This document shows, one piece after another, positions 1-59,508 of a stretch of DNA of 59,508 nt. Each line of letters starts with the position of its first letter. Positions within the stretch are counted from its first letter, which is position 1. Below the pieces are notes generated by a model that saw only the letters and a program-made list of their open reading frames with translations, was not told the origin of the DNA and ran no database searches. This DNA is from an uncultured Gammaproteobacteria bacterium (GTDB taxonomy: Bacteria > Pseudomonadota > Gammaproteobacteria > SZUA-229). A program made the translations under genes and the position numbers. Location of the stretch: contig CAJXZZ010000004.1 of the NCBI GenBank assembly GCA_913065105.1, positions 1 through 59,508 on the forward strand. Reading direction: 5' to 3'.

Positions 1-1711
1 TGGTCAATACAGTCACCGTGCCACCGCGAGTCGTGGTTGAGCCGGTTGTGATGTTGATCTGACCCGGAGCCACGTCACCCAAACCATCCTTCAGATTATC
101 GTCAGCATCGCTGTCGTTATCAGTCAGGTTGATGAATTTCGGTAGGCTGTTCCTCGGTACAGTGGCGAAATCATCGACCGCTACCGGCGGGGTATTGACT
201 GCGGCGATAATGGTGATATTCACCGTCGCAGCAACAGCACTATTTTCAGTACCATCATTAGCGAAATAGGTGAAGCTCGCCGTGTCACCAGCAATAGCTG
301 CCACATCCGGGGTGTAATCGAAGGATCCACCTGCATTAAACACCAATGAGCCAGTAGCTGGACCTGAAACCAGAGTCGCTGTCAGCGCATCTCCGTCCAC
401 GTCAGTGTCGTTGACCAGCACACCCGGTGCGGCCACGCTAAGCACCGTACCTTCGACAGCGTCATAGGCATTACCATTTGCTACCGGCGCATCATTCACC
501 GGGTTCACCGTAATGTTTACACTGGCGACATAGCTGTCCAGCGTGCCATCGTTCGCCCTGTAGGTGAAGGCATCGCTGCCATTGAAATCAGCATTCGGCG
601 TGTAGACAAAGGAACCGTCTGCAAACAAGACCACGCTACCACTGGATGTAGAGCTAACCAGGTTGGCTGTTGCTCCAACCAGCAATGTTAGTGATGCATC
701 AGTATCATTATCAAGAACACCGTTTTCAGCTACATTGAGGACCCCATCCTCGTTGACGGGGTACGGATCAACGTTTGCTATCGGTTGCGAAGCACCCGCG
801 GCCATCGTTAACGTACTAACCATGCCGTTGCCACGGCGATCATAGATAACATAATCGCCGGCCGCATCAGGTAACCACAGTGCATCAATGGTTTTACCCG
901 CCGCCAGGTTGGCAGAATACTGCTGCTTGGCAAATGGATAGGCGTTGCCATCCTCAGCCACCAGACTCATGTATCCACCGCCACTCAGTGTCGGCACGTG
1001 GAAATCAAGGCCTGCATTCAGCATACGCAGCAGCGTCGGATGGTTGTTGTCACCGGCGGTTGGGAACGATTGACTCGTCGAACCATTGACCAGGTAGTGC
1101 CTGGGATGATAACCCAGTGGTGTGGCCGCAGCCGGTGGACTATGCAGTGCAGGATCGATCTCACTATAGAGCATAGTGACTTCGTCGTGGGCATCTGGAT
1201 AGCTAACACCTTTTATCGTAAGCGCACCGTAGAGACCCATCTGTACCTGCTTGGCAGGATGACTGCCGCTCTGGTAGAGATAGGTGCCATCCTTAACACC
1301 GGTCCATGTGTAACTCGCGTTGCCACCAGGAGCTGCCTCGTGGGTGAATGCTGTAATCCGTGTTCGACCGGACCCATCCACAATAGTCTGTGGCGTGAAG
1401 GTCGCAGGCTGACCGGGTATAACGATAGAAACACCCTCGCTTAAGCAGTTACGCAAGTTTACGGTAAGATTGCCACCCACCAGATCCGCGTCGGCCAGTT
1501 GCGGACCAACAGTCCACGCAGGCAGTGAGCCACAGGCTTGTCCAGTATCAGTAGCAAAACCCCACATTGATATCTGGGTAGCACCACCATCCGGTGACCA
1601 TTGTCCATCGATGGCAACCAGATCAACCGCAAAGGAAGACTGTGCCATACCGATACCCGCCAGCAACAGTGCCAGGCTGATCGGTCTAATTTTAAATGTC
1701 TTGTTTTTCAT
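1..1711 (-). CDS. Multicopper-oxidase-like protein with degenerate copper sites and cadherin/VCBS-like repeats, 3' end off the window
   Basis: The frame is open from an ATG at 1711 to the left edge, about 570 codons, with no stop in the window. A GGAG lies nine bases before the ATG. Residues 1-29 form a signal peptide (MKNKTFKIRPISLALLLAGI... ending SSFA). About 270 residues resemble two cupredoxin domains: the stretch GTYLYQSGSHPAKQVQMGL sits where a type-1 copper loop would be, but Cys and the HxH histidines are absent. The usual HPxHxH position reads DFHVPTLSGG. From about residue 300 there are at least three cadherin/VCBS-like units (NDAPVA, PPVAVDD, NDTD-type calcium signatures). It is the last visible gene of the minus-strand operon, 18 bases after the preceding gene. 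It is probably exported and structural or adhesive rather than catalytic; family membership is clear only from its similarity to the neighbouring gene. Confidence 0.75.
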   Translation of the reverse strand, partial: MKNKTFKIRPISLALLLAGIGMAQSSFAVDLVAIDGQWSPDGGATQISMWGFATDTGQACGSLPAWTVGPQLADADLVGGNLTVNLRNCLSEGVSIVIPGQPATFTPQTIVDGSGRTRITAFTHEAAPGGNASYTWTGVKDGTYLYQSGSHPAKQVQMGLYGALTIKGVSYPDAHDEVTMLYSEIDPALHSPPAAATPLGYHPRHYLVNGSTSQSFPTAGDNNHPTLLRMLNAGLDFHVPTLSGGGYMSLVAEDGNAYPFAKQQYSANLAAGKTIDALWLPDAAGDYVIYDRRGNGMVSTLTMAAGASQPIANVDPYPVNEDGVLNVAENGVLDNDTDASLTLLVGATANLVSSTSSGSVVLFADGSFVYTPNADFNGSDAFTYRANDGTLDSYVASVNITVNPVNDAPVANGNAYDAVEGTVLSVAAPGVLVNDTDVDGDALTATLVSGPATGSLVFNAGGSFDYTPDVAAIAGDTASFTYFANDGTENSAVAATVNITIIAAVNTPPVAVDDFATVPRNSLPKFINLTDNDSDADDNLKDGLGDVAPGQINITTGSTTTRGGTVTVLT

Positions 1712-1729
1712 TTCATTAATCTCCTATGA

Positions 1730-3130
1730 TCAATCGATTTGCACGTAGTAGGCTTCGATAATCATCATGGTCAGCATGCCACCAGGGAAGATATCGTAGT
1801 TGGCCAGCTCTTTCTCAGTGTGGGAATGCCACATAAAGCTGAAACCGCCGTTAGGGTTAAGTCCACCCTCACCCGGTGGCAATGCACCGAGGCTACCCAG
1901 ATAGGGGCTACCGCTCCACCAGCCGCCGAAGGCCAGATCCTGCTTCTCAGGCAGAACCACTGGAAAAACTTTGCCATGATCGGGACAGTATTCATTGGTA
2001 ACCGCATCGAAACCTGGAGAGACTTCCGTCAGACCATTACAGGTATGTGCCATCTCGGGCCACACGTCCGTGCCGCCGTAGATATCCCAGTTCAGACCTT
2101 CACCAGTCCATTCGAAGATACCATCACTGGTCTTGCCGGGAATTGCCTTAGTAGTGAATACCTCGGTAGAAAGATCCGGACCCATGCCCGGTGCGCTCTG
2201 CAGCATCTGACCATCCTGCGCGATAATACGAGCATGTTCGCCATGATGATGGAACGGATGCATGTCGCGCCCGCCACCGATCACCCGCATCAACAATTTA
2301 TCACCCGGGTGCATACGCGGCACTGATTTATAAGGTTGAGTCGGTAGCCAGTTAACGTAACTTTCACTGAAGTTGTCTGGCGCGGTACGGCCGTTGATAA
2401 ACCAGTAGTTAGAGAAATAGTTATCTAAAAGAGCCTGGAGTTCTGGTGTGTCCACACCGTTGAGTTCCACCTCCTGGTGAATACGTGGATCCATCTCAGT
2501 GAGGAAGAAAAGCTCCTCATAATCATAGACGGTATCCGCGTGGCCATAGGCCTGTCCACTGGTAGCTGGCCGTACGATTAACGCCCCGGTCAGTCCCATT
2601 TCTACCTGCAGGCCCGGATTGGTACCGCTATGGTAGGTGTAAGTACCAGCGTTGGTGGCAGTAAAGGTATAACTCACCACATCACCATCGGTACCCACTT
2701 CCGTGGTCAAGGCACCATCTACACAACTGGTGTCTGTTCCACCATTAGTACAGCTAGCGGTGACGTCCTGCCCCGGAAACACGATGGACACGTTTGGCTT
2801 AGCACCTGCTGCAACAGTCAAATCATTTTTTAAGTTGATAGTGACAGTGTCACCCTGGTTAACGATCAGTGTTGGTGCCGGATACTGCGCCCTGCCACCA
2901 AAGGTACCGTCGTTTGCAAGGCTGTCATCATCCGAGTAACCCCAGAGCAGCACACTGCCACCGTCGGCAGTACTGATATGATCTACCTTAGCAGTCAAGT
3001 TTAAAATGGTTCCACTGATACCGTCGATTGCTGCCTCAGCACCGACACTTCCCAGCGCCATGAGCACCCCCGCGAGCACGGCGGAAACTCTAGCTCCTGG
3101 TAATACTTTTCTATTTGTTTTCCTGTTCAT
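1730..3130 (-). CDS. Multicopper oxidase subunit carrying HPFHHH and HSH motifs, lacking the type-1 cysteine
   Basis: The product has 466 residues from the ATG at 3130. A GTG at 3145 is also open, but GAGG lies nine bases before 3130, so 3130 is preferred. A signal peptide ends near GAEA. The first cupredoxin domain has a degenerate copper loop (YHSGTNPGLQVEMGL). The last domain keeps H291-P-F-H294-H-H296-G, a classic T2/T3 (and T1 His) motif, and W-H435-S436-H437 near the C-terminus followed by M452. The Cys that normally sits between the last two histidines (HCH) is Ser here, so a type-1 centre is unlikely in this chain. It follows the next gene upstream by only eight bases and is therefore co-translated with it. 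The pair together carry the histidine set of a trinuclear cluster. Substrate unknown. Confidence 0.85.
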   Translation of the reverse strand: MNRKTNRKVLPGARVSAVLAGVLMALGSVGAEAAIDGISGTILNLTAKVDHISTADGGSVLLWGYSDDDSLANDGTFGGRAQYPAPTLIVNQGDTVTINLKNDLTVAAGAKPNVSIVFPGQDVTASCTNGGTDTSCVDGALTTEVGTDGDVVSYTFTATNAGTYTYHSGTNPGLQVEMGLTGALIVRPATSGQAYGHADTVYDYEELFFLTEMDPRIHQEVELNGVDTPELQALLDNYFSNYWFINGRTAPDNFSESYVNWLPTQPYKSVPRMHPGDKLLMRVIGGGRDMHPFHHHGEHARIIAQDGQMLQSAPGMGPDLSTEVFTTKAIPGKTSDGIFEWTGEGLNWDIYGGTDVWPEMAHTCNGLTEVSPGFDAVTNEYCPDHGKVFPVVLPEKQDLAFGGWWSGSPYLGSLGALPPGEGGLNPNGGFSFMWHSHTEKELANYDIFPGGMLTMMIIEAYYVQID

Positions 3131-3153
3131 TTTCATTTTCCTCACCGTTTCGC

Positions 3154-4419
3154 TTAATTAATTACAATCTCTGTCATCATGCCACCGAACGCCTCTGTGT
3201 CATTACTGAGGTAATTCAGGTTGGATGTGTAAAGATAGTAAGTACCCGCTGCCACACCGGCAGTATCCAGAATAACGTCGAATGACTCGCCGCCACCGAC
3301 AGTGACCGAATTGGTGTCGTAATAAAGATTAGTTAGACCATCGGCCGTGCGCAGCTGCTTGGCGTCTTTGCCGACAACGTGCATCGGGATACCCAGGCTC
3401 TGCAATGTGTAGAACCGGGTGATTGCCAGATTGGATATTCGCAGTAATACTTTTTGACCTGCCGTAGCGGTGATCAGTGAACTGACCGGCTGACTGGTGG
3501 GAACGATCGGGTTATCTGGTCCCGCCAGACTGCCAGTGGTCGGTGGGAAGCTATCTGTTCTTGCGTCAGCAGTATCCGGATAACCTCGACCGTTAATCAT
3601 CGGGTAGTTATCTTCCATCAAGGCAAAAGGTAAAGGCTGCGTACTTTCGCTGGCGTCGTGGAAGGCGCCGTCGAAGGAACCTAGCTGAATCGGATACTCG
3701 ACATCATAAAAAGTCGAGCCATCACCGTCGTTATAGGCGTACTGGTTACCGGTCTGGTGGGTAAATCCGTTCAGATCTGTGCCAGCAACCAGTTTGTTCT
3801 GCCCGGCCTTGACATAGAGATTACCCAGCATACCCATCTGCATGTGCTCGGTCGCTTCAACATGGCAGTGATACATATAAGTACCAGGTTCGTTGAGCTT
3901 GTAGTAATAAGTTAGAGTTGCACCCATACCGATTGATAACGCACTTTCCGGCAGACCGTCGAACACGGTCGAGGACTGTGGAAAACCATGGAAATGAGCT
4001 GAATGAGGATCGAACAGATCCGGCCGCATGAGCATGCCGACGTTGGTCAGACTGAGATAAAACTCCTGACCTTCTTCAAGTTCGATGGTAGGCGCCGGCC
4101 ATTCATGAGCGAGGATACCCGCCTGAATCATGGCATCCTTCTGCCCCTTGGTTTTAGTGGGCAAGCCAGTAACATCCGCGAAACTAAAGATATATCGCGG
4201 CGAGCCATCAGCCATGGTGGCATAACCATCACCAGCTGAGAGATGCATGCACTTGATGTCAGGATTGGCTGTCTCGCCGTTACCGCCGATGATCGCGTCA
4301 CCGTTCTTGTCACCGGGACACTGTACCTGCACCGCTGCGGAAACTGATGTCGAACCAAGGGCCATGGTAATGGCTATGGCCAGTGGAAGCAGCGCTATGT
4401 TAAAAGTATTTTTGTTCAT
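3154..4419 (-). CDS. Multicopper oxidase subunit with HFH and HCH...H...M (type-1) motifs
   Basis: The product has 421 residues with a signal peptide ending near SVSAA. GGAG stands seven bases before the ATG. Domain 1 holds H142-F-H144-G (T2/T3 ligands) and Y-H184-C185-H186-x5-H192-x4-M197, which supplies two T3-type histidines plus the Cys/His/Met of a type-1 blue copper site. The Cys-to-His spacing is two residues longer than in plant-type laccases (HCHxxxH). Domain 2 (about 290-421) is cupredoxin-like but has no copper motif. A normal laccase-like enzyme also needs HPxHxH and HCH from its last domain; those equivalents lie in the next gene (1730-3130). This suggests a heteromeric enzyme. 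It is the second gene of the operon, after the giant beta-helix protein and a conserved-looking stem-loop. Confidence 0.88.
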   Translation of the reverse strand: MNKNTFNIALLPLAIAITMALGSTSVSAAVQVQCPGDKNGDAIIGGNGETANPDIKCMHLSAGDGYATMADGSPRYIFSFADVTGLPTKTKGQKDAMIQAGILAHEWPAPTIELEEGQEFYLSLTNVGMLMRPDLFDPHSAHFHGFPQSSTVFDGLPESALSIGMGATLTYYYKLNEPGTYMYHCHVEATEHMQMGMLGNLYVKAGQNKLVAGTDLNGFTHQTGNQYAYNDGDGSTFYDVEYPIQLGSFDGAFHDASESTQPLPFALMEDNYPMINGRGYPDTADARTDSFPPTTGSLAGPDNPIVPTSQPVSSLITATAGQKVLLRISNLAITRFYTLQSLGIPMHVVGKDAKQLRTADGLTNLYYDTNSVTVGGGESFDVILDTAGVAAGTYYLYTSNLNYLSNDTEAFGGMMTEIVIN

Positions 4420-4440
4420 TTGTATTCTCCTATATTTTTT

Positions 4441-4479
4441 GAGCGTTTCCCCGCCGGTTTATACCGACGGGGTTGGCTC
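4441..4479 (-). other. Intercistronic stem-loop in the oxidase operon
   Basis: On the transcribed minus strand a 10-bp stem (CCCCGTCGGT with ACCGGCGGGG, one G-T wobble) closes an ATAA loop, with an outer GAGC/GCTC pairing. It is followed by A residues rather than U, so it is not a typical terminator. Sitting in the 76-base gap between the giant beta-helix gene and the first oxidase gene, it may be an mRNA-processing or stabilising hairpin that lets the two parts be expressed at different levels. Confidence 0.6.
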
Positions 4480-4495
4480 ATTTCGCTACTTCAGT

Positions 4496-7400
4496 TTATT
4501 GAACCTCGTCGGCACCGATGTCATTGAGACTGGGATCACCGCCAGGACGACCTTCACCGTCGAAGTCGGTTGTGACAGCGGGATCAAGAACAGATGCCGC
4601 ATCCTGTGCTGATGAACCAGCCTGGATATGGTAGTCACCCAGCAACACACCTGTGGTCGTATCGGTCTGAGTCAAAGGACCATAACGCAGGCGGATGAAG
4701 TTACCACCCTCATCAAACGCAGGTGGTGCCTGCATGGAAGTTGTACCCTCCAGAATAAGCGTGGTGGTAGAACTACGAGCACCATTGAAATACTCTGCCA
4801 CGAAGTCTGGATCTGCACCGGTACTTATGATGCAATCGATGCATGGAAGTAAACCCAGTGCCAGGTCATCATAGACAACAACGTCACCGCATGCTGCATT
4901 AGAAGCACCACTGGTATCTGGGCATAAGCCACTGACAGGCGCAAATGGATCAGCGCCGGTATTGCTCATCCAGAAGAACTGTCTGTTGTGCCAGACAATG
5001 TTATTGGACAGAGTGGTTTCAGAATACGCTGGACTTCCACTAATGTGTGATGCCAGGTCTGCGCTGTTAGCACGGTTAATGATACCTGCTCCAGACTGTG
5101 CCGCAGACGCTTCAGGCAGGCCTGGTGTGAAAGCCTCGCCCGCTGTAGAAGTAACATCGTTGTTGGCAATCGTGTTGTGACTGATATTGACTGCCAGTGC
5201 ATCCTGCAGCGAGATACCGCCACCGGACAAGCCTGCCACGTTATCAACAATCATATTATTGGTCACGTTAACTTCATGAACAAGACGAGTAACAACGTTC
5301 TTCTTATTAACTCTAACATCCTGACCATTAATACGAGCCAGGCGGATACCTGCACCGTCACCGGCACCCGCTGAGTTACCCTTGATCAGGTTACCGCTAA
5401 CTACCACCGAACCGGAACCCGGGCTGAGTGTCTGCTCAGGGTTGACCAGACAGTTAGGGTCCTGAGCACCAGTAAGCGGATCTCTTGGACAGCCAAAGGC
5501 TGGCAGACCGGCAACTAAAATACCGCCGCCGTTAACCGTAGTACCCTGGTTGAAGTTCTCATTAAACAGCACGGTATTGTCCGCGATCAGACCATCTTCA
5601 CTCAGTCCGAAGTGGGCGATACCGGCACCGCTTGCGTTGGTGAAGTTACCACACACAAAGTTGTCAGTGACTACATAGCCATCCGAACCTGTGTGCAGCG
5701 CCAGACCACCACCAGCAGCATCTAAACCACCGTTCTGCGTGATGGTGTTGTGATCGATAGTGATATTATCGTTATCAGCATCAGAGTAACTGAAGTTACC
5801 ACCCTGCTGGACTGTCATCATCGGATGACCAACACGCACACCGCCAGCATAGAAGGCACTGTTATTGGTGACCCGAAGGTTGGAAATTTCCAGGAAGTCA
5901 GCATAAGCATTAACAACAACACCACCGCCAGTATCAGCGCCAGAGATGGTTATACCGTCGACGCGGGCACCCTTGTTGTTTTGGCTGCCAAATCGGCTAT
6001 TACCAGTAGACTTGGCCAGCACAAACACGCCGGCACCTTCTTCACTGAAGAAAGTTTCAGGCTCAATACCGCCAAAACCTAACTCCTGACCAGGCGCACG
6101 AGAAATAACGTTTCCGTTCTCTAATTCCTCGACTTTTAGCCTCCAGTCAGCAAGCTTATTGAATGGCGCCTTGATAGCATCGATGGTCACGGAACCTTCA
6201 CCCCAGCCCTGAAGCTGAACCGGTTTCCACATAATAACCAGCTCTTTATAAGTACCCGGTGCAACCAGGATCAGGTCGTTGGCACCAGCAGCATCAATAG
6301 CTGCCTGGATTGCGCCTTCACCCCCAGATACAGCAATCACTTTTGCGCCTTGACGCAGACCTACCTGAACCGTAACACCGGTAATGGTAGAAGTACCATC
6401 CGCTCTGGTTACTACCAGCTGATGAGTACCTTCTGCAAAATCAGCAGCAACGGTTACACTAATGGTAGCATCACTCCAGCTACCTGGATCTACAGTAACT
6501 GCTACACCACCGAGGGTGACCGTTCCTTGAGTTTCACCAAAACCATAGTCCCTAAGAACGGTCTTCTCTGTAAAAGTACCTACCCCGCCATAAGCCGGAT
6601 TTGGCACTTCAACTGTTCCCACCGAGGTGATAACAAGACCGCCAGCCGTGACGTTGCCCTGTTGATCTACAGGAATATATGGACCACCGCCCTCACCATT
6701 TGCTGTAGCACTCACGCTATGGATTCTTGGTGTACCTGCTACATACTCACAATCCAGCGGGTTCTGATCAGCTCCAGCAAACGCTGCTACTGGTACTACC
6801 GGTGTATCAAGATAAGTAGTTGAACCAGGCATATACTGGAAGGTATAACAGAACTGGCTGTACTGTGGATTGTGTAGTGGATCATCGGAACCATCTACTC
6901 GAGTTTTCGCATTCATGCAAGTGGTTAACATGTTTGGCGAAATACCGCTTGGCTGACCCAGATTCTCTGTGAAAGTAGATGGGATCAGTGCATTGTAAAC
7001 ACCATACTCATCCGATACCGTGCGTGATATCTCACGACCGGTCCAGTCACGGATAGATACCGGCAGGAACGGTGGTGCATACTTTTCACCAAACTGTGGT
7101 GAAGTAGGATCAAACTCATTGGCCGTATCATCCAGGATGAAACCAATGAAGTGACCAGCAATAGGCACTTCGGTAAACAATAAGAAGTCAGCTGCCGCAT
7201 TAGCGCCGTCAGCAAGAATGACCGTCTTACGATCACACAACTTCATCGTCAAACCTGCAAATGGTGCTGGCTCGCCACCATCAGCAGTAGTGGGATCACC
7301 ATCTGCACCCGCGAACAGGCTCAACTCAGCTGGTACCACGTAGTCAGCACCAGAACATACTGGTGGCAGTAACTCGGGGCTTGGGAAGAAGGTATCACCG

Positions 7401-9763
7401 AAGTCAACATTACGATCCTGTGCCTTGATTACTTCATAACCAAAAGGTGGAATCGCTTCTACCATATACTGGCCAGCAGGAATGGGACCTAAGCCCAATC
7501 CTGTTCCTTCAGCAACACATGCCCCATTAGCATCTAAATCACATTCGGCAAAAGCATAACCACCATCGAATACCGCAGGACGTATCTGGTTCCAGACACG
7601 CATGCCATCAAAACAGTCAGTGATCACGCCGCGGAAATCGAAAGCGGTTCTATTAGCGCCATACTGACAATCTGTAGGCAAGCTATCATCCCAGCTATCC
7701 GTTTCTGTTGTCGCTACCAGTGTAGTACCGTCGGCGGCATATAGATTAACAGTCACACGTGGAATACCTGGCTCCCAGGGCTCGACCGCGGCCTGCTCGG
7801 GATCATTTTCAGCACGGGTCACCGCATATATCACCATACCGGAGATGCCGCCATTCTCACCCGGTGCATAGGCTTTTTTGCCCCACTCAATCACACTGGT
7901 CTGACCCAGAAATGTTTGGAAACCTTCGGTAAGAACAGGACCCAGATCGGTGCGAGTCAAAGCGCCATCAGCCTGCTGCTGCGGATTTAAAGTATCTTCA
8001 TAAGACAGTGGGTCGCCGAATGGTATCGGTCCACCATCATCAACGACCATGGTCGCGCCTGTGGCCTTAAAGCGCGCAAAGTCCACTTCAGCTACCAGCC
8101 ATGAGAAGAATGGGAATACTTCATCGTATGGCGCTACACCCGTAGCGTCGGTAGGGAAAGACTGGTAAACAGTACCGTCACGGAAACGCAGGTTAGTGCC
8201 CTGTTCAATCAAGGGCAGTTCGCCATCATCCCAGATACCATTCTCATTTTCGTCGTTATATACATAGTGCTCCATGCGGGCGAACCACTGGAACACAGGC
8301 ACATCACCGAGATTACAGGCAGTGAGTGCATTACAGCTACCATCAGCTACAAGCAGATCTGCGGCATCAGCGTTCACTACCACTGTGTTCTTGGAGAACA
8401 GCAGGTCAAGGTTATCATCCCAAACGACCAGCTGGTAACTGCCTGGTGGCACGTTAGGAATAGAAAAAGTACCGTCTTCATTAGCACGCTTGGCAAAAAC
8501 ACCTTTGCCCAGGCCAGCCGCACCCAGGTTTAAACCGACCCAGGGTGTAGTGTGTGGGAACGGACCACCACTATAAAAAGCAGTATCTGGTGGTGCCGAC
8601 AGGTGAAGATTGACCACCTGGCCGCTAATAGTCGCGCCGCCGGTTAATACCAGAGCATCGACGTAAGGATTATTTGGTCCCGCAGGTGCATAACCAATAG
8701 TGACGTGTGGGCCTGGAGGGCCAAACTCACCGAAAAAGGCAGGTTCGTCAGCTTTCACCCAGGCATCGATTAGCTTCTTACCTTCGATGGTAGAAGTCTG
8801 AACCCAGTTTGTACCCACGAAATTACCTGAACCAGCAGGCGTCTCAACACCATTAGGCGGCACGGACATGATGCCGTATTTAGCCGGAGCAAGGTTGCGG
8901 ATAGTAACGGTACCGTCAGCACCGGTTACACAGCCACTGCCCGCTGCCAAAACAACAGGCGCACCATCTGCATCAGCTACGAAGGATTCGCCCGGATCGT
9001 GGCTGCCATTGTTATTGGTGTCAGTATATTCATAGGTAGTACATAGTAGATTGCCAAAAGCATCCTGGCTTTGTATACCGGCTGAAGCACCGTATTTGCC
9101 GCCGGCATCTTCGAGGATGATTGCGAATCCCTCAAGACCGCCCTCACCCAGATCCCAGACATTGTTGATCGGTGAAATATCCTCATGCACGAAAACAGTA
9201 ATCTGCGCAGTCGGAATCGGCTGTTTGTTGACATAGACTGTGGCATCGCCATCTTTTAACTGTGCACCACCTATGGAGTAACCGCCATCGGGTAATACCG
9301 AGATATAATAGTGCTTGTTGAGAAAGTCGAGACATGGATCGCCGTCTGCTGCTACACCACATGAAAGCGGCAATGAAGCGACACCATCAGTTACAGTACC
9401 CGTTGCCACAACCGGCATATAACTCTGGTGAAAACTAACTGACAGGGTATCGCGATCGTCAGCTGTTCCCGTCACACCATCCGGTCCTACTTGCCATACG
9501 GGGTCAACAACGGGGACACCGATACCGTCCCTCATTACTGTGCCATCCGGATTTAACGGAACATGGTAGGTCCCGTCTTCCTCGATCAGCCAGCGGTAAC
9601 CGGTAAGTTCTGATGTCGTTGCTGGATTGACAGTGTTATCTACCCCTGTCACCGTTAACGCCATCGCACTCGGAGCCATCAATAAGGCCACAAGGAACAG
9701 CAGCAACTCACTTGCATACGCCATCGGATTAAAAGATTGCATCTCTAGTTTTTTGTATTTCAT
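4496..9763 (-). CDS. Giant secreted SdrD-B-like / TIG / right-handed beta-helix protein (1755 aa)
   Basis: A signal peptide (about residues 1-36, ending SAMA) precedes a long extracellular protein. Several SdrD-B/carboxypeptidase-like beta-sandwich units fall in the first 950 residues, recognisable by repeated D-x-N-x-N-G-x-x-D-x-GE calcium-type signatures (for example YNDENENGIWDDGE) and GSYQLVVWDD / AGQYMVEAIPP strands. A TIG-like domain follows (about 1010-1160). A right-handed parallel beta-helix starts near KVIAVSGGEGAIQAAIDAAG and carries many N-x-I/V-x-x-N repeats. It ends in the DIGADEVQ tail common in such proteins. There is no sortase motif or membrane anchor. GAGGGA precedes the start. 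As first gene of the operon with the oxidases it may be a matrix scaffold or a polysaccharide/metal-binding partner; no catalytic residues are recognised. Confidence 0.85.
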   Translation of the reverse strand: MKYKKLEMQSFNPMAYASELLLFLVALLMAPSAMALTVTGVDNTVNPATTSELTGYRWLIEEDGTYHVPLNPDGTVMRDGIGVPVVDPVWQVGPDGVTGTADDRDTLSVSFHQSYMPVVATGTVTDGVASLPLSCGVAADGDPCLDFLNKHYYISVLPDGGYSIGGAQLKDGDATVYVNKQPIPTAQITVFVHEDISPINNVWDLGEGGLEGFAIILEDAGGKYGASAGIQSQDAFGNLLCTTYEYTDTNNNGSHDPGESFVADADGAPVVLAAGSGCVTGADGTVTIRNLAPAKYGIMSVPPNGVETPAGSGNFVGTNWVQTSTIEGKKLIDAWVKADEPAFFGEFGPPGPHVTIGYAPAGPNNPYVDALVLTGGATISGQVVNLHLSAPPDTAFYSGGPFPHTTPWVGLNLGAAGLGKGVFAKRANEDGTFSIPNVPPGSYQLVVWDDNLDLLFSKNTVVVNADAADLLVADGSCNALTACNLGDVPVFQWFARMEHYVYNDENENGIWDDGELPLIEQGTNLRFRDGTVYQSFPTDATGVAPYDEVFPFFSWLVAEVDFARFKATGATMVVDDGGPIPFGDPLSYEDTLNPQQQADGALTRTDLGPVLTEGFQTFLGQTSVIEWGKKAYAPGENGGISGMVIYAVTRAENDPEQAAVEPWEPGIPRVTVNLYAADGTTLVATTETDSWDDSLPTDCQYGANRTAFDFRGVITDCFDGMRVWNQIRPAVFDGGYAFAECDLDANGACVAEGTGLGLGPIPAGQYMVEAIPPFGYEVIKAQDRNVDFGDTFFPSPELLPPVCSGADYVVPAELSLFAGADGDPTTADGGEPAPFAGLTMKLCDRKTVILADGANAAADFLLFTEVPIAGHFIGFILDDTANEFDPTSPQFGEKYAPPFLPVSIRDWTGREISRTVSDEYGVYNALIPSTFTENLGQPSGISPNMLTTCMNAKTRVDGSDDPLHNPQYSQFCYTFQYMPGSTTYLDTPVVPVAAFAGADQNPLDCEYVAGTPRIHSVSATANGEGGGPYIPVDQQGNVTAGGLVITSVGTVEVPNPAYGGVGTFTEKTVLRDYGFGETQGTVTLGGVAVTVDPGSWSDATISVTVAADFAEGTHQLVVTRADGTSTITGVTVQVGLRQGAKVIAVSGGEGAIQAAIDAAGANDLILVAPGTYKELVIMWKPVQLQGWGEGSVTIDAIKAPFNKLADWRLKVEELENGNVISRAPGQELGFGGIEPETFFSEEGAGVFVLAKSTGNSRFGSQNNKGARVDGITISGADTGGGVVVNAYADFLEISNLRVTNNSAFYAGGVRVGHPMMTVQQGGNFSYSDADNDNITIDHNTITQNGGLDAAGGGLALHTGSDGYVVTDNFVCGNFTNASGAGIAHFGLSEDGLIADNTVLFNENFNQGTTVNGGGILVAGLPAFGCPRDPLTGAQDPNCLVNPEQTLSPGSGSVVVSGNLIKGNSAGAGDGAGIRLARINGQDVRVNKKNVVTRLVHEVNVTNNMIVDNVAGLSGGGISLQDALAVNISHNTIANNDVTSTAGEAFTPGLPEASAAQSGAGIINRANSADLASHISGSPAYSETTLSNNIVWHNRQFFWMSNTGADPFAPVSGLCPDTSGASNAACGDVVVYDDLALGLLPCIDCIISTGADPDFVAEYFNGARSSTTTLILEGTTSMQAPPAFDEGGNFIRLRYGPLTQTDTTTGVLLGDYHIQAGSSAQDAASVLDPAVTTDFDGEGRPGGDPSLNDIGADEVQ

Positions 9764-10118
9764 GGAATATCCCTCGCCTCATTTAGCATATTTATCTGTT
9801 TTACGGTATTTGCATGGATTGCCTTACAAGCCTGGACAATCACAGTCAAAATCCACGTAACACCATTATTTGCTTTTCTCTATTTCAAGTTAGTAGGAGA
9901 AACCCTACTAATTAGGGATACATACCCTAGTAACTTGGTAGGGTTTACCCTACCTTTTAGCCATAGGTACACCCCATTCCTTCCTGAAACCTACTTAAAG
10001 CAGGACTCTTGCGTGACTGTCTCTCATAAAACAAATATCCTGGATGTCTTGACTTTTCGACCGGCATAACCGAAAAATAAAGCACCTGATCCATATTCAC
10101 CTGGGAGCACTTGCTGTT
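9764..10118. other. Divergent intergenic region of the oxidase locus
   Basis: This 355-base spacer separates the minus-strand beta-helix/oxidase operon from the plus-strand cytochrome/SCO pair and must contain promoters for both. The clearest structure is the dyad array at 9891-9954, listed separately. No ORF with a credible ribosome-binding site is seen. I could not place -35/-10 hexamers with confidence. Confidence 0.7.
9891..9954. promoter_or_regulatory. Three tandem dyads with TAGGG/CCCTA core, candidate operator array
   Basis: Three inverted repeats follow each other. 9891-9910 is TAGTAGG-N6-CCTACTA. 9913-9929 is TAGGG-N7-CCCTA. 9937-9954 is GGTAGGGT-TT-ACCCTACC, a perfect 8+8 dyad. Centres are about 20 and 24 bases apart, close to two helical turns each, so a dimeric regulator could bind all three on one face. 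Their place in the divergent spacer suggests joint control of both transcription units. The regulator is unknown; the response regulators at 12.6-14 kb are candidates. Confidence 0.65.
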
Positions 10119-11837
10119 GTGATTCGAATTATTTTTATATCTATGATTTTGTTAGCGCTTATTCGTGGAACAGTTATGGCCGAGACTGAATCAGTCGACG
10201 GTTTATCATCTGAAGAAATGCTAGTACTCGGCGAACGCATGTATCGGGATGGTATTTTGCCAAGCGGAGAACCCATTCAGTCGATGGTATCGATAGACGT
10301 ACCTGTAGACGGACGCATGTTCACCTGCGTGAACTGCCATCAGCGTAGCGGCCTTGGATCTGTCGAAGGGTCGGTTATCACCTGGCCCATCAATGGCAAA
10401 GAACTGTATATACCTCGGCGTCGAACTGGTGCATGGAATGCTACCAAGCAGAAGCAAGGACCGGGGGCCTCGGAACGCTGGTCACTGCCCTCCCAGTACC
10501 AGGCGGCCGATGCGCGACCAGCCTACAATGACGCGACGTTGGCACGACTGCTGCGAGAGGGAATCGACCCAGCAGAACGAGTATTGGAACGGGGGATGCC
10601 ACGCTACCAGATCAACGACAGCGACATGGCCGTGCTGACCCATTACCTGAAAAATCTCTCTATTGAAAACGATGTGGGTGTTGATAAAAACAAAATCCGA
10701 TTCGCCACGGTGGTCACGGAAGGTGTATCGGCAGTGGACAAGGAAGCGATGCTAGCGATACTGAAGACCCACATTGATACACATAATACCCAGACCCGAC
10801 CCCATCAACGTCGCGCCAGTGCAGGCCCATTCTACAAAACAGAAAAATATGGTGCCTACCGTCAGTTTGAGTTGGACGTCTGGGAACTGAGTGGCCCACG
10901 AGACACTTGGCAATCACAACTCGATACCTATTATCAGGCTGGGCCAGTGTTTGCCATGCTCGGTGGAATTGCCAGCGGAAGTTGGGCCCCCATTCACGAC
11001 TTCTGTGAAGAGCACGAAATGCCTTGTATATTCCCTATTACGGATCAGCCTGTCGTATCTGATACCGACTGGTACACCCTGTATTTTTCGAAAGGCCTAT
11101 ACCAGGAAGGAGAAACCGCTGCACGCTATCTGCACTCAGCTCTCGACATTGGCCAGGATATCAACGTTATGCAAATCTATCGCACCGGTAGTGCTGGCGC
11201 CATGCTGGCACAAGGAGTCCGGGAAAACATGAGGAAGTCTGGCGTTATTACAACAACAGACTGGAAACTCGGCGCAGACGAACCAATGACAGATAAACTG
11301 CTGCAACAACACTTTGAAACACAACGGCCTTTGGCAGTAATGCTGTGGTTAGATGATAAGGACATGCTCGTCGCCACCGACTGGCTGGCAAAACAATCTC
11401 AGCAACCCGAGACGGTATTTGCATCCTGGAAACTGCTCGAAGGCAACACTTCGGCGATTCCGGATAGCTTACGTGAGAATGTTTACCTTACATATCCTCG
11501 AGACCTTCCCGAGAACAACGCGATGAAAATCAGCGTGCTGAAACGCTGGCTTAATATACGCAAGATTCCGGTGACCAACCTGGATATCCAGTCGCAGATG
11601 TATTCCCTTGGCTGGATATTGCCAGGCGCCATCTCACATATGCGCAGCGAATTTTACAGAGATTATTTTATGGAAAGTTTCGACATGATGCATGACCAGG
11701 ACTACGCTGTCGCAGTGTTCCCCCGCTTGACTTTCGGACCCGGCCAACGCTACGCTGCCAAGGGCTGTTATATCGTGCAACTTGGTGAAGGCGAACAACC
11801 GCATCTTATAAAAAAGAGTGAATGGATCATTCACTAA
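10119..11837 (+). CDS. Monohaem cytochrome c fused to a periplasmic-binding-protein type I domain
   Basis: The product has 572 residues from a GTG start with GGGAG about 12 bases upstream; an in-frame ATG eight codons later (10143) would also leave a signal peptide. The signal peptide ends near TVMA. A c-type haem site C70-V-N-C73-H74 and a later GMPRY segment (a likely Met ligand) define the cytochrome part, to about residue 185. From about 190 to 560 the protein looks like a leucine/amino-acid-binding ABC receptor (GPVFAMLGGIASGSWAPIHDFCEEHEMPCIFP and the INVMQIYR strand). This is the pattern of a soluble periplasmic redox protein with a ligand-binding module. It pairs with the SCO chaperone 33 bases downstream and faces the oxidase operon, so a role in taking or sensing electrons from that system is plausible but inferred. 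Confidence 0.8.
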   Translation: MIRIIFISMILLALIRGTVMAETESVDGLSSEEMLVLGERMYRDGILPSGEPIQSMVSIDVPVDGRMFTCVNCHQRSGLGSVEGSVITWPINGKELYIPRRRTGAWNATKQKQGPGASERWSLPSQYQAADARPAYNDATLARLLREGIDPAERVLERGMPRYQINDSDMAVLTHYLKNLSIENDVGVDKNKIRFATVVTEGVSAVDKEAMLAILKTHIDTHNTQTRPHQRRASAGPFYKTEKYGAYRQFELDVWELSGPRDTWQSQLDTYYQAGPVFAMLGGIASGSWAPIHDFCEEHEMPCIFPITDQPVVSDTDWYTLYFSKGLYQEGETAARYLHSALDIGQDINVMQIYRTGSAGAMLAQGVRENMRKSGVITTTDWKLGADEPMTDKLLQQHFETQRPLAVMLWLDDKDMLVATDWLAKQSQQPETVFASWKLLEGNTSAIPDSLRENVYLTYPRDLPENNAMKISVLKRWLNIRKIPVTNLDIQSQMYSLGWILPGAISHMRSEFYRDYFMESFDMMHDQDYAVAVFPRLTFGPGQRYAAKGCYIVQLGEGEQPHLIKKSEWIIH

Positions 11838-11870
11838 TAACGAGACACCCACCTTGATAAGAGATTACCC

Positions 11871-12503
11871 ATGACCCAGAAATTTTTATTAAAGAACATT
11901 GTACTTCTACTGAATGGCTTTATCGGGCTGACATTCATGTTATCAACCAGTACTGCAATAGGTACCGAGCAAGACCCCCATGCGCATCACAAACTGATGA
12001 TGAAACAGCCGGGTTACACGAGTTCCATACATACCTATGTAATCCCGGAGCTTTATCTCAACGATACAAACAACACCAAGGTGTCACTACAGGAAATACT
12101 AGGTGGCGATGGACCAGTCATGCTGAATTTTATCTTTACGACCTGCACTACAATATGCCCCATCCTCAGCGCCACCTTTTCTCAGGTGCAACGTGAACTT
12201 GGTAACGAAGCAAAAAACGTGCGCATGATCTCAATAACGATTGACCCTGAACAAGATACACCTGAACGATTGAAAGAGTATGCCGGTAGATTCAAAGCGG
12301 AATCTGGCTGGTTGTTTCTGACCGGATCCATTGATAACATCATTGCCACTCAAAAAGCTTTCGATGCCTACAGGGGTGACAAAATGAACCATGTCCCGCT
12401 TACCTTTCTTCGTAGCACACAGGATGGCTCATGGGTCAGACTTGAAGGTTTTACCAGTGCAAGTGAAGTGGTAGCTGAGTACCGTCAGCATCTATCACAA
12501 TAA
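11871..12503 (+). CDS. SCO1/SenC family copper chaperone
   Basis: The product has 210 residues with an N-terminal signal or membrane anchor (about 9-31). The thioredoxin-like fold carries the copper/redox site T-C92-TTI-C96-P, and the distal copper ligand His174 in DKMNHVPLTF. Length and motifs fit the SCO family, which delivers copper to CuA of cytochrome oxidase or to other copper enzymes. No cytochrome oxidase genes are nearby, so the adjacent multicopper oxidases are the likely clients (inference). A His-rich stretch (HAHH, about 37-40) near the mature N-terminus may also bind copper. Co-oriented with, and close behind, the cytochrome c fusion gene. Confidence 0.9.
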   Translation: MTQKFLLKNIVLLLNGFIGLTFMLSTSTAIGTEQDPHAHHKLMMKQPGYTSSIHTYVIPELYLNDTNNTKVSLQEILGGDGPVMLNFIFTTCTTICPILSATFSQVQRELGNEAKNVRMISITIDPEQDTPERLKEYAGRFKAESGWLFLTGSIDNIIATQKAFDAYRGDKMNHVPLTFLRSTQDGSWVRLEGFTSASEVVAEYRQHLSQ

Positions 12504-12616
12504 GCTAAACATCGCGCTTCTGGAACACGGTCTTCGAATAGATGATTAGTTCAAAATTAATCATAGGCTCTCTTAAAGCTACATTAAGTCCCTTTAAGAA
12601 CTGACATCCATCCTAA

Positions 12617-13006
12617 TTAATGTAGCCCACGCTTGCTGATAACTACTGAGTCCACATAATCAAATATACTCTCAAGTGAAGAAAGTTTGGAAAAATAGTG
12701 ATCAGCACCATTTTGTTGCGCGGCAGAACGATACTCTGGATTATCGTGTTGACTTAGAATAACAACCACAACCTCAGGGCACTTTGACTTGATTTCTTTA
12801 GTCAAATCGAGGCCATTTACAGCACTGCTTAAATCAATATCCATAATAATCAGATCTGGAGAATACGTAACCATACACTCCAATGCATCGCTTTCACCAG
12901 ATGCCTCTCTGGCTTCTAGACCAACATATCGTTTTAAAAGCGCGTTTTTCAGAGCGCTACGATAAGCCAAATTGTCTTCGACCAATAGAGTTTTAAACAT
13001 TCCCAT
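12617..13006 (-). CDS. Single-domain response regulator (orphan receiver)
   Basis: The product has 129 residues from the ATG at 13006. The frame is open to 13054, but an AGG sits nine bases before 13006 and the receiver fold begins there (MGMFKTLLVEDN). It shows the acidic pocket (VEDN), the phospho-acceptor Asp in IIMDIDL, the Ser of ILSQHD and the Lys of the YFSKL motif. There is no output domain, so it acts by protein contact or phosphotransfer like CheY. No kinase gene is adjacent. It is convergent with the SCO gene and divergent from the LuxR-type regulator. Confidence 0.85.
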   Translation of the reverse strand: MGMFKTLLVEDNLAYRSALKNALLKRYVGLEAREASGESDALECMVTYSPDLIIMDIDLSSAVNGLDLTKEIKSKCPEVVVVILSQHDNPEYRSAAQQNGADHYFSKLSSLESIFDYVDSVVISKRGLH

Positions 13007-13328
13007 CTTGTGCCTATGTAATTGTATTCTTATGCCTTTGTGTAGCGCCGTCAATAAATAAACGACACATCGTCTACTTTGGTTCCATCCATTTTATATA
13101 ATCAATATTAAAATTGTGACAGTACCTACTAACCTACTATTTAACTAATATTAATGAAAAAACTGATTCAGTCTATACATGAAAACCCTTATTCCAGGTG
13201 AAAAAATTATTTACATCCCTATGTACATTGTGTTACAAATATTAGGATTCATTAGTTAGAGGCTAACTAATGAGACATTAAGGAGCAGCTTTCTAATGGA
13301 TAAATGTGACTAAAGATGGAAGTAGCAT
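13007..13328. other. Divergent spacer between two response regulators
   Basis: The spacer is AT-rich, with no ORF worth calling. It contains two direct copies of CCTACTA at 13125-13131 and 13133-13139, the same half-site found in the first dyad at 9891. It also contains the perfect dyad at 13250-13272, listed separately. Confidence 0.6.
13250..13272. promoter_or_regulatory. Perfect 10-bp dyad upstream of the LuxR-type regulator
   Basis: CATTAGTTAG and CTAACTAATG are exact inverted repeats around AGG, 57 bases before the regulator's start codon. It has the size of an operator for a LuxR/NarL-type dimer and could mediate autoregulation. Transcribed, it would form a hairpin, but no U-run follows. 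Confidence 0.55.
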
Positions 13329-13985
13329 ATGATTTCACCTGCTCGGATTTTAATCGCTGATGACCATACTATCTTAAGAGATGGAGTACGCTCTTTACTA
13401 AATGTAGTGCCAAACTTTGAAGTTATAGGCGAAGTAGATAACGGTAAAGACGCAATACTCTCTGCAGGTCAATTAAAACCCAACGTGATAATTAGTGACC
13501 TATCTATGCCAGGAACAAATGGCACTGAAGCAATTCAACGTATAAACAGCCGCTACCCCGAAATAAAAATACTCGTACTCACTGTTCACAATTCTGCAGA
13601 ATATATACATGCAGCGCTTAAAGCCGGTGCGAGTGGATATTTATTAAAAGACGACACTAGTGAAGAGTTAATTAATGCCATCAATAATATACTGGCAGGT
13701 AAAATCCATTTAAGCCCCAGTATTTGCGGCAATGTGGTTATGGGATATTTAGCAGACCAGGACAATCAAATAAAATCTACCAGCGCTGAACAATTAACTA
13801 CTCGTGAACGTGAAATTATAAAACTCATTGCTGAAGGTTATAGAAATAAAGATGCTGCTGAATATCTATCAATTAGCCTGAAAACCGTCGAAAAACATCG
13901 CTCCAACATGATGAAAAAACTGGATCTACATAGCACGAGTAGTATTACCAGTTATGCCATAAAAAATGGTTTCATCACCCAATAA
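13329..13985 (+). CDS. NarL/FixJ family response regulator with LuxR-type helix-turn-helix
   Basis: The product has 218 residues. The N-terminal receiver has DDH near the start, the phospho-acceptor Asp at about residue 56 in IISDLSMPG, the Thr of LTVHNS and the Lys of LLKDD. The C-terminal LuxR HTH reads LTTREREIIKLIAEGYRNKDAAEYLSISLKTVEKH in sequence segments (about 158-192). The family binds DNA as a dimer after phosphorylation. No sensor kinase is adjacent. A perfect dyad lies 57 bases upstream, and CCTACTA half-sites shared with the oxidase-locus operator array lie further upstream, hinting that it may control that locus. Confidence 0.9.
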   Translation: MISPARILIADDHTILRDGVRSLLNVVPNFEVIGEVDNGKDAILSAGQLKPNVIISDLSMPGTNGTEAIQRINSRYPEIKILVLTVHNSAEYIHAALKAGASGYLLKDDTSEELINAINNILAGKIHLSPSICGNVVMGYLADQDNQIKSTSAEQLTTREREIIKLIAEGYRNKDAAEYLSISLKTVEKHRSNMMKKLDLHSTSSITSYAIKNGFITQ

Positions 13986-14084
13986 CTTATTACCGTAACC
14001 TGTTTACTGTGCGACGTGGCAGTAGTTTTAGAAGTTCTTGACCATACTTTGAGACTAGTTGCGTTCATGTCAGTTTAATACTGG

Positions 14085-14309
14085 CTATACACCAGCAAAG
14101 TGCATAACAACATTCACGATACCAACAATAAGCAATATAAATAACACGGCAAAGACGATACCACCGATAACAAAATGGTGAAATCTTCCCTGTTCGAAAT
14201 CACGTTCTCTATTTTTTTTAGTTTGCACGCCAAACGAGGCTGCAGTTACGCTGCTCATGATCGAGAGTAGTGAAACTTTCTTTTTATTTTCTGTTTTATC
14301 TGTAGTCAT
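14085..14309 (-). CDS. DUF2970 family small membrane protein
   Basis: The product has 74 residues. It carries the family signature AASFGVQ...NRERDFEQGRFHHFVIGGIVF followed by one membrane segment at about 49-70. DUF2970 proteins are small inner-membrane proteins of proteobacteria with no assigned function. Stands alone between the LuxR-type regulator and galU, 47 bases after the galU stop. Confidence 0.8.
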   Translation of the reverse strand: MTTDKTENKKKVSLLSIMSSVTAASFGVQTKKNRERDFEQGRFHHFVIGGIVFAVLFILLIVGIVNVVMHFAGV

Positions 14310-14356
14310 AGTATTTGCATTTTTAGAATATAGAGGAATAGGTTCTAATAAATTGT

Positions 14357-15235
14357 TTAATCAATCTGTAAATTTTTAAGGTAGTTTTTAAAGTCAGCAG
14401 ACAGCTCTTCATGCTGAAGTGCAATCTCAACATTTGCTTCTAAGTAACCGATTTTACTGCCACAATCATAACGACGGCCTTCAAAACTATAAGCATATAT
14501 TTCTTCACTTTTTCTAAGTTCTGCAATAGCGTCAGTTAACTGAATTTCATTACCTGCACCACGTTTGGTGGTTTTCAGCTTATCAAGTATCGCTGGCGTC
14601 AGAATATAACGACCGACAACGGCCTGATCAGACGGCGCTTCTGCAGGCGATGGTTTTTCTATTATCTCATCGACTCGAGACAATCTATCAGCAAGTTTTG
14701 GACCTGCAACCATGCCATATTTATCACTTTCTGTTACTGCAACTGTCTGCGTACCTATCACACTACCCTGTCTTTCATTATAAACATCGACCATTTGCTG
14801 AATACAGCTGGCTCCGCCCTTGTTATAGATCAGGTCATCTGGCAATAGAACAGCAAAAGGTTTATCACCTACTGCAGGTTCAGCACACAATACTGCATGC
14901 CCCAGACCCAACGCTTCTGACTGACGGATAAACACACAGTGAATATGAGATGGCACAACATCCTGTACTATTTTTAATAACGCTTTTTTATCCCTTAAAC
15001 CCAACTCGGTTTCAAGTTCGTACGCTTTGTCATAATGGTCGATGATGGCATTTTTAGTTCGACCAACGACAAATACCAGCGTATCCATACCTGCTGCAAC
15101 TGCTTCTTCAGTCGCATACTGAATTAAAGGCTTATCAACCACTGTCAGCATTTCTTTAGCGATGGCTTTGGTCGCAGGTAAAAAACGTGTGCCTAATCCT
15201 GCAACAGGAAAAACAGCTGTACGAATCGAGCTCAT
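14357..15235 (-). CDS. galU: UTP-glucose-1-phosphate uridylyltransferase
   Basis: The product has 292 residues from the ATG at 15235 (MSSIRTAVFPVAG), with GGA seven bases upstream; a TTG four codons earlier is also in frame. The nucleotide-binding signature GLGTRFLPATKAIAKEML is intact, and the family lysine (EIIEKP), the LPDDL segment and the RRYDCGSKIGYLEA C-terminal segment are present. It makes UDP-glucose for envelope polysaccharides and glycogen. Full family length. Probably monocistronic. Confidence 0.95.
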   Translation of the reverse strand: MSSIRTAVFPVAGLGTRFLPATKAIAKEMLTVVDKPLIQYATEEAVAAGMDTLVFVVGRTKNAIIDHYDKAYELETELGLRDKKALLKIVQDVVPSHIHCVFIRQSEALGLGHAVLCAEPAVGDKPFAVLLPDDLIYNKGGASCIQQMVDVYNERQGSVIGTQTVAVTESDKYGMVAGPKLADRLSRVDEIIEKPSPAEAPSDQAVVGRYILTPAILDKLKTTKRGAGNEIQLTDAIAELRKSEEIYAYSFEGRRYDCGSKIGYLEANVEIALQHEELSADFKNYLKNLQID

Positions 15236-15344
15236 ATGTATATCCAAATTTTGTAAAATAGAGCCGATTTTAAACTAAGTTGGCGCGCATGTTCTAATGA
15301 CTATGTTAAAATTCGCACAATTAGTAAAATAAAGCAGAATTCCT

Positions 15345-15668
15345 ATGACCTATGTAGTTGTTGAAGATTGTATTAAGTGTAAACACACCGATTGTGTTGA
15401 TGTGTGTCCGGTCGACTGTTTTCATGAAGGACCCAACTTTCTGGTAATTGACCCTGAAGAATGCATTGACTGTACTTTATGCGAGCCAGAATGCCCTATC
15501 GGCGCTATTTTTGCCGATGATGATGTGCCAGAAGGTCAGGAGCACTTCCTTGAGCTCAATGCTGAATTAAGCCTGGAATGGCCTGTTATCAACGTCAGCA
15601 AAGACTCCCCCGCTGACGCAACCGAGTGGGAAGGCGTGCCAGACAAATTAAAGTTGCTGGAAAGATAA
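15345..15668 (+). CDS. fdxA: 7Fe ferredoxin (FdxA type)
   Basis: The product has 107 residues. Cysteines at 9, 12, 17, 21, 25, 40, 43, 46 and 50 fit one 3Fe-4S and one 4Fe-4S cluster (CIKCKHTDC...CPVDC and [12 protein letters not shown]). The C-terminal extension (about 55-107) is acidic, as in FdxA of pseudomonads and Azotobacter. Small cytoplasmic electron carrier; partner not evident from context. Single gene with its own upstream region. Confidence 0.93.
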
Positions 15669-15917
15669 AATCACAGCAATAGTGCAAGCGGCAAAGTCTA
15701 TGAATCAACGTCATATACTTCTGTAGTTTCGAAATACACCACAGTGCACAATTTATACGAATTTTTACAAAAATGACTGGATATGCAGTTTAACTGATCC
15801 GCACAATAACTATTTCAACTACATCTTGTGCAGATAAATTAACAGTCACTAGAGCCTGACTGAGCGATATACTCATATCATTGTTAAACACCATTAAGAC
15901 ACGAGCGGTACTATTCT

Positions 15918-18821
15918 GTGACACAGTCATCCACTATTGAAGTTCCCGCTTATAAAAATATCCTTCAATATACCGCCAACTTCATTTTTGAGAGCTTTAG
16001 CGATCGAGCACCCGATTTTTCAAATCTGTTCGTTTTACTACCCCACTCACAGGTTACACAACAATTTACAACAGCCCTTTTTAAATCACTCAAACCAGAC
16101 ACCACAGCCATTATCCCACCTTGGTCAGGCACGTTAAAATCATGGGCTCAACAATTTAGCAGTAATGAACATGCTGATTACCAGATCATCAGCGAATACT
16201 CGCGACAATTACTTTTTATCGACGCATTACAACAGCACCCCGACCTTTTCAAAGAAGAAAATCAGTGGCAGGTGACACAGGCACTATTAACTCTTTTTGA
16301 TGAACTCAGCTTAAACCAGACAAAAATCTTTACTTCGGCAGAAGCTTTTCAAGATCAGTTACAGCAGGCTTACGGATTTAAAGAGCAGCAACCCAAGTTT
16401 CAGCATCTACTCAATGAAAGCAACCTGGTTTACACATTATGGAATGCATGGCAACTTCAGCTAAGTGAAAATAATCTATATGATGAAATCGGTGACTATC
16501 TCTCTCGGCTAGCTAATGCGGGAACAGCAATAAAAAAACAAGACTATTTTATCTGTCTCAGCACCACGCAATATTCAAAAACGGAACAAGATTTCATCCA
16601 GAGTTTGATCAATAAAAAACAGTGCCAGATAATTGATTTTGAAACAACAATGGCTACGGATGATCCCAGTGATAATCAGATAAGGAATCACAATCATACC
16701 TTTTCCACTTTTATCAGCGAAGCATTCAAACAGGTGTCGCCATCTATTAAACAACGCGCCGAAAACCATGGCAAAGAGTTTTCCACTGAACTGCCTTTAT
16801 CCGTCTACATGGCCGCTGGCGAAGAAGAACAGATACGCGCGATCGATTACTTTGTTCGCATCAATATACTTAATAATAAAAGCAATATTGCAATTATTAG
16901 TGAAGATAGAAAGTTATCCCGTCGATTGAGAGCATTGCTTGAACGTGCAGATATACAGCTTCAGGATAACGCTGGCTGGTCACTGGCAACGACACAGGCA
17001 GCAACCACCATCGAACGCTGGTTAGAATGTATAGAGGAAGATTTTAGTGCCTACCCACTGCTCGACTGCTTAAAGTCTCCATTTATAAATATCGCGCATT
17101 CAGTACTTGGTAAAGACGCAACTGACACTGATTTTAAAAAAAATATTTATCGTTTTGAACATGATTTAATTTTCCATGAAAACGTGAGCAGCAACATCGA
17201 TCGATACAAATCCTTATTAAAAAACCGATTACGACGTCTTGATCATTGGCCTGCTAACTCTTATGACGACCTTATTAACACACTGGATTTTATTCAAGAG
17301 ACCGCTAAACCTTTATCGTCTCTTTATGCTGGCAATAAAAAAATCGCGTTATCTGAGTTTATTCATACACTGTTTAATAGCATGGATAAACTTGGCATTG
17401 TACAAAAATACCAGGATGATGAAGCAGGTCTAATCTTGTTAAAGACATTTGAAGAATTAAAACAGAGCACCAGACACTCAGATCCATTGCTAAGTTGGGA
17501 TGACTGTCGGATCTGGCTCGGTATGGCACTTGAATCGCAAAACTTCACACCGCCAACAAACAATACAAACGTGCAATTAATGACACTAGAACAGGCTTCT
17601 CATCTTAATTTTGACTGCGTCGTTATCGCTGCAGCAGAGCCACAACACTTCCCTGGTAGCGCAAATAACTCCCCCTTCTTTAATCAGGCAGTACATGCAT
17701 CGCTAGAATTAGACACCTGGGAAAAACAACACGACCAACGTCATGAATTATTTAACCGCACCTTGCTGTCTTCACCAGAGGTTTTATTAACTGCGTGCAA
17801 TGAAGAAAATGGTGAAGAAAAACCCGTCTCACCATGGCTTGAGTTATTAATCAATTTTCATCAACTGGCTTATAGCAAACAACCGGGGTATAAAAATCTT
17901 GATAATGAATACTTACAGCATCTAGTACGATCAAAAAGTGAAGTTTTCAACTGTGATGATGCTGAACTACCTGCACAGTCAACACAGCCATGCCCTGTTA
18001 TCCCTCAGGATTTAATCCCCGAGAGAATTTCTGCCAGCTCCTACCAGCGTATCGTTAATTGCCCTTACCAATATTTTTCTGCTGACGGTCTACGCCTTAA
18101 AGCATTAGAGGAATTAACCGATGAATTACGAAAATCAGATTATGGAGAACGTATCCATTTAATCTTGCAGACATTTCATAGTGGTGATAAAACACACGGG
18201 GATAAATTCAGCCCTGCCATAACTAGTAACAATCGCAGCGAAGCTGTACATTTTTTATCGGACCTGTCTGAAAGAATATTTCTTACTGATTTAGAAAATA
18301 ATGTGTTACATAGGAGCTGGTTATATCGCTGGAAAAAACACATCCCTTCTTATATCAACTGGCAGATACAACATCAATTAGACTGGAACATTTATCTTAG
18401 TGAAAAAAACCTGGAGATAAATCTTGATGATGACTTAAAAATATATGGCAGACTCGACCGCATTGACCGCCATTCTGATAATAAAACACATGCCATCATT
18501 GATTATAAAACGGGGAAAACAGCCAGGCAGGAAGATGTCGATATTGGTGAAAATGTCCAGCTTTCAACCTATGCCCTGCTCGACGAAGACGCGACAGAAG
18601 TTAGTTATTTATCTGTTGATTCGAGTAATCAAAAAGTTGAAATAAAATCTTCTCTGGCAGAGGAAGATCTGCAATCAAATCGTGAAGAAAATAAACAGCG
18701 GCTAATTAAACTGTTCAAGCAGATGCAGAATAAAGAAGCACTACCCGCATGGGGAGATAATGGCGTTTGCCACTTCTGTAATTTTTCTGGACTTTGTCGC
18801 AAAGCCGAATGGTCTGAATAG
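15918..18821 (+). CDS. AddB-like PD-(D/E)XK nuclease / inactive-helicase DNA repair protein
   Basis: The product has 967 residues from a GTG start. The N-terminal two thirds resemble the degenerate UvrD-like helicase fold of AddB-type proteins (VLLPHSQVTQQF at the start; no Walker A is evident). The C-terminal nuclease domain has GRLDRID...IIDYKTGK with D862 and K864 as catalytic residues. Four cysteines fit an AddB-type iron-sulfur cluster: C715 (NCPYQYF), C951, C954 and C960 (CHFCNFSGLC). This matches a protein family annotated as probable DNA repair protein in gammaproteobacteria. Its usual helicase partner (a UvrD/AddA-like gene) is not next to it here. It ends just before a bidirectional terminator. 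Confidence 0.85.
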   Translation: MTQSSTIEVPAYKNILQYTANFIFESFSDRAPDFSNLFVLLPHSQVTQQFTTALFKSLKPDTTAIIPPWSGTLKSWAQQFSSNEHADYQIISEYSRQLLFIDALQQHPDLFKEENQWQVTQALLTLFDELSLNQTKIFTSAEAFQDQLQQAYGFKEQQPKFQHLLNESNLVYTLWNAWQLQLSENNLYDEIGDYLSRLANAGTAIKKQDYFICLSTTQYSKTEQDFIQSLINKKQCQIIDFETTMATDDPSDNQIRNHNHTFSTFISEAFKQVSPSIKQRAENHGKEFSTELPLSVYMAAGEEEQIRAIDYFVRINILNNKSNIAIISEDRKLSRRLRALLERADIQLQDNAGWSLATTQAATTIERWLECIEEDFSAYPLLDCLKSPFINIAHSVLGKDATDTDFKKNIYRFEHDLIFHENVSSNIDRYKSLLKNRLRRLDHWPANSYDDLINTLDFIQETAKPLSSLYAGNKKIALSEFIHTLFNSMDKLGIVQKYQDDEAGLILLKTFEELKQSTRHSDPLLSWDDCRIWLGMALESQNFTPPTNNTNVQLMTLEQASHLNFDCVVIAAAEPQHFPGSANNSPFFNQAVHASLELDTWEKQHDQRHELFNRTLLSSPEVLLTACNEENGEEKPVSPWLELLINFHQLAYSKQPGYKNLDNEYLQHLVRSKSEVFNCDDAELPAQSTQPCPVIPQDLIPERISASSYQRIVNCPYQYFSADGLRLKALEELTDELRKSDYGERIHLILQTFHSGDKTHGDKFSPAITSNNRSEAVHFLSDLSERIFLTDLENNVLHRSWLYRWKKHIPSYINWQIQHQLDWNIYLSEKNLEINLDDDLKIYGRLDRIDRHSDNKTHAIIDYKTGKTARQEDVDIGENVQLSTYALLDEDATEVSYLSVDSSNQKVEIKSSLAEEDLQSNREENKQRLIKLFKQMQNKEALPAWGDNGVCHFCNFSGLCRKAEWSE

Positions 18822-18840
18822 TAAAAATATTATCCTCATA

Positions 18841-18874
18841 AAAAAAGGCGCGAAAATATTTCGCGCCTTTTTTA
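18841..18874. terminator. Bidirectional rho-independent terminator
   Basis: GGCGCGAAA (18847-18855) pairs with TTTCGCGCC (18859-18867) across a three-base loop, with A6 before and T7 after. It serves the convergent nuclease gene (plus) and propeller lipoprotein gene (minus). Confidence 0.9.
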
Positions 18875-18890
18875 TAGTTAAAAGTTAAAC

Positions 18891-20000
18891 TTATTTCACT
18901 GCATACAACGAACCATTAACACTATTAAAATACACATGGCCATCACTAACCGTTGCCGCCGAATAAATATTACCGTCCACCTTGTACTTCCAGCGCATTG
19001 TGCCCTTACTTGCATTTAATGCGTATAAGTTACCATCTGTACTACCGATGTAGACAGTACTTGACGCTACAGTAGCGGGTGCAAAGATGGCAGCTTCCGT
19101 TCTATACTCCCACTCACGTGTTCCATCTTCAGCATCATAGGCGTATACATAACCATCCTTACTGCCAATGATGACTTTGCCTTTATATATCGCTGGCGAT
19201 GATAACACCGGTCCAGCTGTTTTCTTCATCCAGGTTTGTTGACCCGTATGGATATTCACCGCATAAACACGTTTATCATCACTGCCAAAATAAACATTAT
19301 CTTCATCTACTGCAGGCGATGAATGGATTTTTCCAGTTGCCTTAAACCGCCAGAATTCCTGCCCTGTGTTGCGATTGACCGCAATCATCTCACCATTCAA
19401 AGTACCGAAATAGATATAATCACCGTAAATTGCCGGTGAACTATAAATTGTCGCCTTTGCATTAAAGCTCCATTTTCTATAACCGGTTTCTACATCTGCG
19501 GCGTACAGATTGCCATCTTCGCTGGCGAAATACACAGTGTCGCCAACAATAATTGGAGAGGACGAAATCGGACCATCTGTTTCCTGTTTCCATACCAGTG
19601 CCTGGGTATCATCTTTAATGGCATATAAATTTTTATCCCAACTACCGACGTAAATGATACCGTCGGCTGTTGCAGGCGTTGATTCGATATTACCGCCCGT
19701 CTTATAACGCCATTTCATCTGACCTGTTTTTTGATCTATCGCATACAGATGTTTGTCGTTACTGCCAAGGTAAATTGTGCCATTAGCAACCATAGGAGAT
19801 GCATACGTTTTATCCGGTGCAGTATATTTCCAGTGCAGCGTATCAAGAGACGTAGGTCCTGACTCTGTTGATACCGCCGTATGACTTGGGTCACCGCGAA
19901 ACATACTTGTTTTGCCTCCACCACAAGCAGTCAGTGTAAGTGTCAGTGCGGTAACACCAGCTATTACATATTTATTTATTATTAATTTATTGTTTGGCAT
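18891..20000 (-). CDS. PQQ-type beta-propeller lipoprotein
   Basis: The product has 369 residues from the ATG at 20000 (GGAGA six bases upstream; an ATG five codons earlier lacks this spacing). It has a lipoprotein signal with lipobox LTLTAC, then about eight repeats of the PQQ-propeller type. Each contains a strand like VYFGSDDK, LYA(I/V)D and a W..K motif (for example VYAVNIHTGQQTWMKKTAGPVLSSPAIY). Structurally it resembles BamB, but the gene is not in the usual bamB context (der/hisS). It is also close to proteins annotated only as PQQ-like repeat proteins. No catalytic motif is seen; probably an envelope scaffold. Confidence 0.82.
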   Translation of the reverse strand: MPNNKLIINKYVIAGVTALTLTLTACGGGKTSMFRGDPSHTAVSTESGPTSLDTLHWKYTAPDKTYASPMVANGTIYLGSNDKHLYAIDQKTGQMKWRYKTGGNIESTPATADGIIYVGSWDKNLYAIKDDTQALVWKQETDGPISSSPIIVGDTVYFASEDGNLYAADVETGYRKWSFNAKATIYSSPAIYGDYIYFGTLNGEMIAVNRNTGQEFWRFKATGKIHSSPAVDEDNVYFGSDDKRVYAVNIHTGQQTWMKKTAGPVLSSPAIYKGKVIIGSKDGYVYAYDAEDGTREWEYRTEAAIFAPATVASSTVYIGSTDGNLYALNASKGTMRWKYKVDGNIYSAATVSDGHVYFNSVNGSLYAVK

Positions 20001-20133
20001 GAAACTCTCCAACATTTCCGTTTATTTTTATATTTTATTGTCTATATCGAGATACTCATGTTCTATCTAAACAGCATCGATATTTCAGAAAGAATAGACT
20101 AGTTTCTACCAAAAAACTCAGCTTAGGTGGATA

Positions 20134-21222
20134 TTATTGATCAGCGAAGTAAGCGGCGCCCGCATTACACAGAAGCTCATAAGCAATCGTATCACTCGCT
20201 GCTGCGACTTTATCAACGCACAACTCATCACCCCACAATACGACGCGATCGCCTATACAGGCATCAACAGCTGTCAGATCGATACATAAACTGTCCATTG
20301 ATACACGCCCAAGCAAATCACAACACGTATTATTAATCCATACTGGCGTGCCGTTACCGGCGTGTCTCGGGTAGCCATCACCGTAACCGGCGGCAACTAA
20401 ACCTACGGTTATATCGCTATCACTGGTGTAGGTACTGCCATAACCAATGCTTTCACCCGCTTTAACTTCTTTGGTGTCCAGCAGAAATGACTCAAACTGC
20501 ATCACTGCCTTAAGCCCGAGTTCAGCAGCAGGAAGGTTATGAAACGGTGATGAACCATATAACATAATGCCGGGACGAACCGCTTCGAAATGGCTCTTCG
20601 GTAAACGCATAATTGCGGCAGAATTGGCCATACTGCAATCTACATCTATATCATTTGTTACTTTAAGAAAGTTATTTAATTGATTGTTATTTAAATCATT
20701 ATAAGGATCATCAGCGTTAGCAAAATGACTCATCAAAAACACATTAGCCACATTACTGCTGTTACGTAATTGGCCAAAAAAATTATCGACTGCGTCCATA
20801 GAAATGCCTAATCGATGCATCCCGGTATCGACTTTGAGCCAGACATCGATGGCTGGTGAAATACTATTCTCCAGCAATAATTCTAACTGAGCCTGCTGAT
20901 GAATAACGCTGGAAAGATCAAGTTTAGAAAATTGCTCAAGTTCATCCACATCCCTAAAACCATGTAATACGATAACGGGCTTCGTGCATCCGCTCTCGCG
21001 CAAGGCGTACGCCTCTTCAGGCATTGCCACCGCAAACATATCGGCATCGTTTAGTTGTTTGGCGACAGCCAGCATACCGTGACCATAGGCATTGGCTTTG
21101 ATCACAGCCATTACCTGACTGCCTGGGGCATACTCACGAACTTTTAACAGGTTATGTGATAAAGCGTTAACATTGATGCTAACGCTGGCACGGCGCCAGT
21201 GCTTCGAACTCTGTTGCTTCAT
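20134..21222 (-). CDS. alr: Alanine racemase
   Basis: The product has 362 residues. The PLP lysine is K42 in AVIKANAYGHG, and the second catalytic base, Tyr, lies in SIGYGSTY (about 262-269). The C-terminal beta domain contains CCDLLGRVSMDSLCIDL. It supplies D-alanine for peptidoglycan. It starts 12 bases after the dnaB stop codon, so it is probably co-transcribed with it; the dnaB-alr order is common in gammaproteobacteria. Confidence 0.95.
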   Translation of the reverse strand: MKQQSSKHWRRASVSINVNALSHNLLKVREYAPGSQVMAVIKANAYGHGMLAVAKQLNDADMFAVAMPEEAYALRESGCTKPVIVLHGFRDVDELEQFSKLDLSSVIHQQAQLELLLENSISPAIDVWLKVDTGMHRLGISMDAVDNFFGQLRNSSNVANVFLMSHFANADDPYNDLNNNQLNNFLKVTNDIDVDCSMANSAAIMRLPKSHFEAVRPGIMLYGSSPFHNLPAAELGLKAVMQFESFLLDTKEVKAGESIGYGSTYTSDSDITVGLVAAGYGDGYPRHAGNGTPVWINNTCCDLLGRVSMDSLCIDLTAVDACIGDRVVLWGDELCVDKVAAASDTIAYELLCNAGAAYFADQ

Positions 21223-21234
21223 TCGAAACTAGGG

Positions 21235-22629
21235 TTATTCAAAACCGTCTGTGTTGTACATTTCAGGTATGTAGTTTTCAAACTTGGTGTATTTTCCCAG
21301 GAAGGTAAGCAGTGATTTTCCAATGGGGCCATTACGCTGTTTAGCAATAATGATTTCTGCCACACCTTTTTGCGGACTGTCTTCGTTGTATACCTCGTCG
21401 CGGTAAATAAAAACAATCAAATCCGCATCCTGCTCGATGGCGCCTGACTCACGAAGGTCCGACATTATCGGCCGTTTATCGGGACGCTGCTCGAGACTGC
21501 GATTTAGCTGAGATAATGCGATTACCGGCACCTTCAGTTCTTTTGCCATGGCTTTTAAGCTACGTGAAATTTCAGAAATTTCTGTCGCACGATTCTCGCT
21601 GCCCCCGTGGACCTGCATCAACTGCAAATAATCGATCACGATCAATCCCAGGCCGTGCTGGCGTTTTAAACGACGTGCGCGAGCCCTGATCTCGTTAGGT
21701 GACATAGCGGGCGTATCATCAATAAAAATATTAGCTTCAGACAATATGTGAATAGCCGAAGTGATCCGCGCCCAATCTTCATCGGTAAGGTTTCCGGTAC
21801 GTATATGATGCTGATCAACACGTCCTAACGAAGAAATCATACGCATTGCCAGAGAATCACCCGGCATTTCCATACTAAATACTGCGACTGGAAGCTTGTC
21901 ACCAATAGCAGCATTTTCAGCGATATTCATCGCAAAGGTGGTTTTTCCCATGGATGGGCGTCCGGCAACAATAACCAGATCGGCTTCCTGCAAACCGGTG
22001 GTCATCTCATCGAATTTATCAAACCCGGTTGATACACCGGTAATACCGCCATCACTATTAAATAGGTGGTCTATCTTATCGACCGTTTTAGATAACAACG
22101 TTTTCATGTCCTGAAAACCACCGGCACCGCGTGCACCCTGCTCAGCGATTTGAAAGACACTTTTCTCAGCATTATCCAGCAGTTCTTTACTATCTCGCCC
22201 TTCAGGCACGTAACCGCTAGCGCTAATATCGGTTCCTACGGCAATCAGCTGTCGCAATACTGATTTTTCACGCACGATATTGGCGTAAGCCACAATATTC
22301 GACGCGCTCGGTGTATCTTTCGCCAGTCGGCCTAAATAAAGCAGACCACCCGCCTTTTCAAGATCACCGTTTTTGTCCAGACACTGGGATAAAGTTACTG
22401 CATCAAATGGTTCATTGCGCGATTCAAGTTCACGGATGGCTAAAAACAGCAGACGATGGTCATAACGATAAAAATCTTCTTCAACGAGCTTGTCGGCTAT
22501 ATTTTCCCAGGCGCGATTGTCCAGCAATAAACCACCGATCACGGCCTGTTCCGCCTCTACCGAATGTGGCGGCACACGTAAGCTGCTGGTCTGATTATCG
22601 TTGCTAGGAAAAACTGCAGTTTCTGACAT
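21235..22629 (-). CDS. dnaB: Replicative DNA helicase DnaB
   Basis: The product has 464 residues. The N-terminal DnaG-interaction domain opens VPPHSVEAEQAVIGGLLLD. The RecA-like motor has Walker A GRPSMGKT (223-230), Walker B LIVIDYLQLM and the arginine-finger region ending EQDADLIVFIYRDEVY. Loads on the fork and unwinds DNA at the origin. No intein is present. It is separated from rplI by a terminator, so it is expressed with alr rather than with the ribosomal genes. Confidence 0.97.
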   Translation of the reverse strand: MSETAVFPSNDNQTSSLRVPPHSVEAEQAVIGGLLLDNRAWENIADKLVEEDFYRYDHRLLFLAIRELESRNEPFDAVTLSQCLDKNGDLEKAGGLLYLGRLAKDTPSASNIVAYANIVREKSVLRQLIAVGTDISASGYVPEGRDSKELLDNAEKSVFQIAEQGARGAGGFQDMKTLLSKTVDKIDHLFNSDGGITGVSTGFDKFDEMTTGLQEADLVIVAGRPSMGKTTFAMNIAENAAIGDKLPVAVFSMEMPGDSLAMRMISSLGRVDQHHIRTGNLTDEDWARITSAIHILSEANIFIDDTPAMSPNEIRARARRLKRQHGLGLIVIDYLQLMQVHGGSENRATEISEISRSLKAMAKELKVPVIALSQLNRSLEQRPDKRPIMSDLRESGAIEQDADLIVFIYRDEVYNEDSPQKGVAEIIIAKQRNGPIGKSLLTFLGKYTKFENYIPEMYNTDGFE

Positions 22630-22733
22630 AAATAAACCTATTGAATAGGGCTTCGATTATAAAGACTGCTGACGGTGAGTGAAAGGGATTTTTAAGATAA
22701 AAAAATTTGCACCACAGAAACGCAGAGAAAAAC

Positions 22734-22763
22734 AAAAAGGCCTGCAAAAGCAGGCCTTTTTTT
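22734..22763 (-). terminator. Rho-independent terminator after rplI
   Basis: GGCCTGC (22739-22745), loop AAAA, GCAGGCC (22750-22756), flanked by A5 on one side and T7 on the other. It lies 22 bases past the rplI stop and ends the S6-S18-L9 operon; it could also act on plus-strand transcripts. Confidence 0.88.
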
Positions 22764-22784
22764 AATCAAATGACTGAAAAAACC

Positions 22785-23240
22785 TTAAGCTTCTTCTTCA
22801 CCAATAATGATAACTTTAGCGACTGCATCTACATCGGTATGCAAATGCAACGTGATCTCGTATTCACCTGCCTGACGGATCGGGCCATCAGGAAGGCGTA
22901 CGTCACGCTTTTCAACGGCCGCACCCGCTTCGGTAAGCGCAGCTGCAATATCAACGTTACCAATCGAACCAAATAATTTACCTTCAGTTCCTGACTTGGC
23001 AGTAATGCTGATAGTCAACGCTGCAATTTGTTCACGGCGTTTCTCAGCGGCAGCTCTCTCATCTGCAGCAGCTTTTTCAAACTCAGCACGACGAGATTCG
23101 ATCTCTGCTTTATTAGCATCTGTTGCAACCTTTGCCTTGCCTTGAGGTAACAGATAGTTACGTGCAAAACCAGATTTTACGTTCACCAGATCACCGATAC
23201 TTCCAAGACGATCAATTTTTTCAAATAAGATGACTTCCAT
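22785..23240 (-). CDS. rplI: 50S ribosomal protein L9
   Basis: The product has 151 residues. It opens MEVILFEKIDRLGSIGDLVNVKSGFARNYL, the L9 N-domain with its rRNA-binding GFARNYLLP motif. A long charged helix joins it to the C-domain. Last gene of the rpsF-rpsR-DUF2232-rplI operon. Confidence 0.97.
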   Translation of the reverse strand: MEVILFEKIDRLGSIGDLVNVKSGFARNYLLPQGKAKVATDANKAEIESRRAEFEKAAADERAAAEKRREQIAALTISITAKSGTEGKLFGSIGNVDIAAALTEAGAAVEKRDVRLPDGPIRQAGEYEITLHLHTDVDAVAKVIIIGEEEA

Positions 23241-23320
23241 CTTTATAACCTCTGCTTTAAATTCTTTATGTAAAATTATTTATATGAAATTTTCGTGTAT
23301 TATTTTTTTATATCTTAAAC

Positions 23321-24226
23321 CTAACCAGGCTTATCTTGTTTTACCAACCGCTGCCTGATATTCAGCCAGGGATCAGTTATTCCTGCAAAAACTAGCAACA
23401 AAACCAGATGCGGTATAAAAAACATGACTAAATAAAACGCAAATAACCATGAAGCACTTACCTGCCGTACTTTTACTACTGCATGCAATAAGGATAAACC
23501 CTGTATTAAATACAATACAAATACGACTGTCACCAGCGCAAAAGCAAACACATTATCGATGACCATAGCCATTAACATTATTGCTAATGCGATTAAAGCA
23601 GAAATCTTTCCAAGGTTTAAACTTTGAAACTCTTCCGCAAATCCACCTGGATTATAAAAAACCGCCTGCCACCATCGACCTATAAACAGGCTTAACATGG
23701 TGCCAAACATCAGGCTACTGGCAAATAAGCCCGGCAAAAATTCGATAACCCAGTCTTCTGTCTGCCTTAATTCTTGCAGACTAAATTCGTTAGACTGCTC
23801 TGCCAGCTGGACCACCATGTGGTCTAGCGGCTCACGCCAGAACTCACCAAAGTTCGGTGCCAGGGCATAAATCAGAACAATAGCCAACAGGCTCATTGCT
23901 GTCAGTATCTGCAGGCTAAAAGCCAATGACACTGTCTGACGCAATATCATGGCAACCAGCCAGGCGGGTAACCAGACAAGCAGTACAAAAATTACTGCTA
24001 CCTGCGGCGCCGAAAATATCAGATACGAAAACATTGCCGTAGCCAATAACGCCAAACCCGTCGTAATTAAACCACGCTGCGGGCCATTAACCAGTGTAAC
24101 CAGTACAATGGTTGCTGCACTAATCCATGCTGCTGGCGGTACTAACAGACCTAATATCGCCATTGCTGCTGCAACCAGGGCCGCCTGACTTTGGCCTTTT
24201 AGTATAAAACTTGCCAGAAATAACAC
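23321..24226 (-). CDS. DUF2232 family multi-spanning membrane protein
   Basis: The product has 301 residues with about eight hydrophobic segments, for example 5-30, 42-68, 78-100 and 108-124. The family occurs between rpsR and rplI in many gammaproteobacteria and is related to YybS. Function unknown. A plausible role in envelope biogenesis rests only on its topology. No catalytic motif seen. Confidence 0.75.
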   Translation of the reverse strand: MLFLASFILKGQSQAALVAAAMAILGLLVPPAAWISAATIVLVTLVNGPQRGLITTGLALLATAMFSYLIFSAPQVAVIFVLLVWLPAWLVAMILRQTVSLAFSLQILTAMSLLAIVLIYALAPNFGEFWREPLDHMVVQLAEQSNEFSLQELRQTEDWVIEFLPGLFASSLMFGTMLSLFIGRWWQAVFYNPGGFAEEFQSLNLGKISALIALAIMLMAMVIDNVFAFALVTVVFVLYLIQGLSLLHAVVKVRQVSASWLFAFYLVMFFIPHLVLLLVFAGITDPWLNIRQRLVKQDKPG

Positions 24227-24300
24227 TCAATAAACCTCTGTGGAAAGTGTTAGACCCTGCTCACCCATCCACAACAAAGCAGTCAGGTTTTGTTGAATCT

Positions 24301-24528
24301 CTACTTGTGGCTATCCGTATATGGGATAAGCGCAAGATAACGAGAAACTTTAATGGCTTTAGTTAACTTACGTTGGTATTTTGCCTTTGTACCCGTAATA
24401 CGTGCAGGTACAATTTTTCCGCTCTCAGAAACAAAAGCTTTAAGTAATTCGATGTCTTTGTAATCTACGTCAGTAATACCTTCTGCAGTAAAACGACAAT
24501 AACGTTTACGTCTAAAATTCTCTGCCAT
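24301..24528 (-). CDS. rpsR: 30S ribosomal protein S18
   Basis: The product has 75 residues, with [12 protein letters not shown] at the start and [27 protein letters not shown], the conserved S18 core. Starts nine bases after rpsF. The partner of S6 in the small-subunit platform. Confidence 0.97.
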
Positions 24529-24537
24529 TTTATTCCC

Positions 24538-24996
24538 CTACTCTGCAGGCGCTGTTGTTCCAGCGTCTGAATTATCACTGTTATCTACTACTTCTTCCTT
24601 TACCTTTTCTACGACTGGCGCAGGCGCCACAACTGGTCTAGCAGCGGCAGTTTTTCTGTCCGCGGCATCAGCTGCATCTTTGGCTTTAGCCAATACAGAC
24701 ATATCGGTAACGGCTTCATCACGTTTTATGATCAGGTTACGCAGAACCGCATCATTGAATCTAAATGCTGTTTCAATTTCATCACGCACAGCCTGATCAC
24801 ACTCGACGTTCATCAAAACGTAATGTGCTTTATGAATTTTGTTGATTGAGTATGCTAGCTGACGACGGCCCCAGTCCTCTAAACGATGGACTTTTCCGCC
24901 ATTTGATTCAACCAATGATTTATATCGGTCAATCATTGCTGGCACTTGTTCGCTCTGGTCTGGATGCACCAGAAATACGATTTCGTAGTGACGCAT
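24538..24996 (-). CDS. rpsF: 30S ribosomal protein S6
   Basis: The product has 152 residues. [21 protein letters not shown] and the [19 protein letters not shown] segment are diagnostic. The C-terminal tail is long and Ala/Glu-rich (about 110-152), as in many proteobacteria. First gene of the operon, preceded by GAGAGG and a leader hairpin (see 24997-25060). Confidence 0.97.
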
Positions 24997-25060
24997 ATTA
25001 CTTCCTCTCGGTTACAGCCCCCCATCTTTTTATGGTGGAGCAAGGGATATTCAAATTGTA
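24997..25060 (-). promoter_or_regulatory. rpsF leader hairpin, candidate S6:S18 autoregulatory element
   Basis: On the mRNA a hairpin forms from GCUCC-A-CCAU and AUGG-GGGGC around an AAAAAG loop. It is followed directly by UGUAACCGAGAGG, which contains the ribosome-binding site. Known S6:S18 leaders place a CCG-containing structure just before rpsF. I infer a similar control here, but the match to the published consensus was not checked. Confidence 0.4.
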
Positions 25061-25068
25061 GGGCGCGA

Positions 25069-25097
25069 ATTATATAGGAAAAACAGTGAATAGTGAA
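25069..25097 (-). promoter_or_regulatory. Candidate promoter of the rpsF operon
   Basis: On the minus strand TTCACT (25092-25097) and TATAAT (25069-25074) are 17 bases apart, with GC-rich sequence after the -10 typical of stringent r-protein promoters. It overlaps a short-period repeat of TGAATAG-like units at 25086-25115. Confidence 0.5.
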
Positions 25098-25175
25098 CAG
25101 TGAATAACGAATAGTTTATACCAGACCGCCACACTGCCTGTTAAGGGCGTTCAGCCCATATCAAACAAAGCAAAA

Positions 25176-26570
25176 CTACGATCTGCGCCAGATTGTTTTC
25201 CCATCTTTGTCTTCCAGCACGATACCCATGGCATCAAGTTCATCGCGGATACGGTCTGCTTCAGACCAGTCTTTATTCTCTCTGGCAGTATTTCTAGCCG
25301 TTATCAAGGCATCGATATCAGCGCCATCTTCACTGCCACCCGCACCTGCCTGTAAATACTGCTCGGCATCCTGTTCCAGCAGTCCTAACACATTCGCCAG
25401 TTTTTTAAGTACCGCCGCCTTCTCTAAAGCAGCACTGTTATCTTCATCACGCAGACGATTAACCTGACTGGCCAGATCGAATAATACTGCCAGTGCCTCC
25501 GGCGTGTTGAAATCATCATCCATGGCCTGCCTGAATTTCTCTATCGCGGGATCATTCTCATCACAAGCATCCTGCACATCAAGTCCACGCAAGGTATTGT
25601 ATAAACGCGATAACGCGGTACGCGCAGTATCCAGCAGCTGATCAGAATAATTGAGCGGACTGCGGTACTGACTGGCGAGCACGAAATAGCGGATTTCTTC
25701 GCCTTTGTATAGCTTCAATATCTCGCGCACGGTAAAGAAATTATTTAACGACTTGGACATCTTTTCATCGTTGATGCGAACAAATCCGTTATGCATCCAC
25801 AGATTGACGAAAGTCTCACCGGTGGCCGCTTCCGATTGCGCAATTTCATTTTCATGATGCGGAAATTGAAGATCCTGACCTCCACCGTGGATATCAAAAT
25901 GATTACCCAGACAGCAGGTCGACATCGCCGAACATTCTATGTGCCAGCCGGGACGTCCCTTACCCCAGGGTGAATCCCATGAAGGCTCACCCGGTTTTGC
26001 CGCTTTCCACAATACAAAATCCAGCGGGTCATCTTTACGCTCATCGACTGCAACACGTTCACCCGCACGCAGGTCTTCCAGTTTTTTACCGGATAATTTG
26101 CCGTAACCTTCAAAGGCACTGACATCATAATAGACATCACCATTGCCCTGCTCTGTTTGCGCAGTATAGGCATAACCTTTGTCGATCAGTGTTTGCACCA
26201 TAGCGATAATATCCGACATGTAAGCCGTTGCTTTCGGTTCATCACTTGGTGGTAATACGCCCAGTTCAGCTGCATCCTCGTGCATCGCAGTAATGAAACG
26301 GCTGGTCAGTGCTGAAAAATCTTCCCCATTTTCATTGGCACGATTAATTATCTTGTCATCGATATCAGTGATGTTACGCACATAATCCACCTCGTAACCG
26401 CTGTAGCGCAGATAGCGCGTCACCACATCAAATACGACGAGTACACGCGCATGTCCCAGATGACACAGGTCGTATACCGTCATACCGCAGACATACATTT
26501 TTATCTTGCCTGGCTCGATGGATTTGAATATCTCTTTTTTCTTGGTCAGGCTATTGTGGATCTTTAACAT
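25176..26570 (-). CDS. cysS: Cysteinyl-tRNA synthetase
   Basis: The product has 464 residues. Class I signatures HLGH (37-40) and KMSKS (near 267) are present. The zinc site includes C28, the Cys of WHIECSAM and the HHENE motif. Charges tRNA-Cys. Usual family length. Divergent from the phosphatase gene at 26741. Confidence 0.97.
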
Positions 26571-26740
26571 AAAGTTGAGTATCGATAATGATATGAAATT
26601 AACAGTACAAATAAATTAAGCGGAATATTAACGGATAAGCCTGCGAAGCGCTAACAAATCACTTAATGCCTTTGCTTATTTATTTATTAATACAGGGTAA
26701 AATACGACGTTTTTTCGAACAAAAGATTTGGTGCGTTTCA

Positions 26741-27208
26741 ATGATAAAAGTTTTATTTGTTTGCATGGGCAACATCTGCCGATCACCGACCGCTGAAGGT
26801 GTATTTCGCCACAAAGTGGAACTGGCTAATTTACAAGATAATTTTTCTATTGATTCTGCTGGCACCCATGCCTATCACGTTGGCAATCCACCTGATGCCC
26901 GTGCACAGGATACCGCGCTTAAACGTAATATTGATTTAAGCAATCAACGCGCTCGCCGTGTTAATGCCGATGATTTTTCAACGTTCGATTATATTATTGC
27001 GATGGATGACAGTAATAAACGCGACCTGCTCTCCGTCTGCCCTGATGGCTGCGAAGATCGGATTCATCTGTTTCTCGACTTTGCTGAATGCAATGAAACC
27101 GAAGTGCCTGACCCATATTATGGTCAGGGACGAGGTTTTGAAATTGTATTAAATCTTGTGGAAGAAGCAGCTGACGGATTATTAAAGCACATTCACGGCA
27201 ACATTTAA
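26741..27208 (+). CDS. Low-molecular-weight protein-tyrosine phosphatase
   Basis: The product has 155 residues from the ATG at 26741. An upstream in-frame ATG at 26666 would add 25 residues before the conserved start MIKVLFVCMGNICRSPTAEG. The C-x5-R loop is CMGNICR and the general acid is in VPDPYYG. Full family length. There are no capsule or exopolysaccharide genes beside it, so its target is not evident (arsenate reductase-type relatives differ in having extra cysteines). Confidence 0.92.
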   Translation: MIKVLFVCMGNICRSPTAEGVFRHKVELANLQDNFSIDSAGTHAYHVGNPPDARAQDTALKRNIDLSNQRARRVNADDFSTFDYIIAMDDSNKRDLLSVCPDGCEDRIHLFLDFAECNETEVPDPYYGQGRGFEIVLNLVEEAADGLLKHIHGNI

Positions 27209-27213
27209 AATAG

Positions 27214-27260
27214 CGTGCAACTACCAGTGTTTTCGAATAAAACATACTGGTAATTGCAAG
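27214..27260. other. Stem-loop between convergent genes
   Basis: TGCAACTACCAGTGTTTT pairs imperfectly with AAAACATACTGGTAATTGCA around a short AT-rich loop. It lies between the phosphatase and rne stops. No U-run is present, so it is at best a weak terminator or an RNA 3' end stabiliser. Confidence 0.45.
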
Positions 27261-27295
27261 CAAATTACTACCTTACCGAGTTAAAGCCTCGGCAA

Positions 27296-29686
27296 CTAAT
27301 GATCAATAGAAGATGTTGCCGATCTATTCTCATTTGATTCAGGCTGTTTATCACTCTCTTTTGTGGGCGCTTTACTTTCTGCTGGAGCTGGCTTTTTATC
27401 AGCAGTAGTTTGAGTAGCAACACTGTCAGCAGTCGGTTTGTTAGCCGCTGGTTTTCTATTTTCAGGTTTACGTTCTTCAGATTTATCACTACCTGATGAA
27501 GCTGGAACCTTTTTCTCATCTACGCCACTTTTTTGCGGACTGCTTTTAGCCTCAACATTGCTCTGAGGCTTAGCTTGAGTCACTGATTCCGGTTTTGCCG
27601 CTACATTTTGTGTTGCACCACCAGCTTGCTGCTCACCTGCAGCGTTCTGCGCATTACTTGTTGTTGCTTCACTGGTTTTTGCTTCGTTACTTTTTGAACG
27701 ATTACCACCACTGCGACGACGATTGCGATTAGATTGTCCGCCCGTCTTTTTAGCAGGCTGCGCAGATTTTCCTGCAGGCTTATCTGTTGTACCCTGTCCT
27801 TGCGCTTGCTTGTTAGCAGGTTTATTTTCAGCAGATTTTTCCGTTTCCTGCTTGTTTGCCGGTTTACGATTGCGATTGCGGTTTCGCCCTCTATTCGCGG
27901 TACTGCGATTTCTATTTTGACCGCCGCGTGGATTTCTGTTTTGCCCTGTTGTTGATGATGTGGTCGGCCGTTTATCTTGTTTCTCTTCCGCGTCACCACT
28001 AAAGATAGACACCAGTTTACTTAACAGACCTGTTGAACCTGGTTTTGTTGCTGCTACCGGTGCGGGTTTCGCTGCCGGACGTAGCCCAGGTTTTATTGAG
28101 GACACGGCAGCCTGTTCTGGCTGAATCGGTTTTTCCTTAGTCGCATCCACATCATATTGTGTATCTTTGTCTGCACGCTGATAACTAGCGGTCTCATCGC
28201 TTTCATCGTGCTCAGCCTTGCGAACACGCTCAACCCTGTATTGCGGTGTTTCCAACGTTGGGTTCGCCACGATTAGCACGTGCACACCACTTAATTTTTC
28301 AATCTCATGGATTGCTTTACGTTTTTCATTAAGCATGTAAGTGGCAACATCGATAGGTACCTGAATATCAACCCGCGCAGTACCTGCTTTTAATGCTTCT
28401 TCTTCAAGAATACGCACCAGTGATAACGACAATGATTCAACGGTACGAATCGTACCCTGGCCTGTACAGCGTGGGCATACGATCTGAGTTGATTCGCCTA
28501 ACGAAGGTTTCAGACGCTGGCGAGACATCTCTAACAGACCGAATCTAGATATACGACCAATCTGAACACGCGCACGATCTGCCTGCACCGCAGCATTTAA
28601 ACGGTTCTCAACCGCACGTTGATTACGATTGTTCATCATGTCGATAAAATCAATCACCACCAGACCACCTAAATCACGTAAACGCAATTGACGCGCTATT
28701 TCATCAGCGGCTTCCAGATTGGTATTTGTCGCAGTATCTTCGATGTCGCTGCCTTTGGTCGCGCGAGCTGAGTTGATATCGATCGAGATCAGCGCTTCGG
28801 TGTGATCAATAACGATAGCACCCCCGGAAGGTAGTGACACTTCACGGCGGTAAGCTGATTCGATCTGGTTTTCTACCTGAAAACGATTAAACAACGGCAC
28901 CGTATCTTCGTAGAATTTTATCTTGTGTACGCTGTTAGGCATCACCTGTTGCACGAAGTCCATCGCGGCGTCATAAACTTCTTTTGAATCTATCAGCACT
29001 TCAGAGATATCACTCCTAAAATAATCTCTTAGCGCACGCGTAGTAACATCACTTTCCTGGTAGATCAAAAAGGGTGATGGCCGTTCGGCCGCAGCAACCT
29101 CAAACGCAGACCAGAGTTGTAACAGATAATCCAGGTCCCACTGTAACTCTTCCGTATTGCGACCGACGCCTGCTGTACGTACGATCAACCCCATACCATC
29201 AGGCACTTCAAGTTGACTTAAGGCTTCACGAATAAGATTTCGATCTTCGCCTTCGATCCGACGAGACACACCACCGGCACGTGGATTGTTTGGCATAAGC
29301 ACTAAATAGCGCCCTGCCAGACTGATGAATGTGGTTAAAGCCGCACCTTTATTGCCGCGCTCCTCTTTTTCTACCTGAATGACAATTTCCTGTCCTTCTT
29401 TAATGGCAGTGCGGATATCGGGGCGACCGGATGCTTTTTGCGCTTCTTCAGTGAAGTACATGCGCGCAACTTCTTTGAATGGCAGAAAGCCATGACGCTC
29501 TGCACCATAATCAACGAAACAAGCTTCTAAGCTGGGCTCGACGCGGGTAATTTTACCTTTGTATACGTTGGATTTTTTCTGTTCCCGAGATGGGACTTCG
29601 ACGTCCAGATCGTAAAGTTGCTGACCATCGACCATGGCCACACGTACTTCCTCTTTCTGGACTGCATTGATAAGAATTCTCTTCAT
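27296..29686 (-). CDS. rne: Ribonuclease E
   Basis: The product has 796 residues. The N-terminal catalytic half has the S1 domain (about 36-120), the DNase I-like active-site aspartates D303 (SIDINSAR) and D346 (VVIDFIDM), and the zinc-link C404-PR-C407, all at the same numbers as in E. coli RNase E. The C-terminal half (about 500-796) is low-complexity: an Arg/Asn-rich RNA-binding stretch ([14 protein letters not shown]) and Gln/Lys/Ala/Pro-rich tails. It is shorter than the E. coli protein (1061 aa). It initiates mRNA decay and rRNA/tRNA processing. A long leader of over 250 bases separates it from the divergent rluC. Confidence 0.96.
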
Positions 29687-30236
29687 TTGCAGTTAAACCT
29701 GTTTTTGGTCCCGCTTTCAAAACACTATTAACGCCTGGCAACAGGGCCTGCCTAAACAGGCTGCCTGCGTACTGCAATGCACAGAAACAAAACGACATCA
29801 CCCACATTAAAAATGCAGGCGCTGGCAGAGTAATGGCGTTATCAGTGTTAAAAATTGGGAAAATCATTAAAATTATGTATAGTTTTTTACTTATTAATTC
29901 ATATTTGCTGTCCGTTCCCAAAATGTGAAACAGTGATAGCAAATACATAAAATCAGTTGCGCCTGAACCACCAGTATTATTAAAAAAACCACTTCTTTAT
30001 CGAAATGTCAGTAACTGGTAGGTATCGTCGGCGAAATTACAGCATGTTTGCTGCCTTGACGACCATTCATCAAGTGTATAATCCTTTATTTGTGCCTGTT
30101 ATTTTTCTATCTGGCAAAATTCCTAACAAATGCAAAGGCTTATATAATCTATTTAGCACTGGCATTTAAGTCACCAAGTCTGTCAAAATGCGAGGCTCTG
30201 GTCAACCTTTATAAACACTCACGAAAACTCTTAAAG
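29687..30236. other. rne-rluC divergent spacer with long leaders
   Basis: 550 bases. On the minus strand, the segment nearest rne contains GC-rich repeats (CAGGCAGCCTGTTTAGGCAGGCC region, in pieces around 29735-29770) that can pair as small hairpins. RNase E autoregulates through its 5' leader in E. coli, so a similar role is possible. The plus strand carries the rluC promoter candidate. An ORF overlapping rne (29553-29948) has no support. Confidence 0.5.
30056..30082 (+). promoter_or_regulatory. Candidate rluC promoter
   Basis: TTGACG (30056-30061) and TATAAT (30077-30082), with a TG directly before the -10; the spacer is 15 bases, slightly short. It would give a leader of about 150 bases ahead of the rluC ATG at 30237. 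Confidence 0.45.
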
Positions 30237-31187
30237 ATGCAAGTAAGCGATAACAGCGTCAGTCAGGTCACCATAAATGAAAATCAGGCTGGTCAACGCA
30301 TCGATAATTTTCTGGTGAAACACTTAAAAGGCGTGCCTAAAAGCCACGTCTATCGCCTTCTACGCAGCGGTCAGGTGAGGATTAACAGCGGCAGAAAAAA
30401 ACCGCATTACAAGCTGCAGGCTGGCGATATACTAAGAGTGCCACCAGTAACAATATCTGAAAATGAAGATGACCAGGTCCCTGATTCAGTACTGCTAATA
30501 CTGAAAAAATCCATCCTGTTTGAAAACGACGACATCATTGCTATCAACAAACCTTCTGGCATTGCAGTTCACAAAGGCAGTGGATTGCGTTTTGGCGTGA
30601 TCGAAGCATTCAGACAGATATATCCTGAACAGACACTGGAACTGGTACATCGCTTAGACCGCGAAACCAGTGGTTGTTTGCTGCTTGCAAAAAATCGGCA
30701 GATACTGGCGCAATTACATGAAATGTTTCGCCATGAAAAAATTGTCCGTATCGAAAAGACTTACCTTGCCCTGCTTCATGGTCATTGGCAAAATGGTAAA
30801 CAGACCGTTGATGTTGGCATCAGTAAAACCAAGCGCAGTGGTGAACATATGATGCAGATCGATAAATCGGGTGACAGAGCAATCAGTCATTTTGAACCAC
30901 TGGAAATATTTGAACTGCCTGATAATAAACATTGCAGCCTGATGAAAATCAGTATTGAAACGGGGCGTACCCATCAGATACGCGTGCATGCAAAACACTG
31001 TGGTTTCCCCATTATTGGTGACAGCAAATATGGCGACAAGATGGCCAATCAGTACTTCCGTAAACTTGGTTTAAAACGACTTTTTCTTCACGCGAAACAG
31101 TTGTATTTACCACTGACGGACCCCATTACATTGGATGCACCGTTAAGTGATGATTTAGACGCTGTATTACAGAAACTACGCCCTTAA
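30237..31187 (+). CDS. rluC: 23S rRNA pseudouridine synthase RluC
   Basis: The product has 316 residues from the ATG at 30237. The frame is open upstream to 30090, but those residues lack similarity to the family, and MQVSDNSVSQVTINENQAGQRIDNFL starts the S4 RNA-binding domain. The catalytic motif HRLDRETSGCLLL contains the nucleophilic Asp. The divergent pairing with rne is conserved in gammaproteobacteria and supports RluC (modifying U955, U2504 and U2580 of 23S rRNA in E. coli numbering). Confidence 0.92.
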   Translation: MQVSDNSVSQVTINENQAGQRIDNFLVKHLKGVPKSHVYRLLRSGQVRINSGRKKPHYKLQAGDILRVPPVTISENEDDQVPDSVLLILKKSILFENDDIIAINKPSGIAVHKGSGLRFGVIEAFRQIYPEQTLELVHRLDRETSGCLLLAKNRQILAQLHEMFRHEKIVRIEKTYLALLHGHWQNGKQTVDVGISKTKRSGEHMMQIDKSGDRAISHFEPLEIFELPDNKHCSLMKISIETGRTHQIRVHAKHCGFPIIGDSKYGDKMANQYFRKLGLKRLFLHAKQLYLPLTDPITLDAPLSDDLDAVLQKLRP

Positions 31188-31204
31188 ATAAACAGCAAAT
31201 AATA

Positions 31205-31876
31205 ATGAAACAATTCCCTCTTCTAGTATTTGACTGGGACGGCACACTAGTCGATTCGATCGAACGTATCGTCACCAGTTTGCAACATGCCAGCAAACAG
31301 ACTGCAGATGTCCACATCAGCGAAACACAGGCACGAGATGTTATTGGCCTTGGTCTAATCGAGGCGATAACAAAACTACATCCGGAACTTGATGCACATT
31401 TACATGCAACTGAGCTGAACTCTATAGCCGACGCTTACCGCCAGCATTACCTCTACGATAATACTATTCCGGCGCCGTTATTTGCCGGTGTCAATAATCT
31501 ACTAGATGAGCTCCTTGAAGAGGGTTATACGTTAGCTATCTCTACCGGTAAAAGCCGTGCTGGACTAGAGCAGTCGATCGACGAGCATCAGGTTGCTGAT
31601 TATTTCGCCACCACACGTTGCGCAGGTGAAAACAGATCAAAACCACACCCTGAGATGTTGCATGAAATCTTACATGAGTTAGATTTTCCGCCTTCACAGG
31701 CACTCATGATAGGTGACAGTGAACATGACCTGAAGATGGCGAACAATGCCAACATGCAATGCATCGGTGTTACCCATGGTGTTCACGATGCAAAAACGTT
31801 AGAAAGATTTAATCCGCTAACCTGTTTAAACAACATCACGGATTTATCTGATTATTTAAACCATAATAAACTTTAA
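31205..31876 (+). CDS. HAD-superfamily hydrolase, phosphoglycolate phosphatase-like
   Basis: The product has 223 residues. HAD motif I is VFDWDGTLVDS (nucleophile D10, acid D12), motif II is in ISTGKSRAG, and motifs III/IV are KPHPEML and MIGDSEHDLKMA. Helical cap domain (subclass IA). It lies 17 bases after rluC and 50 before the SppA-like gene, an order seen in other gammaproteobacteria. Substrate is not certain: phosphoglycolate or another small phosphate ester. Confidence 0.88.
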   Translation: MKQFPLLVFDWDGTLVDSIERIVTSLQHASKQTADVHISETQARDVIGLGLIEAITKLHPELDAHLHATELNSIADAYRQHYLYDNTIPAPLFAGVNNLLDELLEEGYTLAISTGKSRAGLEQSIDEHQVADYFATTRCAGENRSKPHPEMLHEILHELDFPPSQALMIGDSEHDLKMANNANMQCIGVTHGVHDAKTLERFNPLTCLNNITDLSDYLNHNKL

Positions 31877-31926
31877 AATCGCATTACATAATTCAAAACA
31901 TAAGCAATTAACTGAAGGAAACTACT

Positions 31927-32868
31927 ATGTCTGACAATAACGCTTCATGGGAAAGAGAAGTTGTAACCCAACTGGCCGAATCCAGTTTACGGGAACAACG
32001 TCGTGCTCGCCGCTGGGGCATATTTTTTAAAGCATTAACTTTTGCCTACATCGGCGCAATCATATATATGTTCGGTGACGCCAGCCTGACAAAAATTGAT
32101 CTCAACGAAAAACACACCGCACTGATTGAATTGAGTGGCGTAATTGCAGATAAAGAGGAAGCCAGTGCAGACAATATCGTAACTGCGCTACGTGATGCTT
32201 TTGATAATGAAAATAGCGCCGGCGTTATCTTAAGAATTAACAGCCCAGGCGGTTCACCGGTACAATCCGGTTACATCTACGATGAGATCCGTCGCTTACG
32301 CGAAGAACATCCTGATACACCACTGTATGCCGTAGTCACCGATATCTGTGCATCCGGCGGCTATTACATCGCTTCTGCAGCGGATAAAATTTATGCTGAC
32401 AAAGCCAGCATCGTCGGCTCTATCGGTGTACGTATGGATAACTTTGGTTTCGTCGAAGCGATAAATAAACTGGGCATTGAACGCCGCACATTAACCGCGG
32501 GTGAAAACAAAGCACTGCTAGACCCTTTCCTGCCCGAAAATGAAAAAACCAAAGCGCATATGCAAACTATGCTTTCTGAAATACATCAACAGTTTATCGA
32601 TGCCGTCAAACAGGGCCGTGGTGATCGTCTCGACACTAACGTGGATGGAGTCTTCTCAGGTTTAATCTGGACGGGTGAAGCTGCTGTAGATATTGGTCTG
32701 ATTGATGAGCTTGCCAGTGCCAGCTATGTTGCTCGAGAAATCATCGGTGAAGAAACCATCGTCGACTACACAGTGAAGGAAGATATTTTAGAACGTTTTG
32801 CTGAGCGCCTTGGCTCAACAGTGGCGCAGGTCATTAGCACGCAATTGTTTTCCCCTACTCCTAGATAA
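31927..32868 (+). CDS. SppA-like S49 family signal peptide peptidase
   Basis: The product has 313 residues. One N-terminal membrane segment (about 33-51) is followed by a single protease domain. The nucleophile S143 is in CASGGYYIAS and the catalytic lysine K195 in GENKALLDP, the Ser/Lys dyad of the family. The short, single-domain form differs from the 600-residue E. coli SppA. Degrades leftover signal peptides in the inner membrane. GAAGGAAACT precedes the start. Confidence 0.92.
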   Translation: MSDNNASWEREVVTQLAESSLREQRRARRWGIFFKALTFAYIGAIIYMFGDASLTKIDLNEKHTALIELSGVIADKEEASADNIVTALRDAFDNENSAGVILRINSPGGSPVQSGYIYDEIRRLREEHPDTPLYAVVTDICASGGYYIASAADKIYADKASIVGSIGVRMDNFGFVEAINKLGIERRTLTAGENKALLDPFLPENEKTKAHMQTMLSEIHQQFIDAVKQGRGDRLDTNVDGVFSGLIWTGEAAVDIGLIDELASASYVAREIIGEETIVDYTVKEDILERFAERLGSTVAQVISTQLFSPTPR

Positions 32869-32879
32869 AATTTTTATAA

Positions 32880-32903
32880 GGTGGGCACGTCTCTGTGCCC
32901 ACC
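32880..32903. repeat. GGTGGGCAC hairpin after the SppA-like gene
   Basis: A perfect 9-bp stem GGTGGGCAC/GTGCCCACC with a six-base loop lies 11 bases after the stop. There is no U-run behind it. It looks like a REP-type intergenic hairpin rather than a classical terminator, though it may stop or stabilise transcripts. Confidence 0.6.
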
Positions 32904-33137
32904 CCTGACTAGTTTATTTGCAACGAAATCACTTTCTGAAAAAAGCCGCCTCAAACGATTGTTAATGTTGTTATTTTCACTCGTATTGCCAGATATTCTG
33001 ATTTTTATGTCTAAAATCATCTTATCCAGAATATAAAAACTCAACTCTCAAATAAAAAGCAAAAATAACGACAGGTAATAAACCAGGACGTTTTTTACTT
33101 CTTTGTTGAGCAACTAAAAAATCAAAGAGGCGCAGCA

Positions 33138-35828
33138 ATGACAAACGGAGTTATTAAAAGCGACTGGTTTACCGGTCTTGTTATTACTTTTATATTCCTG
33201 ATTTTTGCCGGCTCCGATTTCATCGCAAGCATGGAACGAAACGCTTACGATTTTGGCGTCATATCATCATCACGCAGCCCTAGCGATAAAATCGCCATTA
33301 TTGCGATTGATGACCAAAGTATTGCTAACATTGGTCGCTGGCCCTGGTCACGCGATATCCATGCACAGATGCACGAAATCCTTGCTGAAAGTGGTGCCAA
33401 AGCAGTCGGTCAGATGGTATTTTTTTCTGAGCCACAGTTAGATCCGGGTTTAGAATTTATTCGTGAACTAAAACTATCATTCGAAGAAAGCAGCATAAGC
33501 ACAATTCCTGGACTTATTGAAGGACTTGCCCTCACGATCGAAGGCAGTCGTAAACTGGTAAGCAGTAAACGCGATATCAATGGCAAAGCCGCAGTGCAGG
33601 AAATTTCTGACGCGCTGGAAGGCTCCCCATTACGTCACCAGGTCACTAAAGATTTAAACGCCTATCTCGAATACATAAACTCTGCAGAAATTCTCCTCGA
33701 CACTGACAATACACTTGCACTAAGCATACAGAGAGCTGGCAACGTTGTATTGAATATGCCTTTTGCAGCGGGACAAGCTTACGGTCAACCCGACCAATCA
33801 CTACCCGCGTATGTCTCAAAAAACAAACTGCCTGAAAAAAACATTATTGATAATGCAACAATCAACCCTGAAGGTTTTACTCCATTAACCATGGTGGGTG
33901 CGTATCAGCCTATTCCCATTTTGGGTGAACAGGCTAATGCTATTGGCGCTTTGGTTACACTACCGGATGTTGACGGTGCTATTCGTACAGAACCACTGAT
34001 CGTTGACTACTACGGTGAACTGTATCCATCAATAGCGTTAGTATTGGCAGCAAAAAGTTTGAACCTTGGCATTGAAGACATTCGGATTAACGTTGGCGCA
34101 GATGTACAACTTGGACGTCTGAACATTAAAACCAATAGCGAATCATTAATGAACACCTTCTTCTATCACGACGAAGCACAAAATGGCGCCTTCCCCATTG
34201 ATTCCTTTTTCGATGTATTAACGGGAAAAATTTCCGCTGAAAAATACAAAGACAAGATTGTTCTCATCGGTGCGACTGCTTTAGGTGTTGGTGATACTTT
34301 TGTAACACCAATCAACTCATCAATGTCACCGGTAGTCACACAGGCTCATTCAGTTTCAAGCATTCTTAATGAAGATTTTTTCGTTGAACCTGAATGGGGT
34401 TTTTTTGCACGACTCGGCGCTTTACTTGTAGTCGCTTTATACTTGATGCTGTTATTACCAAAATTAAGCGCCGCAGTTGGTTTCATCATTACCAGTATTT
34501 TACTGTTTGCTTTATTTACCACTCACTACATCATGATGACAACGCAAGGTATGTGGATACAGCTAATGATGCCGGGACTACTACTTGCTACCGGTCATAT
34601 ATTGTTAACCACTAAACATTTTTTCCTGTCTGAAAAAGGCAAAGCTCGTCTTGATGTTGAGTCTGCAGAAAGTAACCGTATGCTTGGTCTTTCCCTGCAA
34701 GGTCAAGGCCAGCTAGATATAGCATTTGAGAAGTTCCGTAAATTACCACTGGATAAATCCGCTCTTGATCTAATGTATAACCTGGCGCTAGATTATGAAC
34801 GTAAGCGACAGTTCAATAAGGCCAAATCAGTTTACGATTACATGTCTGGATTTGACAGCAAGTTTCGAGATATCAAGCAGCGCTCTAGTCGTGCTCAGGC
34901 CCTTGAAGAGACAGTTATTTTTGGCGCTGGCAGTGGATCTTCACCGGGAGGTAACGTACTACTTGACGGCGGCGGTGTAGAGAAACCCATGCTCGGACGT
35001 TATGAAATTGATCGTGAACTGGGCAAAGGTGCCATGGGCGCCGTCTATCTGGGCAAAGATCCAAAAATCTCCCGTACTGTGGCAATTAAAACCATGGCAC
35101 TCTCTCAGGAGTTTGAAGATGATGAACTGGCCGAAGTTAAAACACGCTTCTTCCGCGAAGCTGAAACTGCCGGTCGCCTCAATCATCCAAATATCGTTAC
35201 CATTTTTGATGCTGGCGAAGAACACGACCTCGCCTATATTGCAATGGAATATCTTAAAGGCACTGATTTAAGAATATATATTAAACCCGATATGTTATTA
35301 CCTATAGAACGGGTGCTTTCTATTATTCAACGCTCAGCTGACGCTATCGATTACGCCCACCAGAACAATGTTGTTCACCGTGACATCAAACCCGCCAATA
35401 TAATGTGGGACCCGAAAACCAATGAATGCAAAATAACAGATTTTGGTATCGCCCGTATTACTGATTCCAGCAAAACTAAAACCGGTATGGTATTAGGCAC
35501 CCCCTCTTACATGTCGCCAGAACAACTGGCCGGTAAAAAAGTCACTGGACAGTCTGACATCTTCTCCCTTGGTGTAATGCTGTTCCAGATGGTAACAGGT
35601 CAATTACCATTTACTGGCGACTCCATGGCTGCATTAATGTACAAAATTGCCAATGAAAAACACCCAAGTCCTGACACTATTAACCCTGACATTCCACGTT
35701 GCGTCACTGTCATCATAAATCGCGCCATGGAAAAAGATGTTGCAAAACGTTATAAACGTGGCAAACAGATGGTCGACGACATAAATAAATGCCTTCGAAT
35801 CATGGCTGCAGAAGGTAAAGCCAAATGA
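33138..35828 (+). CDS. CHASE2-domain serine/threonine protein kinase
   Basis: The product has 896 residues. An N-terminal membrane segment leads into an extracytoplasmic CHASE2 sensor (about 40-400, DKIAIIAIDDQSIANIGRWPWSR and IVLIGATALGVGD), then a cluster of membrane helices (about 418-495) and a TPR-like helical linker (about 505-590). The C-terminal kinase domain starts near 619. Its glycine loop is GKGAMG, the ATP lysine is K651, the catalytic HRD Asp is D749, the DFG Asp is D768, and GTPSYMSPEQ is the activation segment; all are intact. Its stop overlaps the phosphatase start by four bases, so the two are translationally coupled. Confidence 0.93.
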   Translation: MTNGVIKSDWFTGLVITFIFLIFAGSDFIASMERNAYDFGVISSSRSPSDKIAIIAIDDQSIANIGRWPWSRDIHAQMHEILAESGAKAVGQMVFFSEPQLDPGLEFIRELKLSFEESSISTIPGLIEGLALTIEGSRKLVSSKRDINGKAAVQEISDALEGSPLRHQVTKDLNAYLEYINSAEILLDTDNTLALSIQRAGNVVLNMPFAAGQAYGQPDQSLPAYVSKNKLPEKNIIDNATINPEGFTPLTMVGAYQPIPILGEQANAIGALVTLPDVDGAIRTEPLIVDYYGELYPSIALVLAAKSLNLGIEDIRINVGADVQLGRLNIKTNSESLMNTFFYHDEAQNGAFPIDSFFDVLTGKISAEKYKDKIVLIGATALGVGDTFVTPINSSMSPVVTQAHSVSSILNEDFFVEPEWGFFARLGALLVVALYLMLLLPKLSAAVGFIITSILLFALFTTHYIMMTTQGMWIQLMMPGLLLATGHILLTTKHFFLSEKGKARLDVESAESNRMLGLSLQGQGQLDIAFEKFRKLPLDKSALDLMYNLALDYERKRQFNKAKSVYDYMSGFDSKFRDIKQRSSRAQALEETVIFGAGSGSSPGGNVLLDGGGVEKPMLGRYEIDRELGKGAMGAVYLGKDPKISRTVAIKTMALSQEFEDDELAEVKTRFFREAETAGRLNHPNIVTIFDAGEEHDLAYIAMEYLKGTDLRIYIKPDMLLPIERVLSIIQRSADAIDYAHQNNVVHRDIKPANIMWDPKTNECKITDFGIARITDSSKTKTGMVLGTPSYMSPEQLAGKKVTGQSDIFSLGVMLFQMVTGQLPFTGDSMAALMYKIANEKHPSPDTINPDIPRCVTVIINRAMEKDVAKRYKRGKQMVDDINKCLRIMAAEGKAK

Positions 35829-36649
35829 GCCTTAAAGGAAAAATACTACTGCATGGTAAAACAGATACAGGTCTGGTTCGTGATCATAATGAAGACACTA
35901 TAGCCTGTGATGAAAACATCGCATTAGCAATACTTGCTGATGGCATGGGCGGGCATCGCGGTGGAGAAATGGCAAGCGCGATTACAGTCAGCACCATACT
36001 CGAACTAATCACTGAAAATAGCAAAAAACTAAATGCCGGTGAAACCGATGAAGACACTGGTTACAGTGTAGAGAGTCTACTTGTACACCAGGCAGTTACC
36101 CTGGCAAATAAAAACGTACATGATTCATCAGAAGAACATGCGCAATATCGCGGCATGGGCACGACTGTTGTCGTGGTTCTATTTTATGACAACCGTTTCA
36201 CCGTAGCTCACGTCGGTGACTCACGACTCTATCGTTTACGTGATGGTGAACTCGAACAAATAACACGTGATCATAGTTTGATGCAGGAATTGATCGATCG
36301 TGGTTTCTATACACCAGAGCAGGCTAGAAACTCATTAAATAAAAATCTTGTGACACGCGCCGTCGGTATTGATAACAATGTGCAGATCGATATACAGGAA
36401 GATGTCGCCATGGTTGATGATATTTATCTGCTGTGTTCAGACGGTGTTAACGACATGATTGAAGACCACCTGATCAAATCAGCAATAACTGAAAACATTA
36501 ATGACTTAGAAAATGCAGCGACAGAAATTATTCGTCTGGCAAATCAACATGGTGGTAAAGACAACATATCAGCACTACTGGTTAAACCAATAAAACCATT
36601 CCCTGCTAAAAATAGCTTGTTTTCTCGTATTTTTGACATATTCTCTTAA
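35825..36649 (+). CDS. PP2C-family serine/threonine phosphatase
   Basis: The product has 274 residues. The metal-binding motifs RDHNED, LADGMGGHRGGE, GTTVVVVL, HVGDSRLYRLR, CSDGVNDM and GGKDNIS are all present, so the enzyme should be active. The start codon lies within the kinase's last codons (ATGA overlap). It probably reverses phosphorylation by the neighbouring kinase. Cytoplasmic; the short extension after about 255 is not part of the domain. Confidence 0.93.
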   Translation: MSLKGKILLHGKTDTGLVRDHNEDTIACDENIALAILADGMGGHRGGEMASAITVSTILELITENSKKLNAGETDEDTGYSVESLLVHQAVTLANKNVHDSSEEHAQYRGMGTTVVVVLFYDNRFTVAHVGDSRLYRLRDGELEQITRDHSLMQELIDRGFYTPEQARNSLNKNLVTRAVGIDNNVQIDIQEDVAMVDDIYLLCSDGVNDMIEDHLIKSAITENINDLENAATEIIRLANQHGGKDNISALLVKPIKPFPAKNSLFSRIFDIFS

Positions 36650-36689
36650 TACAGATACATATAATAAATAAAAATTCATACAAAATGTA

Positions 36690-37415
36690 TTGCAAGGAAT
36701 CACCATGGCTAAATTAGTGCTCAGCTTTAACGGCGACGTCGTAAAAGAATATGAACTCGATAAAGAGCTTTTAACCATCGGACGTAAATCAAATAACGAT
36801 ATACATATCGACGACCTTGCTGTCAGCAACACTCACGCAGAAATACTTACCATTCTCAATGATTCATTTATCGAAGATCTTGATAGCACAAATGGTACTT
36901 TTGTTAATGGCAATAAAATAACCAAACATGCATTGCATAATGGTGAAAGCATAATCATTGGTAAACACGAACTTAAATATATAGACGCCAGTGCTGAAAA
37001 CGGCGAAAGTGATTTCGAAAAAACCATGATCATACGTCCGGATACTGAAGGCAAAACGGAAACACAGGAAGATGATAAAGACAGCGAAGAATCAATCGGT
37101 AAAATTGCTGCTGACCTTGCTTCTGCGAGTAGCGTGACCAGTGGACCCGGGCCTGCGAAACTTAAACTGGTCTCTGGCGCAAATGCCGGCAAAGAATTAA
37201 AACTCACAAAAATATTGACCACTCTAGGCAACCCTGGTGTGCAGGTCGCCGCAATTACACGCCGCCCTACAGGTTACTTCCTCATCGTCGTTGATGCGGG
37301 CAAAGACAAAAAAATGCCTCTGGTCAATGAAACCGAAATAGACAAGCAGCAGCAACTTACTGATGCAGACGTCATCGAAGTTGCCGGCGTTAAGATGAGC
37401 TTTAATCTGTTATAA
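36690..37415 (+). CDS. FHA-domain protein
   Basis: The product has 241 residues. The N-terminal FHA domain (about 1-95) has the phosphothreonine-binding residues in GRKSNNDIHIDDLAVSNTHAEI and DLDSTNGTFVNG. An acidic linker contains a candidate phospho-acceptor motif EKTMIIRPDTE (a Thr preceding M/I, as in GarA-like substrates). A second, degenerate FHA-like fold (about 150-241) follows. As third gene of the kinase-phosphatase operon it is the probable reader or substrate. No type VI secretion genes lie nearby, unlike many kinase/phosphatase/FHA clusters. Confidence 0.88.
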   Translation: MQGITMAKLVLSFNGDVVKEYELDKELLTIGRKSNNDIHIDDLAVSNTHAEILTILNDSFIEDLDSTNGTFVNGNKITKHALHNGESIIIGKHELKYIDASAENGESDFEKTMIIRPDTEGKTETQEDDKDSEESIGKIAADLASASSVTSGPGPAKLKLVSGANAGKELKLTKILTTLGNPGVQVAAITRRPTGYFLIVVDAGKDKKMPLVNETEIDKQQQLTDADVIEVAGVKMSFNLL

Positions 37416-37449
37416 AACAGACCAGGTCAGGTACTATGTCTGAATCAAA

Positions 37450-37480
37450 GATTACAATTTCAACATTGTAATCATTTTTC
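37450..37480 (+). terminator. Terminator of the kinase/phosphatase/FHA operon
   Basis: GATTACAAT (37450-37458) pairs with ATTGTAATC (37465-37473) around TTCAAC, followed by ATTTTT. It overlaps the convergent rlmD stop codon. Confidence 0.72.
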
Positions 37481-38818
37481 AAAAACGGCTATCGACTCAA
37501 CATGTCCGGTATGCGGAAACATATTCATTATCCCCGCTTTTGTTAAGCGGTAACCCAATTCATGCACTAACACGCTAGCATCTCGTGCCAGTGTTGCAGG
37601 ATGGCATGATACATAAACAATAATCTTTGCCTGCATTTTTTTCAGTGAGGGCAATATCGCAGCAGCACCGGAACGTGGCGGATCGAGTAAAATCTTGTCG
37701 TACTTTTGTTTCAACCACGGTGCTGTTAGTACTTCATCACTGTACAGATCAGCATAGATAAACTCAGCGTTTTCAATATTATTAAGCACGGCGTTATCTC
37801 TGGCTTTTTTAACCATGACCAACGACCCTTCAACACCTGTTACCTGCTTGCACTGCCCTGCCATTGCTAAAGAAAAATTACCTAGACCACTGAACAGATC
37901 CAGCACCACATCCGTTTTATTTAGATCGAGATACTCGATGGCATTTGAAACCATGCGTTTATTTATTTCTGGATTCACCTGGGTAAAGTCAGATGGTTGA
38001 AATTCAATTTTCAGTTCGCCCATACGGGTAGGCAACTGGTAGTAAAGTGGCTCAACCTGCTGTGGATACAGCAGTTCAAGATCATCCGGTTTACCCGCCT
38101 GTAGATAACAGACTAGAGATTTTTGTTTGCAAAAATCAGTCAATATTTGCCGGTCAGAATCCGACAAAACTTCCAGATGACGAAACACCAGCACAGTCTG
38201 GTTATCACCTACTGCAACTTCAATCTGCGGAATAGTTCTTTTTTCTTCGAGTTGACTAATGCACTGTGCAAGTTCATCAATTATCTCACCCACCGAAGGA
38301 TGCAATACTTCACATCGTTCAGTATCGGTTATAAAGGAAGAATTACGTTCACGAAAGCCGACCAGCACTTTTTCTTTTTTATGCACATAACGCACACCAA
38401 GCCTTGCCTTATGACGATAACCATACTCAGGCCCCAGGAGTGGCGCCAGGACCTCATCAGGTACTACTTCATTATGTTTTAACTGTTCAAGAAACATCGC
38501 CTGCTTGAGATCAATCTGTGCTGCAGAAGACATATGCTGCAAACTGCAACCGCCACACATTTCAAATGCGATACACTTTGGTTCAACACGTAAATCCGAT
38601 GACTGTAAAATCTCAACTGCACGACCTTCAGCAATGTTTTTAGTTACGCGGGTATACTTAAACAGTACCCGCTCACCAACGAGTGCCTGGTCAATAAAAA
38701 TGATTCGATCATCAACATGGGCGATGCCCCTGCCTTCATTAGACATCGCTGTAATTTCGACTTCAACGCTTTCTTCTGGCAGACGAGATTTCCCTCGTCT
38801 TGTTCTTTTTCGTGACAT
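37472..38818 (-). CDS. rlmD: 23S rRNA (uracil-1939-C5)-methyltransferase
   Basis: The product has 448 residues. An Arg/Lys-rich N-terminus leads into a TRAM domain (about 18-70). The Fe-S cysteines lie in CIAFEMCGGC and the later RCEVLHP. The SAM motif is VLDLFSGLGNFSLAMA, and the catalytic Cys is in YVSCHPATLARD. Methylates U1939 of 23S rRNA. In many gammaproteobacteria relA follows rlmD; here the neighbour is the signalling operon instead. Confidence 0.94.
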   Translation of the reverse strand: MSRKRTRRGKSRLPEESVEVEITAMSNEGRGIAHVDDRIIFIDQALVGERVLFKYTRVTKNIAEGRAVEILQSSDLRVEPKCIAFEMCGGCSLQHMSSAAQIDLKQAMFLEQLKHNEVVPDEVLAPLLGPEYGYRHKARLGVRYVHKKEKVLVGFRERNSSFITDTERCEVLHPSVGEIIDELAQCISQLEEKRTIPQIEVAVGDNQTVLVFRHLEVLSDSDRQILTDFCKQKSLVCYLQAGKPDDLELLYPQQVEPLYYQLPTRMGELKIEFQPSDFTQVNPEINKRMVSNAIEYLDLNKTDVVLDLFSGLGNFSLAMAGQCKQVTGVEGSLVMVKKARDNAVLNNIENAEFIYADLYSDEVLTAPWLKQKYDKILLDPPRSGAAAILPSLKKMQAKIIVYVSCHPATLARDASVLVHELGYRLTKAGIMNMFPHTGHVESIAVFEK

Positions 38819-38859
38819 ATAAAGTACTGTACTTGACTATAACTGATGAAAAATATTGT

Positions 38860-39759
38860 TTAAGCTGGAAATACGCCCGTGGACAGATAACGATCACCGC
38901 GATCACAAACAATAGATACGATAACCGCATTTTCGACCTGCTCACTGAGTTTTAACGCTGCCGCTACTGCGCCGCCAGAAGACACACCACAGAATATTCC
39001 TTCTTTAGACGCCAGCAACCGGGTTGTCTCTTCTGCATCCTGCTGACTGATGTCCAGAGTGAGATCAATGTTTGCCGCATCAAAAATTCCAGGTAGATAC
39101 GCCTCAGGCCAGCGGCGTATGCCAGGAATGCGTGAACCTTCTTCCGGTTGTACGCCAACAATCTGAATACCCGGATTTTTTTCTTTAAGAAAACGCGATG
39201 TCCCCATGATCGTGCCCGTTGTACCCATAGCGCTCACAAAATGGGTGATCTCTCCATGTGTCTGCTGCCAGATTTCAGGCCCCGTGCCGATATAATGAGC
39301 TTCTGGATTGTCTGGATTATTAAACTGATCCAGCACGATGCCTTTACCCTCAGCCTGCATCTGCAGCGCTAGATCTCGCGCACCCTCCATGCTCTGTTGC
39401 TGCGTTACAGAGATAAGTTCTGCGCCATAAGCTTTCATCGCAGCGCGGCGCTCCTCGCTCATATTATCAGGCATGATCAATATCAGGCGATAGCCCATGA
39501 CTGCTGCAGCCATTGCGAGTGCAATTCCCGTATTACCGCTTGTTGCTTCTATTAATGTATCACCAGGTTTGATATCACCGCGTTGTTGCGCCTGCGTAAT
39601 CATATTTAAGGCAGGACGGTCTTTTACTGAACCCGCAGGATTATTACCTTCCAGCTTAAGCAGGATAATATTAGAGCTATTTGAGTTCAAACGTTGCAGA
39701 CGAATAAGCGGGGTATTACCGATTGTATCCGCCAGGGTTAAAAACTTTGTTTCATTCAT
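38860..39759 (-). CDS. cysM: Cysteine synthase B
   Basis: The product has 299 residues. The PLP lysine is in NNPAGSVKDRPAL, the phosphate-binding loop is EATSGNTGIALA, and the C-terminal segment is GIFCGVSSGGAVAAAL. The overall length and segments fit CysM better than CysK. Makes cysteine from O-acetylserine with sulfide or thiosulfate. Located beside rlmD and opposite the barA/gacS-type kinase, as in Pseudomonas. Confidence 0.92.
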   Translation of the reverse strand: MNETKFLTLADTIGNTPLIRLQRLNSNSSNIILLKLEGNNPAGSVKDRPALNMITQAQQRGDIKPGDTLIEATSGNTGIALAMAAAVMGYRLILIMPDNMSEERRAAMKAYGAELISVTQQQSMEGARDLALQMQAEGKGIVLDQFNNPDNPEAHYIGTGPEIWQQTHGEITHFVSAMGTTGTIMGTSRFLKEKNPGIQIVGVQPEEGSRIPGIRRWPEAYLPGIFDAANIDLTLDISQQDAEETTRLLASKEGIFCGVSSGGAVAAALKLSEQVENAVIVSIVCDRGDRYLSTGVFPA

Positions 39760-39866
39760 AATTTTGCTATAATTTTTGTCATCAGATAAAACAGTTATGT
39801 TACTGTAAAGTATTGACCTATATTACATTAATATCCTACTTACCACTTTAGATAAATAAGAATATT

Positions 39867-42683
39867 GTGAAATTTAAAACAGACGCCTGGACATCAGCGA
39901 CCAAAAAGTTCATGGGAAGCACGATAAAGCGACTCGGCATAAGCAAACAAATCCTCGTTATTGCTATTTTCCCTGCACTTGCAGTTGCTACCATCCTGTC
40001 CACTTACTACATCTGGGGACAGTTCGATTACATTTCTGAATCACTTAACAAAAATGGAAAACTCATCGTAAAACAGTTGGTGCCAGCTGCAGAGTATGCA
40101 ATATATTCTGGCAATATCGAACTCGTTAAACCATTAGTGGATACTATAGTCAAAAATCACCCAGTGCTACGCGTACAGATCATGGATGAGTACAACGATA
40201 GCATTCTGGATATAACGAACCTTGAAAAACCAACTGACGAAACAAACTCAATATTTCAAAAGTTATTTGAAAACAAAAAACAATTCATATTTAGCGAATC
40301 CATTCTTGCAAAACAGATGTCTGTATATGATCAAGAATCAAGAGTAGCTTTAACCAACAACGATCAGATTGGCAAGGTGGTAATAACTATCACAAACCAA
40401 CATGCCATCGAAGAAAAGATTGAACAAGTAGTACACGGTATCTTAATTACCACACTAGTTCTTCTTCTAAGCACACTTGTTATTGTTCGTGTGAGCAAAA
40501 TCATTACGCAACCAATAAAATCACTGACACGAACAGTAAGAAATATTTCTAGTGGCGATCTCGATTCGCATGTAGATATAACTTCAGCAGGTGAATTAGG
40601 CATTCTAGAGTCATGCATCAATCAGATGAGACACTCGCTAAAAGAATCGCAAACTGACCTCGAAATACAACTTAACGTTTTCACCGATGAGTTACAGCAG
40701 ACACTAGAGGAACTAGAAATAAGAAACGCTGAACTAGATATAACACGATCAAAAGCCATCTATGCCAATAATGCGAAATCCGAATTTCTGGCAAATATGA
40801 GTCATGAAATAAGAACACCGTTAAGTGGCATTATCGGTTTCACTGAACTACTTCGGGACACAAATCTTTCAGGGCAACAAAAAGACTACGCGCATACCAT
40901 TCAAAAATCAGCAAAAACCCTGTTAGAGATCATAAACAACATACTTGATCTATCTAAAATAGAATCCGGTAAAACAGAAATCACAAAGAGTGAATTCAAT
41001 CTTATTGATCTCATAGAAGACATTATCAACTTATTAACACCAACCGCTCTAGATAAAAACGTCGAGCTGCTTTATTGCGTTGAAAAGAACGTTGCCACTA
41101 TCGTGCATTCCGATCATTTTCGGATCCACCAAATACTCATAAATTTAATCAGTAACGCAATAAAATTCACAGACAAGGGTTATGTTTATTTACAGGTAAA
41201 GGCAGGCGATATAAAAAACGCTGAGACCAGTGTTATGTTTAGCGTCTCTGATACGGGTATTGGTTTGAATGACACCAACAAGAAAAAATTATTCAACGCT
41301 TTTACCCAGGCCGACACGAGTATTACGCGTCGATTTGGCGGCACAGGATTAGGGCTAGTAATCTCCAAAAAGCTCACCACGATGATGAAAGGTGAAATCG
41401 GTTTTGATAGTACAGAAGGTAAAGGTTCGACATTCTGGTTCTGTATTCCAGTAACACCGATACCCGAAGAGTATACCCAACCCGAGTTAGCAAATAAAAG
41501 GATCGCATTTATTAGCAGCCACCTTATCGCCAAACAGTCTTTTAAAACACTCTTTGACAACCAGCACTGCCAGGTAAGCGAGCACACACTTGAGGACCTA
41601 AACAACCTTACGGAGATTGAACAGAACAATGATATTTCTATTGTCTTTCTCAGTCGTAATGAAATAGACAACAGTTCTATATTTGCAAAAATAAAAAATC
41701 TTGTTTTTACAAAACCTTCATTATTAATAGCGAGTACACGTTCACATTCAGAACTAAGAAATATACAACAACATGTTTTTTATAGCGCATGTTTCACCTC
41801 AGAAAAGACTGAGCGTATAAAACAAAAAATGATTAATGCCATTAACAATAAATTGCATTATCTGGAAGCTGAAGATACAGGCACCAGTGTTTCCAGCTCT
41901 CTCGACTGGAGCAACATTAATATAATGGTGGTTGATGACAACGAGACCAACTTACGCCTTGCAGAAATATTATTAAACAAAAACAATGCACGGGTAACAA
42001 CCGCAATATCTGGAGCACAGGCTCTTGAATATGCCAGCATGAATTCATTTGATATTATATTTATGGATTTACACATGCCCGATTTAGATGGTTATGAGAC
42101 CACACAAAAAATTCGTGAGATCACTCCTGGTAAACAATCCGTTATTATCGCACTCACTGCAAATGCACTGCCTCAGGAAAAAGAAAAAGCCGTTCAATCG
42201 GGGATGAATGGTATCTTAATAAAACCTGTTAGTTCAGCAATGCTGCAGAAGGTCATCAGTCAATGGGTATATAAAGAACCGATTAAAACGTCTGCAACTA
42301 ATTCTATCAATGCAGAAAACGCCTTTAATAAAAACAATAATAATGACACCACAGTGTTTTCAATCGAATTAGCAAAAGAATTTACTGGCAACAATGAAGA
42401 ACTCGCCTATGAATTATTCAACATGCTGTGCGGCGAACTGGATGAATATAAAGAAGCAATTTCAGTCGCAGTTAAAAACAACGACTTAATTTCTCTACAT
42501 GAGCTAGCTCATAAAATACATGGTGCAGGCCGCTGCTGCGGAACTACGGAATTAAAACAAGTAAGTAGTCACATTGAAAACTTAATCAATCAAAACATTG
42601 ACTTCGATATCAAAAAAGAAACCTCACTATTATTACTTGCAATACAGAACATTGCTGATTACAAAATAAATAACGACATTTAA
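39867..42683 (+). CDS. barA: BarA/GacS-type hybrid sensor histidine kinase
   Basis: The product has 938 residues from GTG at 39867; ATG at 39912 (residue 16) is an alternative. Transmembrane helices lie at about 29-50 and 191-209, enclosing a periplasmic sensor. HAMP and coiled-coil precede HisKA with H313 (NMSHEIRTPLSG), then the HATPase (GTGLGLVISKK). A degenerate receiver without its Asp sits at about 530-660. A true receiver has D734 (IFMDLHMPDLDG) and an Hpt domain has H882 (LAHKIHGAG). This matches the tripartite BarA/GacS architecture, which phosphorylates UvrY/GacA and controls Rsm small RNAs. Neighbour cysM-rlmD supports the assignment. Confidence 0.9.
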   Translation: MKFKTDAWTSATKKFMGSTIKRLGISKQILVIAIFPALAVATILSTYYIWGQFDYISESLNKNGKLIVKQLVPAAEYAIYSGNIELVKPLVDTIVKNHPVLRVQIMDEYNDSILDITNLEKPTDETNSIFQKLFENKKQFIFSESILAKQMSVYDQESRVALTNNDQIGKVVITITNQHAIEEKIEQVVHGILITTLVLLLSTLVIVRVSKIITQPIKSLTRTVRNISSGDLDSHVDITSAGELGILESCINQMRHSLKESQTDLEIQLNVFTDELQQTLEELEIRNAELDITRSKAIYANNAKSEFLANMSHEIRTPLSGIIGFTELLRDTNLSGQQKDYAHTIQKSAKTLLEIINNILDLSKIESGKTEITKSEFNLIDLIEDIINLLTPTALDKNVELLYCVEKNVATIVHSDHFRIHQILINLISNAIKFTDKGYVYLQVKAGDIKNAETSVMFSVSDTGIGLNDTNKKKLFNAFTQADTSITRRFGGTGLGLVISKKLTTMMKGEIGFDSTEGKGSTFWFCIPVTPIPEEYTQPELANKRIAFISSHLIAKQSFKTLFDNQHCQVSEHTLEDLNNLTEIEQNNDISIVFLSRNEIDNSSIFAKIKNLVFTKPSLLIASTRSHSELRNIQQHVFYSACFTSEKTERIKQKMINAINNKLHYLEAEDTGTSVSSSLDWSNINIMVVDDNETNLRLAEILLNKNNARVTTAISGAQALEYASMNSFDIIFMDLHMPDLDGYETTQKIREITPGKQSVIIALTANALPQEKEKAVQSGMNGILIKPVSSAMLQKVISQWVYKEPIKTSATNSINAENAFNKNNNNDTTVFSIELAKEFTGNNEELAYELFNMLCGELDEYKEAISVAVKNNDLISLHELAHKIHGAGRCCGTTELKQVSSHIENLINQNIDFDIKKETSLLLLAIQNIADYKINNDI

Positions 42684-42764
42684 TTTTTCTGGATAAAGAA
42701 CTTTCCAGGGCGCCGCCTAATCCGCTCCTGCTCGACTGACAGCATTGATAACCGTCATTCTTCT

Positions 42765-43502
42765 CTACCCTCTAGCTTCACGCATTAATTTTTTATACTC
42801 GCGCACAGTATTATCGAGTCCTAAAAAAACACTATCAGCAATAATTGCATGGCCAATGTTCAGTTCTCTGATAATTTGTAAACAGGCTATGTCACGAATA
42901 TTTTTCCTATTCAGACCATGACCGGCATTCACCTGCAATCCGATGTTATCTGCATGCTCACAGGCAACACTAATCTCATTAAGTAATTGCTGCTGACTAA
43001 CTTTGCTTATCGCATCCGCATAATGACCGGTATGAATTTCGATAACGGGCGCACCCGTTCGCTTAGCCGCATCGATCTGTTTCAAATCTGCATCGATGAA
43101 TAACGAAACTTTTATTCCTGCATCAGCCAGTTTTTCGCAAGCATCCGTAATCGATGTTTCGTTTCGAATAACATCAAGGCCGCCTTCAGTTGTGAGTTCC
43201 TCACGTTTTTCTGGAACCAGGCAACAATCTTCAGGTCTTACATCACAGGCGATCGCTATCATTTCATCAGTAACGGCCATTTCAAGGTTCATGCGTGTCA
43301 GCATCTGCTGCTTTAGCAAATAGACATCCCTGTCCTGAATGTGACGTCTATCTTCACGTAAGTGCAGCGTAATACTATCAGCACCCGCCTGCTCAACTTG
43401 TAAAGCGGCAAATACAGGATCGGGATATCTAGTTCCTCTCGCCTGCCTCAGAGTTGCGACGTGATCAATATTTACACCTAAGAGTAATTCACTGGCTTTC
43501 AC
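42765..43502 (-). CDS. pdxJ: Pyridoxine 5'-phosphate synthase
   Basis: The product has 245 residues. It opens ...[23 protein letters not shown], with the Glu of [14 protein letters not shown] and the His-containing HTGHYAD loop of the TIM-barrel active site. Makes vitamin B6 from DXP and 3-amino-1-hydroxyacetone phosphate. It is not in the common recO-pdxJ-acpS context here; it stands alone between the convergent barA/gacS-type gene and ligA. Confidence 0.95.
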
Positions 43503-43770
43503 TTATTTTCTGCTCCTGATTTTCGATGTTTTCTTTATAAAGATATTCATATATATAAGTTTTGCATAAATCTCACCCAGAAAACACTTAACAAGAGAAA
43601 TAACTCCTTTAAGCCAACTAGATCCAGGACGGAAAACATATGAAATTTATCTCGATCGCATCATACACTTTCGCAATAACCCACCTGAGAATCATGTAAC
43701 AAAAAATCTCTCCCGGGCTGAAGTTTATTTAAACCAACACCTGCTAATAAAAATAAAGCGTGGTTAGTTT

Positions 43771-45792
<2,022 letters not shown>

Positions 45793-45916
45793 TTATTTTG
45801 TATTTATTATTAATTACCGAGACCAAAAAAAGTAATATCCAACTCTGTGTAAAGACTTGTCCTCACACTCTATTTTTTATTCGCAGATATCTGCTTTCAC
45901 AATGATGAGAGTGTTT

Positions 45917-46687
45917 TCAGGTTTCGCCGGACAGCTCAGGTAAAACATTTGCGGATGCCCGACTAATAAACTCACTTACCTGTGTGCGATAATTTTCGGC
46001 ATCTTGCTCGGTTAATGTCTTGAGTTTGTGACTACATAGTCGTGCGCCCAACAAACCGGCTAACTGGTAGCTGCGTTGCAACATCTCTGTTAGATCATCG
46101 AGAGGATCGCCTGCTTCGAGCTGCATGAAAATAGTTAAACCAGACGTTTTTAGATCGTGGATGGTATCGGCATCAAAAGAGCCGGGTTCGAGCATATTGG
46201 CAAGACTAAAGACACTGCGTCCCTCAGGTTTAAAATGAAATATGTTCATATCACCGAAGCTCAAACCCATCGCCTGTGCAGCACTGTTAATCTGCGAGCC
46301 AACTAACTCTTCATCTGCTTTTGGCAGGATGTATAAAACAATAATATCGGAAGGTTGTTTGGTTGATTTATCTGTGTCGCTCTCGGTAGCTTCATTATCA
46401 ATAACGTTATCGTCGACAGGGTTACGATAATCATCTTCCAGAAAGTTATCTTTGAATGCGTTAATCGGTGCAACATCATCTATATCTGAATCTTCACTGC
46501 TAACAATCCGGACGGCACCAACGCCCTCATCCACATCATCTAGATTACTTGCAGAAAATTCCGGCAAGTCATCTTCCAGCTCATCAACCGTTGAATGATT
46601 ACGTCGACGTCGGCTGCGACCAAGAACATATATCACCAATACAAATACTATACCGGCAGCAAGCAATATCCATCGCAATGATTCCAC
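45917..46687 (-). CDS. zipA: Cell division protein ZipA
   Basis: The product has 256 residues. The N-terminal membrane anchor (about 5-24, ILLAAGIVFVLVIYVLGRSRRRR) is followed by an acidic linker and the C-terminal FtsZ-binding domain (about 115-250, DIIVLYILPKADEELVGSQI). Tethers FtsZ to the membrane. Its start lies three bases after the smc stop, so smc-zipA-ligA is probably one operon. Confidence 0.93.
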   Translation of the reverse strand: MESLRWILLAAGIVFVLVIYVLGRSRRRRNHSTVDELEDDLPEFSASNLDDVDEGVGAVRIVSSEDSDIDDVAPINAFKDNFLEDDYRNPVDDNVIDNEATESDTDKSTKQPSDIIVLYILPKADEELVGSQINSAAQAMGLSFGDMNIFHFKPEGRSVFSLANMLEPGSFDADTIHDLKTSGLTIFMQLEAGDPLDDLTEMLQRSYQLAGLLGARLCSHKLKTLTEQDAENYRTQVSEFISRASANVLPELSGET

Positions 46688-46690
46688 GGA

Positions 46691-49600
46691 CTATGCTCCT
46701 ACACCCGCCATGGTTGCAGCTTCGGCAACATCGACAGATACCAGGCGAGAGACTCCTGATTCACGCATGGTGACACCACTTAAGTGTTCAGACATTTCCA
46801 TCGTGGTCTTATTATGTGTAATAAAAATAAACTGCACGCGTGATGACATTTCTTTAACCAGCTGACAGAAACGACCAACATTGGCTTCATCCAATGGCGC
46901 ATCAACCTCATCAAGCATACAGAATGGTGCAGGATTTAATTCGAATATAGCGAACACCAGTGCCACTGCCGTTAATGCTTTTTCACCACCCGACATCAGA
47001 TGAATATTTGAAATACGCTTACCCGGCGGTCTTGCCATGATAGTCACACCTGTACTCAACAGATCATCACCGGTCATTTCAAGGTATGCTATACCACCAC
47101 CGAATAGACGCGGGAACATATCTTTAATACGCGAGTTAACGTGGTCGAATGTTTCCTTAAATCGGTGACGTGTTTCTTTATCAATCTTGGCGATAGCCTG
47201 CTCTAAGATATCCAGAGCCGCAGTTACATCCTTATCCTGGCCATCTAAATATTCTTTACGTTGTAACTGTTCTTTATATTCGTCAATGGCGGCAAGGTTG
47301 ATCGGTCCAAGACGTGTAATTTTTGCTGCAACCTCAGCCAGTTTCGTTTCCCACAGTTTGCTACTGGCAAGATCATCATCTGATTCTTTATGACTAAGCG
47401 CTTCGAGAACAGCTTCTAACTCAAACCCTGTTTCAGCTAATTGCTCCAGCATGGTTTTACTACGCACCCGCGTTTCCTGACTGTCGAGGCGTAATTTCTC
47501 CAGTTGCCCGCGAACTGTTTGTGAACGTAGTTCAGATTCACCCCGTTGTTGTTCCAACACCCGTAATGTCTGCGTGATGTCTTCAACCTTACGTCGCGCT
47601 TCAGATAAAGCTTCTTCTGACCGCAGGCGCTGCTCTAATAAGGTTTTAAGTTCACCTTCTAATAGTTCGGTTGGTTGCGTTGATTGCGATAGTAATGTCT
47701 CGAGTTCCTGCTTGCGTTGTAACTGGACAGTCTGTGCCTGCTCCATACGTTGAATGTTATGCTGCAGACCACTTAAGCGTGTTTTCGAACCTTCAACCCG
47801 AATGGCTAGTTGGTGCGCCTGCTCACGATGTTGCTGTAAATTTGTTCGATGTTGCTGAAGCTGCTCCTGCAGGCTATCACGCTGCCCCTGCAATTCTTTT
47901 CTATCCGCTTCCATTTTCTCCGCATTTTCTAGAGCTGCATTGCGATTTTTTGTCGCAGCTTCAATACCAGCGTCATAACTGGCTATTAATTTTTGCGTTT
48001 CGTCCAGTTCGGCATCGAGGTCTTTACCGCGATTGGTAATATGTTCATGCCGTGATTCACGTGCAGTAATCTGTGCTTTTATTTCGTTCAAACGTGAATG
48101 AATGGTATTTAATGAGACCTGAATCTCTTCACGTTGCTGCTCATTGACCTGTAAGGTGCCACGTAAATCACTCAATTCAGCAGTTACCTTTTCAGCTTTC
48201 GCCTCATGCTCAGTTAACGCCTGCTGTAATTCACGAATACTGCTTTCACGTGCCAACACACCTTTATTAGTATCCGTTTCACGACTGACACGTATCCAGT
48301 TCGAACCTAACCAGATACCGCCTTTAGTAATAATACTTTCAACAGGTGACAATGAATGACGCATTTTTAAAGCGTCATCTAATGTTTCCGTACAATAGAT
48401 GCCATGCAAAAACTGCCCCAGTTCTACTGTAGACGAAACATTATTCATTAACATCTGAGCTGAAACATCCATCGAAGAGCTCGATTTCGTTGTTTCAATC
48501 AACGAGATATTACTGTCTTGCAGTAAATTTAGTGCCGAAGAATATTGATCAATGTCATCGACACAGACTGCTTCCAAGGTATCGCCAAGTACCGTTTCGA
48601 CCGCCAGTTCCCAGCCACTTTGCACATCCAGTGTTTCTGCAAAACGAGCATTATTATTAATGCCACTTTTTTCCAGCCATTGCTGTGCCGCTTTATCTGT
48701 TTTACCTAATGCTGCTTCCTGTAGCGCTTCCATCGAAGACAAACTGCCCTGACACTGGTGGATACCGCGGCGGACATCGGCCGACTGTTGTTCCGCAACT
48801 ACAATGTGTTCACGTGTACTTCTTATAGTCGCGATAGCCTGGCTTAACTGTTGCTCATGCTCTTCCTTTTCAGTAGTCGATTTAGTTAGCAGTGTTTGTA
48901 AATCCGAGATCTGTTCTTCCAGGTTTTCGCCTCGCAAGGCCTGTTTCTCTACATCAATCTTTTGTAACCGCTGCTTCTGCTGTACAACGTTATGTTCCAG
49001 CTGCTCCATTTTAGAACGTTCGATCTGTGCCTTCTGACTTTCGGCAGAATAACGCTGATTGATCTCGTCCCATACCTGTTGCCAGTGCTGCATCGCCTGT
49101 TCGGCCTGCTGGAATTGTTCGGTACTTTCCTTTTCCTGTGTTTTCAGGTCATCCAGCTTAGGTTCTTCTTCAAGCAGGTTTTGTTGAAATTCTTCGATAT
49201 CCTGTTTATCAGAATGAATTGCCTGGCTCGCATCGGCCAGTGCAATATCGATCTGCTCCAGATCAGTCTGCTGGCGTTGCTGCAAATCCTGCTGATGTTT
49301 TATATTCTGTTCTTTAGCAGAAATATCAGCACCCAGACGATAATATTCAGCCTGTACATTATTTAAAATATCATTTGAGTCAGTGCTTTGCTGACGATGA
49401 GACTCAATTTTTGATTCCGTAGAACGCTGCTCTGCAATAACTTGCTCGAGTGATGTTTCGATGCGTTGAATTTCTTTGTCACGAGTATCAAGCTCAATTT
49501 TCAGTTCGCGCCAATGCAATGTCAGCTGTTCAGCTTTAAGCTCACGTTCCTGCTGTTTATATTCTTTATAACGCTCGGCACTATGGCTCTGGCGTTGTAA

Positions 49601-50221
49601 TCGAGCAAGTTGTTTGTCGATCTCTTCACGCAGGTCAGACAGTCGGTCAAGGTTCTCGCGAGTATGGCGGATCCTGGTTTCTGTCTCACGACGACGTTCT
49701 TTGTATTTGGAAATACCCGCCGCTTCTTCAAGGAAATTACGCAGTTCTTCTGGTTTCGCTTCGATCAAACGAGAGATCATGCCCTGCTCGATAATGGCAT
49801 AACTTCGTGGCCCCAGACCGGTTCCCAGAAATAGATCAGCAACATCACGTTTGCGGCAACGGGTACCATTCAAACTGTACTTTGACTGGCCATCACGAGT
49901 TACCTGCCTTTTGACAGAGATTTCAGCATAATTAGCATATTGACCGCCTAATTTGCCTTCACTATTATCAAAGATCAGTTCAACCATCGCTATATCGATC
50001 GGTTTTCTTGCTGAAGAGCCGTTAAAAATAACATCATCCATGGACGCGCCACGCAGATGTTTAGCGGATGACTCGCCCATTACCCAGCGAACCGCATCAA
50101 TGGTATTGGATTTTCCGCAGCCATTTGGACCGACGATACCGGTCAGGTTACTGGGGAAATTGATTGTGGTTGCATCGACGAAGGACTTAAAACCAGCGAG
50201 CTTAATCTTGCTTAAACGCAT
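46691..50221 (-). CDS. smc: Chromosome segregation protein SMC
   Basis: The product has 1176 residues. The Walker A GPNGCGKSN (31-39), two long coiled coils around a hinge at about 505-640 (WLEKSGINNNARFAETLDV...GVLARESSI), the ABC signature LMSGGEKAL and the Walker B FCMLDEVDAPLDE are all intact. Condenses and segregates chromosomes with ScpAB, which are not in the window. Confidence 0.96.
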   Translation of the reverse strand: MRLSKIKLAGFKSFVDATTINFPSNLTGIVGPNGCGKSNTIDAVRWVMGESSAKHLRGASMDDVIFNGSSARKPIDIAMVELIFDNSEGKLGGQYANYAEISVKRQVTRDGQSKYSLNGTRCRKRDVADLFLGTGLGPRSYAIIEQGMISRLIEAKPEELRNFLEEAAGISKYKERRRETETRIRHTRENLDRLSDLREEIDKQLARLQRQSHSAERYKEYKQQERELKAEQLTLHWRELKIELDTRDKEIQRIETSLEQVIAEQRSTESKIESHRQQSTDSNDILNNVQAEYYRLGADISAKEQNIKHQQDLQQRQQTDLEQIDIALADASQAIHSDKQDIEEFQQNLLEEEPKLDDLKTQEKESTEQFQQAEQAMQHWQQVWDEINQRYSAESQKAQIERSKMEQLEHNVVQQKQRLQKIDVEKQALRGENLEEQISDLQTLLTKSTTEKEEHEQQLSQAIATIRSTREHIVVAEQQSADVRRGIHQCQGSLSSMEALQEAALGKTDKAAQQWLEKSGINNNARFAETLDVQSGWELAVETVLGDTLEAVCVDDIDQYSSALNLLQDSNISLIETTKSSSSMDVSAQMLMNNVSSTVELGQFLHGIYCTETLDDALKMRHSLSPVESIITKGGIWLGSNWIRVSRETDTNKGVLARESSIRELQQALTEHEAKAEKVTAELSDLRGTLQVNEQQREEIQVSLNTIHSRLNEIKAQITARESRHEHITNRGKDLDAELDETQKLIASYDAGIEAATKNRNAALENAEKMEADRKELQGQRDSLQEQLQQHRTNLQQHREQAHQLAIRVEGSKTRLSGLQHNIQRMEQAQTVQLQRKQELETLLSQSTQPTELLEGELKTLLEQRLRSEEALSEARRKVEDITQTLRVLEQQRGESELRSQTVRGQLEKLRLDSQETRVRSKTMLEQLAETGFELEAVLEALSHKESDDDLASSKLWETKLAEVAAKITRLGPINLAAIDEYKEQLQRKEYLDGQDKDVTAALDILEQAIAKIDKETRHRFKETFDHVNSRIKDMFPRLFGGGIAYLEMTGDDLLSTGVTIMARPPGKRISNIHLMSGGEKALTAVALVFAIFELNPAPFCMLDEVDAPLDEANVGRFCQLVKEMSSRVQFIFITHNKTTMEMSEHLSGVTMRESGVSRLVSVDVAEAATMAGVGA

Positions 50222-50476
50222 TATTTTTTATAATTCAGTTAGGGTTCTTTTCATAGGATGTGGCGTAGTTTACATGAGTGCCAGTGGTTTTTAAGGGTGA
50301 AATGCGCATCTTTTTCAATAAACTTTCACCACACTTAGCACTGCTTTAACTAGCGAATGTAAGCTGCTGAATTCATTACAACAGGAACATCACACTTCAT
50401 TAATATTACCGTTCAATAATATAATATTGCTGCTTTTTTTCTGTATAATGCCGGCTTATTTGCGTCGAGATAAATC

Positions 50477-50866
50477 ATGGCAACCAAACCTTCTAAAGAA
50501 CTGGAAATTTTTGACAATCCAACGCCCGAACGTGATTACACTATCCGCATTCGATTACCTGAATTTACCTGCTTATGCCCAAAAACCGGACAGCCGGATT
50601 TCGCCACGCTAGATCTGGAATACGTACCAGAAAAGAGCTGCATAGAGCTCAAATCGCTGAAGATGTACATCTGGTCATTTCGTGATGAAGGCGCTTTTCA
50701 TGAAGCCGTTACCAATGAAATCCTGTCTGACCTGGCCAAAGCCTGTGATCCCCGCTTTATGCGCCTGACTGCAGAATTCAACGTTCGTGGTGGCGTTTAC
50801 ACCAGCGTAGTTGCAGAACATAAAGATCCCGCATGGACCGCTCCAGCGGTTATTACCTTACCGTAA
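50477..50866 (+). CDS. queF: NADPH-dependent 7-cyano-7-deazaguanine reductase (type I QueF)
   Basis: The product has 129 residues, the short type. The catalytic Cys is in the [14 protein letters not shown] segment and the substrate Glu in [18 protein letters not shown]. Reduces preQ0 to preQ1 in queuosine synthesis. Divergent from smc; I see no preQ1 riboswitch in the leader. A TATAAT box at 50444-50449 lies 27 bases upstream of the start codon. Confidence 0.93.
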
Positions 50867-50878
50867 AGCCAGCTTTTT

Positions 50879-52192
50879 GTGAGCACAGAAGCCTATCTAG
50901 GTATTGATATCGGCACCTCTGGTATCCGTGGCTGCTGCATCAATGATAATGCAGATGAGATAATCAACGTTCAGCTGGCTTTCGATAGTAATCCGCCAGA
51001 TGGCGGGCGAAACGAACAGGATCCAAATATCTGGCTACAGCAGCTTGATTATTTAATCATTGAGATAACCCGACAGCTACATCAGCTGGCAACCCGGTAT
51101 CATATCAAGGCAATTGCCATTGACGGCACATCCAGTACATTGATCGCCTGCAAAAGAGACGGCACAGCACTGTCACCCGCGTTAATGTACAACGACCAGC
51201 AAAGCCAGAAACAAGCTGAAATAATTAGTCGTTTTGCCCCCGCTGAAACTGCCGTACACGGTGCCACTTCTTCACTGGCTAAAGCCCTTTTCCTACTGGA
51301 AAAAAACCCGGAAACAGAAATTTTCTGTCACCAGGCTGACTGGCTGGCTGCATCTCTCACCGGACACTACGGTATTAGTGATGAAAACAATTGTTTGAAG
51401 CTGGGTTACGACAGTGTGAATCAAGTCTGGCCAGACTGGTTACAAAATAATACAGAGAATATAGTTTTACCCGAAAAACTATTACCACAGGTTGTTGCAC
51501 CCGGCGCACCTATTGGAAATGTAAAACCTGCTTTAATTGAAAAATATCAGTTGGCAGAAGACTGCGTCGTAATAGCTGGCACGACAGACAGTAATGCGGC
51601 TGTACTGGCAACCGGTGCTAACCAGATAGGCGATGCCGTCACTTCGTTAGGTAGTACACTGGTTATTAAACTTTTTTCAGACAAACCCATTTTCGAACCA
51701 AAATACGGTATTTATAGTCACCGCCTGAACAATCACTGGTTAGTCGGTGGCGCATCAAATTCTGGTGGTAATATTCTATTACAACATTTCACACAGACAC
51801 AGCTTAACGACATGACAGCACAGCTCAAACCAGATCAACCAACCGGGTTAAATTATTACCCTCTGCCGGCCACAGGTGAACGCTTTCCCATCAATGATTG
51901 CAACAAACAAAGTAAGATAGAACCTCGACCAGTATCTGATGTGGAATTTTTTCAGGGTCTGTTAGAGGGTATTGCCAATATTGAAGCTGAAGGTTATAAA
52001 AAGCTAGAAGCACTCGGCGCAGCTTCGCCAAAAAGAATTTTTACCACCGGCGGTGGCAATAAAAATCCCGCATGGAAACAAATACGTGAGCGTGCAACAG
52101 GAATAGATATACTATCCGCAGCTCACAGTGACGCTTGTTATGGTAGCGCAAAACTTGCAAAACAAAGTTTTTTTAAAGCAGTGAATAACTAA
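50879..52192 (+). CDS. FGGY-family carbohydrate kinase
   Basis: The product has 437 residues from a GTG start 12 bases after the queF stop, so probably co-transcribed with it. The N-terminal ATP motif is YLGIDIGTSGIRG, the second-domain signature is VSLGS-like DAVTSLGSTLVIKLF, and the C-terminal loop is FTTGGGNKNPAWKQ. The length (about 430) is shorter than xylulokinase and glycerol kinase (about 500). It resembles proteins annotated as D-ribulose/xylulose-type kinases; the sugar cannot be fixed from sequence. Confidence 0.85.
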   Translation: MSTEAYLGIDIGTSGIRGCCINDNADEIINVQLAFDSNPPDGGRNEQDPNIWLQQLDYLIIEITRQLHQLATRYHIKAIAIDGTSSTLIACKRDGTALSPALMYNDQQSQKQAEIISRFAPAETAVHGATSSLAKALFLLEKNPETEIFCHQADWLAASLTGHYGISDENNCLKLGYDSVNQVWPDWLQNNTENIVLPEKLLPQVVAPGAPIGNVKPALIEKYQLAEDCVVIAGTTDSNAAVLATGANQIGDAVTSLGSTLVIKLFSDKPIFEPKYGIYSHRLNNHWLVGGASNSGGNILLQHFTQTQLNDMTAQLKPDQPTGLNYYPLPATGERFPINDCNKQSKIEPRPVSDVEFFQGLLEGIANIEAEGYKKLEALGAASPKRIFTTGGGNKNPAWKQIRERATGIDILSAAHSDACYGSAKLAKQSFFKAVNN

Positions 52193-52289
52193 TAGTTAAG
52201 AGTTAATAGTTAAAAACACAAACTTAGAAAAAACCGGATGATTTAATTAAAGATAAGAATTAATATTCACTATTCACTGATATATAACT

Positions 52290-53018
52290 ATGCTCTCATT
52301 TATCAAAGGCTTTTTAGATTGCTTCAGCGGTTTCGGGTTATTACTTAAACCCGGTATCAAACGTTTTGTACTTATACCATTTGTTATAAACCTTGGCCTG
52401 TTTTCACTGGCAACAAAACTACTAAGTGACCAACTAGACAGCTGGTTAGAACAACTATTACCTGGCTGGTTAAGCTGGCTGGAATGGTTGATCTGGCCAT
52501 TATTTGCGATCACCATGTTTCTTATCGTATTTTACACTTTCACAATAATTGCCAACCTGATAGCTGCACCTTTTAACAGTTTACTGTCGGCAAGAATCGA
52601 AGCTATGCTTACTGGCCAAAAACCAGAAGACATTAACTCTGATGGTTTTATAAAACTAACTGTACGAACAATAAAATCAGAAGTCCAAAAGATTCTATAC
52701 GCCATCAAATGGTTTGTACCACTCATTATAATCACCCTGATTCCAGCGATTAATATTGTTGCGCCCTTCCTCTGGATTCTATTTGCAGTCTGGTTTTTCG
52801 CACTGGAATACAACGATTACCCACTGGCAAATCGTGGGCAGTTCTTCGAAGAAGTTAAATCGTACAACAGAAAAAATCGAATGCGCTCACTCGGTCTTGG
52901 CAGCGCTGTATTTATTTTAACCAGTATCCCGGTGGTTAATTTTTTTGCTATGCCGATAGCGGTTGCCGGTGCCACAAAATTAACGACTAAAGTCAATAAT
53001 AATTCTGGGACGGTGTAA
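52290..53018 (+). CDS. CysZ/EI24-like membrane protein
   Basis: The product has 242 residues with about four to five membrane segments (26-44, 66-95, 145-171, 205-225). The segment IIANLIAAPFNSLLSARIE and the C-terminal AMPIAVAGATKL are typical of the CysZ/EI24 family, which includes a sulfate transporter. No cys operon is around, so the substrate is uncertain. It starts about 100 bases after the FGGY kinase gene. The spacer contains short-period AGTTAA repeats. Confidence 0.82.
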   Translation: MLSFIKGFLDCFSGFGLLLKPGIKRFVLIPFVINLGLFSLATKLLSDQLDSWLEQLLPGWLSWLEWLIWPLFAITMFLIVFYTFTIIANLIAAPFNSLLSARIEAMLTGQKPEDINSDGFIKLTVRTIKSEVQKILYAIKWFVPLIIITLIPAINIVAPFLWILFAVWFFALEYNDYPLANRGQFFEEVKSYNRKNRMRSLGLGSAVFILTSIPVVNFFAMPIAVAGATKLTTKVNNNSGTV

Positions 53019-53022
53019 ACCA

Positions 53023-53226
53023 ATGGAAAATAGGATCACAGAATTAGAAATTCGTTTAACCCATCTGGAAGATACTATCGAAGTGTTAAACAAAACTATC
53101 ATCAGACAACATAGTGATATTGATCTACTGCAATTACAGGTTTCAATACTTGAGAAAAAAATAAAAGCATCACAGTCATCCCCTATTGCACATGAAAGTG
53201 AAGAAACACCTCCGCCACATTATTAA
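53023..53226 (+). CDS. slyX: SlyX-like small coiled-coil protein
   Basis: The product has 67 residues. ENRITELEIRLTHLEDTIEVLNKTIIRQHSDIDLLQ is a continuous heptad coiled coil, and the C-terminus ends PPPHY as in the SlyX family. Function unknown. Four bases separate it from the CysZ-like gene, so they are co-translated. Confidence 0.88.
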   Translation: MENRITELEIRLTHLEDTIEVLNKTIIRQHSDIDLLQLQVSILEKKIKASQSSPIAHESEETPPPHY

Positions 53227-53350
53227 CGATGTTATGTCTGATATCGGCCAAAAGCAGATGATTAAAATTGGTTTATATAATTGATAACCGCATCTTACTT
53301 AAAGTACAATTAAACGAATAAATAAAATTAATTATTTAAAGGAGAAATCT

Positions 53351-53503
53351 ATGAACACCTCTGTTCGTTTAGCTCTATTTAGCCTAATTATTTTCTCTCC
53401 TTTAACGTTTGCTCAATATTTTGAGTACGACCCTGACAACCCAGGTGAATATGCACCCTTACGCGAGGGAGAAAAGGCGATAAAGCCTACCTTGCACCTC
53501 TGA
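53351..53503 (+). pseudogene. Small exported protein, apparently frameshifted
   Basis: An ATG at 53351 with AAAGGAG upstream encodes a 50-residue peptide. It has a clean signal peptide (MNTSVRLALFSLIIFSPLTFA) and then QYFEYDPDNPGEYAPLREGEK. It reads IKPTLHL and stops at 53501-53503. In the next frame the text continues naturally as GDKAYLAPLTVDDKRK to a stop at 53524-53526. One missing A in the run before 53475 would join the two into a 58-residue protein. Sequencing error, real decay and programmed frameshift are all possible. Confidence 0.6.
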
Positions 53504-53573
53504 CCGTGGATGATAAACGTAAATAGATCGCTGACAATATAAGATTTGTTGTCACAAAATCAGTTAACTAATC

Positions 53574-55247
53574 ATGGAACTGAAAATGCCAAAGCTTACA
53601 AAATCACAATATCAACGCTTTAAACTTATCACCGCTGTCCTCACGGTTGGCATCATCAGTCTGGTTCAACCCGGCTGTGATTGCTCTTCATCTAACGGCG
53701 ACACATCAGCACCAACAGCAGTAACAGCTACATCACCTTTAAGTAATAGCACCACGTCACTGGTAACGACAGATGTTCACGCTGTGTTTCGTGATGAGAT
53801 GGATGGCGCAACGGTTGAAAGCGCATTCACACTGACAGTGAACAGCAACCTGGTATCTGCTACTGTAAAATATGACGAAACGACACAAACAGCAACTCTG
53901 ACACCCGCTGCCGATCTCCTATCCGACGCAGAATACCGTGCCACTATCGCTTCGAGTGTAAAAGACATCAATGGCAACTCACCATTGACCAGCGACTACA
54001 TCTGGACATTCACAACCAGCCCGGCAATGCAGCTGGTTTCAAAAAACCTCAATGGTGTCACCAGTAACGACCTCACCCAGAACGCAGATATCGATGCAAC
54101 CGGCCGCTATGTCGTATTTGAATCTGAGTCCAACATACTCGTAAATACCTCCACCACACTTAACCGCTCACACATCTATCGAAAAGATACTGTTACCGGC
54201 GAAGTATTACTGGTAAGCAGTGATAAAAGCGGACTGGTTGAAGCGAATAACCATGCCTACAATCCGAGCATAAGCAGCAATGGGCGTTATGTCGTATTCC
54301 AGTCAATCGCAAACAACCTCGACGGCAATACCAATGGCAACCAGCAGATCTACCTGAAAGACCTAGATACTAACGATATTGTCATTGCCAGCCGCAACAT
54401 CAGCGGTGTTCCTGATAATGGTATATCAGGTGCCAGCAATGCCAACGTCAGTGATGATGGGCGCTACGTCATGTTTCAAACGAATGATGCTGCCATGTCA
54501 GCGCTCAATAGCGGTAACGTTCAGATATATATGAAAGACTTAAGTGCTGGCACCGTCGAAATGATCAGCAGAACGAACGCTGGTGCAGCAGGCAATGCAC
54601 CGAGTAACAACCCCGATATGAACACAGACGGCGCGCATATTGTTTTCGAGTCGATGGCGACAAACCTGACCTCATCGACCAGCCAGAATCATATCTATTA
54701 TGTCGACAGAAGCGTGGTGCATAACGTCGAACAGATAAGCGTTACCTCGATTGGTACTGATGCAAATGCAGACAGTTTCAATCCGTCAGTATCGGATGAT
54801 GGATCGACCATCGTGTTTGACAGCACTGCGACCAACCTAGACGAATTAGACAATAACGGCGTATCTGACATTTACCTGCGCCATCGTCCGTCCACATTCA
54901 CCAAGATGATCAGTGCTAATCCAAACACTTCTGCAAGTGGCAACGCTGCCAGCAGCAACGCGCATATCAGCGGCAACGGAGACTACGTTGTCTTTGAATC
55001 CCGGGCATCCGATCTTGCCAGTGGTAGCGCTTTGAATATCACTGGTATCTATGTACGCAACCTGTCAGCCTGGCCGGAGATAGTTATTAATAAACTGGAC
55101 ATTCCAGCATCGACTCGTGACTCAAATGGACCCGCAATAAGTACTGATGGCCGATATGTCAGTTTTGATTCTGTCGAATCCTTTACAGTTGATGATACCG
55201 ACACCCTGAGAGATATTTTTCGGGCACATAACAGCACACGTCCATAA
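53574..55247 (+). CDS. Lipoprotein with Ig-like domain and TolB-type (PD40) beta-propeller
   Basis: The product has 557 residues. A lipoprotein-like signal ends near QPGCDCSS. An SbsA-type Ig domain (about 43-152, ATSPLSNSTTSLVTTDVHAVF...WTFTTSP) is followed by PD40/TolB-like repeats, each with D-x-x-GRYVVF or D-DGRYVMF and IY-x-KDL (about 170-545). Eight or so copies suggest a full propeller. No enzymatic residues; likely a surface or periplasmic scaffold. AT-rich upstream, with a strong terminator downstream. Confidence 0.85.
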   Translation: MELKMPKLTKSQYQRFKLITAVLTVGIISLVQPGCDCSSSNGDTSAPTAVTATSPLSNSTTSLVTTDVHAVFRDEMDGATVESAFTLTVNSNLVSATVKYDETTQTATLTPAADLLSDAEYRATIASSVKDINGNSPLTSDYIWTFTTSPAMQLVSKNLNGVTSNDLTQNADIDATGRYVVFESESNILVNTSTTLNRSHIYRKDTVTGEVLLVSSDKSGLVEANNHAYNPSISSNGRYVVFQSIANNLDGNTNGNQQIYLKDLDTNDIVIASRNISGVPDNGISGASNANVSDDGRYVMFQTNDAAMSALNSGNVQIYMKDLSAGTVEMISRTNAGAAGNAPSNNPDMNTDGAHIVFESMATNLTSSTSQNHIYYVDRSVVHNVEQISVTSIGTDANADSFNPSVSDDGSTIVFDSTATNLDELDNNGVSDIYLRHRPSTFTKMISANPNTSASGNAASSNAHISGNGDYVVFESRASDLASGSALNITGIYVRNLSAWPEIVINKLDIPASTRDSNGPAISTDGRYVSFDSVESFTVDDTDTLRDIFRAHNSTRP

Positions 55248-55267
55248 TACCTTTTGAAATCAATAAA

Positions 55268-55300
55268 TAAAAAAGCCCGGTTGAACCGGGCTTTTTTATA
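55268..55300 (+). terminator. Rho-independent terminator
   Basis: AGCCCGGTT pairs with AACCGGGCT (55274-55292) across a one-base loop, flanked by A6 and T6. It terminates the propeller gene. Confidence 0.92.
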
Positions 55301-55315
55301 AGTGTAAGCATCGCA

Positions 55316-55430
55316 CTATGGTTGTGACACCGTAACACTTAAAGTGTCTGTTTTACCTGTTTCTGGGTCCTTCGCTTTGAGCGTAGCGATACCTGCCGCC
55401 ACGTCCATTGGGTAAATTATTTCTAGTACT
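55316..55430 (-). pseudogene. C-terminal remnant of an Ig-like domain protein
   Basis: Read on the minus strand, about 30 residues (MDVAAGIATLKAKDPETG, then KTDTLSVTVSQP and a stop at 55316-55318) look like the last strands of a Big_2-type bacterial Ig domain. There is no start, ribosome-binding site or longer domain upstream, so this is a fragment. Confidence 0.5.
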
Positions 55431-55437
55431 GGGTTTG

Positions 55438-55518
55438 ATGATTGAACGACCGCGTGAGATGTTAGAATTTGAAACACCGGCAGAACGTTTTAATACATGT
55501 GTTGCATTGACCAATTGA
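55438..55518 (+). pseudogene. IS30-family transposase C-terminal remnant
   Basis: A 26-residue in-frame stretch ERPREMLEFETPAERFN followed by TCVALTN and a stop matches the conserved C-terminal tail of IS30-family transposases (N-x-RPR-x-x-L-x-F-x-TPAE). No catalytic DDE region or terminal repeats remain. It overlaps the Ig-tail remnant on the other strand, so the area is a patchwork of decayed sequence. Confidence 0.6.
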
Positions 55519-55592
55519 AGTCACAATCAAAAGCTGACATTAGGTTAATTTTACTGAAGGTGTGATTTTAACTAAAGAAGTTTTCTTATTAA

Positions 55593-56192
55593 TTATTTAA
55601 TAATCTCGCGTCCAACCTCATCCAGCTGCATCGCAAAAAGAGCGATAAAAGCCGCATAAACAACACAGTTAGCTATTACCAGTGCAGCATGAGTTTTTTG
55701 GTTATCAGTAAGTCGCAATACTATTGAGATAAGTAACCAGACAGCTATCAGTGGCACGGTCGGCGCGAATGGATGACCGAAGGCTGGCCAGATGAAAATT
55801 GCCCACAGCCAGAAAATGATCAAAATAGAAAAAAAAGTCTTTCGGAAATTATAATATTCTGTACGTAGGTCGATTGATCTATCTTTAATATCTGGAATCA
55901 TCAGACTGGTGCCTAGATAAAGCAATGTGGGCCCGATCAGCAGGTATAAAAAACTTAAGAAGTTGATATTATCGATAGATGATTTCACTCCAAGGATTGA
56001 CCACCATAAAAGCAAATGTGTAAACAACTGAAAAACAGCCAGTAGTGTATAGACCCAGTAATGCTGGATATTTAGTGTTGAATTATTTTTTAAATATTCG
56101 GCAAAACTGCCAACCAGGCGAACAATTCCAAGACCATTGATAACGGCTGCCAGCGCTATTACTAATGGCCAGATATCTTTTATTGATTCCAT
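55593..56192 (-). CDS. Hypothetical membrane protein
   Basis: The product has 199 residues with about five to six hydrophobic segments (9-28, 45-66, 77-98, 115-135, 140-160, 168-187). I do not recognise the family. There are no charged catalytic clusters. It stands alone downstream of the IS30 remnant; transcription is away from the REP-like hairpin. Confidence 0.6.
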   Translation of the reverse strand: MESIKDIWPLVIALAAVINGLGIVRLVGSFAEYLKNNSTLNIQHYWVYTLLAVFQLFTHLLLWWSILGVKSSIDNINFLSFLYLLIGPTLLYLGTSLMIPDIKDRSIDLRTEYYNFRKTFFSILIIFWLWAIFIWPAFGHPFAPTVPLIAVWLLISIVLRLTDNQKTHAALVIANCVVYAAFIALFAMQLDEVGREIIK

Positions 56193-56251
56193 AGATAATA
56201 TGAGTTGTTGTGATAACGTGTTAGAAGGCCCTTACACGATTTATAATAAAT

Positions 56252-56317
56252 AAAGGGGTCGGTGTCAAATGATAATCATATAGAAATATACAATTCTTGT
56301 TTGACACCAATCCCTTT
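56252..56317. repeat. REP-like inverted repeat (GGGGTCGGTGTCAAA type)
   Basis: AAAGGGGTCGGTGTCAAA (56252-56269) and TTTGACACCAATCCCTTT (56300-56317) are near-complete inverted repeats with two mismatches (one G-U in RNA) around a 30-base AT-rich centre. This sequence type is common next to REP-associated (RAYT) transposases. No such gene is in the window, so it is probably a non-autonomous copy. Confidence 0.7.
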
Positions 56318-56373
56318 GATTCCCAATTTACCCAACACATGCGGTTATATCGGTTTTTCGATTCCTGGATAAG

Positions 56374-56901
56374 TTACTTTTTCGGAAAATCCTTAAACAT
56401 GGTGTTCACCACATACTCCAGTCTTTTCTTCTGAGTTTCCGAATCCAGGTTCTTCATCTCAGCTGTTGCAGTCGACACCCAGGTTACGAAACCGGTCTCT
56501 GCGTCCACCAGCATCACAACTAACCCGGTCTGGGGCACATTGTCCAGAGTTTCTAACTTTGTTTTCGGGTCGGTCTTGAGATCCAGAGCATCCATATCCA
56601 CGCCCACTGCATAAGCGACATATATATCCGGATTATTAGTTACCTCGGTCATGCCTTTATTGCGCAGCGCTTCGTTGACGCGAAATTGAATTTCACCATC
56701 TGCGTCAAATTTCGGTGGCTCCCATATACCTTCAGCATCTTCGACAATCCCTACCGCAGCCAGCCAGGCATAGGTTTTATAGCCACTTAAATTAGCTTTA
56801 GGATCTGTTTCACTTTCGACTTTGATATCATCTTTAGGAAATGTGCTACAGCCTGTAACAAACCAGGCCATTACCAGTATTGCTAGAACTATTTTTTTCA
56901 T
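56374..56901 (-). CDS. DUF4136 family lipoprotein
   Basis: The product has 175 residues from the ATG at 56901, with AAGGTG seven bases upstream. The lipobox is FVTGCST. The domain (about 25-170) has YKTYAWL, a conserved RVNEALRNKGM and DIYVAYAVG, the DUF4136 pattern. These are small outer-envelope lipoproteins of unknown function. Confidence 0.82.
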   Translation of the reverse strand: MKKIVLAILVMAWFVTGCSTFPKDDIKVESETDPKANLSGYKTYAWLAAVGIVEDAEGIWEPPKFDADGEIQFRVNEALRNKGMTEVTNNPDIYVAYAVGVDMDALDLKTDPKTKLETLDNVPQTGLVVMLVDAETGFVTWVSTATAEMKNLDSETQKKRLEYVVNTMFKDFPKK

Positions 56902-56996
56902 GATTTCACCTTCTATCATTTAGTTGTTAATTTCCAGGTTTAAACCCCGGGTTTTAGAGCAGCGGCTTCGACTATTTGCAAGATACTCTCAGCCGC

Positions 56997-57284
56997 CTAT
57001 TTAACGCCTTTAATAAATTCATTGGGGTCTTCTTCCTTGTTGGCATCCTCTTTCTCGATGAGTGCATGAAGCGTCTTGCCAAACTCTCCCAGTGCTGCTG
57101 TCATATCCTTGACCTGTTGATCATTCAGATCAAGCTTGGTCTTCAGTTCGGCGACGATTTCATCCGGGGCAAAGTCTGCCATTGCATCCGCAGCATACGA
57201 AACTGAACTGCTCAGCATCGTCAGTGAAAATAACACGATGCTAATTATCGTGATTAATAGTTTTCTAAAAAATAAATGCTTCAT
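56997..57284 (-). CDS. Small exported protein, possibly Spy/CpxP-like
   Basis: The product has 95 residues. The signal peptide ends SYAADA. The mature part is mostly helical: ELKTKLDLNDQQVKDMTAALGEFGKTL resembles an LTxxQ-type repeat of Spy/CpxP chaperones, but only once. Assignment is tentative. Lies between the DUF4136 gene and the direct repeat. Confidence 0.55.
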   Translation of the reverse strand: MKHLFFRKLLITIISIVLFSLTMLSSSVSYAADAMADFAPDEIVAELKTKLDLNDQQVKDMTAALGEFGKTLHALIEKEDANKEEDPNEFIKGVK

Positions 57285-57303
57285 GAGATATCTCCGTTGC
57301 TTT

Positions 57304-57423
57304 AATAATTAGCAATCATATTTACATTTTGATTACCTCAAAAACATGTTTAAAGCTTAACTTCTGGCTTACTTATCCCCTCACATCATCTGGAGAGGGC
57401 GTCAAAAACATCTGCAGCAATGC
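57304..57423. repeat. 120-bp direct repeat, copy A
   Basis: Copy A of a sequence running from AATAATTAGCAATCAT to GCAGCAATGC. It is about 90 percent identical to 58163-58282. In its coding orientation (minus) it contains the 3' end of a gene like 58235-58549 (ALLQMFLTPSPDDVRG). Compared with the other copy, an internal segment has been lost between two GCATTGCT repeats. Confidence 0.8.
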
Positions 57424-57478
57424 CGCTGACAGGCAACATGAAAACCAAACATAAAAGCAGGCCAGAGATGCGCTCGCT

Positions 57479-58138
57479 CTAGAAGTGTCTCGCAACACCA
57501 ACCGTAATGAATGTTTGGTCGATCGGTAAATTGTGATTGCTATCAGCGTCCGCATCAATGAATCGTAACGCTGCGTTCACGCCCCAGTTCTTTGCGACCC
57601 ACCAATCAGCACCCAGCGCAAATCCCAACGCTGGAAACTCGTTGTCGGTTTTAAAATCAAATGTACCGGTGCCGGGCACATAGAAGCTCAAGTCGTCCAG
57701 CCAGGCAACGTAAGCTATCTGCGGCGCAATCCAGAAATCGAATTTTTTTGTGTTGACCAAGTGAAAGTTCACCGCGAACCAAATGTTGAGAGAGGCGAGC
57801 GTGTCCTGCTGAACTCCCGTGCCGACGGAATGCTTAAAATTAATGTCCATATCGGTGTAACCGACTGCCAAATCAAGCCCTATGAGCTTGCTGTACCGGC
57901 GCTCGATATCAAACCCAATGCCCAACGAGTTGCCGTCGACATCCAGCTCTACGGTACCGAAGGTCGGATCCTCAAAAGTGGTGGTGTCGTCTTCCAGAAA
58001 ACGACCGACTGCGCCGGCCCACACCCGTCCTGTCCAGCCATCGTACTCGGTCTGCGCTGTAGTGGCTTGCGCACCTGAAACGATGCCCATGGTTATGAGT
58101 AACAAAAGCGTCGTCAAGATTGGCTTGGTATCGTTCAT
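57479..58138 (-). CDS. OmpW-like outer-membrane beta-barrel protein
   Basis: The product has 219 residues. The signal peptide ends SGAQATTAQ. About eight alternating amphipathic strands (for example SLGIGFDIERRYSKLIGLDLAVGY) are followed by a terminal aromatic F (VARHF), typical of outer-membrane barrels. Length and strands fit an OmpW/porin-like family. No iron, copper or sugar-binding motif. Flanked on both sides by copies of the 120-bp repeat. Confidence 0.75.
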   Translation of the reverse strand: MNDTKPILTTLLLLITMGIVSGAQATTAQTEYDGWTGRVWAGAVGRFLEDDTTTFEDPTFGTVELDVDGNSLGIGFDIERRYSKLIGLDLAVGYTDMDINFKHSVGTGVQQDTLASLNIWFAVNFHLVNTKKFDFWIAPQIAYVAWLDDLSFYVPGTGTFDFKTDNEFPALGFALGADWWVAKNWGVNAALRFIDADADSNHNLPIDQTFITVGVARHF

Positions 58139-58162
58139 TTGAGTTATCCCCCTAGCTGTTTA

Positions 58163-58282
58163 AATAATTAGCAATCATATTTACATTTTGATTGCCTCAA
58201 AAACATGTTTAAAGCTTAACTAATGGCTTACTTATCACCTCACATCATCCGGCAAGGGCGTCAAAAACATCCGCAGCAATGC
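58163..58282. repeat. 120-bp direct repeat, copy B
   Basis: Copy B of the repeat at 57304-57423; it includes the stop end of the truncated gene 58235-58549. The two copies flank the OmpW-like gene in the same orientation. Confidence 0.8.
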
Positions 58283-58549
58283 ACCTTTACCAAGGTGTTT
58301 GCGGATCACGGACAGCATGTTGTAACTGAGCAATGCAGCTGACAGACATACCGTGTTAAGCCAGACGTGTTTCACATCTGCATGCTGGAACACAGCGATC
58401 AGCGAGGCACCGAAGCCATCATATTCATGCCGCCCCTCGAATGCTTTTTCGAGTAGCAACACAACGAAAACACCAAAAGCATACAGAGCCGTTCGCAACA
58501 CAACACCCACCCAGGCAGAACGGGCCTTGACCCATGCGCCCAGCGGAAC
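58235..58549 (-). CDS. Hypothetical membrane protein, 5' end cut by adapter
   Basis: The visible 104 residues, VPLGAWVKARSAWVG to TPLPDDVR, contain two hydrophobic segments and a conserved-looking HADVKHVWLN region. It is known to me only as an unnamed proteobacterial membrane protein. The frame continues to 58564 with an apparent start MLFRS, but that peptide is encoded by the Illumina adapter, so the true start is missing. The related fragment in repeat copy A shows it was once duplicated. Confidence 0.6.
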   Translation of the reverse strand, partial: VPLGAWVKARSAWVGVVLRTALYAFGVFVVLLLEKAFEGRHEYDGFGASLIAVFQHADVKHVWLNTVCLSAALLSYNMLSVIRKHLGKGALLRMFLTPLPDDVR

Positions 58550-58625
58550 AGATCGGAAGAGCACACGTCTGAACTCCAGTCACGTGGCCTTAACTCGTAT
58601 GCCGCCTTCTGCTTGAAAAAAAAAA
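58550..58625 (+). other. Illumina TruSeq index adapter plus poly-A (assembly artefact)
   Basis: From 58550 the plus strand reads AGATCGGAAGAGC, then the constant TruSeq read-1 adapter to CAC at 58583. The six-base index GTGGCC (58584-58589) is that of TruSeq index 20. It is followed by the P7 end with two substitutions (an A for T in CTCG's lead, and GCCGCC for GCCGTC) and GCTTG at 58611-58615. Ten A residues (58616-58625) follow. This is library sequence, not genomic. Apparent peptides here (DRKSTRLNSSH, FFFSSRRRH, MLFRS) are the well-known adapter translations. Confidence 0.98.
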
Positions 58626-58644
58626 GGCCTTAGGGTGTAAACAT

Positions 58645-59436
58645 TTAACGGTTTCCGCCACCACGCCCGTCCAGACTAATGTAGTCCACGCCGACTTGGA
58701 GTGCTGCATCAATATCCTTCTCGATCTGCTGTGCGGATAGTTTGTAGCCGACCGGGTTTCCCACGGTAAACTCACGAACCTCGTCAGCAAAAGCCCTGAT
58801 GTCCGAAATTGAATTCCAGTCCGGGAAGCGTGAAGGTGAAATTGCAGGCGCACCCTCGGCCAGGCCTCGAACTTCGGCGATTTTACCGGTTACCTTGGTG
58901 CCGGGCAGGTGGCCGCCCGTTCCGGTCTTGGCGCCCTGACCGCCTTTGAAATGGAATGCCTGCACGTTCTTGAGTTTGTCCATGGAGAAGCCGAAGCGGG
59001 CTGAGGCCAACTCATAAAAGTATCGAGAATTTTCAGCCTTCTCCTCCGGCAGCATGCCACCCTCACCCGAGCAGATTCCAGTGCCGGCAAGTTCTGCGCC
59101 CTTTGACAGGGCCACTTTGGCCTCTTCGGAAAGTGCACCAAAACTCATGTCAGAGACGAACAGCGGGATATCAAGCTTGAGTGGCTTTTTCGCATTTGGC
59201 CCCACTACAAGATCCGTACCAACCGGTTCGTCATCAAGAAGTGGCAGCTTATGCAACTGGCCCATCACGAATTGCAGGTCATCCCACTTGGGCAGACTGT
59301 CTCGCGGCACACCCATCGCAGCGGCCGGTCCGTGGTGCCCGACTTTACTGAGGCCTTGTTCAGCGAGCATGCGTATAAACTTGACGTGTGGTTCATCGGC
59401 CGTGCCTGTCGGATCCTGGTGAGCCCCTGGTAACCG
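58645..59436 (-). CDS. FMN-binding glutamate synthase domain, partial, probably from a chimeric join
   Basis: The open frame (264 codons) matches the FMN/Fe-S domain of glutamate synthases. KVGHHGPAAAMG, SDMSFGALSEEAKVALSKGAELAGTG, CSGEGGMLPEE, KGGQGAKTGTGGHLPG and the SPSRFPDW stretch are conserved. It breaks after SLDGRGGGN just before the adapter, where the real protein continues with GTGAAP-type sequence. Upstream of about 59424 the frame is closed by a stop at 59437-59439, and the last 70 bases make no sense, so the right end may also be poor. G+C looks higher than the window's core. Do not use this fragment for synteny. Confidence 0.8.
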   Translation of the reverse strand, partial: RLPGAHQDPTGTADEPHVKFIRMLAEQGLSKVGHHGPAAAMGVPRDSLPKWDDLQFVMGQLHKLPLLDDEPVGTDLVVGPNAKKPLKLDIPLFVSDMSFGALSEEAKVALSKGAELAGTGICSGEGGMLPEEKAENSRYFYELASARFGFSMDKLKNVQAFHFKGGQGAKTGTGGHLPGTKVTGKIAEVRGLAEGAPAISPSRFPDWNSISDIRAFADEVREFTVGNPVGYKLSAQQIEKDIDAALQVGVDYISLDGRGGGNR

Positions 59437-59508
59437 TCACGATTGTATGGCTGTGGGTGGCGCTTCTCCCAGGCCGCGCTTTCTTGTTCCTCGCCCCTGC
59501 CCCTACCA

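Follow-up and report, generated by a model that had tools for sequence, protein, structure and literature searches.

A putative heteromeric multicopper oxidase of bacteria with copper ligands divided over two genes

Introduction

In all multicopper oxidases (MCOs) known to us, a single gene provides the copper ligands, whether these lie in one chain or recur in the subunits of a homo-oligomer. The locus described here raises the question of whether one active site might also be assembled from the products of 2 different genes, as had been suggested by an original prediction of a heteromeric MCO made from the DNA alone. Our window is one whole contig of 59,508 nucleotides (CAJXZZ010000004.1) from an uncultured Gammaproteobacteria bacterium (GCA_913065105.1) and, because of this, gene C is cut by the contig end (Table 1). 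The adjacent genes A and B were initially placed eight bases apart, which holds with the GTG start of gene B at 3145, but ATG codons at 3136 and 3130 are likelier starts given that homologues begin near there, so that the gap is probably 17 to 23 bases.

Table 1. Features of the locus and positions of the copper-binding motifs in the window.
Feature	Coordinates	Strand	Description
Gene C	2..1711	-	570+ aa; two degenerate cupredoxin domains, then cadherin/Ig repeats
Gene B	1730..3145	-	471 aa from GTG; Sec-like signal by eye
B motif HSHTE	1814..1828	-	H440, H442 trinuclear; S441; E444
B motif HPFHHHG	2240..2260	-	H299, H301 trinuclear; H296 conserved
Gene A	3154..4419	-	421 aa; two cupredoxin domains; Sec-like signal by eye
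A motif HCHVEATEHMQMGM	3829..3870	-	H184, H186 trinuclear; C185, H192, M197 type 1
A Asp154, DG.P motif	3958..3960	-	aligns with DGVP of 3g5w
A motif HSAHFHG	3985..4005	-	H139 type 1; H142, H144 trinuclear
Gene G	4496..9763	-	1755 aa exported scaffold-like protein, upstream of A
Periplasmic-binding-protein-like protein	10119..11837	+	572 aa; divergent neighbour; Pfam match below cut-off
SCO1/SenC protein	11871..12503	+	divergent neighbour
LuxR-type response regulator	13329..13985	+	near divergent unit

Division of the copper ligands between A and B

By their Pfam matches, A (over the cut-offs for Cu-oxidase_3, Cu-oxidase_2 and Cu-oxidase), B (Cu-oxidase_3 and Cu-oxidase_2) and C (Cu-oxidase_3) all belong to the multicopper oxidase superfamily of cupredoxin proteins. 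The HFH and HCH-x5-H-x4-M motifs expected in A are found in its first domain as H139-SA-H142-F-H144-G and Y-H184-C185-H186-x5-H192-x4-M197, aligned to HTIHWHG and HCHVNVNEHVGIRGM of complete one-chain relatives, and provide all type-1 ligands together with four trinuclear His, while domain 2 is devoid of the ligand set. Across our survey, the ligand columns of A are invariant (83/83 loci) and so is Asp154 (83/83), which we take to be the equivalent of the proton-relay acid Asp94 of Fet3p; HxH at the domain-2 ligand columns is absent from every A row in the survey alignment. Since the peptide patterns used to scan the collection for loci (T[YF]MYHCH and EHM[QE]MGM) cover the second motif of A, conservation of HCH, H192 and M197 is partly by construction, whereas the first motif of A and all of B lie outside these patterns and their conservation is independent of the scan.

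Gene B mirrors A, with a dead domain 1 and with four trinuclear His in domain 2 at the predicted HPFHHH and HSH motifs (H296-PF-H299-H-H301-G and W-H440-S441-H442). Among the 80 B rows, the first motif is invariant in all 79 with a letter there and the second, including Ser441 and Glu444, in 74/74; the six rows without a letter at the second motif comprise contig-end cuts (L011, L081 and L083), split or broken frames (L039 and L080) and L035. Glu444 is presumably the counterpart of Glu487, another proton-relay acid of Fet3p. At the aligned HxHG position of domain 1, Pro124 is found in 80/80 B rows and His in none, and a single His of this domain, H172, persists in 39/80. Ser441 had been interpreted as a replacement of the type-1 Cys, a reading that we reject: Complete one-chain relatives, represented by 19 of the 21 loci L099 to L119 (L102 is cut, and L118 is a different protein of 669 aa), have Asp at this place, with HDH in all 19, and all type-1 ligands are present in A. 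Domain 2 of B has no type-1 copper site (Ser in 74/74 rows with a letter).

When the 8 trinuclear and 4 type-1 positions were compared between 15 rows each of A, B and C and 11 one-chain enzymes, the match of A to the latter was confined to domain 1 and that of B to domain 2, and C matched in neither. The chains are hence incomplete one by one and complete together, as anticipated, with the domain-1 trinuclear pair in A, the domain-2 pair in B and none in C; in all rows of the homologues, B domain 1 is without His at the HxHG position and A domain 2 without HxH at the ligand columns, so that complete sites per chain were not found among them.

Recurrence across genomes

A search for the same split in other genomes brought the number of distinct loci to 83, from at least seven phyla, and 73 of these loci contain all four genes. 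The order G-A-B-C on one strand was recognized by script in 70 loci, a number that rises to 71 once L037 is counted, in which the script was confused by an over-long ORF, and the median A-B gap is 12 bases. Loci obtained by whole-protein or profile similarity (the window, L010 to L015, L098, L135 and L136) have the same ligand sets where sequenced; the L011 sequence of B ends ahead of the second motif, and L015 covers only part of A. In one species-level genome collection, the A family counts 444 relatives, the best 80 of these 444 were examined, and many A-family hosts are named after sulfur-, methane- or iron-cycling groups. When 398 phylum-sampled genomes (own genome included) were searched, high-scoring orthologues of A and of B turned up in the same 2. 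Of the 6 genomes of the order with A, 5 have B as well, the sixth A sitting on a contig end. Natural A::B fusions, sought as ORFs with both at high profile score, were not found among the 83 loci, and a search of PHROGs and phage records gave no match.

Metagenome-assembled genomes and draft contigs are common among these loci, as would fit a single MCO gene having been fragmented artificially, through misassembly or a frameshift. We reject this explanation as practically inconceivable, since the gene order is conserved in at least seven phyla, including complete replicons of Cupriavidus metallidurans CH34 and Paraburkholderia, and the products of A, B and C are all two-domain proteins with a signal of their own, mostly 21% to 31% identical to one another where BLAST aligns them. 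A form of the split oxidase exists in a cultured organism, C. metallidurans CH34. In the main text of the C. metallidurans genome paper, the word “multicopper” has 0 occurrences (PMC2864759). In one annotated record, each of the three parts is labelled “hypothetical protein”.

Predicted structures of the chains and their assembly

The best PDB match of both A and B is the two-domain enzyme 3g5w, with 2zwn ranking second and fourth. The initial comparison to a classic laccase was right about the trinuclear ligands being divided over A and B but not about the parent, which we therefore identify as a type-C two-domain MCO rather than a three-domain laccase. AlphaFold2 models, of which the best of five was kept, were made of chains joined by reading through the stop codons, a procedure that favours contact in the A+B and A+B+C models, and AlphaFold may in both be recalling MCO geometry. 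For A+B of L025 as one chain, the pTM was 0.79 (mean pLDDT of the five models 75.8 to 81.0) and for A+B+C of L054 it was 0.81 (65.3 to 78.6). Compared to 2zwn/3g5w, the A part of the L025 model aligned over 272 residues at 2.1 to 2.2 Å (Z 27) and the B part of the L054 model over 272 to 274 residues at 2.6 Å (Z 29). Some of the metal-binding loops were modelled with low local confidence: The 10-residue pLDDT means in L025 were 61 at the first motif of A (next block 41), 66 to 85 at its second motif and 83 and 76 at the B motifs; in L054 they were 50 to 67 and 64 to 86 for A and 85 to 88 and 70 (next block 50) for B.

The predicted A/B docking puts A domain 1 and B domain 2 in the places that the first and the last domain occupy in a one-chain MCO: 6vow (409 residues, numbered 1 to 423), the only three-domain MCO among the 50 structure matches listed, superposes over its whole length on residues 35 to 868 of the L025 A+B model (range end points only), with 369 residues aligned at 2.6 Å (Z 23.6). 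When Foldseek aligned the A+B model sequentially with laccases, the results were poor (TM 0.50 to 0.52 for Thermus laccase). Each half of the model on its own matches a two-domain MCO or a nitrite reductase subunit, two Deinococcus plasmid records match 57% of the length of B at 27% identity and do not match A, and the A-B complex is a predicted one; all this would suit separate proteins with incomplete clusters, with A working as a homotrimer in electron transfer or as an oxidase and B as a copper-binding or structural protein. We regard this as very unlikely, because ligand loss is exactly complementary, the four His and Glu444 of B are invariant even though B alone cannot complete a cluster, and the two genes co-occur and are predicted to dock. 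Together, ligand division, co-occurrence and the A+B model support the proposed heteromeric MCO.

Comparison with known copper proteins

The structures 3g5w (Nitrosomonas europaea) and 2zwn (metagenome), which we take to be “type C” two-domain MCOs, have two cupredoxin domains per chain, as do A, B and C, with the type-1 motifs HxxHxHG and HCH-x5-H in domain 1 and HxH/HxH in domain 2. Like these enzymes, A and B together have a type-1 copper site in domain 1 and none in domain 2; unlike them, they do not carry all motifs on one chain but hold half-sites, next to a third paralogue without any. Two-domain laccases are described as homotrimers with the active site between two monomers (PMC3192119). 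The ligand division found here speaks against a functional homotrimer.

Among multi-protein systems, the Mnx manganese oxidase MnxE3F3G of Bacillus sp. PL-12 is an operon-encoded MCO complex, in which mnxG alone is reported to encode an MCO, MnxE and MnxF to resemble no characterised protein, and MnxG to be the only characterised MCO that needs accessory proteins for successful overexpression (PMC5622069). Its single MnxG chain contrasts with three two-domain chains with divided ligands at our locus, and MnxG (9bxa) reached a TM of only about 0.20 to 0.27 in Foldseek. Heterodimeric fungal laccases combine a complete catalytic chain with an unrelated small subunit that is not known to contribute copper ligands and are an MCO plus an extra subunit. 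The nitrite reductase NirK has a type-1 site in domain 1 and a three-His type-2 site and is not known to have HCH type-3 ligands, whereas A has HCH, and A and B together hold eight trinuclear His. Ceruloplasmin has one trinuclear cluster and three type-1 sites, and its six cupredoxin domains, arranged about a pseudo-threefold axis, belong to one polypeptide, in contrast to the three genes here. Searches of the openly licensed PMC library, which covers few subscription papers and no preprints, turned up no heteromeric MCO with divided ligands, in line with the earlier impression that the arrangement is undescribed.

Gene C and the proposed heterotrimeric ring

Gene C is present in 75/83 loci; the remaining 8 all sit on contigs that stop within 450 bases of the last gene found. 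An HxH motif is lacking in 71/75 C rows, non-ligand replacements are conserved (Asp291 and Arg292, 70/75 rows each), and a His at the place of B H172 was found in 21/75. A tree of 59 rows, from which L015 was omitted, gave A, B and C one clade each, with strong support for the C clade; joins between A and the one-chain group were not used because they were flagged as a meeting of long branches. C is a doubly degenerate paralogue, and it probably serves as the third member of the ring.

It appears likely to us that A, B and C form an obligate heterotrimeric ring of diverged type-C paralogues with one live A/B site, and that this ring, once exported, sits on the giant G protein. In the homotrimeric ancestor, each place where domain 1 of a chain meets domain 2 of its neighbour would have had an identical trinuclear copper site, with the eight His now kept only between A domain 1 and B domain 2 and ligands lost between B domain 1 and C domain 2 as well as between C domain 1 and A domain 2. 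We infer that electrons would enter at the type-1 copper of A (H139, C185, H192 and M197) and take the Cys-His path of its HCH loop to the trinuclear cluster common to A and B, where O2 would be reduced to water with the aid of A Asp154 and B Glu444. Our guess for the electron donor is a metal ion or a c-type cytochrome.

Ceruloplasmin (1kcw and 4enz) and other six-domain MCOs rank near the top when the Foldseek matches of the A+B+C model are ordered by E-value, yet superposition on ceruloplasmin is poor (TM 0.20 to 0.25, rmsd about 34 Å). A ceruloplasmin-like ring in the same domain order is therefore unsupported; the opposite domain order would explain the poor superposition without proving it. 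On balance, we lean towards viewing the locus as a bacterial, unlinked counterpart of ceruloplasmin, i.e., an obligate A-B-C ring with a shared A/B site and two dead interfaces on a giant exported scaffold that is spread over at least seven phyla and has a two-gene parallel (see below). One active site over two genes would then be a step from homotrimeric two-domain enzymes towards the six-domain ceruloplasmin type, taken by subunit specialisation and not by gene fusion, which makes this evolutionary route testable.

The names of several hosts point to sulfate reducers or sulfur-cycle bacteria, for which the use of O2 is not obvious, and the nearest folds include copper nitrite reductases, so the complex might be loaded with copper without reducing O2, e.g., as a reductase, copper store or chaperone. 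We find this distinctly unlikely, since the eight trinuclear His and both acids are invariant, and the proton-relay acids of MCOs are needed for O-O cleavage. Furthermore, the genome of the window has a match over the cut-off to COX2 (cytochrome oxidase subunit II), so that the host is probably able to respire O2.

A second split pair in the same genome

The same genome encodes a two-gene split pair (L016, 2494-4639; L017, 8942-11034) in which one chain has a live domain 1 and its neighbour a live domain 2. It differs from A-B-C in consisting of two genes with the B-like one first, and in 11/12 loci the B-like chain has a Tat-type signal by eye, and the A-like chain, also in 11/12, has none; no separate C and G were found in L016 and L017. 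That these loci and their relatives divide ligands over two genes with no adjoining C, and that C often either carries a cadherin or dockerin-like tail or forms a fusion with G, would agree with C standing outside the ring as an adaptor to the scaffold, with A and B sharing the site in an A2B, AB2 or A3B3 complex. This alternative seems rather unlikely to us given that C retains the two-domain cupredoxin architecture in 75/83 loci and its own strongly supported clade, and that only a 1:1:1 ratio of A:B:C matches live or dead pairs at all three interfaces, as in the heterotrimeric ring that we favour.

Gene G and neighbouring genes

In 71 of the 73 complete loci, the proposed mount of the ring, G, shares its strand with A and is encoded upstream of it. 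It contains an SdrD B-like domain, a polysaccharide-lyase-type fn3_3 domain and, near residues 1150 to 1200, a weak NosD-like (right-handed beta-helix) stretch with a match below the cut-off. It is fused to A in L083 (G::A) and to C in L086 as well as in L135 and L136 of Cupriavidus/Paraburkholderia (C::G). On the divergent side, relatives of the periplasmic-binding-protein-like neighbour, which displays a CXXCH motif by eye, were found in 23/83 loci by phmmer and 21/83 by single-linkage clustering. The respective numbers for the SCO1/SenC neighbour are 23/83 and 16/83, and this protein likely delivers copper, in which case it would probably be the supplier of the A-B-C complex. The neighbouring genes gave no hint of a substrate. 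The regulator cluster was found in 32/83 loci by single-linkage clustering.

Complementary ligand halves on A and B

The module comprises three adjacent genes for two-domain cupredoxin proteins, A, B and C, preceded by G, which encodes a giant scaffold-like protein. Reading of ORFs recovered A and B at the coordinates and on the strand originally proposed, and C is incomplete because the window is one whole contig (see the table below). The predicted spacing of 8 bases between A and B holds with a GTG start of B and becomes 17 to 23 bases if B starts at ATG 3136 or 3130, which may be the case judging from its homologues. Cu-oxidase domains were matched in A, B and C with Pfam, and the products of A, B, G and C carry Sec-like signals (judged by eye).

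Coordinates of the genes and gene sets discussed (L-numbers, loci with homologues; '::', gene fusion)
Feature	Coordinates	Strand	Remarks
A	window 4419-3154	minus	ORF, 421 aa
B	window 3145-1730	minus	ORF, 471 aa counted from GTG
C	window 1711-2	minus	ORF, interrupted by contig end
SCO1 protein	window 11871-12503		divergent from A/B/C module
Periplasmic-binding-protein-like region (Pfam below cut-off) with N-terminal CXXCH (by eye)	window 10119-11837		divergent from G
Small conserved protein	L010:15735-16229, L012:10179-10670 and others		near module
Subtilase (S8)	L010:16222-17934, L012:7259-8983		downstream of C
Two-gene split oxidase pairs	L016:2494-4639 (contig C83), L017:8942-11034 (contig C56)		same genome as window; relatives L121-L130
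Three-gene set A, B, C::G	L135:11494-23235 (Cupriavidus metallidurans CH34 NC_007974.2), also L136		cultured bacteria

The closest PDB sequence relative of A and of B alike is 3g5w from Nitrosomonas europaea, while 2zwn comes second in the A search and fourth in the B search; we take both to be type-C two-domain multicopper oxidases (MCOs). In these, HxxHxHG and HCH-x5-H mark domain 1, the site of the type-1 copper, and HxxHxHG and HDH mark domain 2; complete one-chain enzymes of this type were present in 19 of 21 loci from other genomes (L099-L119). We aligned 11 one-chain enzymes with 15 rows each of A, B and C (the window and 14 random picks from rows of suitable length) and two gene pairs discussed below (L016 and L017), comparing the eight ligand positions of the trinuclear site and the four of the type-1 site. 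A equals the one-chain enzymes at the domain-1 ligand positions in 15/15 rows and is without the ligand set in domain 2; B equals them in domain 2, again in 15/15 rows, and C has neither set. At its domain-1 ligand positions B mostly shows V or T, V or L, P, S, G, Q and L, with a single domain-1 His retained in 5/15 B and 4/15 C rows. The complementary halves foreseen in the original prediction were thus recovered, A being live in domain 1 and B in domain 2. Its view that a Ser in B replaces the type-1 Cys had to be dropped: one-chain enzymes carry Asp in the same column, so this Ser is not a stand-in for a lost Cys, and A carries the type-1 site in full.

Conservation of the ligands

Scanning 84,980 species genomes yielded 444 A relatives, and the best 80 of these together with the window and six loci of the same order gave, after removal of the duplicates L018, L060, L075 and L078, 83 distinct loci with A in 83, B in 80 and C in 75. 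The A residues H139, H142, H144, D154, H184, C185, H186, H192 and M197 are conserved in 83/83 loci, partly by construction for the second motif, within which the scan patterns fall, with the other positions unaffected. B retains H296, H299 and H301 in all 79 rows having a letter there, and H440, S441, H442 and E444 in all 74 such rows. Asp154 of A and Glu444 of B, one acid per chain, presumably occupy the positions of Fet3p Asp94 and Glu487, acids used in O2 reduction.

In 76/83 A rows, domain 1 contains at least two HxH motifs and the second half is free of them; the one second-half HxH of the other seven always lies directly behind domain 1, off the ligand columns. For B, 68/80 rows have no such motif in domain 1 and two or more in domain 2, and Pro124 stands at the position aligned with the domain-1 HxHG in 80/80. 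The other 12 B rows read (domain 1, domain 2) four times (0,1), three times each (2,2) and (1,2), and once each (1,1) and (0,0). Six of them are without the second motif (L011, L081 and L083 at a contig end, L039 and L080 with a split or broken frame, and L035), L037, L090 and L092 are over-long ORFs, and in L056, L069 and L082 a single HxH falls elsewhere in domain 1. C is without any HxH in 71/75 rows. The trinuclear pair of its domain 2 has given way to Asp-Arg (window residues 291-292, each in 70/75 rows), perhaps a salt bridge that takes the place of copper where the interface is dead.

Gene order, fusions and co-occurrence

All four genes were found in 73/83 loci, and the order G-A-B-C on a single strand in 70 by script or 71 counting L037, whose over-long ORF misled the script; the exceptions are L064 with an inverted G fragment and L086 with A-B-(C::G). 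The A-B gap has a median of 12 bases. At nine of the ten loci missing a gene, the sequence stops at most 450 bases away on the side of that gene; at L073, no G was found within 1,835 bases before A, and the locus sequence stops 123 bases behind A. Natural fusions are G::A in L083 (2413 aa, by profile and Pfam) and C::G in L086 (2628 aa, its C part recognised by profile only).

Among 398 phylum-sampled genomes, high-scoring A and B occur in the same two (the window's own and G299) and neither was found alone, the weaker matches being one-chain or other MCOs. Six of 54 genomes of the order have A and five of those six B, the sixth (G022) having its A on a contig end. In a plasmid collection, B accompanies A in all eight A-bearing records (Cupriavidus metallidurans, Paraburkholderia), and two Deinococcus records show a B match over 57% at 27% identity and no A match. 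Of the eight loci, L135 (CH34) and L136 were read and both hold the three-gene set A, B, C::G, each member of which is labelled 'hypothetical protein' in one annotated record. The loci of the best 80 of 444 A relatives cover seven named phyla as labelled in their records, besides a candidate division, and two of them have no phylum assigned.

Predicted structures

Homologues with A, B and C in one frame were folded as a single chain with stops read as Gly, giving an A+B+C model from L054 (pTM 0.81, mean pLDDT 78.6) and an A+B model from L025 (pTM 0.79, mean pLDDT 81.0). The A and B parts of these covalently joined models each superpose on 2zwn and 3g5w. The one-chain MCO 6vow (409 residues) aligned with the A+B model over 369 residues (2.6 Å, Z 23.6), and its chain 1-423 spans model residues 35-868, which places the first MCO domain in A and the last in domain 2 of B. 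As modelled, domain 1 of A and domain 2 of B are arranged as in a working enzyme, where this placement creates the trinuclear site. The originally proposed A/B complex is reproduced in part: the domains dock as in 6vow, in a model where A and B are covalently joined and local confidence is low at some metal loops.

The A+B+C model matched four Thermus laccase entries with TM 0.67-0.74 (target length) over 746-764 columns, so that the alignment must extend into B, at an overall rmsd of 11-16 Å; other listed one-chain three-domain MCOs gave TM 0.40-0.57 over about 550-640 columns. Against the same Thermus laccase, the A+B model reached a TM of only 0.50-0.52 over about 590 columns in Foldseek, whose alignments are sequential and may end within domain 1 of B. 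Ceruloplasmin and factors V and VIII are among the A+B+C model's best Foldseek matches by E-value, but their TM is only about 0.2.

A heteromeric oxidase as the best explanation

A heteromeric MCO, as first suggested, stands as the best explanation, with a type-C two-domain MCO as its parent. A and B would build a type-C enzyme whose type-1 site belongs to A and whose trinuclear site is common to domain 1 of A and domain 2 of B, a sharing that we consider very probable; that the complex reduces O2 is likely, if a shade less so. C, dead in both halves, would close a 1:1:1 ring, which we favour with more reserve, and G would serve as scaffold. The complex would work like a two-domain MCO, but that family has its motifs in one chain and the ligands here are divided, so we class the A/B/C system outside it. 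No heteromeric MCO with divided ligands was found described in the openly licensed literature searched. The nearest multi-protein MCO found there, Mnx, differs in that one gene alone encodes its MCO (PMC5622069).

Surroundings of the module

Neighbours were counted over the 83 loci by phmmer with L010 members as queries, and as many loci end at contig ends, some members will be missing from these counts: a small conserved protein of about 163 aa in 59 loci (43 by clustering), a subtilase in 46 (49), a SCO1 protein in 23 (16) and a periplasmic-binding-like protein with a CXXCH motif in 23 (21). The small protein shows the pattern 'WGIEV..R......MLDFRYRV' and had no Pfam match in three examples scanned. 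Neither it nor the subtilase was found within the first 14 kb of the window, where C is interrupted by the contig end. The subtilase is a possible processing protease; that of L010 also has a MopE-type copper-binding motif slightly under the Pfam cut-off. These neighbours suit an exported copper enzyme and point to no substrate. COX2 matches in the window's own genome indicate that O2 is probably available to the host. Elsewhere in the window (33138-37415), consecutive ORFs have translations that, judged by eye, suggest a CHASE2-type Ser/Thr kinase, a PP2C phosphatase and an FHA protein.

A second, two-gene split in the same genome

The L016 and L017 pairs each combine an A-like chain live in domain 1 with a B-like chain live in domain 2. 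The B-like gene occurs at 12 loci in 11/54 genomes of the order, always adjoined by an A-like gene with YHCH (12/12). By eye, a twin-arginine-like (Tat-type) signal marks the B-like chain and none the Gly-rich A-like chain, each at 11/12 loci with L130 as the exception to both, and this one-sided pattern hints at joint export as a folded complex. In L126 (genome G030), domain 2 of the B-like chain (1245-2312) reads HSLHFHG and MHCH, unlike its relatives; this chain may hold a type-1 Cys, and the type-1 site may be divided differently there.
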